Below, piece by piece: positions 1 through 63,011 of a stretch of 63,011 nt of DNA. The DNA is taken from the NCBI GenBank assembly GCA_902779165.1, contig CACZAN010000023.1:1-63011 (forward strand), in the 5' to 3' direction. Position 1 is the first letter of the stretch. Every line of letters begins with the position of its first letter. Source of the DNA: an uncultured Bacteroidales bacterium (GTDB lineage: Bacteria > Bacteroidota > Bacteroidia > Bacteroidales > Bacteroidaceae). Under the pieces are notes generated by a model, which made no database searches, had not been told where the DNA came from, and saw only the letters and a list, made by a program, of their open reading frames with translations. The translations under genes were made by a program, and so were the position numbers.

Positions 1-538
1 ACTATATATAAATATATAATATTTATTATATAGTGGCGGTTTTTGACAACCAGAAAACGATTTTGACAATTGACAATTGACAACATCATGACAACTTTTG
101 TAAAACGCAAAAATATAAAAACAAGAAAATGAATGATTTAAGCATATTTTTGAAAAAAGTTGCCAAAACATTCGTGAACCGCAATGGAAATGTCGTACCT
201 TTGCAGTGTCAAAAGGGAAGACCTATCGGTAATGTATAATTGATAATTGATAATGTATAATTAGGCTGCGCGCGAAGCCGATTGACATTTGAGATTTGAG
301 CTTGACATCTCTGGGGCCAAACTGATGACAGAGCGCTCTTTACAATTAACAATTAACAATTAACAATTAACCATTAACCATGAACTGTAGTCTCTGCGAC
401 GACAAACTATAGTTACTCGTGCAACAAACTATAGTTCCCGCGCCCGACGACCCCAATGGAAATATTGAAAATTGAAAATTGAAACCCTCGCCCCCTGCCC
501 CTTGCCTCTTGAACTCTTGAACCCTCGCCCCTCGCCCC
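1..538. other. AT-rich gene-free segment with short tandem words
   Basis: I see no convincing gene here. The first 40 bp are almost pure A/T. Short words recur in tandem: ttgacaa near 62-83, an aatgtataattgat-type word at 229-262, aacaatt at 342-375, and fragments of gaaaattgaaa and cccctcgcccctt at 462-540. A promoter-like TACCTTTG lies at 196-203 but no open frame follows it. The order of elements after that box (tandem AT word, then ggctgcgcgcg, then gacatttga) matches the leader of the HU-like gene at the far end of the window. The segment may therefore be the remains of, or a diverged copy of, that kind of leader. Confidence 0.5.
196..203 (+). promoter_or_regulatory. Promoter -7 box TACCTTTG, orphan
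   Basis: This fits the Bacteroidetes TAnnTTTG -7 element. It sits inside a 23-bp stretch (193-215) that is identical to 62414-62436, the promoter of the HU-like gene at the window end. No gene follows it for about 700 bp on this strand, so its product is unknown. Confidence 0.45.
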
Positions 539-758
539 TTGACACAAAGAAGCCGCACTGATGATGTGATGAGAACTCCGAGTATGAATGATTTGAGTGC
601 CCACACCCTTTGTAATCTGCCGGCCTCCGTGAAGAGGTTACCCTGTGAAGGGCGCAGCCCGCCATTGGAATGTAGAACGTTCTCGGTTTCCTTAATGTAA
701 TTGATGAGTCTCCCGATCTAATCAGTGCGGCTATGTTTTGTTAGCGAAAGTGTCAAAG
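539..758 (-). ncRNA. Structured RNA, candidate 6S RNA
   Basis: On the minus strand a roughly 220-nt segment folds back on itself. The 5' arm CTTTGACAC (750-758) pairs with GTGTCAAG near 538-545, and AGCCGCACTGAT (721-732) pairs perfectly with ATCAGTGCGGCT (551-562). Inside these closing helices are shorter hairpins such as GGGCTGCGCCC and CCTCTTCACGGAGG, and GGGAGACTC opposite GAGTTCTC. A TATCTTTG promoter box lies just upstream at 777-784. A long, closed, unbranched-ended rod of about 200 nt with its own promoter is the shape expected for 6S RNA (ssrS), the RNA polymerase-binding regulator. The identity is inferred from shape and size only. Another structured RNA is possible. Confidence 0.5.
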
Positions 759-776
759 AACGTTGGTTTTCGAGTG

Positions 777-784
777 CAAAGATA
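777..784 (-). promoter_or_regulatory. Promoter -7 box TATCTTTG for the structured RNA
   Basis: CAAAGATA on the plus strand reads TATCTTTG on the minus strand and matches the Bacteroidetes TAnnTTTG box. It lies about 20 nt upstream of the 5' arm of the closing helix of the candidate 6S-like RNA. Confidence 0.5.
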
Positions 785-922
785 GGGCGCACGGCAATTC
801 TTTGCAAATTTTTTTGGAAATAATTTACAAAGTAGGGCTATATTGAAAAGTTTCTGCCCGAAAATTTGCATACGTGGAAATTTTTTGTTTACTTTGACCC
901 GCATTTTGGCGTTTTTTGAACT

Positions 923-1645
923 ATGGGAATAGCTTCTTATATCATTCTTGCAGCGGCGTTGCTGCCTGCTGTCATCCTGATGCTGCTGATTCTGCGGCGC
1001 GATCACGAGCATCCTGAGCCTCCGTCCATGCTGATCAAGGCTTTCTTCATGGGTGTGGCGTCGGTGCCCGCATCGCTGCTCATCTCCACCCCGGTCGTGC
1101 AGTCGGGTCTGTTGCCCGATGGCTACACGGATGCTTTCACGGCGGTGTTGTACAGCTTCGGTGCAGCGGCTATTCCCGAGGAGTGTGCGAAGCTGCTGAT
1201 GCTGTGGCTGTTTCTGAGAAAGAACAAGGAGTTCGACGAGCACCTCGACGGCGTGGTGTATGCCGTGTGTGTGGGTCTGGGCTTCGCCGCCACGGAGAAT
1301 GTGATGTATCTCTTCAATGCGGGCGAGGACTGGTTGGGCACGGCCATTGCCCGTGGCCTGCTGGCGGTGCCTGGGCATTTCTTCTTCGCCGTGCTGATGG
1401 GGTATTACTACAGCCTGGTGCACTTCGGCCACAATTCGCAGCGCAACCGCATCTTCGTCCTGGCGGCTCCAGTACTGGCCCACGGCATCTACGACGCGCT
1501 GTGCATGGCATCGGAGGTGTCGCCCGGCATGGAGGCACTGCTGGTGATCACGCTGCTGCTTTTCTGCAACGAACTGCGCAAGCTGGGCACGCGACATATC
1601 CGCGAGCTGGTGGAGGCCGACAAGACGTATCGTCATAACATCTGA
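923..1645 (+). CDS. PrsW-family intramembrane metalloprotease
   Basis: The 240-residue protein is almost wholly hydrophobic, with about seven to eight membrane segments. It carries the marks of the PrsW/CAAX-like family: a PEECAKL element near residues 87-93 (the paired glutamates), GLGFAATEN near 113-121, a membrane-embedded histidine in PGHFFFAVLMGYYY, and LAHGIYD near 187-193. Family members cut membrane proteins, classically anti-sigma factors. The next operon downstream encodes a sigma factor and a one-TM protein that could be a substrate, but this is only suggested by proximity. The ATG follows a weak TACTTTG-like box near 890-896. The family call is firm; the substrate is unknown. Confidence 0.85.
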   Translation: MGIASYIILAAALLPAVILMLLILRRDHEHPEPPSMLIKAFFMGVASVPASLLISTPVVQSGLLPDGYTDAFTAVLYSFGAAAIPEECAKLLMLWLFLRKNKEFDEHLDGVVYAVCVGLGFAATENVMYLFNAGEDWLGTAIARGLLAVPGHFFFAVLMGYYYSLVHFGHNSQRNRIFVLAAPVLAHGIYDALCMASEVSPGMEALLVITLLLFCNELRKLGTRHIRELVEADKTYRHNI

Positions 1646-1651
1646 ATAAGG

Positions 1652-1818
1652 AAGGTTAAGATGTTTAAGATGTTTAAGAGTTTAAGATGTTTAAGAGTTT
1701 AAGAAGTTTAAGAAACCTGAAACTTGAACCTTGAACCTCTTGAACATTGAACCTCTTGAACTTCTTGAACCCTTAAACCCCTTAAACCTCTTAAACCCTT
1801 AAACCCCTTGAACCCTGA
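1652..1818. repeat. Low-complexity word array able to form a long hairpin
   Basis: After prsW, copies of 'gtttaaga(t)' run from about 1655 to 1712. These are followed from about 1722 to 1815 by copies of 'cttgaacc' and 'cttaaacc'. The second set is the reverse complement of the first, so the roughly 165 bp can fold into one long imperfect stem. It fills most of the gap before the sigma factor gene and may act as a transcription end. Its origin is probably slippage or duplication of a short word. Confidence 0.6.
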
Positions 1819-1884
1819 ATGAATATTTTCCGAAGTTTTTTTTCTTTTTGTGGGTCACCGATGGACGCCTTCTGACATCAACAC

Positions 1885-2544
1885 ATGAAAATGCTCACCC
1901 AACCGATGAAGAAATGGTCTGACATAGAAATGGTTGAAGCCGTGGCGCGACAGGATGTGGCCATGATGGAGCGCTTCTACCGCGACAGCAAGTCGTACTT
2001 CCGCAACCATGCGGGAGCCTTCTTCCTGCACGACGACCAGCTGGACGACATCTTCCAGGAGGCGATGGTTCACCTGTGGCGCGAGATCGAGACGCGGCGC
2101 ATCGTAGTGTGCGACGGAGTGCTCTGCCGACAGGTGGAAGGGCAGGCAGTGCCGATGACCAGTAATCTCTACACCTTCCTGCTGGCCATTGCCAAGCGCA
2201 AGCACTGGGAACAGCTACGCAAGGATTCGCGACTGCAGCTGACCGACGAGCCTGCCGTGCTCGACGCACTGGACCGCAACCGCATGAGCGACGACGACAC
2301 CGAGGTGAAGGAGCTGCAGGAGACGCGAGAGGGCATTGTGGCCGACGCCGTGCTCGGCATGAGCGACCGCTGCCGACAGATACTGACGCTCTTCTATTAC
2401 GAGCAACGCACGCTGGACGAGATCCTGGCACTGCGAAGCGAGAACACCTCCAAGGTGGGACTGAAGACCAGCAAGTACAAGTGTATGCAGCGGTTGAGGG
2501 AACAGGTGAAGGAGCGATTCGCACGACTGCACCTGAGCATCTGA
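1885..2544 (+). CDS. RNA polymerase sigma factor, sigma-70/ECF-like
   Basis: The 219-residue protein has an ECF-type layout. Region 2 includes DDIFQEAMVHLWREIE near residues 52-67, the -10/core-binding helix, and a C-terminal region 4 follows (about 165-205: GMSDRCRQILTLFYYEQRTL...). Region 4 is less canonical than usual, because the recognition helix contains a 'LRSENTSKVGLKTSKYKCMQRLR' segment in place of the normal short HTH. The linker between them (about 75-150) is longer than in typical ECF factors. The next gene starts 49 bp downstream and encodes a one-TM protein, the usual arrangement for a sigma factor and its membrane partner. The start could also be a nearby ATG, since three in-frame ATGs lie within eight codons. 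Confidence 0.8.
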   Translation: MKMLTQPMKKWSDIEMVEAVARQDVAMMERFYRDSKSYFRNHAGAFFLHDDQLDDIFQEAMVHLWREIETRRIVVCDGVLCRQVEGQAVPMTSNLYTFLLAIAKRKHWEQLRKDSRLQLTDEPAVLDALDRNRMSDDDTEVKELQETREGIVADAVLGMSDRCRQILTLFYYEQRTLDEILALRSENTSKVGLKTSKYKCMQRLREQVKERFARLHLSI

Positions 2545-2593
2545 GAGAGTAACAACGTAAAAAAAACTACTAACGGAAAAAAGGAGTAACAGA

Positions 2594-3007
2594 ATGAAAG
2601 ACATTTACACACCCAAAGAGACACCCGAGCGCCTGGATGCGCTCGATGAACTTATTGTCCAGGAGCTGGGCAGGCAGCAGCAGTTGCGCGATATGATGAA
2701 ACAGTGGGACGGCCAACAGACAACCGAGGGCAGCGAACAGACGGCCATCTGCCGCGAACAGGCTGCCGAAGAGAAACGCCGCCGTGCACGCCGACTGCGC
2801 CTGATGCCCATCGTCTCCAACATCCTCTCCGTGGCCGCACTGATGACCGTAGGCTTCATCCTCCAGGCGCTGATTCCGAAGAGTGCCGTGACCACCGTCA
2901 CCAACAGCACAGCCACCGACATCGAACAGGTCCTCCCCACCACACCGTCCTCCACAGCCGTACAGACACCCGTTGCCGTGCCGGCGGACAGCGCTGCAGC
3001 TGAGTAG
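2594..3007 (+). CDS. One-TM protein, possible anti-sigma partner
   Basis: The 137-residue protein has a charged N-terminal cytoplasmic part rich in Gln/Glu/Arg (about 1-72). One membrane helix follows (about 73-93, NILSVAALMTVGFILQALIP), then a short Ser/Thr/Pro/Ala-rich tail (about 95-137). It shows no domain I recognise. Its position right behind the sigma factor and its N-in topology with a cytosolic coil suggest an anti-sigma role, by analogy only. The ATG is preceded by a clear AAGGAG (2581-2586) seven bases upstream, which is unusual here because most genes in the window lack a Shine-Dalgarno sequence. Confidence 0.6.
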   Translation: MKDIYTPKETPERLDALDELIVQELGRQQQLRDMMKQWDGQQTTEGSEQTAICREQAAEEKRRRARRLRLMPIVSNILSVAALMTVGFILQALIPKSAVTTVTNSTATDIEQVLPTTPSSTAVQTPVAVPADSAAAE

Positions 3008-3221
3008 GAACCACATCCTACGCAAAATGCACCCATGTTTTTTGAATTTTAAGCGTCATGACTGATTCACAAATAAACCTTGTGCAATTTTTTTATGCAA
3101 CGCCGTGCCAACCCCTACCTTCGTACCCCATTTTTTACCTTATTACCTGTTAAATAACATAAAAACGGCCTTTTCTTAAAAAAAACAAACACAAAATAAC
3201 AACAATAACAAAAATTATTCC

Positions 3222-3229
3222 TATTTTTG
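3222..3229 (+). promoter_or_regulatory. Promoter -7 box TATTTTTG for the MNT/HEPN pair
   Basis: The box fits TAnnTTTG and lies 32 bp upstream of the ATG of the nucleotidyltransferase gene, in an A-rich stretch. Confidence 0.45.
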
Positions 3230-3261
3230 CAGCGCAATATCGTAAGAATTGCACCTAAAGC

Positions 3262-3564
3262 ATGAAGACAAGGCAAGAATACATAGACATTCTCAGAAGT
3301 CACGCCAGTGAACTGAAGAATGAATTTGGAATTACCTATATGAGGTTGTTCGGTTCCGTCGCCAAGGACTCTCACGGCAGCGGTAGCGATGTAGACCTCT
3401 TTGTCATTATGCCTCCAAAAGCATACTTGCTCTGTGCTGCTGCGGATTATCTGGAATCCATCTTAGGCGTAAGCGTGGATCTAATCCGAAAGCACAGCAA
3501 CATGCGACCATTCTTCCTGAACCAGATTAACAAATATGGAATCGATATCTTCGGACAAGCTTGA
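3262..3564 (+). CDS. MntA-type nucleotidyltransferase, antitoxin-like
   Basis: The 100-residue protein is a minimal nucleotidyltransferase. The motif GSVAKDSHGSGSDVDLFV (about residues 31-48) carries the GS and the metal-binding D-x-D of the polymerase-beta superfamily. It overlaps the next gene, a HEPN protein, by 29 bp, the standard arrangement of MNT-HEPN toxin-antitoxin pairs. In characterised pairs the MNT protein AMPylates the HEPN toxin and blocks its RNase activity. The function here is inferred from that precedent. The length is normal for the family. Confidence 0.8.
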   Translation: MKTRQEYIDILRSHASELKNEFGITYMRLFGSVAKDSHGSGSDVDLFVIMPPKAYLLCAAADYLESILGVSVDLIRKHSNMRPFFLNQINKYGIDIFGQA

Positions 3565-3925
3565 GGTCATATTGGACACCTTGCATCAGATAGAAGAAAC
3601 CATCGAAAACCTGATGCGATGGAATCATGGAATCACAGACATGAATGACTTGCTAAAGTCACCCGGTGGCGTGCAAGACCTTGCGGGCAACTGTATGGCC
3701 ATCATGGCTATTGGAGAAGGCTTCAGGAAGATAGACAAGACGACAGACGGACAACTCTTACCTCTTAGGCCTGAGATTCCCTGGCATCAAGTCTTTGGAC
3801 TGAGAAACAGGATTGCACATGGTTATTTCGACATAGACATCGATATCATATCAGAAGTCGTCAACGATGACTTACAACCATTGTTAGAAGCTACACATTA
3901 TTTCATTAAATACTTTAGAAACTAA
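3536..3925 (+). CDS. HEPN-domain protein, HepT-like toxin
   Basis: The 129-residue, mostly helical protein has the HEPN RNase signature R-x4-H as RNRIAHGYF near residues 92-100, followed by the acidic DIDIDIISEVV segment usual for the HepT (DUF86) group. Its start lies inside the preceding nucleotidyltransferase gene, so the two are translationally coupled. The expected role is an RNase toxin held inactive by its partner. Such pairs are common on mobile islands, but no other mobile-element gene is adjacent here. Confidence 0.8.
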   Translation: MESISSDKLEVILDTLHQIEETIENLMRWNHGITDMNDLLKSPGGVQDLAGNCMAIMAIGEGFRKIDKTTDGQLLPLRPEIPWHQVFGLRNRIAHGYFDIDIDIISEVVNDDLQPLLEATHYFIKYFRN

Positions 3926-3989
3926 GTCAATGACATAGCAATTTCAACCCGGCAGACAAATCCCTAAACGGATGAGCTGCCACAAAATC

Positions 3990-4245
3990 CCCCCGTGCTA
4001 ATCCTCGAAAGAGGAGCGGCACAAAATCTTTTTGCTCAATTTCTCTGCCGAACTACCACCTCGAAAGAGTTTATACGAGCAAACACTAATCCGAGTTGGA
4101 GTATGCGCAAAGCGCAGACGTCTCCATAACGGATTAGAGGCTGTGGTAGGCCTGGCAGAGTATACGGCAGGTCTGCGCCTACTCTGTGTCCACACCTCAG
4201 GACTGCCCTCGGGCAAAGGTCAGTGCCGACCGACCATTGAAATCG
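3990..4245 (+). promoter_or_regulatory. Structured leader upstream of the 962-residue secreted protein
   Basis: The 365 bp between the HEPN gene and the next start holds no convincing gene but is full of hairpins. CCTCGAAAGAGG (4003-4014) and CTCGAAAGAG (4060-4069) both close on a GAAA tetraloop. CTAATCCG (4086-4093) pairs with CGGATTAG (4130-4137), enclosing GGAG/CTCC and GCGC-aaa-GCGC. A further GGCAGAGTATACGGCAGGTCTGC-type fold follows near 4157. The nesting suggests an RNA with a defined shape, either a leader of the downstream gene or a separate small RNA. I do not recognise a known riboswitch. Confidence 0.4.
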
Positions 4246-4290
4246 AAATTAGTAACTAACTATTAATAACTAAAAACAACTAAAAAACTT

Positions 4291-7179
4291 ATGAGAAAAC
4301 TACTACTTTTAATTACGGCTCTGCTGACACTGGGTGTGAGCGGGGCATGGGCAGATGTCACCGTCAAAATCAATGATCAAACTGATTTAGATGGTATTAC
4401 TAATCAAAGCACATCGGAAGCGACTGCGACTCACAAATATGGTGTGTTCTCTGGTTCAGATGTTGCGAACACTCCTTATTATACGACTTTCACGACTAAT
4501 GAGACGGCTGGAGTCGCAGGTCTTATAGTTTCCACTACGGCTAAAATGATTAAACCAACACATGTTGCAAGTGGTTATGCTGGTTATGGACATGTGTTTG
4601 CAATTTATCCTGCTGATGACAATACGAACACCTATACCTTTACGATAACAGCCCCTAGTGGTTATTATATTAAGAGTTATTCTTTTAAAGCAATTAGTAC
4701 TAGTTCTTCTGGCACTTTCAATATCAGCACTGTTGTCGGAGGGACTGCGACACCAGTATCATCTACACTTACGCAGTTCTCTGCTACTGTAAATGCTACT
4801 AGTGCTGCTTTTACCGTAAAAAGGAATCAGACTGGAACAGCTAAAATGCTCTGCCTTTCTCAGTTTTTTGTTACCCTTTCTTCCACAGTGCCAACATACG
4901 ATGGTAGTTATACAGCACTGAATATTAACAATACAACAGGAGAATTTGCTCATGACGCATGTTCAAATACCAGTTCAACGAGCTGGTATTGTAGATGGAA
5001 TTCAACGAGTACTCCTGCTGGATTAGCTTTGCAAACAGGAACTTATAATAATATGGCGTGGAATGCAGGAAAGTCTGCTATTGATCTTCATTCTTCTTAT
5101 AATCCAACATATACCATTACCGCTCCTTCAGGTTATTTGATTGCGGGATACATGATTACCATTCATTCGGGAGCTGCAACCAGTATTACACCTTCGGGTT
5201 ATGGATCTGCTGCAATATCGACAGATGCTTCGAATCCTACATATTTGTATGTGACAGATATTAATGCGAAGACTGCCTCGTTTAAGCGTACTGGTCCAAG
5301 TACAGATGGCTATGCAACATCATTTATAGTTTATTTAAAGGAGGCCGTAGAAATAACCTACGTGGTAAAGAACAGCGGAGGAACAGAGATTTTCAGATCT
5401 GAAGCTATAGAGACCTGGCCTGGAACTGCAATTACTACGTTGCCGTCTGAGTTCAAACGTGATTTCTGCTCTTATAATGAGGTTAGTGAAACAGCTGATG
5501 TTGCTAAAGAGATAAACTTTACCGCCACATGGGAATTCCCATTTGAAATATCTGATACTTATGCGGGTGCTCATTGGTACGATATGTCGATTCGTTCAAC
5601 CTGGTATGTGACTAGTGACAAAACCGAGGGCGGTGCTCTTAAAACTGTTAATGCAAATGCTTTAGGACTTGCTACAGACCCCTATCAGTGGGCGTTCGTA
5701 GGTAATCCTTATAATCTTAAGTTATATAATAAGGATAAAGGCGAAGACTATGTTTATGCATGGACAGCAGCTTCAAATGAGAATATCCCGGCCTTCGTTG
5801 ATGCTGCAACAGGAAATTCATGGACGATTAAGCGCAGCACGGCTACTGGCTACACAAATGCATTCATGCTTACGATTCCAGATTATGGCTATCAGGTGAA
5901 TCAATTTGGTGGTGAGGGCGGTTTGCTGAAGATTTGGAATAGTACAACAACGGCAGATGCAGGCAGTGCTTTCAAGGTGTTTGATGTGCCTGATGATTTC
6001 GCAGAGTATGTCACCTCTGAGATTGCTCCTTACATGGAAAACTCCGCTACTTATTTCAACTGGACGGATGATGCACGCTCCGCTATAGGTTACGATGCAA
6101 GCTACAAGACGACTTGTACTTATGCGAAATATGCTGAAATGAAAAATGCGTTAACGACTGCATTAAGTGACCTTAGTGACAAAGTAAACTATCCTCCAAC
6201 AGGTTATTATCGTTTGCATAATCTTCAGCATACTACGAAGTATCTTGGTCAAGAGGGCCTTTTAGCCGCATTTACAGATAATAATAAGGCAAACACAGTT
6301 GTGAAGTTGACAAAGCATTCTACAACAAATACGTATACCATCCAAATACAAGGTAAGTACATTCAAGCACCTGACGGGATATCTACGGGAGGTTATCAGG
6401 TGGAAACAGGCAATGACGAGGTATGGTTTACACCAACTGTGAACACTATAGGTTATGCAGCGTTTTCTGCTGGCACTAGTGACTATAACTACATTCACTG
6501 TAATGGCTCATCTGCAATTGTAGGTTGGGATTCCGGTGCCAACGCATCCCACTGGGCAGTTGAGGATGCTTCCTCTTTCACCGGTACACTTACCAATGCC
6601 AAAGACAAGAGTGGCGCTACTAGTAGCTATGCTACACTCTGCGTACCCTTCAATATCACGGGCATTACTGGTGCAAGTGCCTACATTCCTACTATTGATG
6701 GCAGCTATCTGACGATGGGTGAAGGTGCAACTACGATTGCAGCTGGCACTCCCGTGATTCTCGTAGGCGAAGAAAATGCAGGCAGCTACACGGCTACTAT
6801 TGGTAGTGATTACGTTACATCGCCCGTTGCTGCTTCTGGCTCAAATGCTCTGTCGGGTACCTTCACAAGCATTGCACTCGACTGCACTGCCGCTACAGGA
6901 ACGAACTACGTACTGGGCTTCGATAGCGACAATGACAACCGCATCGGCTTCTATCACGTGGCCAACGCTTCCTTCCCGCTCAAGGCTAACCGTGCATACC
7001 TGACACTTGGTGGCGGTGGTGTCAAGGGCTTCGCCATCAGCTTCGACGAGACTGCTGTTACGTCCTTGAAGGATGGTCAGACGAAGGACAATGCAATCTT
7101 CAACCTCGCTGGTCAGCGTGTCAGCAAGGCCAATAAGGGCATCTACATCGTGGGTGGCAAGAAAGTGGTCGTGAAGTAA
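4291..7179 (+). CDS. Large secreted protein with C-terminal sorting-like tail
   Basis: The 962-residue protein begins with a clear signal peptide (about 1-21, ending ...SGAWA). The body is rich in Ser, Thr, Gly and Tyr and looks like a chain of beta-sandwich domains. One stretch near 770-910 starts 'SYATLCVPFNITG' and is typical of Bacteroidales surface proteins. The end (about 935-962, IFNLAGQRVSKANKGIYIVGG) is the short tail seen on two other secreted proteins in this window. No catalytic motif is visible, so a binding or adhesive role is possible but unproven. The first three quarters are clearly more A/T-rich than the last quarter, which suggests a mosaic gene. A start at 4291 fits the signal peptide. 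Confidence 0.7.
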   Translation: MRKLLLLITALLTLGVSGAWADVTVKINDQTDLDGITNQSTSEATATHKYGVFSGSDVANTPYYTTFTTNETAGVAGLIVSTTAKMIKPTHVASGYAGYGHVFAIYPADDNTNTYTFTITAPSGYYIKSYSFKAISTSSSGTFNISTVVGGTATPVSSTLTQFSATVNATSAAFTVKRNQTGTAKMLCLSQFFVTLSSTVPTYDGSYTALNINNTTGEFAHDACSNTSSTSWYCRWNSTSTPAGLALQTGTYNNMAWNAGKSAIDLHSSYNPTYTITAPSGYLIAGYMITIHSGAATSITPSGYGSAAISTDASNPTYLYVTDINAKTASFKRTGPSTDGYATSFIVYLKEAVEITYVVKNSGGTEIFRSEAIETWPGTAITTLPSEFKRDFCSYNEVSETADVAKEINFTATWEFPFEISDTYAGAHWYDMSIRSTWYVTSDKTEGGALKTVNANALGLATDPYQWAFVGNPYNLKLYNKDKGEDYVYAWTAASNENIPAFVDAATGNSWTIKRSTATGYTNAFMLTIPDYGYQVNQFGGEGGLLKIWNSTTTADAGSAFKVFDVPDDFAEYVTSEIAPYMENSATYFNWTDDARSAIGYDASYKTTCTYAKYAEMKNALTTALSDLSDKVNYPPTGYYRLHNLQHTTKYLGQEGLLAAFTDNNKANTVVKLTKHSTTNTYTIQIQGKYIQAPDGISTGGYQVETGNDEVWFTPTVNTIGYAAFSAGTSDYNYIHCNGSSAIVGWDSGANASHWAVEDASSFTGTLTNAKDKSGATSSYATLCVPFNITGITGASAYIPTIDGSYLTMGEGATTIAAGTPVILVGEENAGSYTATIGSDYVTSPVAASGSNALSGTFTSIALDCTAATGTNYVLGFDSDNDNRIGFYHVANASFPLKANRAYLTLGGGGVKGFAISFDETAVTSLKDGQTKDNAIFNLAGQRVSKANKGIYIVGGKKVVVK

Positions 7180-7218
7180 ATGAACATGATTAGTAAAATT
7201 TTAAATTCAAATAAGACA

Positions 7219-7401
7219 ATGAAAAAGACATATAAAACTCCTGCCGTTAACGTTGTAGAGGTAGAATTACATAGCCCGTTTATGAACAATATGTCCGTAA
7301 GTTCGAATGAAATAAGCGCGGAAGACGCAGGCCTCGTCAAGGGCGAATCCTCATCCCGTTCCCGCTACAGCGTATGGGACGATGACTGGAGTGCAGAGTA
7401 A
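7219..7401 (+). CDS. Small Bacteroidales peptide (about 60 residues)
   Basis: I place the start at the ATG at 7219 (MKKTYKTPAVNVVEVEL...) rather than at 7180, because many short Bacteroidales proteins begin 'MKK-x-Y-x-x-P-x-hydrophobic-x-V'. The peptide has 60 residues, no signal sequence, a Ser/Glu-rich middle and an acidic aromatic end (YSVWDDDW). It directly follows the large secreted protein and is followed by a terminator, so the two are probably co-transcribed. The function is unknown. The layout (conserved leader-like N-terminus, variable middle, short tail) recalls peptide precursors, but no modifying enzyme is nearby. Confidence 0.6.
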   Translation: MKKTYKTPAVNVVEVELHSPFMNNMSVSSNEISAEDAGLVKGESSSRSRYSVWDDDWSAE

Positions 7402-7458
7402 CTCCGGTTTCCCAATGACTCTATAATCACCATTTAGAGTAAGTATTTTTTTCTCTCC

Positions 7459-7493
7459 GAGAGGCTGGACTGCAAAGTTCGGCCTCTCTTTTT
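7459..7493 (+). terminator. Intrinsic terminator
   Basis: GAGAGGC pairs with GCCTCTC around a short G/C-extended loop, and the stem is followed at once by five T. It closes the unit of the secreted protein and the small peptide. Confidence 0.8.
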
Positions 7494-7611
7494 CGTTCGC
7501 CCGTAAGCATCCGATAAACGGCAGGCATTAGTACCTATTTATAACAAGAGCAGCTACAATCCTATTCGACTGTAGCTGCTGTTGTACTTTCGCAAGTAGT
7601 TATTGTGATTA

Positions 7612-7799
7612 TCAAGAATTAGAGAATTAAGTTTCGCCAGGCGAACTGTGTATAATGTATAATTGATAATGTATAATGTATAATTGATAATTGATAATGT
7701 ATAATGTATAATTGGGCTGGCAAAAGAATTCTTGTCATTCTCAATTCGTTTGCTATTATTTGCATATTGAGAGAAATTCTCTAATTCTCTAATTCTTGA
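7612..7799. repeat. 18-bp inverted repeats bounding an AT-rich tandem array
   Basis: TCAAGAATTAGAGAATTA (7612-7629) and its exact reverse complement (7782-7799) enclose about 150 bp made mainly of tandem aatgtataattgat-type words (about 7647-7712). No gene lies inside. Just before it, AGCAGCTACA (7549-7558) pairs with TGTAGCTGCT (7571-7580). The block could be a small non-coding mobile unit or simply slippage-derived sequence. No target-site duplication is obvious. Confidence 0.5.
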
Positions 7800-7864
7800 C
7801 AGCGATAAATTACCTGACAGACAACAAGTTGCCTACAAGCGAAACTTGAGACCTGAGAAGGTGA

Positions 7865-10579
7865 TTACTTCACGATGAACTTGCGGTTGTTGCGGATGTA
7901 CACGCCACGACGGAGGGGAAGGGTGTGGCGCTGACCGGAGAGGTCGAAGAGGGGGGTGGAGATGGTGGAGGACTGGATGATGCCGGGGGCATGCACGCCA
8001 TCGTTACCCGTGATGAGCTGCTGGATGGCCTCTGCCGTGAGAGCGTAGTTGTAGATGCGCACGTCGTCCACCTTGCCCTGCAGCAGTGGGTCGGCAGGGA
8101 ACTGGCTGCGGCCGATGTAGTTGTAGATGGGACAGAAGTCCGAGGGACGCGTCTGGATGGTGGTGTTGCGTGCCACCTGCTGGCCGTCGAAGAAGACGGT
8201 GATGGCTTCGGCATCGAAGGTGACGGCAACGTGGCGCCAGCAGTCTGTGCCGAACTCTCCGCTGATGTTGAAGTACTGTTCCTTGTCGCCGTTCTTGATG
8301 GCCAGGCGCGCTGTGGAGCTGCTCTTGGGAGTCAGGAAGACGTAGTGGTCGGTGTCGAGTCCGAAGTCGAAGATGCGCTGCCAGTTGGACTTCCCTTGCC
8401 AGTAGACCCAGAGGGCGATGGTCAGCTCTTGGGAGTTGGCGACGGTGGCGGGCAGCTGCAGGAACTGGCTGGAGCCGTCGAGAACGAGGGCGCTGTCCAC
8501 CTTGCCTTCAGTGAGCTGAAGGGTGCCGTAGAGGGCACCGTGGTTGCCGTTGCGGGTGGCATCGAGGAGGCCGTTGTCGAAGGGCAGGTGGCAGATGCAC
8601 GTCTGGCTCTGTGCAACAGTGGCCGCCACCACATTGCTGGCATCGGAGCGGTTCTGGCTCTGGTCAACAGCCTTCACACGGTAGAAATAAGCCGTGGCGG
8701 GCGAGGCGGTGTTGTCGGTGTACTCGTTCGTGGGAACGCTGTTGTGGATGGTGTACCACGTCTGCTGGTCGGTGCTGCGCTGGACGATGTAGTGGTCGAG
8801 GTCCTGATCCTCAGGAGCCTGCCAGGTGAGGTGCACGCTGGCGCTCTGGGCTGTGGCCTGAAGGGCTGCAGGTTCGGCAGGCGCAGTGGTGTCGTAAGCG
8901 ACATCCGCCGGCAGCAGGCGCCATTGCTGGTAGACGGAGCCGTCGGGTTTACCCTGGCAGAGTGTGCGGTGGTTGGCCTTCATCGTAAGCTCATTGGCGG
9001 TGGGAGTGACCTCGATGCACCAGGCGCTGTGGCGGCTGCGGATGTAGAACCATCCGTCCTCGACGTATTCGAAGTACCACTGTTCGTTGGTGCCCACGCC
9101 TCCTCGGTATCCGATGAGCTGTCCTCTGTCTTCGAGGCTCCAGTTCTTGATGTCGATGAGCATCGTGGTGTCGCTGGCGTTCATGATCTTATAGTAGCTG
9201 AAGTCCTCGCCTGAGCGCGGGCCTATGGGACGGATAATCCACGACTGCTTGGAGGCGGCTTTGCCGGAGGCGAAGTTCTCCTGGGTCATCGGATTGCCGT
9301 TGGTGAGCATGTTGTTGTTCATAGAGATCACGCGTCCGCTGCCGCGGTTCACCAAGCGGTAGGTCGTAGCCACGGTGGGCAGGGCGGGCATGATGTCCTC
9401 GCCGTCCTGAATAACGACACAGGTCTCGGCGTTGGTCTGTCCATTCTGGTAGCCTGTGCCGCCAGGGAGGTACATCATGTACTCGCGCGTGGGGCCAAGG
9501 CCGTTGTAGAAGACGTCGTGGTCGGTGGCGGTGAGGCGGTAGGTGGTGGAGTAAGCCTGGCGCTCGCTGGTGCCTCCGAAGGCTTCGACGAGTCCGCTGG
9601 GGTGGCGGTAGATGCCTGCTGCCGTCCAGTTGTTGCGATGCTCGGCATAGGCAAGGCGCTTGCCGCGGCTGGCTTTCATGAACTGGCTGCGGGTGTGGTC
9701 ACAGGTGCCCCACCAGATGCCCTTCGTCATGCCGTACTCTGAGCCTACCATGCACTCCAGGGTGTTGTGGAGCTCGTCGCCCACGCCGACCTTGCCGTCC
9801 CTGGCCACCGTCTGGTAGAACTTGGCAAAGTTGTCGAAGGAGCCTGCGAGCTGGTGGGTGTTGCCCTCGTCGAGGTATTTCTTGCTCGCCGTGTACCAGC
9901 TGAGCGCCTGGTCGTTGTTCAGCGTGTTGCCGCCGCAGAGGAGGATGTCCTGGAACTCTTCCTTGTAGTTCTGGTCTTCGCGGAATTTCTTGCAGATGGC
10001 GGTGAAGTCGTTCTTCGTGCCCTGGTGCCAGGCGCTGTAGTCAGGCTCGTTGAAGGGCGATACGCTGACGACCTTCAGGCCGTTGGCCTCCACATAGCGC
10101 TTGGTGAGGGCTATCAACTCGCACCAGCGGTTGGCTTGCGTAATGCTGCTGGTGCTGCGATACCAGTTGGTGACCTGTTCGAGGTTGCCTTCCATCTGGT
10201 CGGAGTTGAGGTTGATGCCGGCATGGGGAGCGTGTTTCTTCACGATGGCGATGCGCTCGTTCAGCTTCTGCTTTTGGGCATCGGTGAGCGATCCGTTGAG
10301 GGCCTCTGTATTCGTTGTCTGGAAGCTCAGGCGGATGATGTCTATCAGCTCCTGACCGGCGAAGTTCACGCCACGCTGGACGTTGCCCTCGCTGAGCCAC
10401 GCGAGGTCCAGTCCCCAAGTGATATCGGGCAGCTTGATGCCCTCGTCGCTGATGCGATAGGGCACGGCGACGCAGTCGTTGGTGATGGGGGAGGGTTGCA
10501 TGGCACTGGCACTGGAGGTCTGTGCGAAACTACCGACGGAAGCTGTGAGGAATACTGTTGTGAAGATAAATCGTTTCAT
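7865..10579 (-). CDS. Secreted GH-A-like glycosidase with ricin-type, FN3 and LamG domains
   Basis: The 904-residue protein has a signal peptide (about 1-19). Residues about 45-400 look like a clan GH-A TIM barrel of the GH30 kind. VVSVSPFNEPDYS near 170 carries the Asn-Glu pair expected for the acid/base, and DELHNTLECMVGSEYG or YAEHRNNW may hold the nucleophile. Then come a ricin-like beta-trefoil (about 405-560, with QxW-type repeats), an FN3 domain (about 570-660), a LamG/jelly-roll (about 670-840, WVYWQG ... VDDVRIYNYAL) and the short tail FDLSGQR...GVYIRNNRK. The substrate is not clear from sequence. It is transcribed alone, behind the tRNA-Cys terminator. Confidence 0.7.
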   Translation of the reverse strand: MKRFIFTTVFLTASVGSFAQTSSASAMQPSPITNDCVAVPYRISDEGIKLPDITWGLDLAWLSEGNVQRGVNFAGQELIDIIRLSFQTTNTEALNGSLTDAQKQKLNERIAIVKKHAPHAGINLNSDQMEGNLEQVTNWYRSTSSITQANRWCELIALTKRYVEANGLKVVSVSPFNEPDYSAWHQGTKNDFTAICKKFREDQNYKEEFQDILLCGGNTLNNDQALSWYTASKKYLDEGNTHQLAGSFDNFAKFYQTVARDGKVGVGDELHNTLECMVGSEYGMTKGIWWGTCDHTRSQFMKASRGKRLAYAEHRNNWTAAGIYRHPSGLVEAFGGTSERQAYSTTYRLTATDHDVFYNGLGPTREYMMYLPGGTGYQNGQTNAETCVVIQDGEDIMPALPTVATTYRLVNRGSGRVISMNNNMLTNGNPMTQENFASGKAASKQSWIIRPIGPRSGEDFSYYKIMNASDTTMLIDIKNWSLEDRGQLIGYRGGVGTNEQWYFEYVEDGWFYIRSRHSAWCIEVTPTANELTMKANHRTLCQGKPDGSVYQQWRLLPADVAYDTTAPAEPAALQATAQSASVHLTWQAPEDQDLDHYIVQRSTDQQTWYTIHNSVPTNEYTDNTASPATAYFYRVKAVDQSQNRSDASNVVAATVAQSQTCICHLPFDNGLLDATRNGNHGALYGTLQLTEGKVDSALVLDGSSQFLQLPATVANSQELTIALWVYWQGKSNWQRIFDFGLDTDHYVFLTPKSSSTARLAIKNGDKEQYFNISGEFGTDCWRHVAVTFDAEAITVFFDGQQVARNTTIQTRPSDFCPIYNYIGRSQFPADPLLQGKVDDVRIYNYALTAEAIQQLITGNDGVHAPGIIQSSTISTPLFDLSGQRHTLPLRRGVYIRNNRKFIVK

Positions 10580-10614
10580 AGGACAGTAATTAGGGGGAGT
10601 TTGTTGGTTAGAAG

Positions 10615-10653
10615 AAAAGCCTCGCCACGTTGTTACTGTGACAAGGCTTTTTC
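10615..10653 (-). terminator. Terminator after tRNA-Cys
   Basis: AAAGCCTCGCCAC (10617-10629) and GTGACAAGGCTTT (10638-10650) form a stem with two mismatches. On the minus strand it is followed by TTTTCTTC. It separates the tRNA from the secreted glycosidase gene. Confidence 0.65.
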
Positions 10654-10662
10654 TCTGCTTTG

Positions 10663-10737
10663 TGGAGGTGCCTAGCAGATTCGAACTGCTGTAGACGGTT
10701 TTGCAGACCGTTGACTAAGCCACTCATCCAAGGCACC
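10663..10737 (-). tRNA. tRNA-Cys(GCA)
   Basis: On the minus strand the acceptor GGTGCCT pairs with AGGCACC, and CCA is encoded (10663-10665). The anticodon loop reads CTGCAAA with GCA in the anticodon position, and the T arm contains TTCGAAT. All four arms can be drawn. Confidence 0.95.
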
Positions 10738-10755
10738 ATTTCTGATTAGCGAGTG

Positions 10756-10785
10756 CAAAGGTACGGCTTTTTTTTGAATCTGCAA
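10756..10785 (-). promoter_or_regulatory. Promoter of tRNA-Cys
   Basis: TACCTTTG (complement of 10756-10763) with a TTGC about 18 bp further upstream (complement of 10782-10785) fits the Bacteroidetes promoter. The tRNA begins 19 bp downstream. Confidence 0.6.
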
Positions 10786-10862
10786 GCATTTTGCACAACT
10801 TTTTTTCATTTTTCGCGTTATTTATGTATAGAAGCGTACTAAAACGCCCTGTTTTTCGCATT

Positions 10863-12200
10863 ATGGAGCTAATAGAAAGAATCAAAAACACCCTTCCTGC
10901 ATCGCTGGCGGAAGATGCCACGCTGCTGGTGGCGCTCTCTGGCGGAGCCGACAGCGTATGCCTGTTGCTGGCGTTGCATGAACTGGGATATCAGGTCGAA
11001 GCCTTGCATTGTAATTTCGAGTTGCGCGGCGTGGAGAGCGACGGCGACGAGGCATTCTGCCGCCGCCTGTGCCGTGCGAAGGGGATTGCACTTTCCGTCC
11101 GACATTTCCGCACCCGCAGCTATGCCACCCGCCAGGGACTGAGCATCGAGATGGCAGCGCGCCGCCTGCGATATGAATGGTTCGGTGAGATGTGCCGACA
11201 GCGGGGAGCTGCCGGAGTGTGTGTGGCTCATCATCGCGACGACAATATCGAGACGCTGTTCCTGAACCTCGTCCGCGGCACTGGTTTACATGGCTTGACG
11301 GGGATGCAGACGATGAGCGTTCAGGAGGGAGTGGTCATTCTGCGTCCGCTGTTGGAAGTGTCGAGATCGGAGATTGAAGACTGGCTGCAGCAACGCGATC
11401 AGAAGTGGTGCACAGACAGTACGAACCTGCAGGAAGATGCCGCCCTGCGCAACCTGGTACGCCTGCGGCTGATGCCACTATTGGAAAATATGAACGCGCG
11501 CGCAAGGGAGAACCTCTCTGGCGATATCCGACGGTTGGAGGAGGCAGAGCGGCTGTATGACGAAGCAGTGAGCCAGGCACTGACCAGTCTGGTGACGGCA
11601 GACGGGAGCATGGACATTGCCCGTTTGAAGGAGTCTGTGGCACCTCGAACGCTGCTTCAAGAATGGCTTCACCCTTTAGGCTTCAATTCTAAACAAATCA
11701 GTGAGATATACGATGGACTCGACGGCTCGTCCGGCAGCGTGTGGGCAAGTTCCACACACCGCTTGCTCCGCGACCGCGGACGCCTGCTTCTGCAAGCCAC
11801 GATGCCCCCTCTGAGCAGTGATGAACAGGTGATGCCGCTGGGAGGACTGTTCACGGCTCTTTCTGGAAAAAGGCTGCTGATACGCCGTCAGGTCGTGAAC
11901 CCATCGACGTTCGTCGTTCCACGCGATTCCTCCATCGCCTGTTTCGATATCGAGAAACTGACGTTCCCGCTGACCATACGTCCCGTTCGTGAGGGCGACC
12001 GTATGCATCCTTTTGGTCTCGACGGCACACGCCTCGTCAGCGATATGATGACAGACAAAAAACTGTCGCTCTTCGAAAAAGAACGGCAGCTGGTGGTGTT
12101 GAGCGGAGAGAAAATTGTCTGGTTGGTGGGGCAGCGTGTGGCGGCAGATTTCGAGGTGGATGACCACACGCGTCATGTAATGACGATCCACGTTCTCTGA
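10863..12200 (+). CDS. tilS: tRNA(Ile)-lysidine synthase TilS
   Basis: The enzyme attaches lysine to C34 of the CAU-anticodon tRNA-Ile so that it reads AUA. The N-terminal PP-loop SGGADS (about residues 25-30) and the DxxR-like ATP-binding surroundings are intact. AHHRDDNIETLFLNLVRG is the second family signature, and the C-terminal TilS domain is present (about 330-445, LTIRPVREGDRMHPFG). I prefer the ATG at 10863 (MELIERIKN, 445 residues) over an upstream ATG, because the family begins about there and the upstream residues overlap the tRNA promoter. The stop codon abuts the converging tRNA-Gly gene. Confidence 0.93.
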   Translation: MELIERIKNTLPASLAEDATLLVALSGGADSVCLLLALHELGYQVEALHCNFELRGVESDGDEAFCRRLCRAKGIALSVRHFRTRSYATRQGLSIEMAARRLRYEWFGEMCRQRGAAGVCVAHHRDDNIETLFLNLVRGTGLHGLTGMQTMSVQEGVVILRPLLEVSRSEIEDWLQQRDQKWCTDSTNLQEDAALRNLVRLRLMPLLENMNARARENLSGDIRRLEEAERLYDEAVSQALTSLVTADGSMDIARLKESVAPRTLLQEWLHPLGFNSKQISEIYDGLDGSSGSVWASSTHRLLRDRGRLLLQATMPPLSSDEQVMPLGGLFTALSGKRLLIRRQVVNPSTFVVPRDSSIACFDIEKLTFPLTIRPVREGDRMHPFGLDGTRLVSDMMTDKKLSLFEKERQLVVLSGEKIVWLVGQRVAADFEVDDHTRHVMTIHVL

Positions 12201-12272
12201 GCGACAGACGGGACTCGAACCCGCGACCCTCGGCTTGGGAAGCCAATGCTCTACCAACTGAGCTACTATCGC
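12200..12272 (-). tRNA. tRNA-Gly(CCC)
   Basis: On the minus strand the acceptor GCGATAG pairs with CTGTCGC, the D arm has AGCTCAGTTGGTAGAGC, the anticodon stem TTGGC/GCCGA encloses TTCCCAA (anticodon CCC), and the T arm has GGTTCGAGTCC. No CCA is encoded. The discriminator base coincides with the last base of the tilS stop codon. Confidence 0.93.
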
Positions 12273-12304
12273 ATGGAAATTGACTTTTTCGTCGATTTTC
12301 GCGG

Positions 12305-12312
12305 CAAAGGTA
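12305..12312 (-). promoter_or_regulatory. Promoter -7 box of tRNA-Gly
   Basis: The complement reads TACCTTTG, 32 bp upstream of the tRNA 5' end. Confidence 0.55.
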
Positions 12313-12351
12313 CGTCTTTTGGGGCGAAAATGCAAATTTCTTGCCAATTTT

Positions 12352-12383
12352 TTTGCTCATAAGCCGCGCTTTGCATACCTTTG
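12352..12383 (+). promoter_or_regulatory. Promoter of the NhaD-type antiporter gene
   Basis: TTTG (12352-12355), a 20-bp gap and TACCTTTG (12376-12383) give a full Bacteroidetes promoter. The ATG lies 23 bp further on. Confidence 0.65.
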
Positions 12384-12406
12384 TGCTCTGAAATCTGAAA
12401 AAAGCC

Positions 12407-13819
12407 ATGACTATTGCCATTGTTTCGCTCATTATCATCGCTTATCTGCTGATAGCAAATGAGCACATCACACGTATCAACAAAGCCACGATTGCCATGT
12501 TCACGGGGGTTGTCGTGTGGATACTCTACATGAGTACTGCCACCTCTTTCACCCTGAAGATGCACGGCGCGGAATTCAACATCTTCAGCCAGGGGATGGA
12601 GCAGACGTCGGAGCTGGTGAAGAAGTTCATCGCCTCGCATGTCTTCATCCGATATGGCGCTGACCTCTGCGGCATCGTGCTTTATCTGTTGGCGACGATG
12701 AATATCGTCAGTGTGCTGAGCACCAATGGCTGTTTTGATTTCATCACCAATGTGGTACGTGCCCGCAACAGCCGCCGTATCCTCTGGGGACTGGTAGCTT
12801 TCACCTGCCTGATCAGCGTGAACCTCGATAACTTGACGACGACGGTGCTGATGCTGCTCATCATGCGGCGAATCGTACAGCAGACGCGCTGGCGGATGTG
12901 GATAGGATCGGCCATTGTCATTGCGGCCAACTGCGGAGGAGCCGTCACCGTCATCGGAGACATCACCTCGCTCTTCGTGTGGACGAAGGGAGCCATCACC
13001 CCTACGGATTTCACGGCAGCCCTCATCCTGCCAGCCCTCGTTGCTACCGTTGTTCCCACGGCACTCATCGCCCGTGTGCTGCCCGAACATATTGATATCG
13101 TGCGTCCCACGGTGCTCTATCGTGGCGACCAGTCAACACTAAAAGTGTGGCAGCAGGTGGTGTTGCTCATCGTGGGCTTGGGCGGTTTGTGGTTCATCCC
13201 CACCTTCCACCGTATCACCCTTTTGCCTCCGTTCCTGGGAGCGCTGTGTGTGCTGGGTGTGCTGTGGGTGCTGCATGAGATCATGAACCATCGGCGCATC
13301 ATGACCAATCAGCCGCTGAGCGATCGCACCGACCTCCAGTTCCAGTTCGCAGCCCTGCAGACCATCATGTACTTCGTGGGTATCTTCCTCTGTGTCAGCG
13401 CATGTATCGAGACGGGCATCATGGCCAGCATCCAGGCGTGGTGCGACGAGTGGATACACAACATCTATATTATGAGTATCGCCATGGGTGCCATCAGTGC
13501 CTTCCTCGATAACATTGCGGTGGTGCTGACGGCTATCAATATCTACCCTGTGGCCGAGGACATCACGGCGCTATCGCCAGCGCTCGATCCTGAGTATGCA
13601 CAGTCGTTCCTGCAGAACGGACAGTACTGGCACCTCATCATCTACAGCGGCTGCGTAGCCGGTTGTCTGCTGCCTATCGGCAATGTTTGCGGCTATTCGC
13701 TGATGAAAGCCGAGGAAGTCAGCATCAGCTGGTATGTGCGCCATATCATGCCCAAGGTGTTTGTGGGCTGGCTCCTGGGACTCGGAGTCTATTTCCTCGT
13801 AGATCTCTGGCTGCGTTAA
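12407..13819 (+). CDS. nhaD: NhaD-type Na+/H+ antiporter
   Basis: The 470-residue membrane protein of the ion-transporter superfamily has about 11-12 membrane helices. Family signatures are LDNLTTTVLMLL (about 143-154) and NCGGAVTVIGDITSLFVW (about 178-195), the half-helix elements that bind sodium, plus AFLDNIAVVLTAINIYP in the second half. It probably exports sodium in exchange for protons at alkaline pH or high salt. It has its own promoter and is followed 54 bp later by rarA. The length is normal. The symbol is by homology class, and the ion has not been shown. Confidence 0.85.
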   Translation: MTIAIVSLIIIAYLLIANEHITRINKATIAMFTGVVVWILYMSTATSFTLKMHGAEFNIFSQGMEQTSELVKKFIASHVFIRYGADLCGIVLYLLATMNIVSVLSTNGCFDFITNVVRARNSRRILWGLVAFTCLISVNLDNLTTTVLMLLIMRRIVQQTRWRMWIGSAIVIAANCGGAVTVIGDITSLFVWTKGAITPTDFTAALILPALVATVVPTALIARVLPEHIDIVRPTVLYRGDQSTLKVWQQVVLLIVGLGGLWFIPTFHRITLLPPFLGALCVLGVLWVLHEIMNHRRIMTNQPLSDRTDLQFQFAALQTIMYFVGIFLCVSACIETGIMASIQAWCDEWIHNIYIMSIAMGAISAFLDNIAVVLTAINIYPVAEDITALSPALDPEYAQSFLQNGQYWHLIIYSGCVAGCLLPIGNVCGYSLMKAEEVSISWYVRHIMPKVFVGWLLGLGVYFLVDLWLR

Positions 13820-13873
13820 CCTCCTCAGTAACTCACCTTCCGCAGCACCTCAAACCCTCAAAAGAAGAACGTC

Positions 13874-15145
13874 ATGAAGCCCTTAGCAGAACGCTTGCGC
13901 CCCACGACACTCGATGGCTACATCGGTCAACAGCACCTCGTAGGAGAGGGGGCTGTATTGCGACGGATGATAGAATCCGGGCGCGTGGCTTCGTTCATAC
14001 TCTGGGGACCTCCAGGAGTGGGCAAGACGACGTTGGCTCAGATTATTGCCCACACGTTGGAGACACCATTCTACACGCTGTCGGCAGTGACTTCGGGTGT
14101 GAAAGAAGTGCGCGAGGTCATCGACCGCGCCAAGAGCGGACGTTTCTTCTCGCAGGTGAGTCCCATCCTCTTCATCGATGAAATCCACCGTTTCTCCAAA
14201 TCACAGCAGGATTCGTTGTTAGGAGCCGTGGAGCAGGGAGTGGTGACGCTCATCGGTGCCACCACAGAGAATCCCTCCTTCGAGGTCATCCGTCCGCTGC
14301 TCTCACGCTGTGCGGTCTATGTCCTGAAATCCTTAGGCAAGGACGACCTCCTGCAACTCATGAATCGTGCGCTGAAGGAGGATATCGTACTCAGGGAGAA
14401 GAAGATTGATGTAAAGGAGACGGGCGCCCTACTGCGCTACAGCGGAGGCGATGCCCGCAAACTCCTGAACATCCTGGAACTCGTCACCGACACAGATACC
14501 GCAGACGAAGAAATCGTTATCACCGACCAGCTCGTCAGCGAACGTCTGCAGCAGAATCCCCTGGCCTACGACAAAGATGGCGAGATGCACTACGACATCA
14601 TCTCTGCCTTTATCAAGAGCATCCGAGGCAGCGATCCCGATGGAGCCATCTACTGGCTGGCACGCATGATAGAGGGTGGGGAAGACCCTGCCTTCATCGC
14701 ACGACGACTGGTCATCTCGGCATCCGAGGATATTGGACTGGCAAATCCCAATGCGCTGCTGCTGGCCAATGCCGCCTTCGATGTGGTGCAGAAGATTGGA
14801 TGGCCGGAGGGAAGAATACCGCTGGCAGAGGCCACCGTGTATCTCGCCACCTCGCCGAAGAGTAATTCCGCATACATGGCCATCAACGATGCGATGGGTT
14901 TCGTGCGCCAGACGGGGAACCAACCCGTGCCCCTGCACCTTCGCAATGCTCCAACCCAGCTGATGCAGGAACTGGGCTACTCTGAGGGATATAAGTATGC
15001 ACATGACTACGAAGGTAATTTCGTGGAACAGCAGTTCCTGCCCGACGGCATCACCCAGCGGTTCTGGCACGCGCAATCCAACGCCCAGGAAGACAAACTC
15101 AAGGCGCGGATGGTGCAGCTGTGGGGGAAGAGGTATGAAAGTTGA
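13874..15145 (+). CDS. rarA: Replication-associated recombination protein RarA/MgsA
   Basis: The 423-residue AAA+ ATPase has Walker A GPPGVGKTT (about 45-53), Walker B LFIDEIHRF (about 98-106), sensor 1 GATTENPS and an arginine-finger region SRC. The C-terminal MgsA/WRNIP1-type domain (about 255-423, SAFIKSIRGSDPDGAIYWLARM) is complete. The protein acts at stalled replication forks and is related to clamp loaders. The start MKPLAERLRP is the usual one. Confidence 0.95.
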   Translation: MKPLAERLRPTTLDGYIGQQHLVGEGAVLRRMIESGRVASFILWGPPGVGKTTLAQIIAHTLETPFYTLSAVTSGVKEVREVIDRAKSGRFFSQVSPILFIDEIHRFSKSQQDSLLGAVEQGVVTLIGATTENPSFEVIRPLLSRCAVYVLKSLGKDDLLQLMNRALKEDIVLREKKIDVKETGALLRYSGGDARKLLNILELVTDTDTADEEIVITDQLVSERLQQNPLAYDKDGEMHYDIISAFIKSIRGSDPDGAIYWLARMIEGGEDPAFIARRLVISASEDIGLANPNALLLANAAFDVVQKIGWPEGRIPLAEATVYLATSPKSNSAYMAINDAMGFVRQTGNQPVPLHLRNAPTQLMQELGYSEGYKYAHDYEGNFVEQQFLPDGITQRFWHAQSNAQEDKLKARMVQLWGKRYES

Positions 15146-15151
15146 AAAGTT

Positions 15152-15266
15152 CTTGAAGTGTCAAGCGACCAAAGGTCGAGCGGAAACGTTGAAAAGTTCT
15201 CCCAGTGTGGAGCGTCGCAAGGCGCCGAGCGCTTGAAGTGTCAAGCGACCAAAGGTCGAGCGGAAA
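15152..15266. repeat. 35-bp direct repeat plus hairpin-family copies
   Basis: Two identical 35-bp copies lie at 15152-15186 and 15232-15266. Each contains AAGCGACCAAAGGTCGAGCG, where CGACC/GGTCG closes over AAA. Between them AGCGTCGCAAGGCGCCGAGCG (15211-15231) has the same flanks and a different stem. Related copies, in the opposite orientation, occur at 50600-50619 and 52975-53026. The block fills the gap between rarA and the GH92 gene. Confidence 0.7.
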
Positions 15267-15316
15267 AGTTGAAAGATTGATAATTGAAACGTTAAGTCGA
15301 TAAGATAGACAACCCA

Positions 15317-17569
15317 ATGATAAAGACATTGAAAGCCGCGCTGATGATGCTACCTTTGCTGATGGTGGCCTGTACTTCAGCGACTCAAACCAGTGAGTCA
15401 GAGACACCTGACTACACGGCGTATGTCAATCCATTCATCGGCACACAGACCGATGAGACGGGGGCGCTCAGCGGCAGCACGTTCCCTGGAGCCACGATGC
15501 CTCAGGGAATGGTACAGCTATGCCCAGAGACCGAGCAAATGGTGACGTGGGACCCTTGCTGTGGCTATGACTACAATAAGGATAAGATTTATGGCTTCAC
15601 CCACACGCATCTGAGCGGTACGGGCTGCACCGACCTCATAGATATCAGCCTGATGCCCGTGGGCGACGAAGTGACTCCCGACCAACTGCGAGCTGCCGAC
15701 TTCAGCCAGCATTTCAGCCACCAGGCAGAAACTGCCCGCCCAGGATATTATATGGTTGACTTGCAGGAGAGTGGCGTAAAGGTGGAGCTGTCTGCTACCA
15801 CCCGAACAGGCATTCATCACTACACGTTCCCCGAGGGACAGCCACAGACGGTGGTACTTGATCTCGACCGCGGCACCTATCGTGGTGAAGCTTACTACAC
15901 GGGACGTCGCACCTACGACATCATACAGAGCCAGCTCCGCCTTGTTGATGACCACACGGTGGAGGGTTACCGCGTCATCACAGGTTGGGCGAAACTGCGT
16001 AAGGTGTACTTCCGTGCAGAGTTTTCGCGTCCCTTCAGCCAGCATCTGCTGATGGACGGTGGTCGCAATGCCGGCAAGAGCGATGTGATTAACGGCCGTT
16101 GCCTGCGCACTGCTCTCAGCTTCGATCCTGCCGATGGACGGGAACTGACGGTGAAGGTGGCAATCTCGCCTGTGGACAATGACGGCGCCCGCAAGAATCT
16201 GGCAGCAGAGGCTGCGGAATGGGATTTCGACACCTATGTCCAGGCGGCACACGATGCCTGGCAGAAGGAGCTCTGCCGCATTGATGTCGAGGGAACCGAT
16301 GAGCAGAAAACCATCTTCTATACTGGGCTCTACCACGTGCTGATGCAGCCTAATACGATGAGCGATGTCGATGGCCGCTACATGGACACCAACTTCGAAA
16401 TCAAGCAGATGCCTGCCGGCCAGACTTATCATAGCACCTTCAGCCTCTGGGACACCTTCCGCGCGGCACATCCGCTCTACACCCTCATTGCACCCGATGT
16501 GGCAGCACAGTTCGTCCGCGATATGATTCTCCACCACCAGACCTATGGCTACTTGCCCATCTGGGATCTTTGGGGGCAGGACAACTACTGCATGATAGGC
16601 AACCACGCCATTCCTGTAGTGGCAGATGCCATCCTCGCAGAGCTGCCCGGCATTGATGTGGAGGCGGCATATCAGGCCATGGTGGAGAGTAGCACACGCA
16701 GTCATCCTAATTCACCCTTCGAGGTGTGGGAGCAGTATGGCTATCTGCCTCAGACATTGCAAGGAACCAGCGTCAGCATCACACTCGAACAATGCTTCGA
16801 TGATGCTTGTGTGGCGGCTGTTGCCAAGAAACTGGGACGCACAGAAGACTACGAACGCTTCCATCGCCGCAGCATGTTCTACAAGAATCTCTTCGATGCA
16901 GAAACGGGCTTCTTCCGTCCGAAAGACGAGAACGGCGCTTGGATGGAGGGCTTCGACCCACTGAGCTACGAGCAGCCCTGCTTCGTCGAAGGCAATGCCT
17001 GGCAGTACATGTGGTTCGTGCCCCACGATCCCCAGGGGCTCATCGACCTCTTCGGCAGCAGAGAGGCTTTCCTCCAGAAACTGGACGAGAACTTCAGCCT
17101 CACAGCCACCAGTGGAGAAGTCAACGGCAATGCCAGCGGATTCATCGGACAGTATGCCCACGGCAACGAGCCCAGCCATCATACCGTTTACCTCTATAAC
17201 TTCGCAGGCAAACCCGAGCGCACGCAAGAGCTGGTGGAACAGGTGCGTAGCGAGTTCTATAGGGCCACACCCTGTGGCTATGCGGGCAACGACGACTGCG
17301 GTCAGATGTCCGCCTGGTACATCTTCTCTGCCCTCGGTTTTTATCCCTTCCACGCCGGCAGTGCAGAATATGTTCTGGGCACGCCGCTCTTCACGAAGGC
17401 TACCCTCCACCTTGCTGGCGGCAAGGATTTCACCATCTCTGCCCCCAACAAAACACCTGAGCGCATACATGTCAAGTCCGTTCTCCTCAATGGTCAGCCA
17501 CTCGACGGCTTCACCATCACCCACCAACAGCTGATGGCTGGCGGCACGCTGGAGTTCGAGATGCAGTAA
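15317..17569 (+). CDS. GH92 alpha-mannosidase, lipoprotein
   Basis: The 750-residue protein starts with a lipoprotein signal (lipobox LMVAC, Cys about 19), so it is probably anchored in the outer membrane. It contains the standard GH92 elements: YVNPFIGTQ at the start of the N-terminal beta-sandwich, THTHLSGTGCTD, YHSTFSLWDTFRAAHPLYTL, the catalytic-region glutamate in CFVEGNAWQYMWFVPHD (about 555) and GNDDCGQMSAWYIFSALGFYP (about 655). Family members are calcium-dependent exo-acting alpha-mannosidases, mostly on N-glycans or yeast mannan. The linkage cannot be read from the sequence. A YjbH-like gene follows 47 bp downstream on the same strand. Confidence 0.93.
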   Translation: MIKTLKAALMMLPLLMVACTSATQTSESETPDYTAYVNPFIGTQTDETGALSGSTFPGATMPQGMVQLCPETEQMVTWDPCCGYDYNKDKIYGFTHTHLSGTGCTDLIDISLMPVGDEVTPDQLRAADFSQHFSHQAETARPGYYMVDLQESGVKVELSATTRTGIHHYTFPEGQPQTVVLDLDRGTYRGEAYYTGRRTYDIIQSQLRLVDDHTVEGYRVITGWAKLRKVYFRAEFSRPFSQHLLMDGGRNAGKSDVINGRCLRTALSFDPADGRELTVKVAISPVDNDGARKNLAAEAAEWDFDTYVQAAHDAWQKELCRIDVEGTDEQKTIFYTGLYHVLMQPNTMSDVDGRYMDTNFEIKQMPAGQTYHSTFSLWDTFRAAHPLYTLIAPDVAAQFVRDMILHHQTYGYLPIWDLWGQDNYCMIGNHAIPVVADAILAELPGIDVEAAYQAMVESSTRSHPNSPFEVWEQYGYLPQTLQGTSVSITLEQCFDDACVAAVAKKLGRTEDYERFHRRSMFYKNLFDAETGFFRPKDENGAWMEGFDPLSYEQPCFVEGNAWQYMWFVPHDPQGLIDLFGSREAFLQKLDENFSLTATSGEVNGNASGFIGQYAHGNEPSHHTVYLYNFAGKPERTQELVEQVRSEFYRATPCGYAGNDDCGQMSAWYIFSALGFYPFHAGSAEYVLGTPLFTKATLHLAGGKDFTISAPNKTPERIHVKSVLLNGQPLDGFTITHQQLMAGGTLEFEMQ

Positions 17570-17616
17570 ACGAAGTATTCTACAAATAAAATAGTATCCA
17601 CGAAAGAGTATAAGAA

Positions 17617-18366
17617 ATGACAGGATATAGGAAAATCATTATATGGATAGGCTTCTGGGCACTGGCGCTGACTGCTAAAGCCCAGGAATATCATGGCACA
17701 ACAGGACTGTTGCACATGCCGAGTGCAGAGATTGATTCCGCTGGAACATTCCGCGCTTATGCCATGTTTTTGGACAAGCATTTCACTCCCGATCAGTTAG
17801 TCTGTCAGGGAGAGAAGTACAATACCTTTGGCTATGGCGTTGGTATCGTGGCCTTCAAGTGGCTGCAACTGTCCTACAGCGCCACACTCCTTAAATATGT
17901 CAATTCGAGCAAGGGGCCGGAACCAGGATATTACAACGAAGACCGTCATGTCAATATCCGTGTGATTCCGCTCTACGAAGGTAAATGGTGGCCTTCCATC
18001 GCTGTAGGTATGGATGATGTGGATTATTTCAGCCGAATAAAGGAGGATCTACCCAACAATTACTTCCAGAACATCTATATTGCCGCCTCCAAGCACTTTG
18101 ACATCAAGGGCTACGAGCTTGGAGCACATCTGGCATACCGCTACTATACGAGGAATAAAAACAAGGATATGCGTGGCGTGTCCGTTGGTGCCACCTTGCG
18201 CCCAGCATTCTATCGTCCACTGCGGGTCGTTCTTGAATGGGACGGACGGGGCGTGAACTTCGGTGCCGACGTACTACTATGGCGCCACCTCTTTGTGGAA
18301 GCATCGCTCATACATGGTTGCGGTTTCACGGGAGGACTTGGTTACCACTATGTGATTCCATTCTAA
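17617..18366 (+). CDS. YjbH-like outer-membrane protein
   Basis: The 249-residue protein has a signal peptide (about 1-21) and then GTTGLLHMPSAEIDSAGTFRA, which resembles the N-terminus of the YjbH exopolysaccharide-associated family. Alternating hydrophobic strands and many Tyr/Trp through to the terminal aromatic residue (...YHYVIPF) suggest a small outer-membrane beta-barrel. It is short for a YjbH protein, so it may be a Bacteroidales subfamily. It is close behind the GH92 gene and may be co-transcribed. The function is unknown. Confidence 0.6.
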   Translation: MTGYRKIIIWIGFWALALTAKAQEYHGTTGLLHMPSAEIDSAGTFRAYAMFLDKHFTPDQLVCQGEKYNTFGYGVGIVAFKWLQLSYSATLLKYVNSSKGPEPGYYNEDRHVNIRVIPLYEGKWWPSIAVGMDDVDYFSRIKEDLPNNYFQNIYIAASKHFDIKGYELGAHLAYRYYTRNKNKDMRGVSVGATLRPAFYRPLRVVLEWDGRGVNFGADVLLWRHLFVEASLIHGCGFTGGLGYHYVIPF

Positions 18367-18382
18367 TTACGTCATCTTCTTT

Positions 18383-18592
18383 ACGTATATACATAACCTC
18401 GCTCACGTATATACATAAACCTGTTTACGTATATACATAAATCAGCTCACGTATATACATAAACCTGTTTACGTATATACATAAATCAGCTCACGTATAT
18501 ACATAAACCCGTTTACGTATATACATAAATCAGCTCACGTATATACATAAACCCGTTTACGTATATACATAAATCAGCTCACGTATATACAT
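18383..18592. repeat. 22-bp tandem array with GTATATAC palindromes
   Basis: ACGTATATACAT recurs ten times at exact 22-bp steps. The spacers mostly alternate between an aa(c)c(c/t)gttt form and an aatcagctc form, so the higher-order unit is 44 bp. Each unit holds the perfect palindrome GTATATAC. The array begins 17 bp after the YjbH-like stop and runs into a terminator. It is not a CRISPR, because there are no unique spacers and no cas genes. Confidence 0.9.
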
Positions 18593-18593
18593 G

Positions 18594-18627
18594 AAAAAGC
18601 TCGCCTTGGTGGGAGGCTGGCTTTTTT
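18594..18627. terminator. Intrinsic terminator after the 22-bp array
   Basis: AAAAAGC..GCCT pairs with AGGC..GCTTTTTT, and a T run follows on the plus strand and also on the minus strand. It can stop transcription in both directions. Confidence 0.7.
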
Positions 18628-18717
18628 GCTTGTTACGGAGGTTCTTTGTTATGCGCGCGTATAGTTAAATAATGTGTATTTTTCGCTGCTCGTGAGGGGA
18701 GTCTCGGAAATTGTTTG

Positions 18718-18725
18718 TAACTTTG
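18718..18725 (+). promoter_or_regulatory. Promoter -7 box TAACTTTG for the GH8 gene
   Basis: The box matches TAnnTTTG and lies 25 bp upstream of the ATG at 18751. No clear -33 element is seen. Confidence 0.5.
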
Positions 18726-18750
18726 CGGCAAAACTTAGTAGAATTGAGCT

Positions 18751-20121
18751 ATGAAAAAAAATGTTGTGAGACTGTTTGCGATGGCTGCGGCGATAGCTGC
18801 GGCATTGCCAGGACAGGCACAAAGCTATGTTCCCTGGACGAAGGGTGCCTTCGAGACGGGGCAGTACCGGAACGTCTTCGTGGACATGGGCTACAGCCCT
18901 GAGGCGGTGGATGCGAAGTTGCGGGAAGTGTTCGATGACGTGTTCCGCGGACCGAACAAGGTGTACTTCGAGGTGGGCGACACCATGGCCTACGTCAGCG
19001 ACATCAAGAACCACGATGCGCGAACGGAGGGCATGTCCTATGGTCTGATGATTGCTGTGCAGTTCGGCGAGAAGGATATCTTCGACCGGCTGTGGCGCTG
19101 GAGCCGTAAGTACATGCAGCACCAGAGCGGCATCCGCGAGGGGTACTTCGCATGGAGTTGCAAGACCGACGGTACGCATAATTCCGACGGTGCGGCGTCC
19201 GATGGTGAGCTATACTTCATCACCGCACTGCTCTTTGCCTCGAACCGTTGGGGCAACGACACGGGCATCAACTACAAGGCTGAGGCACAGCGCATCTTGA
19301 ACTGCATCCAGCCTCGCGAATATACTCCTGAGCCGCGTCCTGCGGGTATGGGAGGTTTCGGAGCCTTCAGCGGCGGACAGCAGGGTCCCCAGAAGATGTA
19401 CCTCATCGACCCAGAGACGAAGCTGATTACCTTCACTCCCGACGGCTTCGGACAACGCTTCACCGACCCCTCGTATCATATCCCTGCATTCTATGAGGTG
19501 TGGGCTAAGTGGGGCGATGACGGGCGTTCTGAATTATGGATGGAATGTGCCCGCCGGAGCCGCGAATTTCTTCATAAGTGCATCAACGGGCAGACAGGCT
19601 TGAATGGCGATCAGTGTCAGTTCGACGGCAGCGAGATGCAGATGCCTCGCTTCCCTGGAATGCCTCAACGTCCGCAGGGAGAGGCTCCTCGCCGCAACGG
19701 CAACAACAACTTCCGCTACGATTCATGGCGTGTGCCGATGAATATTGCGTTGGACTATGAATGGAGCTGCGCCGACGGCGAGTGGCAGCGGCAATACGGC
19801 GAGAAGATTCAGAACTTCTTCTACTCGCAGGGCATCGATACCTTCCTCGACCAGTACCGCACCGACGGCTCTCTGCCCGAGGGTCACGAGATTCTGCAGG
19901 CTGGCGGATTCCGCAAACTGCGTCATAGCATAGGACTGGTCGCCACGACGGCTGCCGCCTCGGTGATGTGTTCCCACTCGAAGAGCAAGGAGTTTGTGGA
20001 TGCACTATGGAATGCCCGCCACGAGCCTTTCGAGGACGGCTACTTCGATGCTTACTATGATGGACTGCTGCGACTTTTCGCATTCATGCATCTGAGTGGG
20101 AACTACAGGGTGATTCAATAA
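18751..20121 (+). CDS. GH8 reducing-end xylose-releasing exo-oligoxylanase
   Basis: The 456-residue protein has a signal peptide (about 1-24) and a single (alpha/alpha)6-barrel GH8 domain. The glutamate acid in DARTEGMSYGLMIAVQ (about 91), the segment WSCKTDGTHNSDGAASDGE (about 134-152) with the catalytic-site aspartates, and PDGFGQRFTDPSYHIPAFY (about 230-248) match the Rex-type branch of GH8, which removes xylose from the reducing end of xylo-oligosaccharides. An insertion around 185-215 and another around 290-320 (Pro/Gln/Arg-rich) are longer than I would expect. The gene fits with the GH115 glucuronidase and the esterases elsewhere in the window. Confidence 0.88.
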   Translation: MKKNVVRLFAMAAAIAAALPGQAQSYVPWTKGAFETGQYRNVFVDMGYSPEAVDAKLREVFDDVFRGPNKVYFEVGDTMAYVSDIKNHDARTEGMSYGLMIAVQFGEKDIFDRLWRWSRKYMQHQSGIREGYFAWSCKTDGTHNSDGAASDGELYFITALLFASNRWGNDTGINYKAEAQRILNCIQPREYTPEPRPAGMGGFGAFSGGQQGPQKMYLIDPETKLITFTPDGFGQRFTDPSYHIPAFYEVWAKWGDDGRSELWMECARRSREFLHKCINGQTGLNGDQCQFDGSEMQMPRFPGMPQRPQGEAPRRNGNNNFRYDSWRVPMNIALDYEWSCADGEWQRQYGEKIQNFFYSQGIDTFLDQYRTDGSLPEGHEILQAGGFRKLRHSIGLVATTAAASVMCSHSKSKEFVDALWNARHEPFEDGYFDAYYDGLLRLFAFMHLSGNYRVIQ

Positions 20122-20184
20122 CTATCCAGAGTTTCTATGACTCCAATGAACAGGTGAGTGCTAACTACGACTGACAGCATCAAT

Positions 20185-20619
20185 ATGATAAAGATTATAC
20201 AAGGAGATTTCGAGCAGGGACTGGAACTTCAGCTGTCCCCAGGCATCAAGGCGGGCTTTCCCTCGCCGGCGGATGACTATATGGTGGACAGCCTGGACTT
20301 CAATCGCGACATGATCCGTCATCCTGAAGCCACGTTCTACGGGCGTGTGTTTGGCGACTCGATGGTAGAGGCTGGAATCAGCGACGGCGATTTCGCGGTC
20401 ATCGACCGCAGTCTGGAGCCCCGCAACGGCGACATCGTAGTGGCCTACGTCAATAATGAGTTCACCATCAAGTACCTGGACCTCACCCACAAGGACGAGG
20501 GCTACATCGAGTTGCGCCCCGCCAACAGCCACTATCCCACTTTCCGCGTGGATGCCAATGATGAGTTCGAGGTGTGGGGAGTAGTCGTGTGGACCATCAA
20601 GAACTGGAGGAAAATGTAA
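20185..20619 (+). CDS. umuD: UmuD-like S24 peptidase, SOS polymerase subunit
   Basis: I choose the ATG at 20185 (MIKIIQGDFE), which gives 144 residues. FGDSM holds the catalytic serine (about 59) and FTIKYL the lysine (about 96). The likely self-cleavage site is Ala-Gly in GIKAGFPSPADDY (about 23-24). It lacks a DNA-binding domain, which separates it from LexA. The umuC gene follows 33 bp downstream. In known systems RecA-driven cleavage makes UmuD', which joins UmuC to form a translesion polymerase. I could not identify a LexA box. Confidence 0.92.
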   Translation: MIKIIQGDFEQGLELQLSPGIKAGFPSPADDYMVDSLDFNRDMIRHPEATFYGRVFGDSMVEAGISDGDFAVIDRSLEPRNGDIVVAYVNNEFTIKYLDLTHKDEGYIELRPANSHYPTFRVDANDEFEVWGVVVWTIKNWRKM

Positions 20620-20652
20620 TGAAACACTGTGCTATTCGTGGCACGGATAATT

Positions 20653-21945
20653 ATGTACGGTATCATTGATTGCGACAACTGCTACGTTTCCTGCGAGCGC
20701 GTCTTTCGACCAGACTTGAAGGACAAGCCCGTCGTGGTGCTCTCGAACAACGACGGATGCGTGGTGGCGCGATCCAATGAGGCCAAGGCGTTGGGCATCA
20801 AGGCCGGCACACCTTATTTCCAGCTGGCAGAGCAGTTCCCCGATGCCAAGATTGCCGTGTTCAGCAGCAACTATGAACTCTATGGCGAGTTGACAGGGCG
20901 TGTGGTGGAAATCATCCGTCAGGAGGCTCCGGCTTTTTTCCGCTACAGCATCGACGAGTGCTTCGTCTATCTCCCTTCCACAGAACCTCCCGCTGAGATC
21001 AAGCTCTGGGGCGAGCTGCTTCACAAACGCATCCGTCGGAGTGTGGGAATCCCAGTCAGTATCGGCTTGGCTCCGACGAAGACCCTGGCGAAAATGGCCA
21101 GTCACTTTGCCAAGAAATACCAGGGCTACCGCCATTGCTGCATCATCGATACCGACGTGAAGCGTCAGAAGGCGCTGAAGCTATATCCTATCGGAGATGT
21201 ATGGGGAATCGGGCGACGTTATGCCGCCCGCCTCGAGGCGCTGGGGATTCATACCGCCTACGACTTCGCACAGCATCCGGAATCGTGGGTGCGTGCCACA
21301 TTCAACAACGTCGTCATCCTCCGCACATGGAAGGAACTGAACGGCGAAGACTGCGTGCCCAATGAGGAGATGACGAAGAAGAAATCTATATGCACCAGTC
21401 GTTCCTTCCCAGGAATGATTAAGGATCTCGACAGCCTGAGAGTCCATGTCTCGAACTATGCCGCGAGGTGTGCCGAGAAGCTACGGCGTCAGGGCACGGT
21501 AGCATCTGTCATCAGTGTCTTCCTGAATACCAACGCTTTTCGCGAAGATCTGCCTCAGTACTGGAACTATCAGGATATGCGCCTGCTCACGCCCACCAAC
21601 AGCACGACAGATATCGTTCAGAAAGCCAACGAGTTGCTGTCGCAACTCTATCAGCCGGACTATTACTATAAGAAAGCTGGCGTGATAGTGATGGGCATCG
21701 GTCCTGATTCGCCTGTGCAGCAGGATCTCTTCGATACCAACGCGGAGCAGTTCCAGAAGATGCGCCGTCTGGATACCGTCATCGACCGAATCAATAAAGT
21801 CAATGGTTCGGAGACGGTGCTCTTGGGCGCCCAGCAGTTTCTGGGCAGCGACGGGCGTGTAGTGACCTTCGCCAATGCCATCAAGCACGATTTCCGCAGC
21901 AAGAATCCTACCACGCGGTGGAGTGATATCATTGCGCTCAAATAG
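20653..21945 (+). CDS. umuC: UmuC-like Y-family DNA polymerase
   Basis: The start [18 protein letters not shown] places the first catalytic aspartate correctly, so I use the ATG at 20653 (430 residues) rather than one eight codons earlier. The second metal-binding motif is [10 protein letters not shown] (about 100-109). The helix-hairpin-helix (about 170-215, [20 protein letters not shown]), little-finger domain and UmuC-type C-terminal tail are all present. It performs error-prone translesion synthesis with UmuD'. The length is normal. Confidence 0.95.
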
Positions 21946-21987
21946 ACAACAAACAATAACTAATAACCCCCAAAAACAATTACGACA

Positions 21988-23169
21988 ATGAAGGACTTCA
22001 ATTACTATGCACCGACAGAAGTGGTGTTCGGTCAGGAGAGTGAGGAGCAGGTGGCTGCTCTGGTAAAGAAATATGGTGGCACGAAGGTGCTGGTACACTA
22101 CGGCGGTCAGAGTGCGGTGCGCTCAGGATTGCTGGATAAGCTCTGCCGTCTGCTCAAGGAAGGCGGTGTGCCGTATGTCTGTCTGGGCGGCGTGGTGCCT
22201 AATCCCCGTCTGTCGCTGGCTCATCAGGGCATAGAGCTGTGCCGCAAGGAAGGCGTGGACTTCATCCTCGCCGTGGGAGGAGGCAGCGTCATCGACTCTG
22301 CCAAATGCATTGCCTATGGCGTCTGCTTAGAGGGTGAAGTCTGGGACTTGTATCTCGGCAAGGCAGAACCCTCGGCTATGCTTCCCGTAGCGTGCGTGCT
22401 GACCATTCCAGCTGCCGGCAGCGAGATGAGCGAGGCCAGTGTGATTACCAACGAAGATGGCGACGTGAAGCTCGGCTACTCGAATAATCTCGCGCGTCCG
22501 AAGTTCGCCATCATGAACCCCTGTCGCACCTTCACCCTGCCTCCTTATCAGACGGCAGCTGGAGTAACAGACATGATGATGCACACCATGGAGCGCTATT
22601 TCACCAAAGATGATGATATGGACTTGACGACCGATCTGGCAGAAGCTGTTTTGCGGAGAATGAAGACCGCCGTATTCGATGTGCTGAAGAATCCAGAGGA
22701 CTATCGGCAGCGTGCACAGATTATGTGGGGCGGCAGCGTGGCTCACAACGGACTTACGGGCTGCGGAGTACATGACGACTGGGCTACGCATCAGCTGGAG
22801 CATGAATTGAGCGGTATGTTCGATGTAACACACGGGGCCGGTCTTGCAGCTGTATGGCCCAGCTGGGCACGCTATGTGATGCACGAGAACTTGTCGCGTT
22901 TCGTACGCTTCGCCGTCAATGTGATGGATGTTCCCAATGATTTCTCTGACCCTGAAGGCACCGCATTGAAGGGCATTGAAGCCATGGAACGCTTCTACCA
23001 CGCAATCGGTATGCCCACCACCATCAAAGAGCTCATCGGCCGCGAGATTACAGACGCTGAAATCAAGGAGATGACGCGCAAGTGCAGTCAGGACGGCGCC
23101 CGCAAAATCGGAGCCCTGAAAGTGCTGAAGGCTGAGGATATGGAGGCGATTTATCAGATGGCAAAGTGA
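21988..23169 (+). CDS. Iron-containing alcohol dehydrogenase, butanol-dehydrogenase type
   Basis: The 393-residue protein has the group III alcohol dehydrogenase fold. The N-terminal Rossmann part carries AVGGGSVIDSAKCIAYG (about 93-109). Metal ligands are expected in TDMMMHTMERYF (about 194-205) and in HQLEHELSGMFDVTHGAGLA (about 265-284). It resembles the NAD(P)H-dependent butanol/YqhD branch, which reduces aldehydes. The true substrate cannot be told. It stands as a single gene 42 bp after umuC. Confidence 0.9.
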   Translation: MKDFNYYAPTEVVFGQESEEQVAALVKKYGGTKVLVHYGGQSAVRSGLLDKLCRLLKEGGVPYVCLGGVVPNPRLSLAHQGIELCRKEGVDFILAVGGGSVIDSAKCIAYGVCLEGEVWDLYLGKAEPSAMLPVACVLTIPAAGSEMSEASVITNEDGDVKLGYSNNLARPKFAIMNPCRTFTLPPYQTAAGVTDMMMHTMERYFTKDDDMDLTTDLAEAVLRRMKTAVFDVLKNPEDYRQRAQIMWGGSVAHNGLTGCGVHDDWATHQLEHELSGMFDVTHGAGLAAVWPSWARYVMHENLSRFVRFAVNVMDVPNDFSDPEGTALKGIEAMERFYHAIGMPTTIKELIGREITDAEIKEMTRKCSQDGARKIGALKVLKAEDMEAIYQMAK

Positions 23170-23227
23170 CATCTTATCGCGTCTGCTTATTGATACGTTA
23201 ATACGTAGTAATTTAAAAGATTGAATC

Positions 23228-24157
23228 GTGGGCGTTGAATATTTAGGCGAACTGATTTCAATAGGTGTCGCTTGCTCATGGACAGCAACGGCACTGCTGA
23301 GTGAATATGGCAGCAAACGCCTTGGGAACCTCACGCTGAACGTGATGAGGATGGCCTTGGCGCTGCTGTTTTCACTCGTGCTGTTCGTGGTGGTTACGGG
23401 TCGTATTTCTCCGTCCGGCGCCACGAACGCGGCGGTGGGTTGGATGCTCCTTTCAGGGCTTGTGGGTTATGTCATCGGCGACTTCTGCCTGTTTCAGTGC
23501 TATATTCTCATTGGTTCCCGCTATGGTCAGCTTTTCATGACGCTGGCTCCGCTGGCGGCTGCGCTGATGGCGTGGATTACTCTGGGTCAGCAGATGACGC
23601 TGATGAGTGTGGCGGCGATGCTGATTACTTTGTCGGGTATTGGCATCTCTGTTCTCGGCCGTGGCGAGCATCATAAGGTGTCGCTGAAGCTGCCCTGGCG
23701 CGGAGTGCTCTATGCCATAGGTGCTGCTTTGTGTCAGGGAATAGGACTTGTACTAAGTAAAATAGGAATGGATCATTTCGAGGTTGATGCAGGAACGCCA
23801 GAGTGGCTGGTCCCCTTCAGCGCCAACTTCTATCGTTGTCTGGCGGGTGTCGTGGGCTTTTCGCTGCTACTCTTCCTACGTAATGAATCCAAGACTTTTC
23901 GCCAAGCCCTTCACGACAGGAAAGGTGTGACGGTGGCCATTGCCACGACACTCTTCGGACCCTTTGTGGGCGTGGGGTTCTCGCTGATGGCGGTGCAATA
24001 CACAGCCGCAGGTATTGCTTCCACGTTGATGGCTCTGACGCCAATCATCATCCTCTTGCCTTCATATTGGCTGTTCCATGAGAAGATTACGTGGCGCGCA
24101 GTCGTAGGTGCCTTCATCTCTGTCTTTGGCGTGAGCCTGTTCTTCTTGGGTGGTTGA
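23228..24157 (+). CDS. EamA/DMT-family transporter
   Basis: The 309-residue protein has ten membrane helices in two five-helix EamA repeats (about 5-145 and 158-305). The start is a GTG at 23228. No ATG lies nearby, and the first helix needs this start. Members export amino acids, nucleobase derivatives or other small metabolites. The substrate cannot be predicted. Confidence 0.85.
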   Translation: MGVEYLGELISIGVACSWTATALLSEYGSKRLGNLTLNVMRMALALLFSLVLFVVVTGRISPSGATNAAVGWMLLSGLVGYVIGDFCLFQCYILIGSRYGQLFMTLAPLAAALMAWITLGQQMTLMSVAAMLITLSGIGISVLGRGEHHKVSLKLPWRGVLYAIGAALCQGIGLVLSKIGMDHFEVDAGTPEWLVPFSANFYRCLAGVVGFSLLLFLRNESKTFRQALHDRKGVTVAIATTLFGPFVGVGFSLMAVQYTAAGIASTLMALTPIIILLPSYWLFHEKITWRAVVGAFISVFGVSLFFLGG

Positions 24158-24215
24158 TTCTTGACTGCCTTTTTCATTATTTTATTCCTGTATCCGTACA
24201 TTTTCCTCCTTTTCC

Positions 24216-24246
24216 TTGGTGGGTAACAAAAATCTTCCTAAATTTG
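24216..24246 (+). promoter_or_regulatory. Promoter of the thioredoxin-like gene
   Basis: TTGG (24216-24219), a 19-bp gap and TAAATTTG (24239-24246) match the Bacteroidetes consensus. The ATG is at 24286. Confidence 0.65.
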
Positions 24247-24285
24247 CGGCCGAAAGCATATAATCCACATCATAAAATAGAATAT

Positions 24286-24843
24286 ATGAAGAAACAACTA
24301 CGCTTTTCCCTTCTGTTCGCGTTGCTCGTGACTATCCTTCCTGCTCATGCACAGTCAACCGCTTCTGAAGACCTCGACGCCAAGTATGCGACAGAGCTTA
24401 TTAAGGCCGGAACTGCAGCTCCGGATTTCACGATGAAGACACCCGACGGTACTCCAGTGTGCCTCACTGAATTCGCCAAAGGAAAGACCGTGGTGCTGGA
24501 TTTCTGGGCATCGTGGTGTCCCGATTGCCGGAAAGAGGCACCTGACGTGGTGCGACTCTATGAAACTTATCGTGCTTATGGCATTGAATTCATCGGCATC
24601 TCGATGGATACCAATGTTGAAGCGTGGAAAAAGGCTATTGCCCAGTATGGAATCACTTACACTCAAGTGAGTGAGCTCAAGAAGTTCCGCGAGACGGATA
24701 TAGCCAAGGCCTATGGCGTAAAGTGGATTCCATCCATCGTCGTCGTGGGACCAGATGGTCAGGTCAAGCTCTCCACCGTTGTCATCGAGAAAGTAGAGCG
24801 TTATCTCCAAGAACTCACTAAAGATAAAACCACATCCGAATGA
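24286..24843 (+). CDS. Periplasmic thioredoxin-like protein, TlpA/ResA type
   Basis: I start at the ATG at 24286, which gives a signal peptide (about 1-21, ending AHAQ) behind a good promoter. The 185-residue protein is a peroxiredoxin/TlpA thioredoxin fold. It has APDFTMKTPDG (about 45), the redox pair in FWASWCPDCRKEAP (Cys about 78 and 81) and the cis-proline region KWIPSIVVV. It is likely a periplasmic disulfide reductase. Its last codons overlap the start of the next gene (ATGA). Confidence 0.88.
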   Translation: MKKQLRFSLLFALLVTILPAHAQSTASEDLDAKYATELIKAGTAAPDFTMKTPDGTPVCLTEFAKGKTVVLDFWASWCPDCRKEAPDVVRLYETYRAYGIEFIGISMDTNVEAWKKAIAQYGITYTQVSELKKFRETDIAKAYGVKWIPSIVVVGPDGQVKLSTVVIEKVERYLQELTKDKTTSE

Positions 24844-25796
24844 AGATAGTGATCCTTGATGCCTATTCGGCGAATCCTGGCGACTTGTCGTGGAGTCCCC
24901 TCGAAGCCTTGGGAGAACTAACTGTCTATGACCGCACCCGTGCTGATGAGACGGTAGTCCGTTGTGCGGGTGCTGCTGTTGTGCTTACAAATAAAGTGGT
25001 CCTCGGTCGACAGGAGCTGATATCGTTACCTGAACTGAAGTATATCGGAGTGCTGGCCACAGGTTATAATGTTGTGGATACTGCGGCGGCCAAGGAACTG
25101 GGCATTACCGTGACCAACGTTCCAGCCTACAGTACTGAGAGCGTGGCGCAGATGGTGTTTGCCCATCTGCTGACCATTACCAATCACACCGACTATTACG
25201 CCCAGCAGAATCGTCAGGGCCGTTGGAGCCGCAATGCCGACTTCTGCTACTGGGACCAGCCGCTGCACGAACTCGCCGGCAAGACCTTTGGTATTGTAGG
25301 ACTGGGAAATATCGGTTCCCGTGTAGCCCAGATTGCACTTGCTTTCGGGATGAAGGTCAAGGCAGTGACGAGCAAAGCCCCTGACCGTCTGCCTGTAGGT
25401 GTAGAAAAGACAGACCTTCCGACGCTATTCTCCACCGCCGATGTTCTCTCGCTCCATTGTCCGTTGACCAGTGAAACGCGGCACCTCATCAACGACAGCA
25501 GCCTCGCCCTCATGAAACCCACAGCCATCCTCATCAATACCGGTCGCGGTCCGCTGGTCAATGATGCTGATGTGGCTGCTGCGCTCCAGGCTAACCGTCT
25601 CGCAGCTTATTGTGCTGACGTGATGACCGTCGAGCCTCCCCAGGCCGACAATCCACTGTTGCACTGTCCGAACGCGTTCATCACTCCCCACATCGCATGG
25701 GCGAGTGTTGAGGCGCGTAAGCGGCTGCTGCACATAGCCATCGACAATGTTCGTCTGTTCTTAGAGGGATGCCCCCAGAACGTCGTTTGGGAATAA
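24840..25796 (+). CDS. D-2-hydroxyacid dehydrogenase
   Basis: The 318-residue NAD-dependent enzyme has the nucleotide-binding GIVGLGNIGSRVAQ (about 151-164). The catalytic Arg lies in NTGRGPLVND (about 233), the Glu in VEPP (about 262) and the His in TPHIAWAS (about 281). The profile is closest to glycerate/hydroxypyruvate dehydrogenases. It is translationally coupled to the thioredoxin-like gene by an ATGA overlap and is followed 12 bp later by a thioesterase. The three look like one operon, although a shared pathway is not obvious. Confidence 0.88.
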   Translation: MKIVILDAYSANPGDLSWSPLEALGELTVYDRTRADETVVRCAGAAVVLTNKVVLGRQELISLPELKYIGVLATGYNVVDTAAAKELGITVTNVPAYSTESVAQMVFAHLLTITNHTDYYAQQNRQGRWSRNADFCYWDQPLHELAGKTFGIVGLGNIGSRVAQIALAFGMKVKAVTSKAPDRLPVGVEKTDLPTLFSTADVLSLHCPLTSETRHLINDSSLALMKPTAILINTGRGPLVNDADVAAALQANRLAAYCADVMTVEPPQADNPLLHCPNAFITPHIAWASVEARKRLLHIAIDNVRLFLEGCPQNVVWE

Positions 25797-25808
25797 AACC
25801 ATCAGCCT

Positions 25809-26198
25809 ATGGATACAATCGCCCTGAAAGAATTCTTCCTCCATGATGAGTTTGCCCGACTTAATGGCATAGAAATCATAGATATCCGTGAGGGATATGC
25901 CCGTACACAAGTGCGCATCGAACCCCGTCACCTGAATGCTGGCGGCAGTGTGCAGGGAGGAGTACTCTTCACACTCGCAGACCTTGCTTTTGCTGCCGCC
26001 ACCAACAGTCATGGACAACTTACTGTCACCTCCGCCGCGAATATCACCTTCCTCCGTGGCGTCAAGTCGGGACTTATTACCGCTGAGGCTCAGGAACTCG
26101 TCAATCACCGCCATCTGCCGTTCTGTGAAGTACGAGTCACCGATGAAGAGAATCAGCTCCTTGCCGTCTTCACCGCCAGCGGTTATCGTAAGCAATAA
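25809..26198 (+). CDS. PaaI-like hotdog thioesterase
   Basis: The 129-residue single hotdog-fold protein has the family motif as HLNAGGSVQGGVLFTLADLAFAAA (about 39-62). In most members the motif has HGG where this one has QGG. The protein probably hydrolyses an acyl-CoA, as PaaI does with phenylacetyl-CoA derivatives. The substrate is unknown. It is the last gene of the thioredoxin/dehydrogenase cluster. Confidence 0.82.
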   Translation: MDTIALKEFFLHDEFARLNGIEIIDIREGYARTQVRIEPRHLNAGGSVQGGVLFTLADLAFAAATNSHGQLTVTSAANITFLRGVKSGLITAEAQELVNHRHLPFCEVRVTDEENQLLAVFTASGYRKQ

Positions 26199-26250
26199 GT
26201 TCTTCAATTCCTAATTCATAATTCACAATGCTATTCATAATGCTTACAAA

Positions 26251-29200
26251 ATGAAGCATTACTTATTATATCCCTTCGTACTGCTCTTGCTGCTTCTTTC
26301 CCTTCCGCTGCGCGTGTTGGCTTGGGACGATGAGCTCTACAAGCAGATAGAGCAGCAGATTCAGGCACCTCGAATAGGGGCGGTGGAGTACGTGATTACT
26401 CGTTACGGGGCAGCGTCCGGACAGACAGCGGCTCAGAATCAGCGTGCCATTCAGCGAGCCATCGACGAGTGCTCTGAGCAAGGCGGCGGAAGAGTGGTGG
26501 TGCCCGCTGGCGAACGGTATCTGACGGGGGCACTCACGCTGAAGAGTGGTGTGAATCTGGTGGTGGATGAAGGCGCAAGGCTGGAGTTTGATTTCAACCC
26601 CTCGCTTTATCCAGTTGTTGCTACCAGTTGGGAGGGTGTGGACTGCTACAACCTACAGCCCTGTATCTATGCCTACGATGCCCACGATATTGCCATCACC
26701 GGCAAGGGAACGATTGACGGCGGAGGTTCGAATCAGACGTGGTGGGCATGGTGTGGAAATCCGAAATTCGGCTGGCAACAGGGAATACCCAGTCAGCGGA
26801 TGGGTGGTCGCCAGCGACTGTTGAAGGCCGGTGAGGACGGAGTGCCGATGACCATAGAAGCAAAGCCCTCCGTTGAGCGGGTGTTCACTGCTGAGGATGC
26901 GATGCGTCCCCAGCTCGTGAACTTCAATAGCTGTCAGCGCGTACTTCTGGAAGATGTGACGCTGCTGCGCTCACCCTTCTGGGTCGTCCACCCCCTGAAG
27001 TCCACGGATGTGACACTGAGGCGGCTGCGCATCATCAACGACGGCCCCAACGGCGACGGCTGCGACCCCGAATCCTGCGATCGCGTGCTGATTGAGGACT
27101 GTTATTTCAGTACGGGTGACGACTGCATTGCCATCAAGAGCGGGCGCAACCGCGACGGACGGCTGCGTGCAATGCCCTCACAGAATATCATCATCCGTCG
27201 CTGCGAGATGAAAAACGGCCATGGCGGAGTTGTCATAGGTTCTGAGGTGAGTGGCGGTTGCCGTAATGTATTTGCCCACGACTGTGTGATGGACTCTCCC
27301 GACCTCGATCGTGTGCTCCGCATCAAAACCAACAGTTGTCGCGGTGGCGTGGTGGAGAATATCCATATAAGGAATATCCAAGTGGGGCAGTGCCGCGAGG
27401 CGGTAGTGAAGATTAACCTCGACTATGAGCCACGTGAGGCCTGTTGCCGCGGATTCCTGCCGATCGTCAGGAACATCGCGGTCGAACGCGTCACATGCCA
27501 ACAGTCGCGCTACGGAGTGATGATTGTGGGACTGGACACTGCGACGTGTGTGAGCGACATCCGCATTCAAGACTGCCGTTTTGATGGTGTGGCAGAGGGC
27601 AACAGCATTCGAGGTAAGACCCGCGACATCCGCTTCCAGAACCTCTTTATCAACGGTAGCCTCGTGCTACAGCAACTGCCCTACGGCGGCCGTTATTCTG
27701 AATGGATGGTGCGCTCAGAGATGCAACGCACCCCTCATTCCTACCTCCTCGACTTCTCAGAACGCCCGAAATGGAGTTATGTAATGGGCATCGAACTCGA
27801 AGCTATGCTTGATACTTATCTCCGATACGGTGGCCAGGATATCCTGAACTATTGTCAGGAATACGTGGATACGATGATAGATGCCCGAGGACACATCCGC
27901 AATTATGACCTTCAGGAATACAACCTCGATCACGTGCGGACAGGTCATTTCCTCGCACGCCTCTACCAGCAGAATTCCCAGCCCCAATTGCGGTTGGCGA
28001 TGCAGACCTTGATGCGACAGCTCGACCACCAGCCGCGCACCGTGAACGATAACGTTTACTGGCACAAGGCCATCTATGCCTATCAGGTGTGGCTCGACGG
28101 CATCTTCATGGGATTGCCCTATCGGGTGTTGGCAGCATCCATGCTCGCTAAGCCTTCCAAACAAAAACGTATCTTTGACGACGCCGTCAGTCAGATTAAG
28201 ACCACGTACTACCGCACCCTCGATGCGAAGACAGGACTTAACCGCCACGCTTATGACGAGAACCGCAATATGTTCTGGGCCGATCCGCGAACAGGACTGT
28301 CGCAGCACTGCTGGGGGAGGGCACAGGGCTGGTTCACGATGGCGCTGGTAGAATTGTTGGATGTCCTGCCTACTGACTATGAACGTCGGCAAGAAGTCCT
28401 CGCCTTGCTGGAGCAGGACTTCAATGCCATCCTGCGTTGGCAGGACGAGGGCAGTGGGCTGTGGTATCAGGTGATGGATGCACCTGAGCGACAAGGCAAT
28501 TATCTCGAAAGCTCCTGTTCATGCATGTTTGCCTACGCCTTGCTGAAAGCTTCGAATCGCGGTTGGGTGGGGGAGAGATTCCGCGATGCCGGACTGAAAG
28601 CCTACGATGGAATCGTCCGTCAGTTCATCCGCGTTGACACCAATCACACCATTTCTTTGACCACAGGTTGTTCTGTAGCTGGATTGGGTCCCGGTAGCAG
28701 TCCGCAGGTGGAGGCCGCCTTGAAGAAACTCAACCCGAAAGCCACGCTCAAGGAAAACCTCAGACGCGATGGCTCCTATGACTATTATCTGAGTGAACCC
28801 GTACGAGACAACGACCCTAAAGCCCTGGGGCCCTTCATTTGGGCTTCCTTAGAGAGGGAACTGCTGGAGATGCGTCGCGTAGGTGACCAGATGCTCCTCT
28901 ACCAGCGGGCCACAGGAGGTTGGCCTAAGAACGTAGATATGAGCCGTCAGCTTTCTTCAGAGGAACAGGCACAGGTAGTCCGCGACAAGCAGCGGCGCGA
29001 TGACTCTACGGTGGACAATGGAGCCACCACCTCGCAGATGAAGTATCTGGCACAGTTATATCAGCAAACTGGCGACATCCGTTACAGGGATGCCTTCCGC
29101 CGTGCTGTGGATTATCTGCTCAGCGGACAATATCCGAATGGCGGCTGGCCTCAGTTCTGGCCGGAGATGCACGGTTACCAGATACATATTACCTACAACG

Positions 29201-30849
29201 ACGATGCGATGGTGAATACGTTGCGGCTGTTGCGTGACATCCGCGCACAACGTATGCCCTATCATGGCGACCTCACTGACGAGGTGTTGCGCAGGCGCAT
29301 TTCCGTCGCCTTTGATAAAGGGATCGAATGTATTCTGAATACGCAGATTGTGACAGACGGACAGCTCGCCATTTGGTGTCAGCAGCACGATCGCGAGACA
29401 TTGCTCCCGGCTGCCGCCCGAGCTTATGAACTACCTTCGTACTGTCCGAATGAGAGTGCCGGTATAGTGGAACTGCTGATGGAACTGGAACAACCCAGTG
29501 ATCGGGTGATTTCGGCTGTAAATGCGGCTATGCGTTGGTTCGAGGGACATAAGCTGACGGGCTACCGTGTGGAGCGTACAGCCCATCGTGGCACTGAAGA
29601 TCGAGATACTCGCTTGGTGCGCGATTCCCAAGCCTCTCCGCTGTGGGCCCGTTTCTACGATTTAGAACGTGGCGAACCCTTTGTCTGCGACCGCGATGGC
29701 ATACCCCGTCGGCGGTTGGAGCAGATCGGCAGCGAGCGACGCAACGGCTATATGTGGTATGGCGACCGTCCCGCCCGGCTATATTCGCGTTATCAGCAGT
29801 GGGCTGACCGGCTACAACTCTCCCAGCGGGCTGACATTCGTCTTTCCAGCAAAGGAGGTAATGAGACAGGGACTATCGATTGGTTTCGAAAACCTGTGAA
29901 GCTGGCGGAGGATTTTGATGTCGTCGTACACCCTGGCGATAGCATCCAGCTCGCCATAGAACGGGCTCCTGCTGTCCCCGAGGAACCTTTCAAAATCCTT
30001 ATTCGCAAGGGCGTGTATCGGCAGAAGGTCATCATTGACCGTCCTAATATTGTGCTTGTAGGTGAAGACCGCGACAGCACAGTCCTGATTTTGGCTGAGG
30101 CTCGTGAGAAGCTCACCGTCAGTGAATACCACGGAAAGAGTGTGGGCAATGGAGTCATCACCTTACAGGAAGGTGCTGATGATTGTATCATTAGCGGACT
30201 GACAGTATATAATAACTACGGCACCGCTGTGGATCCAGGGAATACCACGCACCAGATGGCTATTTATGGCCGTGCCACACGCACCATTGTCATCAATTGT
30301 AATGTCTGGGCCGACGGCAACGATGCACTTTCCTTGTGGCCTCCTGGTGGAGGCTTCTCCTACCATGCCGACCTCTTCCTTCGCTGTCCGGGTGTGGATT
30401 TCCTCTGTCCTCGAGGCTGGTGCTATGCCACTCGTTGCCATTTCTTGGGCAACAGTCGCGCCATCATCTGGCACGACGGCAGCAATGACAAGGACAAGAA
30501 ACTGGTCATCAAGGATTCCTACTTCGATGCCCTGTCGCCTACAATTCTCGGGCGCTATCATCATGATGCCCAGTTCGTTCTGCTCAACTGCAAGCTGTCT
30601 TCCCAGATTCTGGATCATAATATCCGCTATGCCTACGCCGACAAGCAGCCCGATCCTAATCTCTGGGGATTGCGGGCTTATTACCATCAATGTGTTCGCG
30701 AAGGGGGCGACAGCGGCTGGCTTCGAAACAACCTCAACCAAATGGAAGGGGCACCGGCTCCGCACCAGATTACAGCTCAGTGGACTTTCCATGGCCAATG
30801 GGACCCTGAAGGCCGTATCCGTGATCTGTGGAAGGTGTTGGAGTATTGA
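26251..30849 (+). CDS. Four-enzyme pectinase: GH28-GH105-PL10-CE8 fusion
   Basis: The 1532-residue secreted protein (signal about 1-24) joins four catalytic domains. First is GH28 polygalacturonase (about 45-475), with NGDGCDPESC, TGDDCIAIKSG, HGGVVIGSE and RIKTN. Second is a GH105 unsaturated galacturonyl hydrolase (about 480-875), with VWLDGIFMG and CWGRAQGWFTMALVELLD. Third is a PL10 pectate lyase (about 878-1200), with QRATGGWPKNVDM, QYPNGGWPQFWP and HITYNDDAMVNTL. Fourth is a CE8 pectinesterase of the Bacteroidales type (about 1207-1532), with VDFLCPRGWCY, IIWHDGSN and ILGRYHHDAQF in place of the plant QDTL motif. Together these would demethylate, cleave and finish pectin. One uninterrupted frame covers all of it. 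No SusCD pair is nearby. Confidence 0.9.
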   Translation: MKHYLLYPFVLLLLLLSLPLRVLAWDDELYKQIEQQIQAPRIGAVEYVITRYGAASGQTAAQNQRAIQRAIDECSEQGGGRVVVPAGERYLTGALTLKSGVNLVVDEGARLEFDFNPSLYPVVATSWEGVDCYNLQPCIYAYDAHDIAITGKGTIDGGGSNQTWWAWCGNPKFGWQQGIPSQRMGGRQRLLKAGEDGVPMTIEAKPSVERVFTAEDAMRPQLVNFNSCQRVLLEDVTLLRSPFWVVHPLKSTDVTLRRLRIINDGPNGDGCDPESCDRVLIEDCYFSTGDDCIAIKSGRNRDGRLRAMPSQNIIIRRCEMKNGHGGVVIGSEVSGGCRNVFAHDCVMDSPDLDRVLRIKTNSCRGGVVENIHIRNIQVGQCREAVVKINLDYEPREACCRGFLPIVRNIAVERVTCQQSRYGVMIVGLDTATCVSDIRIQDCRFDGVAEGNSIRGKTRDIRFQNLFINGSLVLQQLPYGGRYSEWMVRSEMQRTPHSYLLDFSERPKWSYVMGIELEAMLDTYLRYGGQDILNYCQEYVDTMIDARGHIRNYDLQEYNLDHVRTGHFLARLYQQNSQPQLRLAMQTLMRQLDHQPRTVNDNVYWHKAIYAYQVWLDGIFMGLPYRVLAASMLAKPSKQKRIFDDAVSQIKTTYYRTLDAKTGLNRHAYDENRNMFWADPRTGLSQHCWGRAQGWFTMALVELLDVLPTDYERRQEVLALLEQDFNAILRWQDEGSGLWYQVMDAPERQGNYLESSCSCMFAYALLKASNRGWVGERFRDAGLKAYDGIVRQFIRVDTNHTISLTTGCSVAGLGPGSSPQVEAALKKLNPKATLKENLRRDGSYDYYLSEPVRDNDPKALGPFIWASLERELLEMRRVGDQMLLYQRATGGWPKNVDMSRQLSSEEQAQVVRDKQRRDDSTVDNGATTSQMKYLAQLYQQTGDIRYRDAFRRAVDYLLSGQYPNGGWPQFWPEMHGYQIHITYNDDAMVNTLRLLRDIRAQRMPYHGDLTDEVLRRRISVAFDKGIECILNTQIVTDGQLAIWCQQHDRETLLPAAARAYELPSYCPNESAGIVELLMELEQPSDRVISAVNAAMRWFEGHKLTGYRVERTAHRGTEDRDTRLVRDSQASPLWARFYDLERGEPFVCDRDGIPRRRLEQIGSERRNGYMWYGDRPARLYSRYQQWADRLQLSQRADIRLSSKGGNETGTIDWFRKPVKLAEDFDVVVHPGDSIQLAIERAPAVPEEPFKILIRKGVYRQKVIIDRPNIVLVGEDRDSTVLILAEAREKLTVSEYHGKSVGNGVITLQEGADDCIISGLTVYNNYGTAVDPGNTTHQMAIYGRATRTIVINCNVWADGNDALSLWPPGGGFSYHADLFLRCPGVDFLCPRGWCYATRCHFLGNSRAIIWHDGSNDKDKKLVIKDSYFDALSPTILGRYHHDAQFVLLNCKLSSQILDHNIRYAYADKQPDPNLWGLRAYYHQCVREGGDSGWLRNNLNQMEGAPAPHQITAQWTFHGQWDPEGRIRDLWKVLEY

Positions 30850-30888
30850 AGATTGAAGATTGAGATATTGAGATAAACCCTATATGAT

Positions 30889-31869
30889 ATGATTACTAAC
30901 CCGAATTTTGAAAGACTGGAAGGCATGATGGAATGGATGCGCTCTGTGCCTTATGAAGTGCTTCGCCACGGTCGCTTGTACAGTGCCAAGGACCTGTATG
31001 GCGGTTATGTCCCGTCCTCGGACGAAGCGGAGGACCGTGCATCTTTTGCCAGCTGCTACGACAGCCGTGTGTATGCCCATTATTTGTCGGAGGGCAAGAT
31101 TGCAAAGAATGTGTATGAGTCTATAGCTCGTACTTTGCACGATCATGGTATTCATGTAGCTCTGAAAGCGTTTCTCAATGAGCACAACCCCCACCGTTTT
31201 GTCGGCATTATGGGCGGTCATGCTCTCTTGCGTACCGATCCAATGTTCGAATGTGTTGTTTTGCTGAGCAAGCATTTGACGGAGGCGGGTTTCCTGATGG
31301 TGAGCGGTGGCGGTCCAGGTGCTATGGAGGCGACTCATCTGGGTGCTTGGCTGGCGGGGCGCAGTGATGCCGAAGCTCGTGAGGCTATCGCTTGGCTGGC
31401 GGGTGCTGCGGCATCGTTCAAGGAGCGTGCTTGGCTGTCGTCGGCCTTGGCTCTGATGCAGCGTTATCCACAAACGCAGTACGAGAGCTTAGGAATCCCG
31501 ACGTGGCTGTATGGGCATGAGCCTTCGACGCCCTTTGCGACGCATATTGCGAAATACTTCATGAACAGTGTCCGCGAGGACACAATTCTGACCATCGCTT
31601 TTGGCGGCATCGTGTATACTCCGGGTAGTGCTGGTACGTTGCAGGAGATCTTTCAGGATGCTGTTCAGAACCACTATGAATCTTTCGGCTTTGCGAGCCC
31701 GATGGTGTTCCTCGGCAAGCGCTTCTGGACAGAGGATGTGCCGGCATATTCGTTGATTCAACACATGGTGGAGAACGGGAGGTATCAGCATATGCTGCTG
31801 ACATTGACGGATGATACAGAGGAGGTGGAAAAGGTTCTGAAAGAGTTTGCCAAGATTCATAATTTTTAG
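30889..31869 (+). CDS. LOG-like Rossmann nucleotide-binding protein
   Basis: The 326-residue protein resembles the lysine-decarboxylase/LOG family, whose members are nucleoside 5'-monophosphate phosphoribohydrolases. VSGGGPGAMEATHLGAWLAG (about 142-161) and TPGSAGTLQEIFQDAVQNHY (about 243-262) take the places of PGGxGTxxE and GGGxxGxM. The serine in PGSAGT departs from the usual second glycine. The long N-terminal extension (about 1-100) and the total length set it apart from classical short LOG proteins, so it may belong to a PpnN-like or distinct branch. Confidence 0.75.
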   Translation: MITNPNFERLEGMMEWMRSVPYEVLRHGRLYSAKDLYGGYVPSSDEAEDRASFASCYDSRVYAHYLSEGKIAKNVYESIARTLHDHGIHVALKAFLNEHNPHRFVGIMGGHALLRTDPMFECVVLLSKHLTEAGFLMVSGGGPGAMEATHLGAWLAGRSDAEAREAIAWLAGAAASFKERAWLSSALALMQRYPQTQYESLGIPTWLYGHEPSTPFATHIAKYFMNSVREDTILTIAFGGIVYTPGSAGTLQEIFQDAVQNHYESFGFASPMVFLGKRFWTEDVPAYSLIQHMVENGRYQHMLLTLTDDTEEVEKVLKEFAKIHNF

Positions 31870-31896
31870 TTCATCATTCAAAATTCATAGTTCAAA

Positions 31897-33717
31897 ATGA
31901 AAAGTAAAGTTTCTTTTTTACGATTCTACGGTATTACACATTTACGTGTTCAGGGTCTTGTGATGTTGGTGGGTTTACTGCTGGTGACCCTGGATTCATG
32001 GGCTTACAAGAAGCAGGAGATAAACATCACGGTGAACGGTAAGGAGAGGAATATGGTGGTGTTCGCACCGAGCTCTTTGCCGGCGAAGAGTCCGCTGATG
32101 ATTGTTACTCATGGCATGAACCAGAATCCTGAATATCAGTATGGTTCTGACAAGATGTATGAGATGATAGATACTGCGAAGTTTGTTGTGACGTATCTAC
32201 GTAGCGACGGTAATACGTGGGACATTGGCGGCACAAATGACCAGAACTTCGTAATCAAGACGATTGATGAGATGGTGACTCGTTTCGACATCGACCGTGA
32301 GCGTGTATACTGGTCAGGTTTCTCTATGGGTTCGATGCTGATTCACCACTGCATCGCAAATATGCAGGATAAGATAGCAGCCTTTGCTCCTACGAGTGGT
32401 ATTCAGTTCTCAGAGTCTCCGTGGAACAACTGTCGTAAGGCGGTGAATCTGCTGGAGTGCATAGCCTACGGCGACGATGTATTCGGCTATGAGCAGTATG
32501 GTATTCATGCATATATCGAGAACTACGCGAAACACGACAAGCACCCGAACTACTCGAAGACGACAGGTTACAAGCCTATCAGCAGCAGCTGGTATGACGG
32601 TGATTTGGAGAAATGGACGGGTGGCACCAACGGCGGTGAGGTGTGGCTGTATTCGTATAACAACGGAGGTCACTGGCCTATGGACCTGAACCGTCATCTG
32701 ATCTGGAATTTCTGCAAGCGTTTCTATCTGAATATGCCACTGGTGAGGATTACTCAACCTGCGGGCGAGACGACTCACGTGTGTATGGCTCCGGCGGGTG
32801 TGGATTTGTTCCCTGACATCACGGTCAAGGCTACGGCAAAGGCCCCAAATGGTAAGGTGGCGAAGATGGATTTCTATGACGGCAAGACGCTGCTGGAGTC
32901 AAAGACAATGTCGCCGTGGTCAGCGACTGTGGCTACGCCAAAGAGTGGCAAGCATACGCTGCGTGTGGAGGTGACGGACAATAAGGATAAGACGGCACAG
33001 ACATCATGTCTGGTGAACTACGTGAGCACGCGTACGTCGTATAATCTGTGTCAGAACTTCAAGGTGGAGGGTGCCGTGCCACAGGACTGGTATGTGTGCA
33101 ACGGCTCTACGAAACGTATCGGTGGTGGCACCCCTTATACCGACGGTTGCCGTGTGCTCCACTTTACGAGCAGTTCACGTGCTTTCGAGTATGGTCTTCT
33201 GGTGCAGAACAATACGACGCGTGCGAAGGCTGCCTGGGCAAAGTTTGGCACCTCGAATGCCCGCTCGACGCTGACATTGTACGCAGGACGTTATACGGTG
33301 AAGTACAAGGTCTGCAATTGGAATTGTCCGGACTTCTCTCCGGTGACAATCTCGGTTCAGGATGTGAATGGCGAGGAGATAGCGACGAGCACCTATACTC
33401 CTACGGTGAATATCGGCGGCGATGCAGGCAATAAGTTCAAGAGCGTGGTGCAGCAGGCTCTGGATTTCGAAGTCCCAGTGACGGGAGAGTACGTGATTGT
33501 GTTCTATGCTGATGCTGCGAAGAATGCGGACTTCGTGCTGGGTCAGGCAAATATCCTTGCGAGGGAGTTCGTTCCATCGGGAATAGAATCTATCGCAGGG
33601 AGTAATGGGACAACAGGTTCCAATGGGGTTTATGACCTCAACGGAAGGAGAGTGAAGAGCGGTAAGCTGCCTCGCGGATTGTATGTCATTAATGGAAAGA
33701 AAACGCTGGTTAGATAA
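31897..33717 (+). CDS. Secreted CE1-like esterase with sorting-like tail
   Basis: The 606-residue protein begins with a long signal segment (about 1-36). An alpha/beta-hydrolase of the polyhydroxybutyrate-depolymerase/CE1 type follows (about 40-285). Its nucleophile lies in SGFSMGSML (about 147) and its His in NNGGHWPMD (about 263). Next are an Ig-like domain (about 290-375), a beta-sandwich that may bind carbohydrate (about 385-565) and the short tail YDLNGRRV...GLYVINGKK. It is likely an acetyl- or feruloyl-esterase acting on plant polysaccharide. Its last 8 bp overlap the converging TonB receptor gene. Confidence 0.8.
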   Translation: MKSKVSFLRFYGITHLRVQGLVMLVGLLLVTLDSWAYKKQEINITVNGKERNMVVFAPSSLPAKSPLMIVTHGMNQNPEYQYGSDKMYEMIDTAKFVVTYLRSDGNTWDIGGTNDQNFVIKTIDEMVTRFDIDRERVYWSGFSMGSMLIHHCIANMQDKIAAFAPTSGIQFSESPWNNCRKAVNLLECIAYGDDVFGYEQYGIHAYIENYAKHDKHPNYSKTTGYKPISSSWYDGDLEKWTGGTNGGEVWLYSYNNGGHWPMDLNRHLIWNFCKRFYLNMPLVRITQPAGETTHVCMAPAGVDLFPDITVKATAKAPNGKVAKMDFYDGKTLLESKTMSPWSATVATPKSGKHTLRVEVTDNKDKTAQTSCLVNYVSTRTSYNLCQNFKVEGAVPQDWYVCNGSTKRIGGGTPYTDGCRVLHFTSSSRAFEYGLLVQNNTTRAKAAWAKFGTSNARSTLTLYAGRYTVKYKVCNWNCPDFSPVTISVQDVNGEEIATSTYTPTVNIGGDAGNKFKSVVQQALDFEVPVTGEYVIVFYADAAKNADFVLGQANILAREFVPSGIESIAGSNGTTGSNGVYDLNGRRVKSGKLPRGLYVINGKKTLVR

Positions 33718-35821
33718 TTGAGGATGAAAAATTCAATGGAATGATGACTTTGAAGGTCACGTTGCGGCCCATATTATAGACTCCCTGTCGGCCTGTGGCG
33801 TTGTTTACATCGCAGTATTTCAGGCGGTTAAGGTGGTTCTGATAGGCGGTATTCAGGAGGTTGTCGGCAGTGATATACAGTTCGGCAACCTTCTTCTTTT
33901 TGATGTTCAGGTCGGTGCCAGCCGTAAGGCTCAGCAGGGTATAGGCGGGCGTTCGTGTCTCGGTGTCGTCCACCTTGTAGTAATGGTTCTGTGCGAGGTT
34001 GCACTCGAGTGCGAGTGCCACGAAGGCATTGTTGAGGGTCTTGTGGCCGTGGTGCGTAATCTCGTACTTCAGCTCCGAGGTCCATCGCGGTGCGGGTGTC
34101 ATGGGCAGGTAGCGCGCTTCCTCCTCAAGGTGCAGCTGCTGTGCATCGACGAATGAGAAGGTGTTCTGGAAATGGATGCTGTGGATGGGGTGGAAGTCCA
34201 CGCCAGCCTCAAAGCCCAGCAGACGAGCATCTCCCTGCGTATAATAATAGGTGCGCAGTCCAGGCTGTTGCGGCATTCCCGACATGTCGTTAGCCCTCGC
34301 GGCGAAGATATAGTTCTGGATGCGGTTGGCAAAGAGGGCGACCTGCGCAGAGACGTACTTCGAAGTGAAATCCAGCCCGAGGTCTGCCTGCCAGCTGAAT
34401 TCCGACTTCAAGTTCGGATTGCCCACCTCATAGCGCTGTGTGCCTTCGTGGACACCGTTGCTGCCCAGCTCGCTCATATTCGGAGCGCGGAATCCTCGTG
34501 CGAGGTTCAGCCTCACATTGAGGTGGTCGTTGGCATTCCACACGGCTCCGATGCTGCCTGTGACGCCGCTGAAGTTGCGCGAGTGGAAATCCAGATGGCG
34601 GTTGTCGGCACGCAAGCCTCCGTTGAAGGTGAAGCGGTGGAGTGTCTTGCTGACGGTGGCGTAGGCTCCGATGTCGAAGAGCTTGTACTCCGGTATCAGC
34701 ATCTCTTCGCCCAGGTTCAGTGACTGCTGCCACATACCGTTGGCTCCTGCAGCCATCTTCCACCCGCTGAATTCCTGCGAGAGGAACCGCACGTCGTAGG
34801 TGATGGTGTGGAGTTTGAAGTAGAGTTCATATTCATCGGCATCGTCCTCGAATTCCCTGCGCTGGTTCTGCTGGTAGCCGACGATGGCCTTCAGCCATCC
34901 TCGCGGCAGGTTCAGCGAGTTGTCCCATACGGCCTTGTAGTGATGTATCTTCTGGAAGGGCAGGGCAGCGGAGTAGGTCTTCGCGGGCCCGTCGCTGATG
35001 AGTTCTCCCGTCGTCTCGTCGCGCTCGCCTTCGATGATGCTGGGCGTCTGGTAGAACAGCGATCCCGTGAGGTGGGTGTAGCCCCACTGTCTGTTCAGTC
35101 CGAGCATCACTCTTCCGGCTCTTTCCTTGAACTGCGATCCGGGCACGTAGCCGTCTTCTTTGTTCTTGTAGGCGTGGGCGTATTTGTCCGTGAAGCGTCC
35201 GTCCCAGACGAATCCCTTCTGGTTGCCGGCGAAGTTCAGCGAGTAGTCAACAAGTCCGTTATTCGTCTGATATTCTGTGGAGAGGCTTGCCTTCATCTCG
35301 CCCTCGGGCTGTATGGGACTGCCGTGGAGGATGACCACTCCGGCCATGGCATCGCTGCCATACATGAGCGAGGCAGGCCCCTTCAGTATCTCTACCGAAT
35401 TCACGTTCTGCGCGTCTATTTCTATCCCGTGCTCGTCGCCCCACTGCTGTCCTTCCTGCCTGATGCCCTCGTTCATGACGATGATGCGGTTGTAGCCCAG
35501 TCCGCGAATGATGGGTTTCGAGATGCCGCCGCCCGTGGTGATCTGCGCCATTCCCGGCTGACGGGCAATGGCATCGATGATGTTGGTGGATGCCGTCTGC
35601 CGCAGCTCCTTCCCCGAGACGATGGAGATGGGAGCCGTGGAGTTCTTTAGTTTTGTGTCGCCCACAACACCCGTCACCACCACCTCGTTCAGTTTCAGGT
35701 GGCGGAAGAAGACGTCGGTGCTGTCGTTGGGGTGTTCGTGGTTCTGGTGATGGTTATGTTCCTGTGCTGCTACGGCGTAGGATATCCACAGCAACAACAG
35801 GATGAAAGATATCTTTTTCAT
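33710..35821 (-). CDS. TonB-dependent receptor, probably for a metal
   Basis: The 703-residue protein has a signal peptide (about 1-19), then a histidine-rich stretch EHNHHQNHEH, a plug domain (about 45-160, NEVVVTGV ... GPASLMYGSDAMAGVV) and a 22-strand-type barrel to the C-terminal end. It does not have the extra SusC N-terminal domain. The His-rich N-terminus and the preceding His/Cys-rich small protein point to zinc or another transition metal, as in ZnuD-type receptors. This is inference. The two genes form an operon on the minus strand with a 62-bp gap. No Fur or Zur box was identified. Confidence 0.88.
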   Translation of the reverse strand: MKKISFILLLLWISYAVAAQEHNHHQNHEHPNDSTDVFFRHLKLNEVVVTGVVGDTKLKNSTAPISIVSGKELRQTASTNIIDAIARQPGMAQITTGGGISKPIIRGLGYNRIIVMNEGIRQEGQQWGDEHGIEIDAQNVNSVEILKGPASLMYGSDAMAGVVILHGSPIQPEGEMKASLSTEYQTNNGLVDYSLNFAGNQKGFVWDGRFTDKYAHAYKNKEDGYVPGSQFKERAGRVMLGLNRQWGYTHLTGSLFYQTPSIIEGERDETTGELISDGPAKTYSAALPFQKIHHYKAVWDNSLNLPRGWLKAIVGYQQNQRREFEDDADEYELYFKLHTITYDVRFLSQEFSGWKMAAGANGMWQQSLNLGEEMLIPEYKLFDIGAYATVSKTLHRFTFNGGLRADNRHLDFHSRNFSGVTGSIGAVWNANDHLNVRLNLARGFRAPNMSELGSNGVHEGTQRYEVGNPNLKSEFSWQADLGLDFTSKYVSAQVALFANRIQNYIFAARANDMSGMPQQPGLRTYYYTQGDARLLGFEAGVDFHPIHSIHFQNTFSFVDAQQLHLEEEARYLPMTPAPRWTSELKYEITHHGHKTLNNAFVALALECNLAQNHYYKVDDTETRTPAYTLLSLTAGTDLNIKKKKVAELYITADNLLNTAYQNHLNRLKYCDVNNATGRQGVYNMGRNVTFKVIIPLNFSSSII

Positions 35822-35883
35822 TCTGTAGTTTCGTTGAAGAATAAATTTATAAGTAAAGGGGTAATTATCTCTTTTGACGAAGG

Positions 35884-36234
35884 TTATTCTTCGAATGGAG
35901 GCCCTCGTGTGAAGCGCACAGACGGCTCCTCACAGGAAATCCTGCTATTCAGGAAGAATCGTCTGCTCTGCGTAGAGATAATCAGCGGCATCAGCCCGGC
36001 TGTGGCTGCTGCCAAGTAAACAAAATGAAGGAACTGACAGAGCAGGCAGTCGTCTATATGAATGTCCGATGCGGCAAAATGTCCGGGGTGATGCACATGG
36101 TGCGCACATTCCATGCAGTCGATGGTGGCACTCATCACTTCCTCGTGGCGATGTACCCCCGACAGCAGCTGCATCGAAACAAATAATGTCAGCAGCAACC
36201 ATGCAATACCTACTCTGCTACGTTGTCTTTTCAT
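35884..36234 (-). CDS. His/Cys-rich small membrane protein, DUF2946-like
   Basis: I start at the ATG complementing 36232-36234 (MKRQRSRVGIAWLLLTLF), giving 116 residues. Residues about 8-28 form a membrane or signal segment. Then comes a loop dense in potential metal ligands (HRHEE, DCMECAHHVHHPGH, DIHIDDCLLCQFLHF), a second hydrophobic segment (about 75-92) and a basic tail. Proteins of this kind are often found beside metal TonB receptors in Bacteroidales, which is the arrangement here. The promoter box TATCTTTG lies at 36243-36250, so the transcript would start only a few bases before this ATG and may be leaderless. Confidence 0.65.
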   Translation of the reverse strand: MKRQRSRVGIAWLLLTLFVSMQLLSGVHRHEEVMSATIDCMECAHHVHHPGHFAASDIHIDDCLLCQFLHFVYLAAATAGLMPLIISTQSRRFFLNSRISCEEPSVRFTRGPPFEE

Positions 36235-36242
36235 TTCGGGCG

Positions 36243-36250
36243 CAAAGATA
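36243..36250 (-). promoter_or_regulatory. Promoter -7 box of the metal-receptor operon
   Basis: The complement reads TATCTTTG. It ends only nine bases before the chosen start codon, so the predicted leader is very short or absent. Confidence 0.55.
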
Positions 36251-36300
36251 GGTAAAATAAAAGAAATAGAAGCTGAATCAAGAGATTTTAACAATGAAAA

Positions 36301-36332
36301 TTTGGAGTGAACACTCAAGGAAACTAACTTTG
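36301..36332 (+). promoter_or_regulatory. Promoter of the SGNH-SASA esterase gene
   Basis: TTTG (36301-36304), a 20-bp gap and TAACTTTG (36325-36332) form a full Bacteroidetes promoter, 24 bp before the ATG at 36357. This also argues against the upstream ATG at 36294. Confidence 0.65.
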
Positions 36333-36356
36333 CGGCGCATAAACGTAAACTTCATC

Positions 36357-38618
36357 ATGAAAATAACCATGCAATCTTTCAGTAAATGGCTTTTCGCGGC
36401 GCTCTTCCTCCTTGCCGCATCTCCCGTCTGGTGTGCCCGCAAACCGAAGGCTGCAGAGCGTCCTCTGCGAATCGCCTGTGTGGGCAACAGCGTCACCTAT
36501 GGCTACGGCCTCGCTAACCGTGAGCGCGATGCATATCCCGTTCGTCTGCAGCAGATGCTCGACAGCACCTATGGTGCCCGCCGATTCGAAGTCGCCAATT
36601 TCGGACACTCGGGAGCCACCCTCCTCTACAAAGGCCACCGCCCCTACATCAACCTGCCGGAGTTCCATCAGGCCCTCGACTTCAAGCCCGACTGGGTTGT
36701 CATCCACCTCGGTCTCAATGACACCGACCCGCGCAACTGGCCCGACTGGAAGGAGGAGTTCATTCCCAACTACCGCGCGCTGATAGATTCCTTCCTCATG
36801 GTGAACCCCGAGGCTCGCATCCTCGTATGCCGGATGACACCCATCTTCGACCGCCATCCCCGTTACCAGAGCGGCACACGCGACTGGCACGCACAGGTGC
36901 AGCAGGCCATAGAACAGGTGGCCCGCGGAGCTGGCGCACAGCTCGTCGACCTCTTCACACCACTGCACAGCCGTCCCGACCTCTTCCCCGATGCCCTGCA
37001 TCCCAATCCCGAGGGGGCACAGATCCTGGCAAGAACCATCTACAGCGCACTCACCGGAGACCACGGAGGACTGCGTCTGCCGCCCGTCTATGCCAGTGGA
37101 ATGGTGCTGCCGCGCGACGAACACCTCCTTATCGAAGGAACAGCCAATGCCCGATGCAGCATCCGACGCGTACTGAGCAAGGATGGAAAAGTGGTCGACG
37201 AGGGAGCCACCTTCACGCGCGCCGACGGCTCGTGGTGGATGGAGCTGCCTCACATGAAGGCCGGAGGACCCTACACACTCACCTTCACCACCCAGCCCCT
37301 GCCGCCCGAAGACTACCGCTTCTATTATCCAGAGAAATATCCCTTCCTGCTCCAGAACCTCACCCAGGGTGCCCCGCAGACGCTGACCATCGACAGCCTC
37401 TACTTCGGCGACCTCTGGCTCGCCAGCGGACAATCGAATATGGAGTTGCGCGTGGATCAGTGCAGCACCCTCCAACAGGACCTGGCCGACGCCGCACGCC
37501 TCGGGCAGCGACTACATCTTTATAATATGCCTGCACGGGCCCGAACAGATGCCGTAGAGTGGAACGATAGCGTGCTCCGCTATACGAATGAGCTGCGCCA
37601 CATGGACTTCCAGGGCTGGACGACAGCCTCGCCCGAAGCCGTACGCGCCTTCTCTGCCGTGGCCTTTAACTTCGGACGTGTGCTCTGCGACAGCCTGCCC
37701 GATGTGCCCATCGGCATCATCTGCAACGCCGTGGGAGGCTCCACCACCGAGTCCTGGATAGACCGCACAACGCTGGAATGGGAGCTCCCGAATATCCTGC
37801 GCGACTGGCGCAACGGCGACTACGGTCAGCCTTGGGCACGAGGACGCATGACCCAGAACATCGCCCACGCACTCGACAAGGAATCGCCTGCCTACAACAC
37901 ACTCCAGCGCCACCCCTACGACCCCGCCTACCTCTTCGAGGCAGCCATCGCCCCACTCGGACACCTACCCATCAAGGGCGTTATCTGGTACCAGGGCGAG
38001 AGCAATGCCCATAACATCGAGCTCCACGAACGGCTCTTCACACTCCTGCAGCACTCCTGGCGCCAGCACTTCGCACGCCGTTGGATCTGCGAGTTCCAGC
38101 AGAAGTCCGTCCTGCCCTTCTACTTTGTCCAGCTCTCCAGCCTGCCTCGCCCGTCATGGCCAGCCTTCCGCGACAGCCAGCGACGCCTTGCCGACGCCTT
38201 GCCCGACACGTGGATGGCCGTCAGCAGCGACCTCGGAGATGCTGCCGATGTGCACTACCGCAACAAGCGACCCGTCGGCGAGCGTCTGGCATTGCAGGCC
38301 CTCTGCCACACCTACGGCCACTCCCTCCAGAGCGAAGGACCCGCACCGCGCGCTGCCGTTCGGGGACAGAACCACACCCTCGTGCTCCACTTCGACCATG
38401 CCCAGGGACTCACCGCCACACGCGGCTTCGAGCTCGCATCGGACGACGGGCTGTTCTATCCCGCAGACATCAAAATAGAAGGCGACAAGATTCTGCTCTC
38501 ATCGCCTTCTGTGAAGAATCCTGTGGTCGTGCGCTACGGATGGCAGGGATTCACCGATGCCGACCTCCGCAACGCTCAGGGACTGCCTGCCTCCACCTTC
38601 CAATTAAAAGTGGAGTAA
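36357..38618 (+). CDS. Two-domain esterase: SGNH hydrolase + sialate-O-acetylesterase type
   Basis: Starting at 36357 (753 residues), the protein has a signal peptide (about 1-27). An SGNH/GDSL domain follows (about 35-235), with GNSVTYGYG, GLNDTDPRNW and DALHPNPEG supplying the Ser, Asn and Asp-x-x-His. A SASA domain of the sialate O-acetylesterase/acetyl xylan esterase kind comes next (about 245-750), with ASGQSNMELR and VIWYQGESNAHN. Both domains look active. It probably removes acetyl groups from xylan or other decorated glycans. A gap of 14 bp separates its stop from the converging esterase gene. Confidence 0.85.
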   Translation: MKITMQSFSKWLFAALFLLAASPVWCARKPKAAERPLRIACVGNSVTYGYGLANRERDAYPVRLQQMLDSTYGARRFEVANFGHSGATLLYKGHRPYINLPEFHQALDFKPDWVVIHLGLNDTDPRNWPDWKEEFIPNYRALIDSFLMVNPEARILVCRMTPIFDRHPRYQSGTRDWHAQVQQAIEQVARGAGAQLVDLFTPLHSRPDLFPDALHPNPEGAQILARTIYSALTGDHGGLRLPPVYASGMVLPRDEHLLIEGTANARCSIRRVLSKDGKVVDEGATFTRADGSWWMELPHMKAGGPYTLTFTTQPLPPEDYRFYYPEKYPFLLQNLTQGAPQTLTIDSLYFGDLWLASGQSNMELRVDQCSTLQQDLADAARLGQRLHLYNMPARARTDAVEWNDSVLRYTNELRHMDFQGWTTASPEAVRAFSAVAFNFGRVLCDSLPDVPIGIICNAVGGSTTESWIDRTTLEWELPNILRDWRNGDYGQPWARGRMTQNIAHALDKESPAYNTLQRHPYDPAYLFEAAIAPLGHLPIKGVIWYQGESNAHNIELHERLFTLLQHSWRQHFARRWICEFQQKSVLPFYFVQLSSLPRPSWPAFRDSQRRLADALPDTWMAVSSDLGDAADVHYRNKRPVGERLALQALCHTYGHSLQSEGPAPRAAVRGQNHTLVLHFDHAQGLTATRGFELASDDGLFYPADIKIEGDKILLSSPSVKNPVVVRYGWQGFTDADLRNAQGLPASTFQLKVE

Positions 38619-38632
38619 TACGTTTTCAATTT

Positions 38633-40510
38633 TCAATCTTTCAGCGCCTCTAACAGCGCCTCCAGCGCCTGCTGCCGTTCCTTCCACGTCTTGTAGTCCG
38701 CAGCGCGCAGTGTTCGGATTTCCATTTGCTGTCCGAATCCCTGCTGCATGAAATCCAGGTCGCTGGTGGTGATGAGGAAGGGCTTCAGGTGATGGGCAGC
38801 ATGAATCCTGTCGGCAATGGCATCCGCAGCGCCCACCTTGAACCAACTCTCATCGGTATCCGTCTCTCCGGGCACGAGCTGGATGAAGACGGGCATGGCG
38901 GTGAATGAGAAATCAGCCGGTATATACCATGCATCGCCCTGCATGCTTGGCACATAGCTCACGGTGCCATGAGGCATCTCGCCCATCGAGGCGAAGCTGT
39001 TGGGGCTTGCCGGATGACGGCAGATGCTGGGCTTGAAGCCCTTCGAGGGTGCGAGGTACATATTCTGAGGGTCGGCAACGGGAGTGCCGTCCACCAGGAA
39101 ATAATACGTGAAGGTGCTCATCACATCATTCGTCAGGGTGGTCTGCCACACGCCGTCACTGTCGCGCTGCATGACCAGCGGCTCGTTGTTCAGTTCCGTC
39201 ACCAGCGCCACCTGTTGGGCATCGGGCGCTTTCATGCGGAAGGTGATGGCATCACTGCCGTATTCCGGCGAGAGGATGGGGCGGGGGAAGAGTCGCGCCA
39301 TGACGCTGGGCGTGAAGGGCTGTTCCTTACCTGTGGCAGCCGGCGTGGGTTGCCCGCCCTGCTGCATAGCCGCTTCTGCCGCTTCGGGTCTGAACAGCAG
39401 GCGCAGCGAGCGGTCGAGGAAATACTTGGCATTCATCCACGTGTGGCCGAACTTGTCGTGAGTGAACTCCTTCACACTGCGGATGCCCTTCTTGTCGAGG
39501 AACTCCATGTAGTCGCGCGCCGTTCCATAGAGGAAATCATCCGTGCCCACACCCAGCCAGAAGAGGTGAATCTTGCTATTGGTCTCCGCAGCCTGATCGT
39601 ACACGTTGGGGAGGTCCGTGGAGGTGAACGAGCTGTAGCTGCATAGATACGAGAACTTATCCAGGTGCGTCAGTCCGTTCATGAGACCCTGGTTGCCTCC
39701 TCGCGAGAACCCGCCGATGGCGCGGTGGTCGGCATCGTTGATGGTGCGGAAATGACTCTCCACGTAGGGCATCAGGTCGTTGTGCAGGTCCTGTCCGAAG
39801 ATATCCGCACCGAAGCCCATCTGCGGCATGGCACCCGGAGCCTGCGGCTTCAGCTTCATGGGATTCCCGTAGGGCAGCACCACAATCATCTCCTCCGCCG
39901 CCCCCTCGGCAATCAGGTTGTCGAGGATATAGTTCACGCGCCCCACCTTGTAGTACACCTCCTCGGTGTCTGTTGTGCCGCTGATGAGGTAGAACACGGG
40001 ATAGTGTTTCTGCTGCTGCATCATATACGATGGCGGCAGATACACGATGGCATGGTTCGTGGCACCAAGGCTCTTGGAGAAGTAGTTCACATACGAGAGG
40101 CTGCCGTGCGCCACGGGTCGGATGTCGTGTGCCAGCGTTCCCGTCTGGGCGGGAATCTCCAGCAGGCTGTTCTTGAACCCCTCGTTCGGGAAGTACTGGT
40201 CGCAGGTGGGGTCCATGACACTCACGCCGTCCACGATGAAACAATACGGATACATGTCCGGTGCGGCGGGGCCGAGGGTCACCGTCCACAGGCCCGTCTG
40301 CGCATCGCGCTGCATCGCCTTTCGTCCGGCAAACTGAACGTCCACCATCACCTCCTTCGCCTGGTCGTTCTTGTACTGAAAAGTCACCGTTCCGTCCTCG
40401 TGGCAGATGGTGAGGGGCTCGTCGGCCCAAGTGGCCGTCGTCGCCAGCAATGCAGCAGCCAGTAATCCTGTCGCGCGCCTGAGCAGATTGATAATCACAG
40501 AAGAATTCAT
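38633..40510 (-). CDS. CE1-type esterase with an internal, truncated duplication
   Basis: From the ATG at 40510 (625 residues) there is a signal peptide (about 1-29). An E-set/CBM48-like domain (about 32-115) and a CE1 feruloyl-esterase-like domain (about 125-365) follow. The CE1 domain has the nucleophile in IGGFSRGGNQ (about 241) and the His in FGHTWMN (about 349). The remainder (about 395-625) repeats the same order: another E-set domain, and then the beginning of a second esterase. PVFIQLVPGETDTDESWFK lines up with PVFYLISGTTDTEEVYYK, but the second copy stops before any catalytic serine. It is probably a secreted feruloyl or acetyl esterase. Confidence 0.82.
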   Translation of the reverse strand: MNSSVIINLLRRATGLLAAALLATTATWADEPLTICHEDGTVTFQYKNDQAKEVMVDVQFAGRKAMQRDAQTGLWTVTLGPAAPDMYPYCFIVDGVSVMDPTCDQYFPNEGFKNSLLEIPAQTGTLAHDIRPVAHGSLSYVNYFSKSLGATNHAIVYLPPSYMMQQQKHYPVFYLISGTTDTEEVYYKVGRVNYILDNLIAEGAAEEMIVVLPYGNPMKLKPQAPGAMPQMGFGADIFGQDLHNDLMPYVESHFRTINDADHRAIGGFSRGGNQGLMNGLTHLDKFSYLCSYSSFTSTDLPNVYDQAAETNSKIHLFWLGVGTDDFLYGTARDYMEFLDKKGIRSVKEFTHDKFGHTWMNAKYFLDRSLRLLFRPEAAEAAMQQGGQPTPAATGKEQPFTPSVMARLFPRPILSPEYGSDAITFRMKAPDAQQVALVTELNNEPLVMQRDSDGVWQTTLTNDVMSTFTYYFLVDGTPVADPQNMYLAPSKGFKPSICRHPASPNSFASMGEMPHGTVSYVPSMQGDAWYIPADFSFTAMPVFIQLVPGETDTDESWFKVGAADAIADRIHAAHHLKPFLITTSDLDFMQQGFGQQMEIRTLRAADYKTWKERQQALEALLEALKD

Positions 40511-40543
40511 AGTTTTTTCGTTATTAGGTTCCTTTTTCGGGCA

Positions 40544-40551
40544 CAAAGATA
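40544..40551 (-). promoter_or_regulatory. Promoter -7 box of the CE1-type esterase
   Basis: The complement reads TATCTTTG. The ATG complementing 40508-40510 lies 33 bp downstream. Confidence 0.55.
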
Positions 40552-40658
40552 ACGATATATTTCCTATCAGCAGCAATAAACGCCGAAAAAAATGACAGAA
40601 AAAGAGGGCAGGGGAGATTAAAAAGGCGGGAAACAGGTGGCGAATGCAAAATAATTTG

Positions 40659-40666
40659 TACTTTTG
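40659..40666 (+). promoter_or_regulatory. Promoter -7 box TACTTTTG of a small plus-strand unit
   Basis: The box matches TAnnTTTG and points into 40.69-41.01 kb, which has a short ORF, a 22-bp repeat array and a strong terminator but no recognisable gene. Confidence 0.45.
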
Positions 40667-40692
40667 TGCAAGATATCACCCCAAAAAACGTC

Positions 40693-40800
40693 ATGAAACG
40701 CGAAGTCTATGAGAGCCAGAGGGCCTTTGCTGGCGAGAAGCGGCCGTCTATGCAGCGCCGCTGTGTGGACCACGAAAGACCCAGAACAAGGAACGTGTGA
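40693..40800 (+). CDS. Possible 35-residue ORF, unknown
   Basis: An ATG 27 bp after a TACTTTTG box opens a 35-codon frame. The product is very basic (MKREVYESQRAFAGEKRPSM..., many Arg). I do not recognise it. Downstream, around 40930-41020, another open stretch reads like protein (VGIAKFSVDNIDEKNPSEAL) but is cut off by stops and the repeat array, so the whole may be the wreck of a longer gene. Whether it is translated is doubtful. Confidence 0.25.
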   Translation: MKREVYESQRAFAGEKRPSMQRRCVDHERPRTRNV

Positions 40801-40860
40801 AGCTGTTGAAGGTGAGCCTGCCGCCCCCATGCTCTTATTATTGGGCATTCACTACAAGCT

Positions 40861-40932
40861 GTGACGCCTTATCGCGGAAGCCGTGACGCATTATTCAGGA
40901 AGCCGTAACGCCTTATCGCGGAAGCCGTAACG
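40861..40932. repeat. 22-bp tandem array with CGTNACG cores
   Basis: There are three units of 22 bp beginning GTGACGCCTTATCG, GTGACGCATTATTC and GTAACGCCTTATCG, then a fourth GTAACG. Across unit borders the core reads CCGTNACG. The same core, spacing and a CTTAT element occur at 62228-62315. Confidence 0.8.
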
Positions 40933-40977
40933 GCAGTGGGCATTGCGAAGTTCAGCGTGGACAATATCGATGAAAAG

Positions 40978-41011
40978 AATCCGAGTGAGGCGCTGTGCAC
41001 TCACTCGGATT
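40978..41011. terminator. Bidirectional intrinsic terminator
   Basis: AATCCGAGTGAG (40978-40989) pairs perfectly with CTCACTCGGATT (41000-41011). TTCT follows on the plus strand and CTTTTC on the minus strand. It can end the serS transcript (minus) and the small unit from 40659 (plus). Between it and serS, tandem tttcaata/tctcaata words occupy 41031-41070. Confidence 0.75.
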
Positions 41012-41089
41012 TCTGTTGAACGCGGTTAATATTTCAATTTTCAATATCTCAATATCTCAATATTTCAATTATAAACTGAAACCTCTTAA

Positions 41090-42406
41090 TCAGTCAATGA
41101 GTTCAAACCCGGTGTAGGGCTGCAGTGCGGCAGGGATGCGTATGCCGGCCTCTGTCTGATTGTTCTCTAATAAGGCTGCGACGATGCGCGGCAGTGCCAG
41201 GGCAGAGCCGTTGAGTGTGTGGCAGAGCTCGGTCTTCTTGGTGTCGGCACGACGATAACGGCACTTGAGGCGGTTGGCCTGATAGGTGTCGAAATTGCTG
41301 ACGGAGCTTACTTCCAGCCAACGCTTCTGTGCCTCGCTATAGACTTCGAAGTCATAGCAGATGGCGCTGGTGAAGCTCTGGTCGCCGCCGCACAGGCGCA
41401 GGATGCGGTAGGGTAGTTCCAGCTTCTGCAGCAGGCCTTCGACGTGGGCCAGCATTTCCTTGTGGCTCTCCTTGGAATGTTCAGGTGTGTCGATGCGCAC
41501 AATTTCAATCTTCGAGAACTCGTGCAGGCGGTTGAGTCCGCGCACTTCCTTGCCGTAGCTGCCGGCTTCGCGGCGGAAGCACTGGGTGTAGGCGCAGTTC
41601 TTGATGGGGAGGTCTTTCTCATCGAGGATGACATCGCGGTAGATATTGGTCACCGGCACCTCGGCGGTGGGGATGAGATAGAGGTCATCGACCTCTGCGT
41701 GGTACATCTGACCTTCCTTGTCGGGGAGCTGACCTGTGCCATAGCCGCTGGCGGCATTCACCACGGTGGGCGGCATGATCTCGGTGTAGCCAGCCTTGTT
41801 GGCCTCGGCCAGGAAGAAGTTGATGAGTGCTCGCTGCAGCTGTGCTCCCTTGCCGATGTAGACGGGGAAGCCAGCGCCGGTGATCTTCACGCCCAGGTCG
41901 AGGTCGATGAGGTTGTATTTCTTGGCGAGTTCCCAGTGGGGCAGACGTGCCTCCTCCACTACGGGATTGGTGGTCCAGTTGCCCACGGTGTCCGTGCCGT
42001 CGCACTCCTTGAGGTTGGACTTCACGACGACATTGTCCTCCGCAGCAGCTCCTTCTGGCACCTCGTCGTAGGGGATATTGGGAATCTGATAGAGTTGCTC
42101 GTTGAGTCTCTTCTGAGCCTCGTCCATAGCGGCTTCGAGCTCTTTGGCTTTCTCCTTGAGCTCTGCCACGCTGGTCTTTGCCTGTTCAGCCTGTTCGCGC
42201 AGCCCCTGCTTCATGAGAGCTCCTATTTCGGCAGCCTTCTTCTTGCTCTCGGCCAGCAACTGATCCAGCTGCTGCTGGGCCTCACGACGGCGTCTGTCGG
42301 TAGCCTGCACGGCTGCAATGGCTTCGGCAGCGCCCTCGAAATGTTTCTTTTGCAGACCTCGGATCACCCGTTCGGTCTCTTCGTTGATAAGTTTGAGTGT
42401 TAACAC
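41090..42406 (-). CDS. serS: Seryl-tRNA synthetase
   Basis: The 438-residue class II synthetase has the N-terminal antiparallel coiled-coil arm (about 28-105, rich in Lys/Glu/Ala/Gln) that reaches to the long arm of tRNA-Ser. The catalytic domain follows with motif 2 (TQCFRREAGSYGKEVRGLNRLHEF, about 270-293) and motif 3 (LPRIVAALLENNQTEAGIRIP, about 403-423). It charges tRNA-Ser with serine. It lies on the minus strand after rplU and rpmA, with a 135-bp gap that contains a long imperfect hairpin. Confidence 0.97.
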   Translation of the reverse strand: MLTLKLINEETERVIRGLQKKHFEGAAEAIAAVQATDRRRREAQQQLDQLLAESKKKAAEIGALMKQGLREQAEQAKTSVAELKEKAKELEAAMDEAQKRLNEQLYQIPNIPYDEVPEGAAAEDNVVVKSNLKECDGTDTVGNWTTNPVVEEARLPHWELAKKYNLIDLDLGVKITGAGFPVYIGKGAQLQRALINFFLAEANKAGYTEIMPPTVVNAASGYGTGQLPDKEGQMYHAEVDDLYLIPTAEVPVTNIYRDVILDEKDLPIKNCAYTQCFRREAGSYGKEVRGLNRLHEFSKIEIVRIDTPEHSKESHKEMLAHVEGLLQKLELPYRILRLCGGDQSFTSAICYDFEVYSEAQKRWLEVSSVSNFDTYQANRLKCRYRRADTKKTELCHTLNGSALALPRIVAALLENNQTEAGIRIPAALQPYTGFELID

Positions 42407-42458
42407 AACGTATGATTTAATGATTTAATGTTTAATGATCTGAGTCGTCTGTTTACGA

Positions 42459-42519
42459 TTTAAGGATTCAAGGATTGTTGGATTTACGCGAAATCCTTAA
42501 ATCCTTAAATCCTTAAAGC
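42459..42519. repeat. Long imperfect hairpin of 'aatcctta' words between rpmA and serS
   Basis: tttaaggattcaaggatt on the left and aaatccttaaatcctt on the right pair across a GGATTT-acgcg-AAATCC core. It is built from short tandem words, as at 1652-1818. It may separate or attenuate transcription between rpmA and serS (minus strand). Confidence 0.5.
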
Positions 42520-42541
42520 GTTCAATGACGAGAGTTGTCCT

Positions 42542-42805
42542 TTATGCCTCTGCTACGGGCTCCACGGAAACCGTGCTGCGGTCCAGACGTCCCTTCTTGA
42601 AGGTGACGATACCGTCAACGAGAGCATAGAGCGTGTGGTCACTACCCATACCGACATTCTTGCCGGGATAGTGCTTTGTGCCGCGCTGGCGCACGATGAT
42701 GTTGCCAGCCACGCACTGCTGACCACCAAAAATCTTCACACCGAGTCTTTGTGCTGCAGACTCGCGGCCGTTCTTAGAACTACCTACACCTTTTTTATGT
42801 GCCAT
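42542..42805 (-). CDS. rpmA: 50S ribosomal protein L27
   Basis: The 87-residue protein has the usual L27 start [16 protein letters not shown] and the conserved [41 protein letters not shown]. The N-terminus is the bacterial form without a cleaved Firmicutes-type extension. It contributes near the peptidyl-transferase centre. It follows rplU by 22 bp in the normal L21-L27 operon. Confidence 0.97.
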
Positions 42806-42827
42806 TTCGTTTCTTGTCTTTTAGTGG

Positions 42828-43145
42828 TTAAGCAATAACTTCTTTGATAGTCAACTCTGTGAACTGCTGACGATGACCGTTCAGCTTGCGATAGCCCTTG
42901 CGGCGCTTCTTGCGGAATACCAGGACTTTGTCGCCCTTTACCAGCGGTGAAACGACTTCGCAGACCACTTTTGCACCTTCCACGGTGGGAACACCCACGG
43001 TGATGGCGCCATCGTTGTCTACCAACAACACTCTCTCAAATTCAACAGTCTGCTGAGCCTCTGCTTCCTGAATGTGCTGGACAAAGAGCTTCTTGCCGGC
43101 TTCTGCCTTGAACTGTTGACCGTTAATCTCTACGATTGCGTACAT
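42828..43145 (-). CDS. rplU: 50S ribosomal protein L21
   Basis: The 105-residue protein starts [22 protein letters not shown] and ends with the conserved [21 protein letters not shown]. It binds 23S rRNA. It is the first gene of the rplU-rpmA operon on the minus strand, with its promoter at about 43238-43268. Confidence 0.97.
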
Positions 43146-43237
43146 GTTTGATATTAATGTATTTAACGGGTTTTACCGGGAGGCGGACATCCTTCGTGGT
43201 GCCACTTTACCGAGCCCCTTCGGTCTCAAATCGGCTG

Positions 43238-43268
43238 CAAAGGTAGTGACTTTCTGCGACATGGCCAA
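43238..43268 (-). promoter_or_regulatory. Promoter of rplU-rpmA
   Basis: The complement gives TTG (43266-43268), a 20-bp gap and TACCTTTG (43238-43245). The leader of about 90 nt before rplU includes a CCGA-GCCCC-TTCGG hairpin, which may be a ribosomal-protein leader. Confidence 0.6.
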
Positions 43269-43312
43269 AACTTTTCGCCTTTTTTTCGCATCCCAGCCGT
43301 ATTTTTTCATGC

Positions 43313-44338
43313 TCACTCTTTGCAGAACGTGTTCTTTGCTGCTTCTTGCGCTGCGATGACGCGGTCACACCAAGCATCGAATTCCGTGTCTTCGACCTGT
43401 AGTTCAGGATGCGAAAGGAGGTAGTCTACACAACGGCGCACTCCTTCATCAAAGCGTGTGGTGGCCTGGAATCCCGGCACGGCACGTTTTAGCTTAGCGC
43501 AGTCAAAGACCACCGTCACGCTCTTGTCGCCCAGCAGGTTACCTTCCAGCTCCCATTCTTTGGGAGCCACTGCTACCAGGAAGTCCGATGCCACGTGATA
43601 GAGCTGCGCCTGCTTGTTCAAGGCTCGTCCCACGCTCTCATAGATCTGGTTCCAGGTCAGCTGCTCGTCGCTCATAATCTGGAAGGCTTCGCCCAGTGCT
43701 GTCGGATTACCCAGCAGCCCGATGAATCCGCTTGCAAAATCCTCGTTCCACGTCAGCGTCCAAAGCGAGGAACCGTCGCCCTGCACCAGGACAGGCTTCC
43801 CGTCCAGAATCCTGCGCAGCACCTGCCAGCAGCCTTTCGTTCCGTGGATGCTGAGGGGTACTCCGCGCTCGCAGTAAGTATGGCTGGGTCGCACGATGGT
43901 CACCGGGAAGCCATTCTCGCGGTACTCCCGCATCAGCAGCTCCTCGCAGGAAATCTTATTCCTCGAGTACTCCCAATGGGGATTGGCCAACGTCGTGCCT
44001 TCGTTGATGAAAGGACTGGCCGCTGGCTTGTTGTAGGCCGATGCCGAGGAGATATAGACGTATTGCCGGGTGCGGTTGCGGAACAGGCGCACATCGCGCT
44101 CCACCTGTTCCGGCACGAAGCCGATGAACTCGCAGACCGCATCGAATCGGCTGTCGCCCAACTGCCGGAGCACTGCTGCCTCGTCCGCGATATCTGCTAT
44201 TATTTGATGCACCCCTGAGGGCACTTCTCCTTTGCGGTTGCCGCGATTCAGGAGCCAGAGGTCGTGGCCCGCTGCAGCCAATTGGCGTGTGATGGCACTG
44301 CTGATAGTTCCCGTGCCACCGATGAGTAGAATCTTCAT
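43313..44338 (-). CDS. NAD-dependent epimerase/dehydratase, extended SDR
   Basis: The 341-residue protein has the nucleotide-binding GGTGTISSAI (about 7-16) at its N-terminus and the body of an extended short-chain dehydrogenase. The usual YxxxK is replaced by YSRNKISCEE (about 125), where Tyr and Lys are still four apart. It resembles isoflavone-reductase/epimerase-like proteins of Bacteroidales with no assigned substrate. It begins 13 bp after the esterase-SGNH gene on the minus strand, so it probably shares that operon and acts on a sugar or acyl product. Confidence 0.78.
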   Translation of the reverse strand: MKILLIGGTGTISSAITRQLAAAGHDLWLLNRGNRKGEVPSGVHQIIADIADEAAVLRQLGDSRFDAVCEFIGFVPEQVERDVRLFRNRTRQYVYISSASAYNKPAASPFINEGTTLANPHWEYSRNKISCEELLMREYRENGFPVTIVRPSHTYCERGVPLSIHGTKGCWQVLRRILDGKPVLVQGDGSSLWTLTWNEDFASGFIGLLGNPTALGEAFQIMSDEQLTWNQIYESVGRALNKQAQLYHVASDFLVAVAPKEWELEGNLLGDKSVTVVFDCAKLKRAVPGFQATTRFDEGVRRCVDYLLSHPELQVEDTEFDAWCDRVIAAQEAAKNTFCKE

Positions 44339-44351
44339 AGTGTGTGTGTTG

Positions 44352-45746
44352 TTATTTCTTAAGTTCGTTGGAGATAATATCCGCCATGCGTCTGACTCCC
44401 TTGCCGTTGGGATGAATGCCGTCTGACTGCATCAGCTCTGCATCGTTGCCGAAGAGCGTGTGCAAGTCGATTAGCTGCAGCCCGTATTTGCTGGCCACTT
44501 CCTTCTGCACCGGGATGATGCCATTGACAATCACCGAGTCGCTGATGTTCCACGAGGGCTTGAAGGCTGGAATGGGCGTGCAGAGGTAGATCTTGGGCGC
44601 AGACGGGGCCAGCGCGGTAATCATCTGCTCCAGGTCGTGCTTGAATTCCGCTCCGTGCTGCCAGTTCTGGGGCTTCGAATCATTCGTCCCTAATTTGATG
44701 ACCACGATATCGGGCCTGAAGGCCAGCGCGTCTTTCCACGCCTGCTCTTGCATGTAAGGGTGGTCGCCCTTGTTCAGCATCGTGCGCGCGCTCACCCCGA
44801 AGTTCTTCACCCAGTAGCCTTCGCCCAGCGCCTGTTGGAGGAGTGCCGGATAACCGTGCTTGGGTGCCATTTCTATTCCGTGTCCATCGGTGATGCTGTT
44901 GCCGATGCAAGCCACACGGAGTGCGTCTGCTTTGGGCACCTGACGTGCATTCAGCCAATTGCCCAAGTCGTTGAGCAGCTGATCGTGGTACTTGAACCAG
45001 GTGCCGAAGCCGAAGCCGTGATCTCCTTCGGGATAGACATACAGGCTACATTCATTGCCCGCCCTGCGCATTGCCGAGTAATAGGCGATGGCATTGGTCA
45101 CAGGAGGAACCAGCCGGTCGTCGTTCGCTGTCACGATGATGGCAGGGGGAGTCAGGTGGCGGCGCACAGCGTTCTGCGTAGAGAAGTCTCTCACCAGCTC
45201 TTGGTTCTTCTGACCTTCCTCGCCGAGGAAGTTGCGGCACGACCATTTGTGCGACACGCGTTCATCCATCGAGATCACGGGGTAGAACAGGATCGTGAAG
45301 TCCGGACGCACCTCCAAGGCGCTGTGCGTGGAGATGACAGAGGCCAGGTGGCCTCCTGCCGAGAAGCCCATGATACCGACGGCATGTGGATGAATCTTCC
45401 AGACTGTAGCAGAATCCCTCACCATCTTCATCGCCTTCTCCACATCGCTGATCGGACGTGTGCGGTCACCCTCCGGCAGACGGTAGTTCACGACGAAATA
45501 GGCGATGCCCTGAGCATTCAGCCATTCCGATGCCAAATAACCTTCGTGGGTGTTCGAGAGCATCGAATAGCCGCCTCCCGGTATGCCTACAATGGCTTTC
45601 CCGCATGACTGCTGCGGCAGGAAACACACCATCTGGGCCTTTCCGTCTGGCGTCAGGTCCAGCGTAAATTTCTTTGCTGTCTGGGCCTGCATGTTGATTG
45701 CCAGCAACAGCAGCAGCCCTATTTTCATTACTTGTTTTAGTCTCAT
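44352..45746 (-). CDS. Two-domain esterase: alpha/beta-hydrolase + SGNH hydrolase
   Basis: From the ATG at 45746 (464 residues; 45728 is also possible) there is a signal peptide. An alpha/beta-hydrolase of the acetyl-xylan-esterase/BD-FAE type follows (about 25-265), with the oxyanion-type PGGGYSM, nucleophile IMGFSAGGHLA (about 130), Asp in TANDDRLVPP and His in GDHGFGFG. An SGNH domain comes next (about 275-464), with CIGNSITDGHG, KLGTNDSKPQNW and DGIHPNGKG. Both triads are present. It is likely a secreted deacetylase for plant glycans. It is the second SGNH-containing fusion in the window and has the domains in the opposite order to the one at 36.4 kb. Confidence 0.85.
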   Translation of the reverse strand: MRLKQVMKIGLLLLLAINMQAQTAKKFTLDLTPDGKAQMVCFLPQQSCGKAIVGIPGGGYSMLSNTHEGYLASEWLNAQGIAYFVVNYRLPEGDRTRPISDVEKAMKMVRDSATVWKIHPHAVGIMGFSAGGHLASVISTHSALEVRPDFTILFYPVISMDERVSHKWSCRNFLGEEGQKNQELVRDFSTQNAVRRHLTPPAIIVTANDDRLVPPVTNAIAYYSAMRRAGNECSLYVYPEGDHGFGFGTWFKYHDQLLNDLGNWLNARQVPKADALRVACIGNSITDGHGIEMAPKHGYPALLQQALGEGYWVKNFGVSARTMLNKGDHPYMQEQAWKDALAFRPDIVVIKLGTNDSKPQNWQHGAEFKHDLEQMITALAPSAPKIYLCTPIPAFKPSWNISDSVIVNGIIPVQKEVASKYGLQLIDLHTLFGNDAELMQSDGIHPNGKGVRRMADIISNELKK

Positions 45747-45785
45747 GGGTACAAAAAATATAGTTTGGTTATTCGTTTTCTGCCG

Positions 45786-45793
45786 CAAAAGTA
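45786..45793 (-). promoter_or_regulatory. Promoter -7 box of the esterase-epimerase operon
   Basis: The complement reads TACTTTTG, 39 bp upstream of the chosen ATG at 45746. Confidence 0.55.
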
Positions 45794-45974
45794 CGGCAAT
45801 AATCCCAACTGACCAAAGAAAAGCCTATTTTTCTTCATTAATTTCCCCTTATACCTTTATTAAACATAGATGTTACCTTCCTGATAATCCCTTCTTAATG
45901 ATGAATTATCCCTTATCTTCTCTCTTTTTTTATTTTTTTCACTTATTCGCCTCTTCACTTATAAATATTTTCGC

Positions 45975-45982
45975 TACTTTTG
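45975..45982 (+). promoter_or_regulatory. Promoter -7 box of the BASS transporter
   Basis: TACTTTTG matches TAnnTTTG and lies 62 bp upstream of the ATG at 46045. The -33 element is unclear. Confidence 0.45.
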
Positions 45983-46044
45983 CACGGTCAAAATACATCC
46001 ACCCCCTGATACCAAGGTCTGGGGTGATAGCAGATAATAGATAA

Positions 46045-46977
46045 ATGAAGAAAATCTGTCGTTACATATCTGATTACATGGCCCTGCTGGTGCTTGCTGC
46101 AGCAGTAGTGGCACTGATATTCCCTGAACAACTGTCGGTGGTTCGTCCGAAGGTCATCAACTACCTGCTCGGAGTGGTGATGTTTGGTATGGGCCTGACG
46201 TTGAAGCTGGAGGATTTCCGGGTGGTGTTCAGCCGCCCGAAAGATGTCCTCACGGGCTGCCTGGCGCAGTTCACCATCATGCCGCTGCTGGCTTGGTCGC
46301 TGTCGCGGATGTTCGGACTGGATGAGTCGCTGGCACTGGGCGTGGTGCTGGTGGGCTGTTGTCCGGGTGGCACAGCATCGAACGTCATCACCTATCTGGC
46401 GAAGGGCGACCTGGCGCTGTCGGTAGGCATGACGGGCGTTTCCACCTTGTTGGCACCTTTCCTGACGCCGCTGCTCACATGGCTGTTGGCGGGCAAGAGC
46501 GTGGATGTGGATGTGGCGAGCATGTTCCTGAGCATCCTCTGGGTGGTGATTCTGCCTATTGTCGTGGGCTTGCTGGTGAAGTGGATGTGGCCGAAATTTA
46601 CGGAAGGCATCACGGATTACCTGCCGGCATTCTCCTCGGTGGCCATCGCAGTGACGGTGGCTATCGTCATTGCCGCGAGTGCGAACAAGCTGCTGTCGGG
46701 CGGAATGATTATCGTGCTGGTGGTGGCGTTGCACAATATCTTCGGGCTGGGTCTGGGATTCCTGTTGGGACGTATGCTGAAACTTCCCGAAGCGAAGTCG
46801 CGTGCGCTTTCTATTGAAGTGGGCATGCAGAACTCCGGCCTGGCGAGCAGCCTGGCAACACTCCACTTTGCCGCTTATCCGTTGGCAACGGTGCCCGGTG
46901 CAGTCTTCAGCGTGTGGCACAATATCAGTGGAGCCTTGGTGGCGCACCTCTACACGAGGAGAAAGGTGGAGGAGTGA
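46045..46977 (+). CDS. Bile acid:sodium symporter family (BASS) transporter
   Basis: The 310-residue protein has about nine to ten membrane helices. The family motif is present as VGCCPGGTASNVITYLAKGD (about 109-128), and a second crossover element is SIEVGMQNSGLASSLA (about 255-270). Bacterial members move bile acids, pantothenate or other organic anions with sodium. The substrate cannot be told from sequence. The GH115 gene follows 61 bp later on the same strand, so co-transcription is possible. A link to uronic-acid uptake would be speculation. Confidence 0.88.
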   Translation: MKKICRYISDYMALLVLAAAVVALIFPEQLSVVRPKVINYLLGVVMFGMGLTLKLEDFRVVFSRPKDVLTGCLAQFTIMPLLAWSLSRMFGLDESLALGVVLVGCCPGGTASNVITYLAKGDLALSVGMTGVSTLLAPFLTPLLTWLLAGKSVDVDVASMFLSILWVVILPIVVGLLVKWMWPKFTEGITDYLPAFSSVAIAVTVAIVIAASANKLLSGGMIIVLVVALHNIFGLGLGFLLGRMLKLPEAKSRALSIEVGMQNSGLASSLATLHFAAYPLATVPGAVFSVWHNISGALVAHLYTRRKVEE

Positions 46978-47038
46978 TGTCCAGACCCCGGATGCGCTGT
47001 CAAGTTGATGAAGTATTAAATCTAACAATATCAATAAG

Positions 47039-49567
47039 ATGTACAACAAAACCCTTAGAATCCTTACCGTATTATTCTCCTTCCTTGTCGCAAGTAATAG
47101 GCTTCTTGCAGCAGAATCGTTCATCAGCTTTAGCCCACAACCCGGTGCCCTGTCGTTGCGCAATGCCACGGTTGGCTACAGCGAAGAGGAATACGATGGC
47201 GTGAAGATGGCTGTTCAGCGTTTGCGTGAGGACATGAGCCGTGTGCTTGGCTTTATGCCTGTGGAGTCGGCAGATAGACCTACTATCCTCATCGGCACTC
47301 TTGGCCGTAATAAGCAGTTGGACCAGTTCCCCCTGAATGAGTTGCGGGGCAAGCGCGAGATGTTTGTCATCACCACGATAGGCGAGCAGCTGATCATTGC
47401 CGGCAGCGACCGTCGTGGCACCATCTATGGCATCTACGAGCTGAGCCGCCAGCTGGGTGTGTCGCCCTGGTACTGGTGGGCCGATGCTCCTGTCGTTCCC
47501 CGTTCTGATGCGTATGTGGTCAGCGGCAAATACAGCGACGGCGAGCCAGCTGTGGCCTTCCGCGGCATCTTCCTGAACGACGAGGCACCCTGTCTGACAT
47601 CGTGGGTGAAGAACATGTATGGAACGGACTTCGGCGGTCATGAGTTCTACGAGCGTGTCTTTGAGCTTATTCTTCGTCTGCGCGGGAATATGCTGTGGCC
47701 CGCCATGTGGGGATGGGCATTTTATGCCGACGATGCGCAGAACGGCGAGTTGGCAGACCGCATGGGAGTGATGATTGGCACTTCGCACCACGAACCCATG
47801 GCCCGCAATCATCAGGAGTACGCCCGCCGTCGTGCGGAGTGGGGCCCTTGGAACTACCGCACGAACAGCGCCCGTCTGGATGTATTCTTCCGCGAGGGCA
47901 TAGAGCGCATAAAGGGGCGCGAGGATATCGTGACCATCGGAATGCGCGGCGATGGTGATGAGGCGATGAGTGGTTCTGCAGATGTGAAACTGCTGGAGCG
48001 CATCATCGAAAAGCAGCGTAAGATTATCAAGGAGGTGACGGGACGCCCGGCAAAAGAGACTACGCAGGTGTGGGCCTTGTACAAGGAGGTGCAGGACTAC
48101 TACGATGCCGGTCTGCGTGTTCCTGATGACGTGATGATTCTGCTGAGCGACGACAACTGGGGTGACATCCGCCGTGTGCCCAGTGCCGCGGAGCGTAATC
48201 GCAAGGGCGGATGGGGCATCTATTATCATGTGGACTACGTGGGTGCTCCCCGCAACACCAAGTGGCTGAACGTGACGCAGACGCAGCAGATGTTCGAACA
48301 GCTCTCGCTGGCTTATGATTTTGGTATCAATAGAATGTGGATTCTGAATGTCGGCGACCTGAAGCCCATGGAATATCCCATTCAGCTGTTTATGGATATG
48401 GCCTGGAATCCGAAGGAATATTCTCAGCAGACGGTGACAGACCACACCCGCCGTTTCTTCCGCAGTTCGCTTGCGGAGTCTTCCTCAGAGGCATCAGCCT
48501 CTGCCTGGCTGTCCGACGAGGCCGCTGATATCTATAACCGCAACTGTCAGTATATGGCGCGTGTGACTCCCGAGATGCTCGATGCCTCGACCTATAATCT
48601 GGCAACAGGCGAGTGGCGCCGTGTGTGTGCCGACTACCAGCAGCTGGAGCTGCGTGCCCTGCGGTTGTATGAATCCCTGTCCCCCGCGTCGCGCGACTTC
48701 TATCAGGAGCTGGTGCTCTTCCCCGTGCAGGCGATGTCTAATCTCTATGAGATGTACTACGCCCAGGCCATGAACCACCATCTGGCCGCTGCGGGCAGTC
48801 CCGATGCAAATAGGTGGGCCTCGGTGGTGGAGCGTTGCTTCCGCCGCGACTCTCTGCTCTGCGCTGCCTACAACCACGCTGTTGCCGGTGGCAAGTGGAA
48901 TGGCATGATGACTCAGAAGCATATCGGATACCGTTCATGGAACGACAACTTCCGCAGGGATATGCTCCCCGCCACGACCCTGGTGGATGTCCCCTCGCAG
49001 GGTGATGCGGGCGGCTTGAGTCTTGGTGGCTACACGTTCCTCCACAGCGCAGGATATGTCTCCATGGAAGCCGAGCACTTCTATCGTGGCGAGGCCCCTG
49101 CGGGCACGGCATGGAGTATCTATCCGGACTATGGGCGCACGCGCAGTGCTGTGGCATTGACTCCTTACACACAGCCTGTTGACGGCTCGTCGTTAACTTA
49201 TCGCTTCACCCTTCCTGATACCGTTCGTCAGGTCAAGGTTCACGTGATTGTCAAGTCAACGCTCGACTTCCAGAATGTGGGAGGTCATGAGTGCGTTCTC
49301 AGCCTGGACGGTGGTTCGCCGCAGACCGTGAACTTCAACAAGACACTTGTGGATCGGGAGCCGTATATGTACTCTGAGTATTATCCCACAGTGGCCCGCC
49401 GCGTTGTCGAGAAGGTGGCAGAACTGTCCGTGGTCAGCCGGGGAACGCATGAGCTGACACTTCGTCCCCGCCACCCGGGACTAGTCTTCGAGAAACTGGT
49501 CGTGGACTTCGGAGGCTACCAGCCCTCATATCTGTTTATGGACGAGTCTGAGTATTCCAGGAAATAA
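47039..49567 (+). CDS. GH115 xylan alpha-1,2-glucuronidase
   Basis: The 842-residue secreted protein (signal about 1-24) has the GH115 architecture. There is an N-terminal domain (about 35-160, IYGIYELSRQLGVSPWYWWADAP) and a TIM-barrel-like catalytic domain (about 165-480). The latter includes YRGIFLND-like FRGIFLNDEAPCLTSWV, LRLRGNMLWPAMWGWAF, GTSHHEPMARN and MRGDGDEAMSG. A helical domain and a C-terminal beta-sandwich (about 670-842) follow. Members remove (4-O-methyl)glucuronic acid from xylan. It complements the GH8 exo-oligoxylanase and the esterases in this window. Confidence 0.93.
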   Translation: MYNKTLRILTVLFSFLVASNRLLAAESFISFSPQPGALSLRNATVGYSEEEYDGVKMAVQRLREDMSRVLGFMPVESADRPTILIGTLGRNKQLDQFPLNELRGKREMFVITTIGEQLIIAGSDRRGTIYGIYELSRQLGVSPWYWWADAPVVPRSDAYVVSGKYSDGEPAVAFRGIFLNDEAPCLTSWVKNMYGTDFGGHEFYERVFELILRLRGNMLWPAMWGWAFYADDAQNGELADRMGVMIGTSHHEPMARNHQEYARRRAEWGPWNYRTNSARLDVFFREGIERIKGREDIVTIGMRGDGDEAMSGSADVKLLERIIEKQRKIIKEVTGRPAKETTQVWALYKEVQDYYDAGLRVPDDVMILLSDDNWGDIRRVPSAAERNRKGGWGIYYHVDYVGAPRNTKWLNVTQTQQMFEQLSLAYDFGINRMWILNVGDLKPMEYPIQLFMDMAWNPKEYSQQTVTDHTRRFFRSSLAESSSEASASAWLSDEAADIYNRNCQYMARVTPEMLDASTYNLATGEWRRVCADYQQLELRALRLYESLSPASRDFYQELVLFPVQAMSNLYEMYYAQAMNHHLAAAGSPDANRWASVVERCFRRDSLLCAAYNHAVAGGKWNGMMTQKHIGYRSWNDNFRRDMLPATTLVDVPSQGDAGGLSLGGYTFLHSAGYVSMEAEHFYRGEAPAGTAWSIYPDYGRTRSAVALTPYTQPVDGSSLTYRFTLPDTVRQVKVHVIVKSTLDFQNVGGHECVLSLDGGSPQTVNFNKTLVDREPYMYSEYYPTVARRVVEKVAELSVVSRGTHELTLRPRHPGLVFEKLVVDFGGYQPSYLFMDESEYSRK

Positions 49568-49616
49568 GGTGAATTACAGATAAGGAATGAATATCTACTT
49601 AAATACCCAATCAATG

Positions 49617-50552
49617 ATGAAAAGAATTCTTCTATTGTTGCTGGCAGCGGTGACTCTGGCTGCCTGCTCCACCAGCGAAGAGCAGCTGCGCAAGCGGGCT
49701 GTTGAGTTGTGCCAATTTATCCCGGACCATGATTTGTCCGAGGGGTCAGAGGCATATATGACCGCGGACTTCTACGCTGTACTGGATACGATGTTCCACA
49801 TGCTGCCCTCCCACGAGGCCATGGACCACGAGTGGTTGTATTATTTCGTCACAGGCAATGGCGGCACGATAGCGGACTACGAGGTGGAGAAGGTGGAGCT
49901 GACCGATGCCACACATGCTGTGGCCACGGTGAACGTGCGCCAGCTGTGGGAGGACGGCACAGAACCTGACGACGCCGAAATCGAGGTCCACCGACTCTAC
50001 ATGGAACTGGTGGAGGGCCATTGGCTGATGTCGGACTTCGACGAGCACAAGCAGGACTGCATCAACTACATCGCCAACAACCGCAAGGAACAGGCCGTGC
50101 GCGAGGCCGTCAGCGAGTACCTGGTGAAGGAGATTGGTTCGCACTACGCGCAGGGCGAACTCTGCATTCCCACGCTGATGATGGTGGCCTCGGAGGACGT
50201 GGACTCCGCAGAAGCCCGCGTGTGGGGCGACTTCTGGATCTATTGGTACACGCTGTCGGGCGACACCCTGAAGACCGTCTCCGGAGGCAATCACTCGGGG
50301 TGCATGACCCTTCGTAGAGAGCAGGGCACCCTGCAAGTCACCTCCTTCGAGCAGACAACAGACGGCGCCGGCAATGAGGCGAGTGCCCGTCGCATTTTCG
50401 GGTCGCACTACGATGTCTATCAGAATATGCACTCCAACGAGACGGTTCGCGAGGCCGTGCGCCAGGAGCAGCTGCAGGACTACGTACGCCTCCGTCATCT
50501 GAATTTCAAGTATTATCAGGACTACGGATGGCCTGCCGTAGAAATTGAATAA
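49617..50552 (+). CDS. Lipoprotein of unknown function
   Basis: I start at the second of two adjacent ATGs (49617; 311 residues). The N-terminus is a lipoprotein signal with lipobox LAAC (Cys about 18). The mature part is acidic and looks like repeated alpha+beta modules: residues about 60-140 (DAVLDTMFHMLPS...VATVNVRQLWEDGTEPD) have the pattern of a DUF3828- or NTF2-like fold. No catalytic motif is visible. It sits between the GH115 gene and an ABC exporter. Confidence 0.6.
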   Translation: MKRILLLLLAAVTLAACSTSEEQLRKRAVELCQFIPDHDLSEGSEAYMTADFYAVLDTMFHMLPSHEAMDHEWLYYFVTGNGGTIADYEVEKVELTDATHAVATVNVRQLWEDGTEPDDAEIEVHRLYMELVEGHWLMSDFDEHKQDCINYIANNRKEQAVREAVSEYLVKEIGSHYAQGELCIPTLMMVASEDVDSAEARVWGDFWIYWYTLSGDTLKTVSGGNHSGCMTLRREQGTLQVTSFEQTTDGAGNEASARRIFGSHYDVYQNMHSNETVREAVRQEQLQDYVRLRHLNFKYYQDYGWPAVEIE

Positions 50553-50599
50553 TGACAAGTCTGCGCAACTAAAGAATACTCAAGTTTCGCAATTATGCT

Positions 50600-50619
50600 C
50601 GCTCGAACTTTGTTCGCTT
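50600..50619 (-). repeat. Single copy of the hairpin family
   Basis: On the minus strand this reads AAGCGAACAAAGTTCGAGCG. It keeps the AAGCG...CGAGCG flanks of the copies at 15163-15262 but has CGAAC/GTTCG as the stem. Confidence 0.6.
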
Positions 50620-50650
50620 CGACTCTTCGAAGAACCAGCTGTAATACAAA

Positions 50651-50760
50651 GCCCCAGCGGGGCGTGACAATGGTAGCCAGCCGTTTCAACGGTATCCGTT
50701 AACATCCTCATTACCAGCCATTGAAATGGCTGGCTACCATTGTCAGATGCCTACGGCATC
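50651..50760. repeat. REP-like palindromic element
   Basis: There are three nested palindromic parts. The first is the hairpin GCCCCAGCGGGGC (50651-50663). The second is a 28-bp inverted pair (50665-50692 with 50718-50745) that differs at two positions and starts TGACAATGGTAGCCAGCC. The third is GATGCCTACGGCATC (50746-50760). This looks like an intergenic REP/BIME-type unit. No RAYT transposase is in the window. It lies just upstream of the ABC exporter gene and could also act as a transcription stop. Confidence 0.65.
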
Positions 50761-50789
50761 ACTTGCAAAACTTAACTAAAGAATAAAGT

Positions 50790-52592
50790 ATGAATACCGA
50801 GAAGATGAATATCTTCAGCCTGCTCGGCAACCTGTGGCCCTTCGTGAAGCCCTACCGGCTACTCATTGCAGCCACCATCACCCTGACCTTCATCGGTTCG
50901 CTGATGGCGCAGGTGAATGCCGTAGTGCTGGACAAAGCCGTAGACGCCATCAATGCCCTCATACAAACCGTGGACTTCGAGTGGGGCAGGGCAGCGGAGA
51001 TCCTGCTGGCTATCAGCGCCGTGCTCCTGGGCAAGGAAGTCCTCTCTGCCTTCATCACCTTCTTCCAGCGCTATTTCGGCCAGAAACTGCGTATCTATGT
51101 CAGCCGCGACCTCTCGCTGCAGGTCATCGACAAGATCCTGACCTTCCGCATGGCATTCTTCTCGGCAGAGGACAACGACACGGGCAAGCTCCAGTCGCGC
51201 ATCGACCGCGGCGTGATGAGCCTCAGTAACATGGTGAACAACTTCTTCATCGACATCCTGCCCCTCTTCACCAGCGCCGTACTCGCCCTCGTGCTGATGT
51301 TTGCCGCCAACGTCTATGTGGGCTTGGTGGCCCTCTGCATCGTGCCCGTCTATTTCTTCATCACCTATCGCCAGGCCAAGCGCATGAAAGGCGGCCGCCG
51401 CAGCATCTTCAGCAGCCATCAGGCCGTAAGCCAGGGGATATTGAATATCCTGGAGAGCATCAGCGTCATCAAGTCCTTCAACCGCGAGCAGATAGAAGCC
51501 GAGAAGCAGACCGCCGTGCAACAGGCCATGACCGACCAGCAGATGAGCACCCGCCGCTGGAGCTATCTCTACGATGGACTGAAGAGCTTCTTCGAGCAGA
51601 TAGGCACCGTGCTGATCATCATCCTCACCGCCTACCTCGTGCTCATCGACTATCCCGGAATGAGCATCGGAAAAATCATGTACCACGTCATGCTCTTCAG
51701 CAACGTGAGCGCCCCCATCCGCCAGCTCCACCGCATCTACGACGACATGAACGACGCCCTCATCTATGCCGAGGGATTCTTCGGCATCCTCCATGCACGC
51801 GGCGAAGTCGAGGACACCGGCAGCTATCATCCCTCCAGCGTGAAAGGCGATTTCGAACTCTGCGGCGTGGACTTCACCTACGGCAACGGCACCAAGGCCC
51901 TCACCGATGTCACCATGCGCATCATTCCCGGCAAGATAACCGCACTGGTGGGACTGAGCGGAGCCGGCAAGACCACCATCGTCAACCTGCTCGACAAGTT
52001 CTATCATCCCGATCAGGGCACCATCAAGCTCGACGGCGTGGAACTGAAGGAATGGGACACCCGCTGGCTGCGCGAGCACGTGGGACTGGTGCTGCAGAAG
52101 AACCACATCTTCCACGGAACCATCGAGGAAAATATCAAGTACGGCAACCCGCGGGCCACCCACGAGGAAGTCGTGGAAGCCGCCAAACAAGCCTACATCT
52201 ACGACCAGATCATGCAGCTGCCCAACCAGTTCCAGTCCCAGGCCCTGCAACTCAGCGGAGGCCAGCAGCAGCGCATAGCCATCGCCCGCATGTTCATCAA
52301 GAACCCGCCCATCATCTTCCTCGACGAACCCACCGCCAGCCTCGATGCCGTGGCCACCGAGCAAATCAAGGCCAGCATCGATGCCATCAAAGCAGGGCGC
52401 ACCGTCATCATCATCTCCCACAACATCGGACAGATCATCGATGCCGACCAGATCTATGTCCTCCAGAAAGGACACGTAGTGCAGAGCGGCACACCCGACG
52501 AAGTCTACAGCCAGGGAGGCCTCTACAAGGAAATCTTCGATGCCAGCGCACGCAGCATGAACGTAGATAAGATTGCCCACAGACTAAGCTGA
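50790..52592 (+). CDS. ABC exporter, fused permease and ATPase
   Basis: The 600-residue protein has six membrane helices (about 20-315) of a type I exporter. The nucleotide-binding domain (about 350-580) has Walker A GLSGAGKTT, the Q loop at LVLQKNH, signature LSGGQQQR, Walker B IIFLDEPTAS and the switch histidine in ISHNIGQ. It works as a homodimer, or as a heterodimer with a partner not seen here, to export lipids, peptides or drugs. The substrate cannot be predicted. The start might instead be at the ATG five codons in. Confidence 0.92.
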   Translation: MNTEKMNIFSLLGNLWPFVKPYRLLIAATITLTFIGSLMAQVNAVVLDKAVDAINALIQTVDFEWGRAAEILLAISAVLLGKEVLSAFITFFQRYFGQKLRIYVSRDLSLQVIDKILTFRMAFFSAEDNDTGKLQSRIDRGVMSLSNMVNNFFIDILPLFTSAVLALVLMFAANVYVGLVALCIVPVYFFITYRQAKRMKGGRRSIFSSHQAVSQGILNILESISVIKSFNREQIEAEKQTAVQQAMTDQQMSTRRWSYLYDGLKSFFEQIGTVLIIILTAYLVLIDYPGMSIGKIMYHVMLFSNVSAPIRQLHRIYDDMNDALIYAEGFFGILHARGEVEDTGSYHPSSVKGDFELCGVDFTYGNGTKALTDVTMRIIPGKITALVGLSGAGKTTIVNLLDKFYHPDQGTIKLDGVELKEWDTRWLREHVGLVLQKNHIFHGTIEENIKYGNPRATHEEVVEAAKQAYIYDQIMQLPNQFQSQALQLSGGQQQRIAIARMFIKNPPIIFLDEPTASLDAVATEQIKASIDAIKAGRTVIIISHNIGQIIDADQIYVLQKGHVVQSGTPDEVYSQGGLYKEIFDASARSMNVDKIAHRLS

Positions 52593-52655
52593 GTCCAGCA
52601 ACACCATGATTACGAGACAAGTAGACAGCGAATACCGAGTGAACCAGCACGCATC

Positions 52656-52904
52656 ATGATTACCAAGGACAGCATAGAAACCGCCTACAGCTTCCTCCAC
52701 CAGAAGCGTAACGTCTACATCCACTCCACCCTCGACTGGCAGCGAGACGACATCGAAGTCGCCATTGCCAGCTATGTCGACGACATGAGCCCCGAACTCT
52801 ATGCCGCCCTCTCCGCCGCCCGTCCCGACTTTCTGAGAGACCACCGCCACTTCTCAGAGGACATCACCGCCGCCGTCGACCGGTTAGAGCACCTTCTCTC
52901 CTGA
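52656..52904 (+). CDS. Small conserved-looking protein, unknown
   Basis: The 82-residue acidic, helical protein (MITKDSIETAYSFLHQKRNVY...) has no signal peptide and no recognised motif. It begins 63 bp after the ABC exporter and keeps the same G+C-rich codon use as its neighbours, so I treat it as a real gene of that unit. There is no basis for a function. Confidence 0.55.
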   Translation: MITKDSIETAYSFLHQKRNVYIHSTLDWQRDDIEVAIASYVDDMSPELYAALSAARPDFLRDHRHFSEDITAAVDRLEHLLS

Positions 52905-52974
52905 CTTCTTGATTGACACGAATTACCATAATATCTCGTAATATACCTATCCCATTGTTCCGTCTTTAATTGTG

Positions 52975-53026
52975 CGCTCGGCGCCCTGCGACGCTTCACA
53001 CTTCAAGCGCTCGAACTTGTTCGCTT
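52975..53026 (-). repeat. Two adjacent copies of the hairpin family
   Basis: On the minus strand 53008-53026 reads AAGCGAACAAGTTCGAGCG. 52975-52996 has the same flanks around GTCGCAGGGCGC. A TTGAAGTGTGAAGCG-type linker joins them, as in the block at 15152-15266. The rest of 52905-53186 holds a tandem 'caattatcaattctcaatt' word and nothing else I can identify. Confidence 0.6.
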
Positions 53027-53186
53027 CACACTTGAAGAATTATACATTCTCAATTATCAATTCTCAATTATTGAACTTTTTCTCCATTTTTCTTTGCCGA
53101 ATCATGAGAAATAGTTACTTGATTAACCCTCAGATAAATGTTGATGCCTATGGGCTGAGATAGAGGGATAAGGACATAAGGAAACT

Positions 53187-53218
53187 CCCCGCCGCAGACT
53201 TCAAAACCTGCAGCGGGG
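53187..53218 (-). terminator. Probable terminator of the primase-type operon
   Basis: CCCCGCCGCAG (53187-53197) pairs with CTGCAGCGGGG (53208-53218) with one mismatch. It lies 75 bp beyond the last stop of the minus-strand operon. The T run after it is weak (AGTTTCCTT). Confidence 0.5.
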
Positions 53219-53252
53219 ATTCTCTTATTCGTCATCTTGTTGAAAAAACAAA

Positions 53253-53274
53253 TGCACTTTGCACATTTGCACAT
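53253..53274. repeat. 22-bp word, left copy beside the cassette
   Basis: This 22-bp sequence (TGCACTTTGCAC then ATTTGCACAT) is repeated exactly at 62186-62207 and, inverted, at 62032-62053. The direct copies enclose about 8.9 kb containing the whole primase/restriction cassette. Confidence 0.7.
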
Positions 53275-53292
53275 TCTTCGCTGTGCCTTTGA

Positions 53293-55272
53293 CTACATCA
53301 GTTTGCGGAACTTGCCTTTGTCTTCGCCCTTGGTGATTTTCTGCGCCATACCGTCAGCCTGAAGGCGGCGGATCTTGCTGTTGATACTGTTCGTGTTACC
53401 CTCGTAACCAAAGCAGATATCGATGTCGTGAGCTGTGAAGATTGTGGGTAGGCGACGAAAACCGACAATGGTCTTCTGCTGAAGGCTGTGCTTCGCTGCT
53501 TGTTCCGTCTGACGGTTCTCGTAGAGTTCTTCTCCTGTGGCGAGGAAGAAATGCTGTTGAAAGGCGAAGTGGGCGTTGACGATGAGCAATGCCAACTGGC
53601 GGTCGTACTTATCTGTCTGGAAGTCCGGACCGCACTTCCAACGTCCGTCGGCATCCTGCACCATCTGATTCCAGTGGCGGACGACGATGAAGGGGAGTGC
53701 GTAGTTCATTCCGTGCCAGTAGGGACGCTTTACCAGGTCTTCCATGGCCTTGGAACCGTTCTCCTTGGCATCGGCCATGCGGCGCGCTGTCCAGTCGGTG
53801 AGAATCGTGTCGATGTCCTTGCAAGGAATTTCTCCCTTAGTGCCATCGAGTTGGTAGGCTATCTGACGGAGTGCTTCGTCGCGCTGGCGGTCTTCTTCAG
53901 TATAATCACGCGCCTCGCGCATCTCGAAATTGCTGTCACCAAGGGGTACGGCGGTGATGCGGAACAACAACCCTCGCGCAAAGTTGAAGGTCGTATTCTG
54001 CTTGGCCAAGGCGTCTTCGGTGCCGCTGTACAGGGCATTGAAGTGAACGTCGTACTCGCCCACTATCGAGCTGGAAGTTTTGAGGTAAGCGCCATCGGGT
54101 TCGTTATGGAAGCCCTTCAGGAACAGCTTTTCGATGTCCATGTATGATTTTCGCATCTGGGCGAGAAGGTTATCGAGTTCTGGGTTAAACTGGCTGACAT
54201 GGAGTGGCCACGCTTCGCCATCAATATCCTCGACTGCATTGTATTCCGCCTCGCGAACGGCGGCAGCCGAAGTCTCAGAAGGCATACAACGAAAGATTCC
54301 CTTCGGACGCGGTGTTTTGTTCTTCTCGCCGCCCGACTTCTGATCGCGCTCCTGATTCCACGCGTTGAGGGCCTTAATTTGTGCCTCGTCAGACTTCTTG
54401 ACGGGCTCCATTAACAATTTGTAGAGCTGGACTGCGATGTGCTTGCCACTGCCCGAGCGACCTATCAGCTCCAAGATGCTATTGAGGCGGCACTTGCGCC
54501 CAGGTTCCATGCCAGAGCGATACCAGCAGCGAGTCATCAACGTCATCAAGAAGGCACCTGCAACGAAGAGAGCGGCGATGTAATGACGACGCTTCAGACG
54601 ATGGCACAGCAATTTCAGCAACGGGAACTGCGGGAACAGCTTCTCCACCTCTTTACCTATACGTTCCAGCGTTTGGAGGATGTTGTCTTGAATAGCGTCT
54701 GCCAATCCCAACGCCTTGTTGTGGGCTTCGCGCACCAGCACGCTGTACTTGCGCCCTGCCACCGCTTCCACGGCCTTGCGCATCTCCTTCGATGGCTGCG
54801 GGTCGCTGAAGTTCTCGCTCTCGCGTTTGTGAAGGCGCTTCTGTGCAGCATCTACGATGCGGTCTATCTCTTCTTGACCGCGCTCGCAGATGATTTCCTC
54901 CACGAACTTCTGCTGTTGCAGCACGTGACGTGTGAGGGTTACATTGCCGTCAAGCAGGATGAGCATGTCGCCGCACAGCTTCAAGGCAAAATTGTGGCGA
55001 GAGCCTGCGGGGACGCCGTTGGGCAGCATGGCGTTGATGATGTCCTGCACTTCGCAGCCGAACACCTTCACGGTCTTCAAGTCCTGCGGCAGGGCACTCT
55101 CTGCCAGCTCCTTGGCTGCCTCGGCATCCTCGGTGGCGGTTACAGAGACAGGATTCTCGTCCTTGTCAAAATGGTTCTCGGGATGGGTGGGGCCGCAATT
55201 TCCCACACCCTGGCGGTAGGACTCGCCGAACTGGCGGTCGAACTCGTTGTCAAAAAGTTCTTTTTCTTCCAT
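53293..55272 (-). CDS. DUF3987-like P-loop protein, primase-helicase partner
   Basis: The 659-residue protein has an acidic N-terminal part (about 1-190). A helical segment (about 215-245) precedes an ATPase-like domain whose Walker A is GRSGSGKH (about 268-275). The usual Ser/Thr after the lysine is His. Features of DUF3987 helicase-like proteins follow: ELDNLLAQMRKSYMD (about 365), NALYSGTEDALAKQ (about 410) and FARGLLFRITAVP (about 427). The C-terminal 60 residues look like a winged helix. It is the last gene of a tight operon, 20 bp after the BT4734-like gene. This pair is commonly found together in Bacteroidales. A DNA-replication role is likely but unproven. Confidence 0.65.
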   Translation of the reverse strand: MEEKELFDNEFDRQFGESYRQGVGNCGPTHPENHFDKDENPVSVTATEDAEAAKELAESALPQDLKTVKVFGCEVQDIINAMLPNGVPAGSRHNFALKLCGDMLILLDGNVTLTRHVLQQQKFVEEIICERGQEEIDRIVDAAQKRLHKRESENFSDPQPSKEMRKAVEAVAGRKYSVLVREAHNKALGLADAIQDNILQTLERIGKEVEKLFPQFPLLKLLCHRLKRRHYIAALFVAGAFLMTLMTRCWYRSGMEPGRKCRLNSILELIGRSGSGKHIAVQLYKLLMEPVKKSDEAQIKALNAWNQERDQKSGGEKNKTPRPKGIFRCMPSETSAAAVREAEYNAVEDIDGEAWPLHVSQFNPELDNLLAQMRKSYMDIEKLFLKGFHNEPDGAYLKTSSSIVGEYDVHFNALYSGTEDALAKQNTTFNFARGLLFRITAVPLGDSNFEMREARDYTEEDRQRDEALRQIAYQLDGTKGEIPCKDIDTILTDWTARRMADAKENGSKAMEDLVKRPYWHGMNYALPFIVVRHWNQMVQDADGRWKCGPDFQTDKYDRQLALLIVNAHFAFQQHFFLATGEELYENRQTEQAAKHSLQQKTIVGFRRLPTIFTAHDIDICFGYEGNTNSINSKIRRLQADGMAQKITKGEDKGKFRKLM

Positions 55273-55292
55273 TTTATTTGAACTTTAATAAA

Positions 55293-56069
55293 TTAATAAA
55301 AGGGTTGATTAAAAAAATTTTCTTCATCGATAAAATAAATATCCTCGCGGCAAGGGGCATAGCTGATGCGGCAGGCGTCGATGCAGCTGTCATCCACCAC
55401 AGGCTTTCCCGTCGTGCCGCGTACGCCCAGCAGGTTCAAGTCGCGGGCGAGGCAAATCTGGTTGTCGGAAATGTTTCCGAGCTCCAAGCGCCATTCTGCC
55501 ACCAAGCGAAGACCTTCGCCGGAGCTGGTCTTGTGGGCCAGACGGATGCGCCACGGGAAGCCTGCCACCTGCGTGCGCTGGAACACCTCGTAGGGGTCCA
55601 TAGGCAAATGGTCGCCGTCGAACATAAAGAGACCGCTCAGATGAATGCCCTCCAACTTACGGCGGCGGCGCTTCACGGGCTTGCCCTCTGCATCCAGAAC
55701 GGGGTTGTTCAGTTTGTCCAGCACGGGCAACGGGTCGAAACTGCGGGCACCGAAGACGAAGCACGGCAACCACATCTTCAGGTCGTTCGTCCACGTCAGC
55801 AACTTCTCGGGCATGCTCTTCTGGCGGAATGCCGCACCCGCACGGGGCTTGACCTCCTGCTTAAGGCAGAACTGCTGGAAGTCGCTGCGGCGTGTCCAGG
55901 GCGTGAGATCCAGCCCCTTTGCCACAGCCTCGGCCACAGCACGACGGGTAGCAATCTTCCAGGCCACGGCACCGCTGTCCACTGTCTCGTTAAACAATGC
56001 GAGGGTGCAGGGCACAATCTCGCCATTGAATTGGTTCGACTGAAATACGAAGCGATAATTCTGTTCCAT
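55293..56069 (-). CDS. BT4734/VirE-N-like primase-type protein
   Basis: The 258-residue protein resembles the BT4734/BF3469 or 'VirE N-terminal' family. The core reads LFMFDGDHLPMDPYEVFQRT (about 146-165) followed by RIRLAHKTSSGEGLRLVAEWR (about 175-195), which supplies the acidic pair and the basic strand of a primase-polymerase-like fold. Its neighbour is the DUF3987-like protein, the usual partner. The start lies 11 bp after the preceding gene. Catalysis is inferred from the family and has not been shown. Confidence 0.65.
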   Translation of the reverse strand: MEQNYRFVFQSNQFNGEIVPCTLALFNETVDSGAVAWKIATRRAVAEAVAKGLDLTPWTRRSDFQQFCLKQEVKPRAGAAFRQKSMPEKLLTWTNDLKMWLPCFVFGARSFDPLPVLDKLNNPVLDAEGKPVKRRRRKLEGIHLSGLFMFDGDHLPMDPYEVFQRTQVAGFPWRIRLAHKTSSGEGLRLVAEWRLELGNISDNQICLARDLNLLGVRGTTGKPVVDDSCIDACRISYAPCREDIYFIDEENFFNQPFY

Positions 56070-56080
56070 ACGCGCGTTCC

Positions 56081-56638
56081 TTATTTATTATTAATAGTGG
56101 GGTTAATTAGCTCCGAGCGGTGGCGGCCCACGCAAACATTCATCTGCGCCTGCGCCTGCAACAGCATACGCTCTATCTGAGGGCCGCAGGGCAGCGTGGC
56201 GAGTATCTTCACTTCGCCGGCGGCGGTATCCAACCAAATCTGCAAGCCTGCGCCGTTGTCCAGCAGCATTCGCCCTTCCAGCCCTTCGGGCAGCGTAGGC
56301 TTCTGTTTCTGCTCGCTTTCGGTCAGGAACGTGAACTGCTCGAACAGTGCGGCAACGGGGTCGGCGCAGTCCTTGGCATCGACGTTCAAGTGCAGGCTAT
56401 AGGAGCTTTCCTTTTCGCCTTCGGAGCGGTAGAAACTGCTGCCGCCCAGCTGTTTCAGCATGGTGCGATTGCTGGGCTTCGACCCCACGGGGATAAATTC
56501 GCGGTAGCCATTCGACCACTCATTCAGTTTGCCCCGCGTCGTCATGTCCGGCTTCGTCTTCGGACGGCTGATGTAGGAAGCCAAGTCCCCGCTTGGCAGG
56601 GACTGGGCTGTTGTTGTGTTTTGTTTCTTAGTACTCAT
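56081..56638 (-). CDS. Unknown protein of the primase-type operon
   Basis: The 185-residue protein has a polar, probably disordered N-terminus (about 1-45) and then a compact region with alternating strands (about 60-165), ending near IERMLLQAQAQMNVCVGRHR. I do not recognise it. It is packed between two other unrecognised or replication-type genes with gaps of 10-11 bp, so it belongs to the same transcript. Confidence 0.6.
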   Translation of the reverse strand: MSTKKQNTTTAQSLPSGDLASYISRPKTKPDMTTRGKLNEWSNGYREFIPVGSKPSNRTMLKQLGGSSFYRSEGEKESSYSLHLNVDAKDCADPVAALFEQFTFLTESEQKQKPTLPEGLEGRMLLDNGAGLQIWLDTAAGEVKILATLPCGPQIERMLLQAQAQMNVCVGRHRSELINPTINNK

Positions 56639-56648
56639 ACCTTATTTA

Positions 56649-57233
56649 TTATATAATGGTGAATTTCATTCCAAGACGCTCCAGGAAGTCGAAGTAGCGC
56701 AAGGCCCACGCCTCAGCATCCTCCTTGCTCTCGAAGCCGTCTACGTCAAACAACTCCTCATTGCAGTTGCCAACAGCGTAGCACCACACTGAAATCTTTC
56801 CCTTGCGGTAGCTGTCTTTCGGGTTCTCAAACACCCGCAGTTCCAACGTCAATGCTTCGTCCTCGACATCCAGCGTGACTCCCAGACGGCGCAGGGACTC
56901 GCACCGTCTTCGCAGAACCACATCGACATCGCACTCGGGCAACTCCAAGGACTTGCCGAGCATCTGGGCCAACGCCAGCGCACCTACTTTGCCACCCGCC
57001 TCGCAGAGGAACGTATATTCAGTAGGCTCTCCACCGAAGTAGTCCTCCAATGGCTGCAGCGCCTCGCCCGGTGTCGTCACCCACCACTTGTCGCCAAGGA
57101 ATGTTACTCGTAATGCCCATCCAGAATATTCTTCGTAAACAACTGCCTGGAACTCTCTGTTCTTCTCTCCACACCTTACTAAACCTTCCAGTGTGGGGCC
57201 GCACGTAGCGGACTTTTGTTTTTTCTTTGCCAT
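56649..57233 (-). CDS. Unknown protein, first gene of the primase-type operon
   Basis: From the ATG at 57233 (MAKKKQKSATCG, 194 residues) the protein is acidic with a basic N-terminal tip. It contains a WALRVTFLGDKWWVTTPGEAL segment (about 37-57) and a C-terminal stretch GFESKEDAEAWALRYFDFLERLG that looks like a helix-rich cap. I find no known domain. It is separated from the upstream genes by a terminator, so it needs its own promoter, which I could not place. Confidence 0.6.
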   Translation of the reverse strand: MAKKKQKSATCGPTLEGLVRCGEKNREFQAVVYEEYSGWALRVTFLGDKWWVTTPGEALQPLEDYFGGEPTEYTFLCEAGGKVGALALAQMLGKSLELPECDVDVVLRRRCESLRRLGVTLDVEDEALTLELRVFENPKDSYRKGKISVWCYAVGNCNEELFDVDGFESKEDAEAWALRYFDFLERLGMKFTII

Positions 57234-57264
57234 ATCGTTTGAGATTTTGGTCACCCTTTACGGC

Positions 57265-57300
57265 AAAAAAGACGACGCAGAAGAATCCACGTCGTCTTTT
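57265..57300 (-). terminator. Intrinsic terminator between the restriction unit and the primase unit
   Basis: AAAAGACGACG (57267-57277) and CGTCGTCTTTT (57290-57300) pair perfectly over a 12-nt loop. On the minus strand the stem is followed by TTTTTTG. Two more GTCGTCTTT copies lie at 57381-57390 and 57402-57410. The stop splits the minus-strand genes into two transcripts. Confidence 0.75.
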
Positions 57301-57408
57301 GAGTGTTCACGAATAGCGCAAGTGTCTATCGCTCAGCCCATTCTATTTGTGCGAATACCCTCAATTTCTATTTCTGCATCGTCGTCTTTTCAGTTTTTTG
57401 TGTCGTCT

Positions 57409-58266
57409 TTATTCGAACGCGTCTGATACATCAAGACCATCCTGGAATTTTTCCCAAGCATTTTTTTCCTTATTCTGTCGTCCATATTCCATGCGTTTCT
57501 CCTCTGCTTCCACAAACTTCTGATAGTTTGGGCTGGGGTTAGCTGGGTTCAGCAACTCTACGATATCTATAAGGTCTTGAGTTATGTTCTCAGGGTTGTG
57601 CGCTTTGCGCAAATCCTCAGGGTCGAAGAGCGTGGGGTCATCTTTCGTGCTGGCCTTACCGTTGACAAAAACCGATGATGCTATTTGCCATGCTTCGCCA
57701 TCGTTTTTGAATACAATATACCCTCTCCGTTTCCATTCGATGATGATGTAGTGCAGTTCGCGAGCATCGCTAAGCCACCACACGTATGATGTAGTATTTC
57801 CCTCTGTAAAACAATTAATAAAGTCTCTCTTATCCGTCTTTATTTTCAGCAATCCGCCATCAGTCTCCGACTTTGACAGGAAATCGTAAAGGTCGCTTAT
57901 CTGCGCCATACGGAATGGGTCTCCACCTTTCTTGATAACAGGAAATGCCTGATGCATACCACCCGCCAACTTCTTTTCCCTTGTTTCTTTGGGCTTGCTG
58001 TTGACAGGGTCAGCAGCACCTTCTTCCCTATAAGGAGCGTATTTGTATGGTAATGCTATTTTATTTATTCTTTTTTCAACGTCTCTTCCTAGTTTTGTGT
58101 CATCATGTTCTTTAGCAATTTTTCCCAATGCATATAGAGAAAGGAATGCAGATTCAGAACACCCGTTGGCTATTTTTTTATCAATTATAGCCAAAGCCTT
58201 CTCTGGAGTTACTATATCCCCAGAGAAATCGTCCTGAACATATTCTACACCCTTTTTCTTAGGCAT
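57409..58266 (-). CDS. Unknown protein linked to the MmeI-like enzyme (gene 3)
   Basis: The 285-residue protein has a basic start (MPKKKGVEYVQDDFSG), a helical stretch with a TPEKALAIIDKKI element (about 20-32), and a long middle with aromatic-rich strands (about 155-200, YVWWLSDARELHYIIIEWKRRGYIVF). I do not recognise it. It starts 2 bp after the preceding gene and ends just before the terminator. Codon use is clearly more A/T-rich than in the genes left of 57 kb. Confidence 0.6.
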   Translation of the reverse strand: MPKKKGVEYVQDDFSGDIVTPEKALAIIDKKIANGCSESAFLSLYALGKIAKEHDDTKLGRDVEKRINKIALPYKYAPYREEGAADPVNSKPKETREKKLAGGMHQAFPVIKKGGDPFRMAQISDLYDFLSKSETDGGLLKIKTDKRDFINCFTEGNTTSYVWWLSDARELHYIIIEWKRRGYIVFKNDGEAWQIASSVFVNGKASTKDDPTLFDPEDLRKAHNPENITQDLIDIVELLNPANPSPNYQKFVEAEEKRMEYGRQNKEKNAWEKFQDGLDVSDAFE

Positions 58267-58268
58267 TG

Positions 58269-59027
58269 TTATTTTTCTTCCTCGTTTTCAGAAATTAGCC
58301 CCAATGCTCCGTCGGGAGTAACTCCGAACTTTCTTTTTGAGAATTTGTTCATTTCATCAACTATTGGCTGAAGAAAATCCTCTTCAGTGGTATATTCAAG
58401 ATTCCACCATTTATATTTTCCATTGAGAATCATAATCATTTTATATTGCCACACCTGACCCAATAGTCTATCTGCCATTTCCTCAATACAAGGAAGATAA
58501 ACTGTATTTAGTGCTAAGATATCATCGCGGTCGGAACGTAGCATAAAAAAATCTGGGTCCCAGTCACCGTTATAAGACTGAAGATGAATTATATGCTTCG
58601 TTTGAGGAGGGGGGGCAATCTCTACGCCCAAATCAAGTAGATCCCTCAAGGAGTCGATATGAGGGTCTGCACGCTGAGAGGTCCTAGCGATATCTTCCCA
58701 CAGAAAATCTATAAATTCTTGCCATTCAAGATGGGAATCGGATAGACAAATGGTACTGACATCACGTAATTCGACACGATTCCAGACAACGCCCTCCATG
58801 AAAACCTTGCTAAACAAATGCTTGTCTTTCGGTGCTCTTTCTTTGCTGCCATAGGTTACAACGGGATAACTATGAGTTTCCACCTTAAAAGGTTGGTCTT
58901 TATCCCCTTTTAACTGACTCGTAGCAATTAGAGTACCTATCTGCATTCCAACATCTTTACCATATTTTATAATCTGGTACGGCGGTTGCAGCGGTACGTA
59001 AGTGGTGCTTACAATCTTATTATCCAT
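58269..59027 (-). CDS. Unknown protein linked to the MmeI-like enzyme (gene 2)
   Basis: The 252-residue acidic protein has no signal or membrane segment. Distinctive parts are YGSKERAPKDKHLFSKVFMEGVVWNRVELRDVSTICLSD (split near residue 75) and a tryptophan-rich end, VWQYKMIMILNGKYKWWNLEYTTEEDF. No known family comes to mind. It lies 10 bp after the restriction-modification gene and 2 bp before gene 3, and shares their low G+C, so the three probably arrived and work together. Confidence 0.6.
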   Translation of the reverse strand: MDNKIVSTTYVPLQPPYQIIKYGKDVGMQIGTLIATSQLKGDKDQPFKVETHSYPVVTYGSKERAPKDKHLFSKVFMEGVVWNRVELRDVSTICLSDSHLEWQEFIDFLWEDIARTSQRADPHIDSLRDLLDLGVEIAPPPQTKHIIHLQSYNGDWDPDFFMLRSDRDDILALNTVYLPCIEEMADRLLGQVWQYKMIMILNGKYKWWNLEYTTEEDFLQPIVDEMNKFSKRKFGVTPDGALGLISENEEEK

Positions 59028-59037
59028 AACTGTCTTA

Positions 59038-61953
59038 TCATTTTGTCAGTTCTTGATACAATTTAAACAATTCTGCCACGCACTGGCTCTCAGTCATCGT
59101 CTTGACGTTGAAGCCATAAGCTTGCATGACAGCGCGGTCGTTTGCTTGATGTGCGCGGCGCAGTTCGAGGGGCATAGTAGCTTCATCATAGAGAGCGGCC
59201 AATGATGAGTCGGGATAGAGGGCGCGAGCGTCAAGGATGGATTGTGCCGTCTGCTCAATCTTCTCACGTTGCTCATCAGTAGGCAATGGCCAAGGAAAGT
59301 TATTGTAGATTAACTTATTTGAATAGCGGTAATCGCTTTTCAGACGTCCACCTACTGCTCTAACCCAAGCCATATGGACATTGCTCTCCATTACTCCAAA
59401 ATGGTAAAGACTGGCGTTTGCAACTATCAATGCTGCGTTGCTTGTAATGGTGTTTGAATCCATATACCCCATTGGTATATAACGTCTTCGCTCAGAGGAG
59501 GTGCTTGGAACCAAGAGGTATGAACTATCAGGATGTGAGATGTAGAAAAAGAGATGTGGGATATCTGCCTTTTCTCGTGTGGGTGCTGCTGTACTTGCAA
59601 GCCTAAGTTGTCGAACATTCTCTACTCGTTCTCTAAGTATTTTGCTGCTATGAATGATATCAGGACTTACGCCTTTCAACCAAAAGCAATATCTTATTTT
59701 ACGATTAATGAATTCTACAGCGCCGAGGAACGGTCGAATGTATGGAGCCAAATTAGGTTCTTTTTGCAGCACAAGGTCACGCTCTTCGGGAGTCAACAAC
59801 AGATTACCCCCATCGTTTGGCATATTACCAAAATCCATGATTGGAACATCAGATATTGGCTTGGTACGATTGTCAATAATGATGTTTTCAGAATCAACAA
59901 GAAATCCATTTATATTATTAACGCTTACAGGGTTGTTGGCAGTATAGAGGTACTTATGATTCCTTTCTTTATAGCTGAATCCGATTACAACACAATGTAC
60001 GTGAGCTTTCAAAGTGGCCTCACTATCCCATCGGAATGTACGATGAGCAAAATTGATGTATATGCCGTCTTCAATCAATAGTCCTAGAAGACTGGCTACA
60101 GCTTGCCCCTGAGTAATAGAGTTTGTTGAGACCAATGCCGCCTCAATATTTGTTCCTTTCATTATATCCACTGCCTTCTTATACCAACAGCAGACATAAT
60201 CCATATTACCTAAATTCTTCCATTTCTTGCCAAAAATAGATAACATGTCTTCTTTCTGGGAAGCTGACATTAATTTCCCGCCCACAAACGGCGGATTGCC
60301 CATGATGTAGTCAAAGGTGACATGACGTGTTTCAGGAGCCTTGGGCTTTGTGCGGAACTCATATTCCTCGCTATATAGGTTGATGTCGCCATACTTGATA
60401 ACAGGCTCGCTCACCATGTCTATCTTCTCTTCTTCTATGGGATATATGGTGGTGCGATGTGCCACGATGGTAGGATTCTTCTCCTTAACTTCCCACTCAT
60501 CCCAAGGCACTCGTAGCGCATTCCCCTCCCTGATATTCGCATAGCTCTTCAGCGGCAGGAAGTCGATGTCGTGCTGCACAATGCGCTCAGTTTCGGCCAG
60601 CATCTGCGCCTCGGAAATCCAGAGGGCGGTGGTGGCTACGGTGACGGCGAAGTCGTTGATTTCGATGCCGTAGAACTGATGGATGCTGACCTTGATGGGA
60701 TTCAGGAACTCGCCCATGAGGACTTGTCCGTGGTAGCGCTGGCGCAGGGCTTCGTTCTCCAGTCGGCGCAGGCTGAGGTAGGTCTCGGTGAGGAAGTTGC
60801 CGCTGCCGCAGGCGGGATCGAGGAAAGTGAGGCGAGCGAGGCGGTCCTGATAGGCTTCGAGCTTTCGCACACGGGTGCGCTCCACTTTCTCCTCAAGGAT
60901 GTCGTCCAGCTCGCGGCGCAGGTCGTTGAGGAACAGCGGGTCTATGACCTTATGGATGTTCTCGATGCTGGTGTAGTGCATGCCTCCGCTGCGGCGCGTC
61001 TCGGGGTTCAGGGTGCTCTCGAAGACGGCTCCGAAGATGGTGGGCGAGATTTCGCTCCAGTCGAAGTCCAGGCTGGCGTTTTGCAACAGTGTCTGCTTCA
61101 GCTCCTCGGTGAACTGCGGGATTTCTATCTTCTCCTCGAAGAGTCCGCCGTTGGTGTAGGGAAAGGCCTTGAGGTCGTCCTGCAGGTACTTGCTGCGCTG
61201 GTCGAGGGGCATGTTCAGGATTTCGAAGAGATCTTGCAGGGCGCGGCGCAAGTCTTTGGGCTCGTAGGAACTGAGGTAGTCGTGGAACTGGTCGTGGCGG
61301 AAGATGCCGGCATCCTCGGCATAGAGGCAGAAGACAATGCGCACGCAAAGGATGTTCAGCCACCGCAGGGCTTCGGGTGAGTTGTCGTCGTACTGTGCCA
61401 GCAGCGCGTCGTAGATGCGGCCTACGATTTCGCCAGCCTGCATCGACACCTCCATCTCCTTGGTGAGGTGTTCGTTCTTGGCATCAACGAGAAATGTGAG
61501 GCGGTAGTACTCTCGTCCGAGGTCTGCGAGCAGGATGCTCTCGGGCTCGCCGTTGGGCTGCTCCATGTCGTAGATCAGGAACTCTGCGAAGTTGCAAGTC
61601 ACGATCCATCGCGGATGCTCAGACAGCGGCATGTTGGCCACGTAGCGCTTGGCCTGCTGGAAAGGATTCAGGCGCGAACCGTCGCTCTGTGTCACCGGCG
61701 CGCGCAAATCCTTGCCCAGAGATTTCTGCTCTATGAGTACACGCGTGGAGCGGATGTGGCCGTCGATGAAGTTGGTCTTGTCGACCTTCACCTGCTCTTC
61801 GTAGCGGATGAAGTCGGAGATGTCCTCCACACCATAGACGTTGGTCAGCAGTTCGGCCCAGAAAATCTGCGAGTCGCCTTTCTCGTAGCCTCTGCCTGCC
61901 CATCGTTTGGCGAAGTCCGCCGCTGCTGCTGCCATCTGTTTCTCAGTCTTCAT
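59038..61953 (-). CDS. MmeI-like type IIG restriction-modification enzyme
   Basis: I use the ATG at 61953 (MKTEKQMAAAAADFAKRW, 971 residues). It lies behind a TATCTTTG box. The N-terminal part has a nuclease-type motif, D...LIEQKSLG (about 62-76), corresponding to the D-x-ExK of MmeI. The adenine methyltransferase core has motif I DPACGSGNFLTET (about 378-390) and motif IV NPPF (about 551). The C-terminal third (about 680-900), which would choose the target, has lower G+C than the first half. Such single-chain enzymes both modify and cut DNA. Without BREX or DISARM partners, this looks like a stand-alone type IIG system with two extra genes. Confidence 0.8.
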   Translation of the reverse strand: MKTEKQMAAAAADFAKRWAGRGYEKGDSQIFWAELLTNVYGVEDISDFIRYEEQVKVDKTNFIDGHIRSTRVLIEQKSLGKDLRAPVTQSDGSRLNPFQQAKRYVANMPLSEHPRWIVTCNFAEFLIYDMEQPNGEPESILLADLGREYYRLTFLVDAKNEHLTKEMEVSMQAGEIVGRIYDALLAQYDDNSPEALRWLNILCVRIVFCLYAEDAGIFRHDQFHDYLSSYEPKDLRRALQDLFEILNMPLDQRSKYLQDDLKAFPYTNGGLFEEKIEIPQFTEELKQTLLQNASLDFDWSEISPTIFGAVFESTLNPETRRSGGMHYTSIENIHKVIDPLFLNDLRRELDDILEEKVERTRVRKLEAYQDRLARLTFLDPACGSGNFLTETYLSLRRLENEALRQRYHGQVLMGEFLNPIKVSIHQFYGIEINDFAVTVATTALWISEAQMLAETERIVQHDIDFLPLKSYANIREGNALRVPWDEWEVKEKNPTIVAHRTTIYPIEEEKIDMVSEPVIKYGDINLYSEEYEFRTKPKAPETRHVTFDYIMGNPPFVGGKLMSASQKEDMLSIFGKKWKNLGNMDYVCCWYKKAVDIMKGTNIEAALVSTNSITQGQAVASLLGLLIEDGIYINFAHRTFRWDSEATLKAHVHCVVIGFSYKERNHKYLYTANNPVSVNNINGFLVDSENIIIDNRTKPISDVPIMDFGNMPNDGGNLLLTPEERDLVLQKEPNLAPYIRPFLGAVEFINRKIRYCFWLKGVSPDIIHSSKILRERVENVRQLRLASTAAPTREKADIPHLFFYISHPDSSYLLVPSTSSERRRYIPMGYMDSNTITSNAALIVANASLYHFGVMESNVHMAWVRAVGGRLKSDYRYSNKLIYNNFPWPLPTDEQREKIEQTAQSILDARALYPDSSLAALYDEATMPLELRRAHQANDRAVMQAYGFNVKTMTESQCVAELFKLYQELTK

Positions 61954-61982
61954 GTTTTGAGGTAATTTATTGTTTACGGGCA

Positions 61983-61990
61983 CAAAGATA
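61983..61990 (-). promoter_or_regulatory. Promoter -7 box of the MmeI-like operon
   Basis: The complement reads TATCTTTG, 29 bp before the ATG at 61953. The inverted copy of the 22-bp word (62032-62053) lies just upstream of the expected -33 region. Confidence 0.6.
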
Positions 61991-62031
61991 CACATTATTT
62001 TTGAGACAGCCACAAAATTTGGCGGAAAATT

Positions 62032-62053
62032 GTGCAAATGTGCAAAGTGCAAA
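62032..62053. repeat. 22-bp word, inverted copy
   Basis: This is the exact reverse complement of 53253-53274, except that the leading base pair of the extended match differs. It lies between the MmeI-like promoter and the AT-rich spacer. Confidence 0.6.
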
Positions 62054-62185
62054 CGTTTTTCGGAAAATGAAGAAAGGAAAATGGTTGTAATATAATAGTA
62101 ATATTATATGTAATATATTAATATATAAATAATTATAATATATACTATACTCTAATCTCCTCTTTCGCGCTCGGCTTAAAGTATT

Positions 62186-62207
62186 TGCACTTTGCACATT
62201 TGCACAT
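62186..62207. repeat. 22-bp word, right copy beside the cassette
   Basis: An exact direct copy of 53253-53274. The 62054-62185 stretch before it is A/T-rich (runs of atatta) with nothing else recognisable. Confidence 0.7.
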
Positions 62208-62227
62208 ATCGCTGCCTGCCGAAAGCC

Positions 62228-62315
62228 GTAACGTCCTCCGCCGAAAGACGTCACGTCCTCCACGAGAAGACGTGACGTCTTATTCCGCAGGACGTAACGT
62301 CTTCCAGAGGAGGGC
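62228..62315. repeat. 22-bp tandem array with GACGTNACGTC cores
   Basis: Four units of 22 bp begin GTAACGTCC, GTCACGTCC, GTGACGTCT and GTAACGTCT. At unit borders three cores read GACGTNACGTC, an 11-bp palindrome whose middle base varies. It lies between divergent genes, upstream of the HU-like promoter. The array at 40861-40932 is a relative. Confidence 0.85.
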
Positions 62316-62392
62316 CGCGAGAGGGGAGAAAATAGTTGCTGAAAAGAAGCAGAAAATAATTGCAGAAAAGCATGAAAAAAAGTGGTGAAAAA

Positions 62393-62424
62393 TTTGCATA
62401 TCTCGCTGATTTTTCGTACCTTTG
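62393..62424 (+). promoter_or_regulatory. Promoter of the HU-like gene
   Basis: TTTG (62393-62396), a 20-bp gap and TACCTTTG (62417-62424). The -7 region lies in a 23-bp block identical to 193-215. The leader is long (about 210 nt) and contains the tandem AT word and ggctgcgcgcg. Confidence 0.65.
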
Positions 62425-62639
62425 CAGTGTCAAAAGAAAAAAGATAATGTATAATTGATAATGTATAATGTATGATTTGGCTGCGCGCGCCGATTTGACA
62501 TGCTACATTTGACATTTGACATTCGCTTTCCGATTGACAACAACCACTTTCATTAACCTTAACTCCCGAAGCCCCAATAGGAGTTTCTCCGTAAAACCTG
62601 AAAAACACACACGGAGATTAGCAGGGGGCACCAAGTACG

Positions 62640-63011
62640 ATGAAGAAGATTCAGTATTCCCTGGCCCTGATGGCCAACCCCATCCACGAAGGGGACCCCA
62701 AGAAGGCCTATGCCAACCTCCAGCTCACCGGCATCGTAGGCACCCGCGAACTCGCCCAGCACATCATCGAGCACGGCTCCACGTTCAGCCGCGGCACCAT
62801 CGAGGGCATCATCAGCGACCTCGGCGTCTGCGTGCGTGAGTTCATCCTCCAGGGCTACAAGGTCGTCCTCGGCACCATCGGCTCCCTCGAACCCGAGATC
62901 AAGAGCTCCGGTGCCATCAGCCTCGAAGCCTTCACCGAGAGCAACATCGAGGACTACTACGTCAACTTCCGCCCCAGCGACGACCTCTCCGGCCTGCGCG
63001 CCGACGCCGAG
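62640..63011 (+). CDS. HU-like DNA-binding protein (partial, runs off the window)
   Basis: The ATG at 62640 opens a frame that is still open at the window end (124 codons). MKKIQYSLALMANPIHEGDPKKAY and later GTRELAQHIIEHGSTFSRGTIEGIISDLG and FRPSDDLSG match the larger Bacteroidales HU/IHF-like 'histone-like' family, not the 90-residue housekeeping HU. Members bind and bend DNA. In many Bacteroides genomes such a gene is next to VirE-N/DUF3987 genes and an N-acetylmuramoyl-L-alanine amidase. Here it diverges from the restriction operon. The C-terminus is missing only because the window ends. Confidence 0.8.
   Translation, partial: MKKIQYSLALMANPIHEGDPKKAYANLQLTGIVGTRELAQHIIEHGSTFSRGTIEGIISDLGVCVREFILQGYKVVLGTIGSLEPEIKSSGAISLEAFTESNIEDYYVNFRPSDDLSGLRADAE

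Follow-up and report, generated by a model that had tools for sequence, protein, structure and literature searches.

The DNA analysed here, a 63,011-nt stretch of contig CACZAN010000023.1 from an uncultured Bacteroidales bacterium (called the window; contig C23), raises the question of whether the genes lying near its end between copies of one repeat, X, belong together as a unit and, if so, what kind of unit this is. Judged from sequence, we lean towards reading positions 53253-62207 as a satellite-like element, in which a DUF3987 helicase-initiator would work on X iterons of its own, accompanied by a BT4734 primase and a restriction enzyme as cargo; we infer replication, excision and protection by such an element. 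By the same comparisons the block appears to belong to a family of small islands found in gut bacteria, and many of the relatives carrying such islands are ruminant-derived. Its features are these:

53253..53274, plus strand: end copy of X, starting 18 nt past the p1 stop (repeat search)
53293..55272, minus strand: p1, DUF3987-like protein of 659 aa with a P-loop motif
55293..56069, minus strand: p2, BT4734-like AEP primase
56081..56638, minus strand: p3, unassigned, recurrently directly upstream of BT4734/DUF3987 (locus comparison)
56649..57233, minus strand: p4, unassigned
57235..57408, minus strand: 175-bp break with a terminator-like stem-loop
57409..58266, minus strand: p5, variable protein and p6 partner (locus comparison)
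58269..59027, minus strand: p6, with a confident structural model
59038..61953, minus strand: p7, MmeI-type IIG restriction-modification enzyme with ATG start, promoter-proximal cargo (Pfam, PADLOC)
61983..61990, minus strand: TATCTTTG, operon promoter element of the Bacteroidales -7 type, ending ~47 nt after X'
62031..62053, minus strand: X', the inverted copy (repeat search)
62054..62183, no strand: AT-rich core between X' and X, proposed origin unwinding element (77% AT over 134 bp measured)
62184..62207, plus strand: distal upstream copy of X, proposed element boundary (repeat search, alignments)
62417..62424, plus strand: TACCTTTG, -7-type promoter element towards HU, outside the element (by eye)
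62640..63011, plus strand: HU-HIG gene, neighbour outside X; the contig ends inside it, and C59 completes it

Seven tightly packed minus-strand genes had been predicted, and p7 to p1 do span 53293-61953 with intergenic gaps of 2-20 bp, the sole exception being the 175 bp between p5 and p4. The terminator proposed for this break is partly borne out in that transcript folding gives a stem of 15 bp whose 3' side is rich in U, but the whole-stretch z is only -1.5 and a simple terminator scan did not return the stem-loop. TATCTTTG and TACCTTTG were assigned by what we take to be the Bacteroidales -7-type consensus. The divergent HU-like gene also holds as such (PF18291, 1.1e-19), but not as part of the cassette, for HU lies outside X in 12/12 elements where it is seen. 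An amidase was expected past 63011; on C59, however, HU is followed by a 1148-aa protein and no amidase, and since the first 52 bp of C59 are shared with the end of C23 as well as with that of C15, its place after C23 is uncertain.

The primase-type pair finds support by way of relatives. While p1 itself had no convincing match in the Pfam search, its counterpart in the wider set (L043) passes the DUF3987 cut-off (6.9e-7). The P-loop of p1 is atypical (GRSGSGKH, with H in place of S/T), and in a motif scan many DUF3987 proteins are without a GxxGxGK match; read by eye, the C-terminal stretch of p1 resembles a winged helix, and no relative of p1 with a solved structure was found. Likewise, p2 matches BT4734-like_N (PF08800) weakly and below cut-off (E 0.01), while its relative in L038 passes (1.8e-5); p2 has motif I as FDGD, and hhhDxD occurs in 10/12 separate BT4734 proteins. 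The two proteins, split in the window, are fused in some relatives (L128, L144). DUF3987 is predicted to be the helicase of mobile-element primases (excerpt of PMC5862659), and we propose that p1 is a self-loading helicase/initiator.

The four proteins set down as unassignable, p3 to p6, remain without a convincing Pfam family or NCBIfam match. p6 represents a family without Pfam entry, has the conserved motifs PPYQII...ETHSHPVV...VWNKVEL, and its model found no PDB match at E<=1e-3. p5 adjoins p6 in 25/27 p6 loci, a partly circular count because the p5 profile was built from p6 neighbours (single-sequence queries label 18/27), and BT4734/DUF3987 follow p6 in 20/27; the p6 scan used one conserved motif, which makes its 25 loci a lower bound. 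All 14 matches to p3 sit upstream of BT4734/DUF3987. Among 150 relatives searched, p4 is restricted to this genome, in which C17 has a second copy of 36% identity. We regard p5 and p6 as probably element-specific accessory or control proteins. The expected co-occurrence is seen for p5, p6, p3 and the primase pair but not for p4, found in one genome of those searched, or for the optional MmeI enzyme. So what the original prediction took for one block of eight genes is not a fixed block; rather, its idea of a satellite-like, defence-carrying unit with meaningful end repeats finds support in the form of a recurrent modular unit.

These end repeats were predicted as exact 22-bp direct copies and are present at 53253 and 62186, together with an inverted third at 62031-62051. 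No copies are expected by chance in the window, and X occurs in three places only in the 3.59-Mb genome (<=2 mismatches). Read in operon orientation, the layout is X, ~130 bp of AT-rich DNA, X' (inverted), promoter, the genes from the optional cargo (here MmeI) through accessory p6, p5, p4 and p3 and the BT4734 primase to the DUF3987 stop, and X. In a mismatch-tolerant search the same layout, though with a different X, recurs at 21/38 DUF3987 loci from related Bacteroidaceae/Prevotella versus 3/388 control gene ends, among them L026's own X. The exact search gave an X triple at 15/38 DUF3987 loci versus 2/418 controls, effectively 0/416 because both matches fall at DUF3987 ends of the set that recur in duplicate loci; L022-L024 were left out because they duplicate L025, L047 and L049. 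X consists of short iteron-like units whose sequence differs per element, and in 18/21 its start falls between -3 and +27 nt relative to the stop of DUF3987. The core is 62-80% AT (mean 0.73 versus 0.60 in 157 other ORF-free windows, p 1.8e-10), and a promoter motif follows X' within 200 bp in 19/21 elements (shuffles 0.07). Element size ranges from 4.8 to 11.8 kb across the family, and this genome holds three elements with three different X (C23, C26=L126, C22=L128). The full triple is missing in 17/38 loci, 8 of which have <6 kb upstream. Among those without it, L036 and L129 are interrupted or truncated, L048 and L133 have an X'/X-like pair only, L134 has its repeats arranged otherwise, and at L045, L127, L140 and L142 the mismatch-tolerant search found no X repeats.

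What does X track? Its similarity between elements correlates with DUF3987 identity (Mantel r 0.62, 0/20,000 permutations), and for the 13 elements with p6 the partial r of X is 0.58 with DUF3987 and 0.00 with p6. Along DUF3987 the correlation climbs (0.28, 0.59, 0.64). The MmeI elements (window, L038, L130, L159) carry four different X. In these comparisons, then, X follows the DUF3987 protein and neither p6 nor cargo, a covariation that may reflect common descent instead of binding. X also tends to mark boundaries: 7/8 pairwise alignments running from the core to the distal X begin <=13 bp from it, and 9/11 crossing the DUF3987 stop end <=17 bp from the end X. These are not clean everywhere, as L025, L026 and L126 share ~60-70 bp past the end X, and L025/L026 are also alike for 5-72 bp before the distal X, with further shared stretches outside X.

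A mechanism may be envisaged in which DUF3987 would act as a self-loading helicase-initiator and recognise its own X iterons through its C-terminal part. At the inverted X/X' pair, two DUF3987 hexamers would load and melt the AT-rich core, the BT4734 primase would prime and a host polymerase synthesise. The third X may serve as a further cis-site (crr-like) or be an end used for recovering the unit. The restriction enzyme would be cargo under the element's first promoter, guarding the cell, and with it the element, from phage attack and competing DNA. Alternatively, X could be an operator through which DUF3987 or another module protein regulates its own expression, the unit being a static chromosomal defence operon and no replicon. 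We find this unlikely: X' does lie ~36-130 nt ahead of the -7 motif in 19/21 elements, and mobility is deduced here, not observed, yet an operator needs neither the distal copy across the AT-rich core nor the one after the stop, and similarity begins at the distal X in 7/8 of the aligned pairs that reach it.

Concerning mobility of the satellite-like element, the block was said to have no integrase, capsid or portal gene, and indeed we found no tyrosine integrase (PF00589) near modules in 16 genomes, where short module contigs could hide a distant one, and no PHROG packaging family among the seven proteins. PF00589 occurs on a module contig only in G034 (49 kb off) and G015 (86 kb off), and no att pair was recognised. 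The proposed check for an empty site found none. Phage and plasmid records gave no match to p1 or to L144-type DUF3987; for L043-type DUF3987 no plasmid record matched, and there were two weak matches (21-26% identity) in unannotated faecal phage records. As no integrase is seen near it, the element probably inserts via homologous or helper-supplied recombination. A transposon-like unit whose terminal inverted repeats are X' and X, or an island that leaves by recombination between the direct outer copies of X, would need its enzyme in trans. This fits a fixed layout of direct outer X around an inverted inner pair and the way in which inter-element similarity often begins and stops near X. It strikes us as quite improbable, however, because an X that differs within one genome is hardly compatible with one recombinase acting in trans on all elements, and neither a tyrosine integrase near modules nor a solo X site in this genome (<=2 mismatches) turned up.

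As for the cargo, the five domains of MmeI are all present on the single chain of p7 (PF20464-PF20467, PF20473; N-terminal, spacer, methyltransferase, target recognition, C-terminal), which scores 1153 bits against PADLOC REase_MTase_IIG, in line with the MmeI-like type IIG enzyme predicted. Restriction genes lie within X in 7/21 elements (MmeI, type ISP, Dcm pair, DpnI fragment), or 6/20 without L159, which was found via its MmeI gene and biases the count. MmeI is optional cargo and mostly located elsewhere in these genomes; among 20 further MmeI loci only L159 is beside a DUF3987 module; L160 instead carries HU plus a lysozyme-like gene. Still, ~5 MmeI genes near modules compare with 0.18 expected, a rough Poisson estimate from hand counts (38 MmeI loci, or 40 if counted as contig-level places, ~100 DUF3987 places of 12 kb, L134 included). 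A hand-tallied Fisher test of module loci versus control windows gave 13/39 versus 0/13 (p 0.02), the controls (11 regions next to ABC-transporter orthologues, together with L010, L012 and L013, these three chosen for HU-like matches) being not fully neutral, for L012 contains a DUF3987/HU pair and L010 overlaps L128. By locus the counts are 8/24 for p6 loci and 5/16 for others, leaving out L029, L037 and L049 (p6 <600 bp from the contig end) and the cut loci L085, L132, L135 and L137. A chance assembly of unrelated genes in a variable region, with an ordinary chromosomal gene as its restriction enzyme, would agree with most MmeI-type genes of the genus lying elsewhere; to our minds it is very improbable, given a gene order that recurs across 27 p6 loci, the presence upstream of p6 of restriction genes of several kinds, the MmeI excess near modules and the X layout in exact and mismatch-tolerant searches alike. 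Hardly credible, finally, is an invertible promoter (X-core-X') for phase variation, common as these are in Bacteroidales and suggestive as inverted copies of ~20-40 bp, ~120-240 bp apart upstream of an operon may be, since the -7 motif follows X' (<=200 bp) in 19/21 elements and falls within the pair in 2/21, not above shuffles, and a third X exists.

Returning to the satellite-like reading, we can imagine, more tentatively, that these islands are defence replicons of a new, integrase-less class within Bacteroidaceae, with private iteron arrays that the C-terminal part of each island's own DUF3987 would recognise, co-existing without cross-talk and swapping restriction systems in a promoter-proximal slot (MmeI, type ISP, Dcm pair, DpnI remnant inside X). 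From X one would predict both limits of a unit, the protein that reads X and the genes that are cargo. If true, restriction systems in these bacteria would have a further vehicle, Prevotella relatives that are hard to transform could receive compatible vectors built on a candidate set of matching origins and initiators, and iteron specificity could be examined in a new test case.

VirE-N/DUF3987/HU/amidase neighbourhoods are known in Bacteroidales, and the same protein families adjoin here; to our knowledge the VirE-N/DUF3987/HU neighbourhoods have no settled function, which a boundary mark and a candidate origin now make testable. SaPI origins have inverted iteron arrays around an AT-rich stretch, and the island likewise shows a candidate iteron origin with AT-rich core (21/38 loci), recognised here from its architecture. 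Phage P4, with a fused primase-helicase and P2 as helper, has two separated cis-sites, ori and crr; the island's third X is at best crr-like. SaPI/PICI elements also combine an AEP primase and a Rep helicase with accessory genes, and according to excerpts of PMC7581432 they have element-specific iterons at the origin beside rep, which Rep binds. In contrast, the island's helicase is DUF3987-like and its primase BT4734-like, no integrase, att pair or packaging genes were found in it, an extra X follows the helicase gene and the origin-like pair sits at the operon's other end. SCC elements (Cch2/CCPol) are alike in being chromosomal with an initiator helicase, a primase and iterons downstream of the helicase gene, SCCmec Cch2 binding repeats downstream of its own gene, but have Ccr recombinases and a different polymerase family (same excerpts). 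P4-like satellites, primase-helicase satellites as is proposed for the island, have defence hotspots with exchangeable anti-phage cargo (excerpt of PMC9122126); the island differs in its Bacteroidales host, in that no integrase was seen and no Psu/Sid-type genes were noticed, and in its primase and helicase being split in the window. Individual genes of the VirE-N/DUF3987/HU/amidase neighbourhoods are tabulated in PMC10434189 (excerpt), and the X layout and restriction slot are absent among the excerpted literature matches listed for such neighbourhoods. With MmeI type IIG enzymes p7 shares all domains, and what sets it apart is its place as cargo inside an X-bounded element.

The window (contig C23 of a 3.59-Mb assembly in 75 contigs) carries, as the original prediction had it, a seven-gene minus-strand array (p7 to p1, 53293-61953), an HU gene pointing away from it and an exact 22-bp repeat, and its suspected MmeI-like restriction-modification gene, p7, encodes a complete MmeI-type IIG enzyme. 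Primase motif I (GLFMFDGDHL; motifs as defined in PMC5862659) is present in p2, the BT4734-like protein, and p3, p4, p5 and p6 have no convincing match in Pfam, NCBIfam or PHROG, p6 being without a Pfam family. Although p1 alone has no convincing DUF3987 match, we call it DUF3987-like because the wider set contains a member above the DUF3987 cut-off (from locus L043) and because a single profile from the whole set labels p1-type and L043-type proteins alike.

A 21-bp core of the window repeat occurs three times in the own genome (≤2 mismatches): one copy follows p1, and the other two, inverted relative to each other, flank AT-rich DNA between the MmeI and HU genes. Because of this three-copy arrangement, an equivalent repeat (X; X' when inverted) was looked for in other elements and then systematically, as a repeat near each DUF3987 stop codon with one direct and one inverted upstream partner, spaced as a pair. 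Such X triples were found in 21 of 38 DUF3987 loci versus 3 of 388 controls when mismatches were tolerated (pair 80-300 bp apart) and, with exact 13-mers (pair 60-320 bp), in 15/38 loci versus 2/418 controls, both of the latter being DUF3987 ends of the set that recur in duplicate loci. The order is identical in all 21, namely X, a core of 93-183 bp, X', the operon and X; element sizes range from 4.77 to 11.76 kb, and p6, p5, BT4734 and DUF3987 are the only labelled genes of the smallest (L028). A+T in the cores exceeds that of other ORF-free DNA in the same loci. X differs element by element, and in most elements it consists of short units repeated about 2-4 times.

X repeats of individual elements
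Window: ATGTGCAAATGTGCAAAGTGCA
L026: TATTGCATTATTGCATTGC
L047: CAGATGGCAGATGGCAG
L159: TGACAGATGACAGATGACAG
L031: TGGTCATTTGGTCATTTGGTCA
L144: GAAAAGAGGAAAAGAGGAAAG
L139: CCTCATAACCTCATAACATCATAAC

Near-perfect AT palindromes of ~45-50 bp, far above shuffles, lie in the cores of some elements (L139, L047, L128) and are absent from others, window included. Separately, a short AT-rich sequence at 62443-62489 of the window is partly matched at dozens of other sites across the own genome and is perhaps a promoter-linked or dispersed repeat.

Judged by where pairwise alignments start and stop, X marks the edge of the element in most but not all comparisons. Alignments running from core to distal X begin within 13 bp of the distal X in seven of eight cases (the exception, L025/L026, begins 5-72 bp outside it), and of those across the DUF3987 stop, 9/11 finish no more than 17 bp from the end X, the exceptions being L026/L126, which continues for 67-69 bp, and L025/L126, which halts before a long repeat of L025; some 60-70 bp past the end X are common to L025, L026 and L126. 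A further 26 upstream alignments, those in HU genes being an example, lie entirely outside the distal X. Several more are found downstream of the end X, such as in L034, L043 and L046, which have the DUF5675 gene in common.

Wherever HU was seen (12 elements), it lay outside X. Between C23 and contig C15 of the same genome (L009), HU plus upstream DNA is 98% identical over 476 bp (window 62536-63011; L009 10986-11461), whereas the p6 genes share only 36% and the neighbours have diverged, a likeness we ascribe to a recent conversion or duplication of the gene. The last 52 bp of both contigs are the same and recur as the start of contig C59; this shared repeat probably broke the assembly. The amidase predicted to follow HU was not borne out, since the next gene on C59 encodes a 1148-aa protein; other modules have DUF5675 nearby (L048, L034) or a gene that by eye looks lysozyme-like (L047). 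In 2017 Burroughs and colleagues reportedly proposed a link between the expansion of HU in Bacteroidetes and the recognition of invading elements. Beside the element, window 52656-52904 encodes an 82-aa CdiI_2-like protein (E 0.0054, below cut-off), homologues of which were present, and the block not beside them, in 12/12 loci retrieved for it from relatives. L171, an IMG/VR record of 64 kb, has at one end (1292-5792) a DUF3987 module, next DUF5675, and after that a gene that by eye resembles a tyrosine integrase.

Restriction genes sit at a promoter-proximal place upstream of p6, in 8/24 loci not cut near p6, and in 5/16 uncut DUF3987 loci without p6.

Restriction genes, same strand and upstream of p6
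MmeI: window, L036, L038
Type ISP: L047
Cytosine methylase and Bpu10I-type nuclease: L040
HsdM/HsdS: L035
HsdM/HsdS, 1.4 kb away: L030 (DUF3987 and X not found)
DpnI N-terminal fragment: L025
Restriction genes, DUF3987 loci without p6
HsdR/HsdS: L127
MmeI: L129, L130; nearby in L134
REase and Dcm: L144

An HsdR-type gene also lies upstream of DUF3987 in an IMG/VR contig (L169), and identical probes found zero restriction genes across 14 control windows from the genus, of which three are not fully neutral. MmeI-type genes are mostly solitary, only 1 of 20 further MmeI loci (L159) being in a DUF3987 module. The own genome has a third module at L127 (G000:C17, 10730-18999), with DUF3987, a lysozyme-like gene (by eye), a p4 homologue, a 536-aa protein resembling p5, and type I restriction genes, where the X triple was not found. 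Within an X-bounded element, L128 (G000:C22, 15680-17572) encodes an ATPase like the PD-T4-4, AriA and GajA-type defence ATPases and a 205-aa partner, a candidate new defence pair. At L178 (G066:C33, 6623-6851) the matches to MmeI cover just its initial 47 and final 31 residues and lie side by side, ~0.6 kb from an orf82 homologue and with an HU-type match at 4469-4801, possibly the scar of a lost element.

Among 150 genomes of the relatives set p6 was found in four, own genome counted (two copies, C23 and C15), p4 in two copies in the own genome only, and p1 relatives in 44; in an order-wide sample p6 was found in 1/393, the own genome. A motif-based scan of a species-genome collection gave 25 p6 loci, titled Bacteroidaceae, Bacteroidales, Prevotellaceae or Prevotella, with Xylanibacter ruminicola D31d the single cultured strain. 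Seven titles name ruminant or ruminant stomach, 13 more have RUG or RUI names, which we take to be rumen collections, and four give no source. For the window itself a rumen origin is presumed on the strength of these relatives. With the window and L009 added (27 loci), a p5-type gene adjoins p6 in 25, and in 20 p6 is followed on its own strand by BT4734 or DUF3987, including L027 and L040 with BT4734 alone at the contig end; neither was seen downstream in five, and one further locus is cut. In L009, p6 goes with a RecA-like ATPase and a BT4734 primase.

The element family is real and recurrent, and the sequences show how it is laid out, that its repeats are private and that its cargo is exchangeable. 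Mobility is likely, since elements are scattered and three different X occur in one genome. The family is probably undescribed so far; literature joining DUF3987 with iterons, X-type repeats or a restriction slot was not among the best-ranked matches (e.g. the best 10 of 198), from which subscription journals were mostly absent. VirE, DUF3987 and amidase genes are among the iron-responsive genes of PMC10434189, in the accessible part of which no mechanism for them was seen.

Judging by motif position, the X/X' pair is not a typical invertible promoter: a promoter-type motif follows X' within 200 bp in 19/21 elements and lies between X and X' in two. X similarity goes with DUF3987 identity, most strongly for the middle and C-terminal thirds; L038 and L042 have in common an EYGYD...RLKIL version of the DUF3987 C-terminus and likewise an ATATT-type X, and in split-type DUF3987 proteins the last 58 C-terminal residues, inspected by eye, resemble a winged helix. 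With cargo X shows no such correspondence, and its link to p6 is gone after allowing for DUF3987 (13 elements with p6). DUF3987 may bind X and start replication. In our best reading, in which we place a little more belief than doubt, the element would replicate from X-core-X' with a primase and helicase of its own. Taken together, these features match the anatomy of an iteron origin beside a primase-helicase pair, a likeness to SaPI and SCC elements (PMC7581432); among satellites, PLE too has an initiator paired with iterons (PMC7145576).
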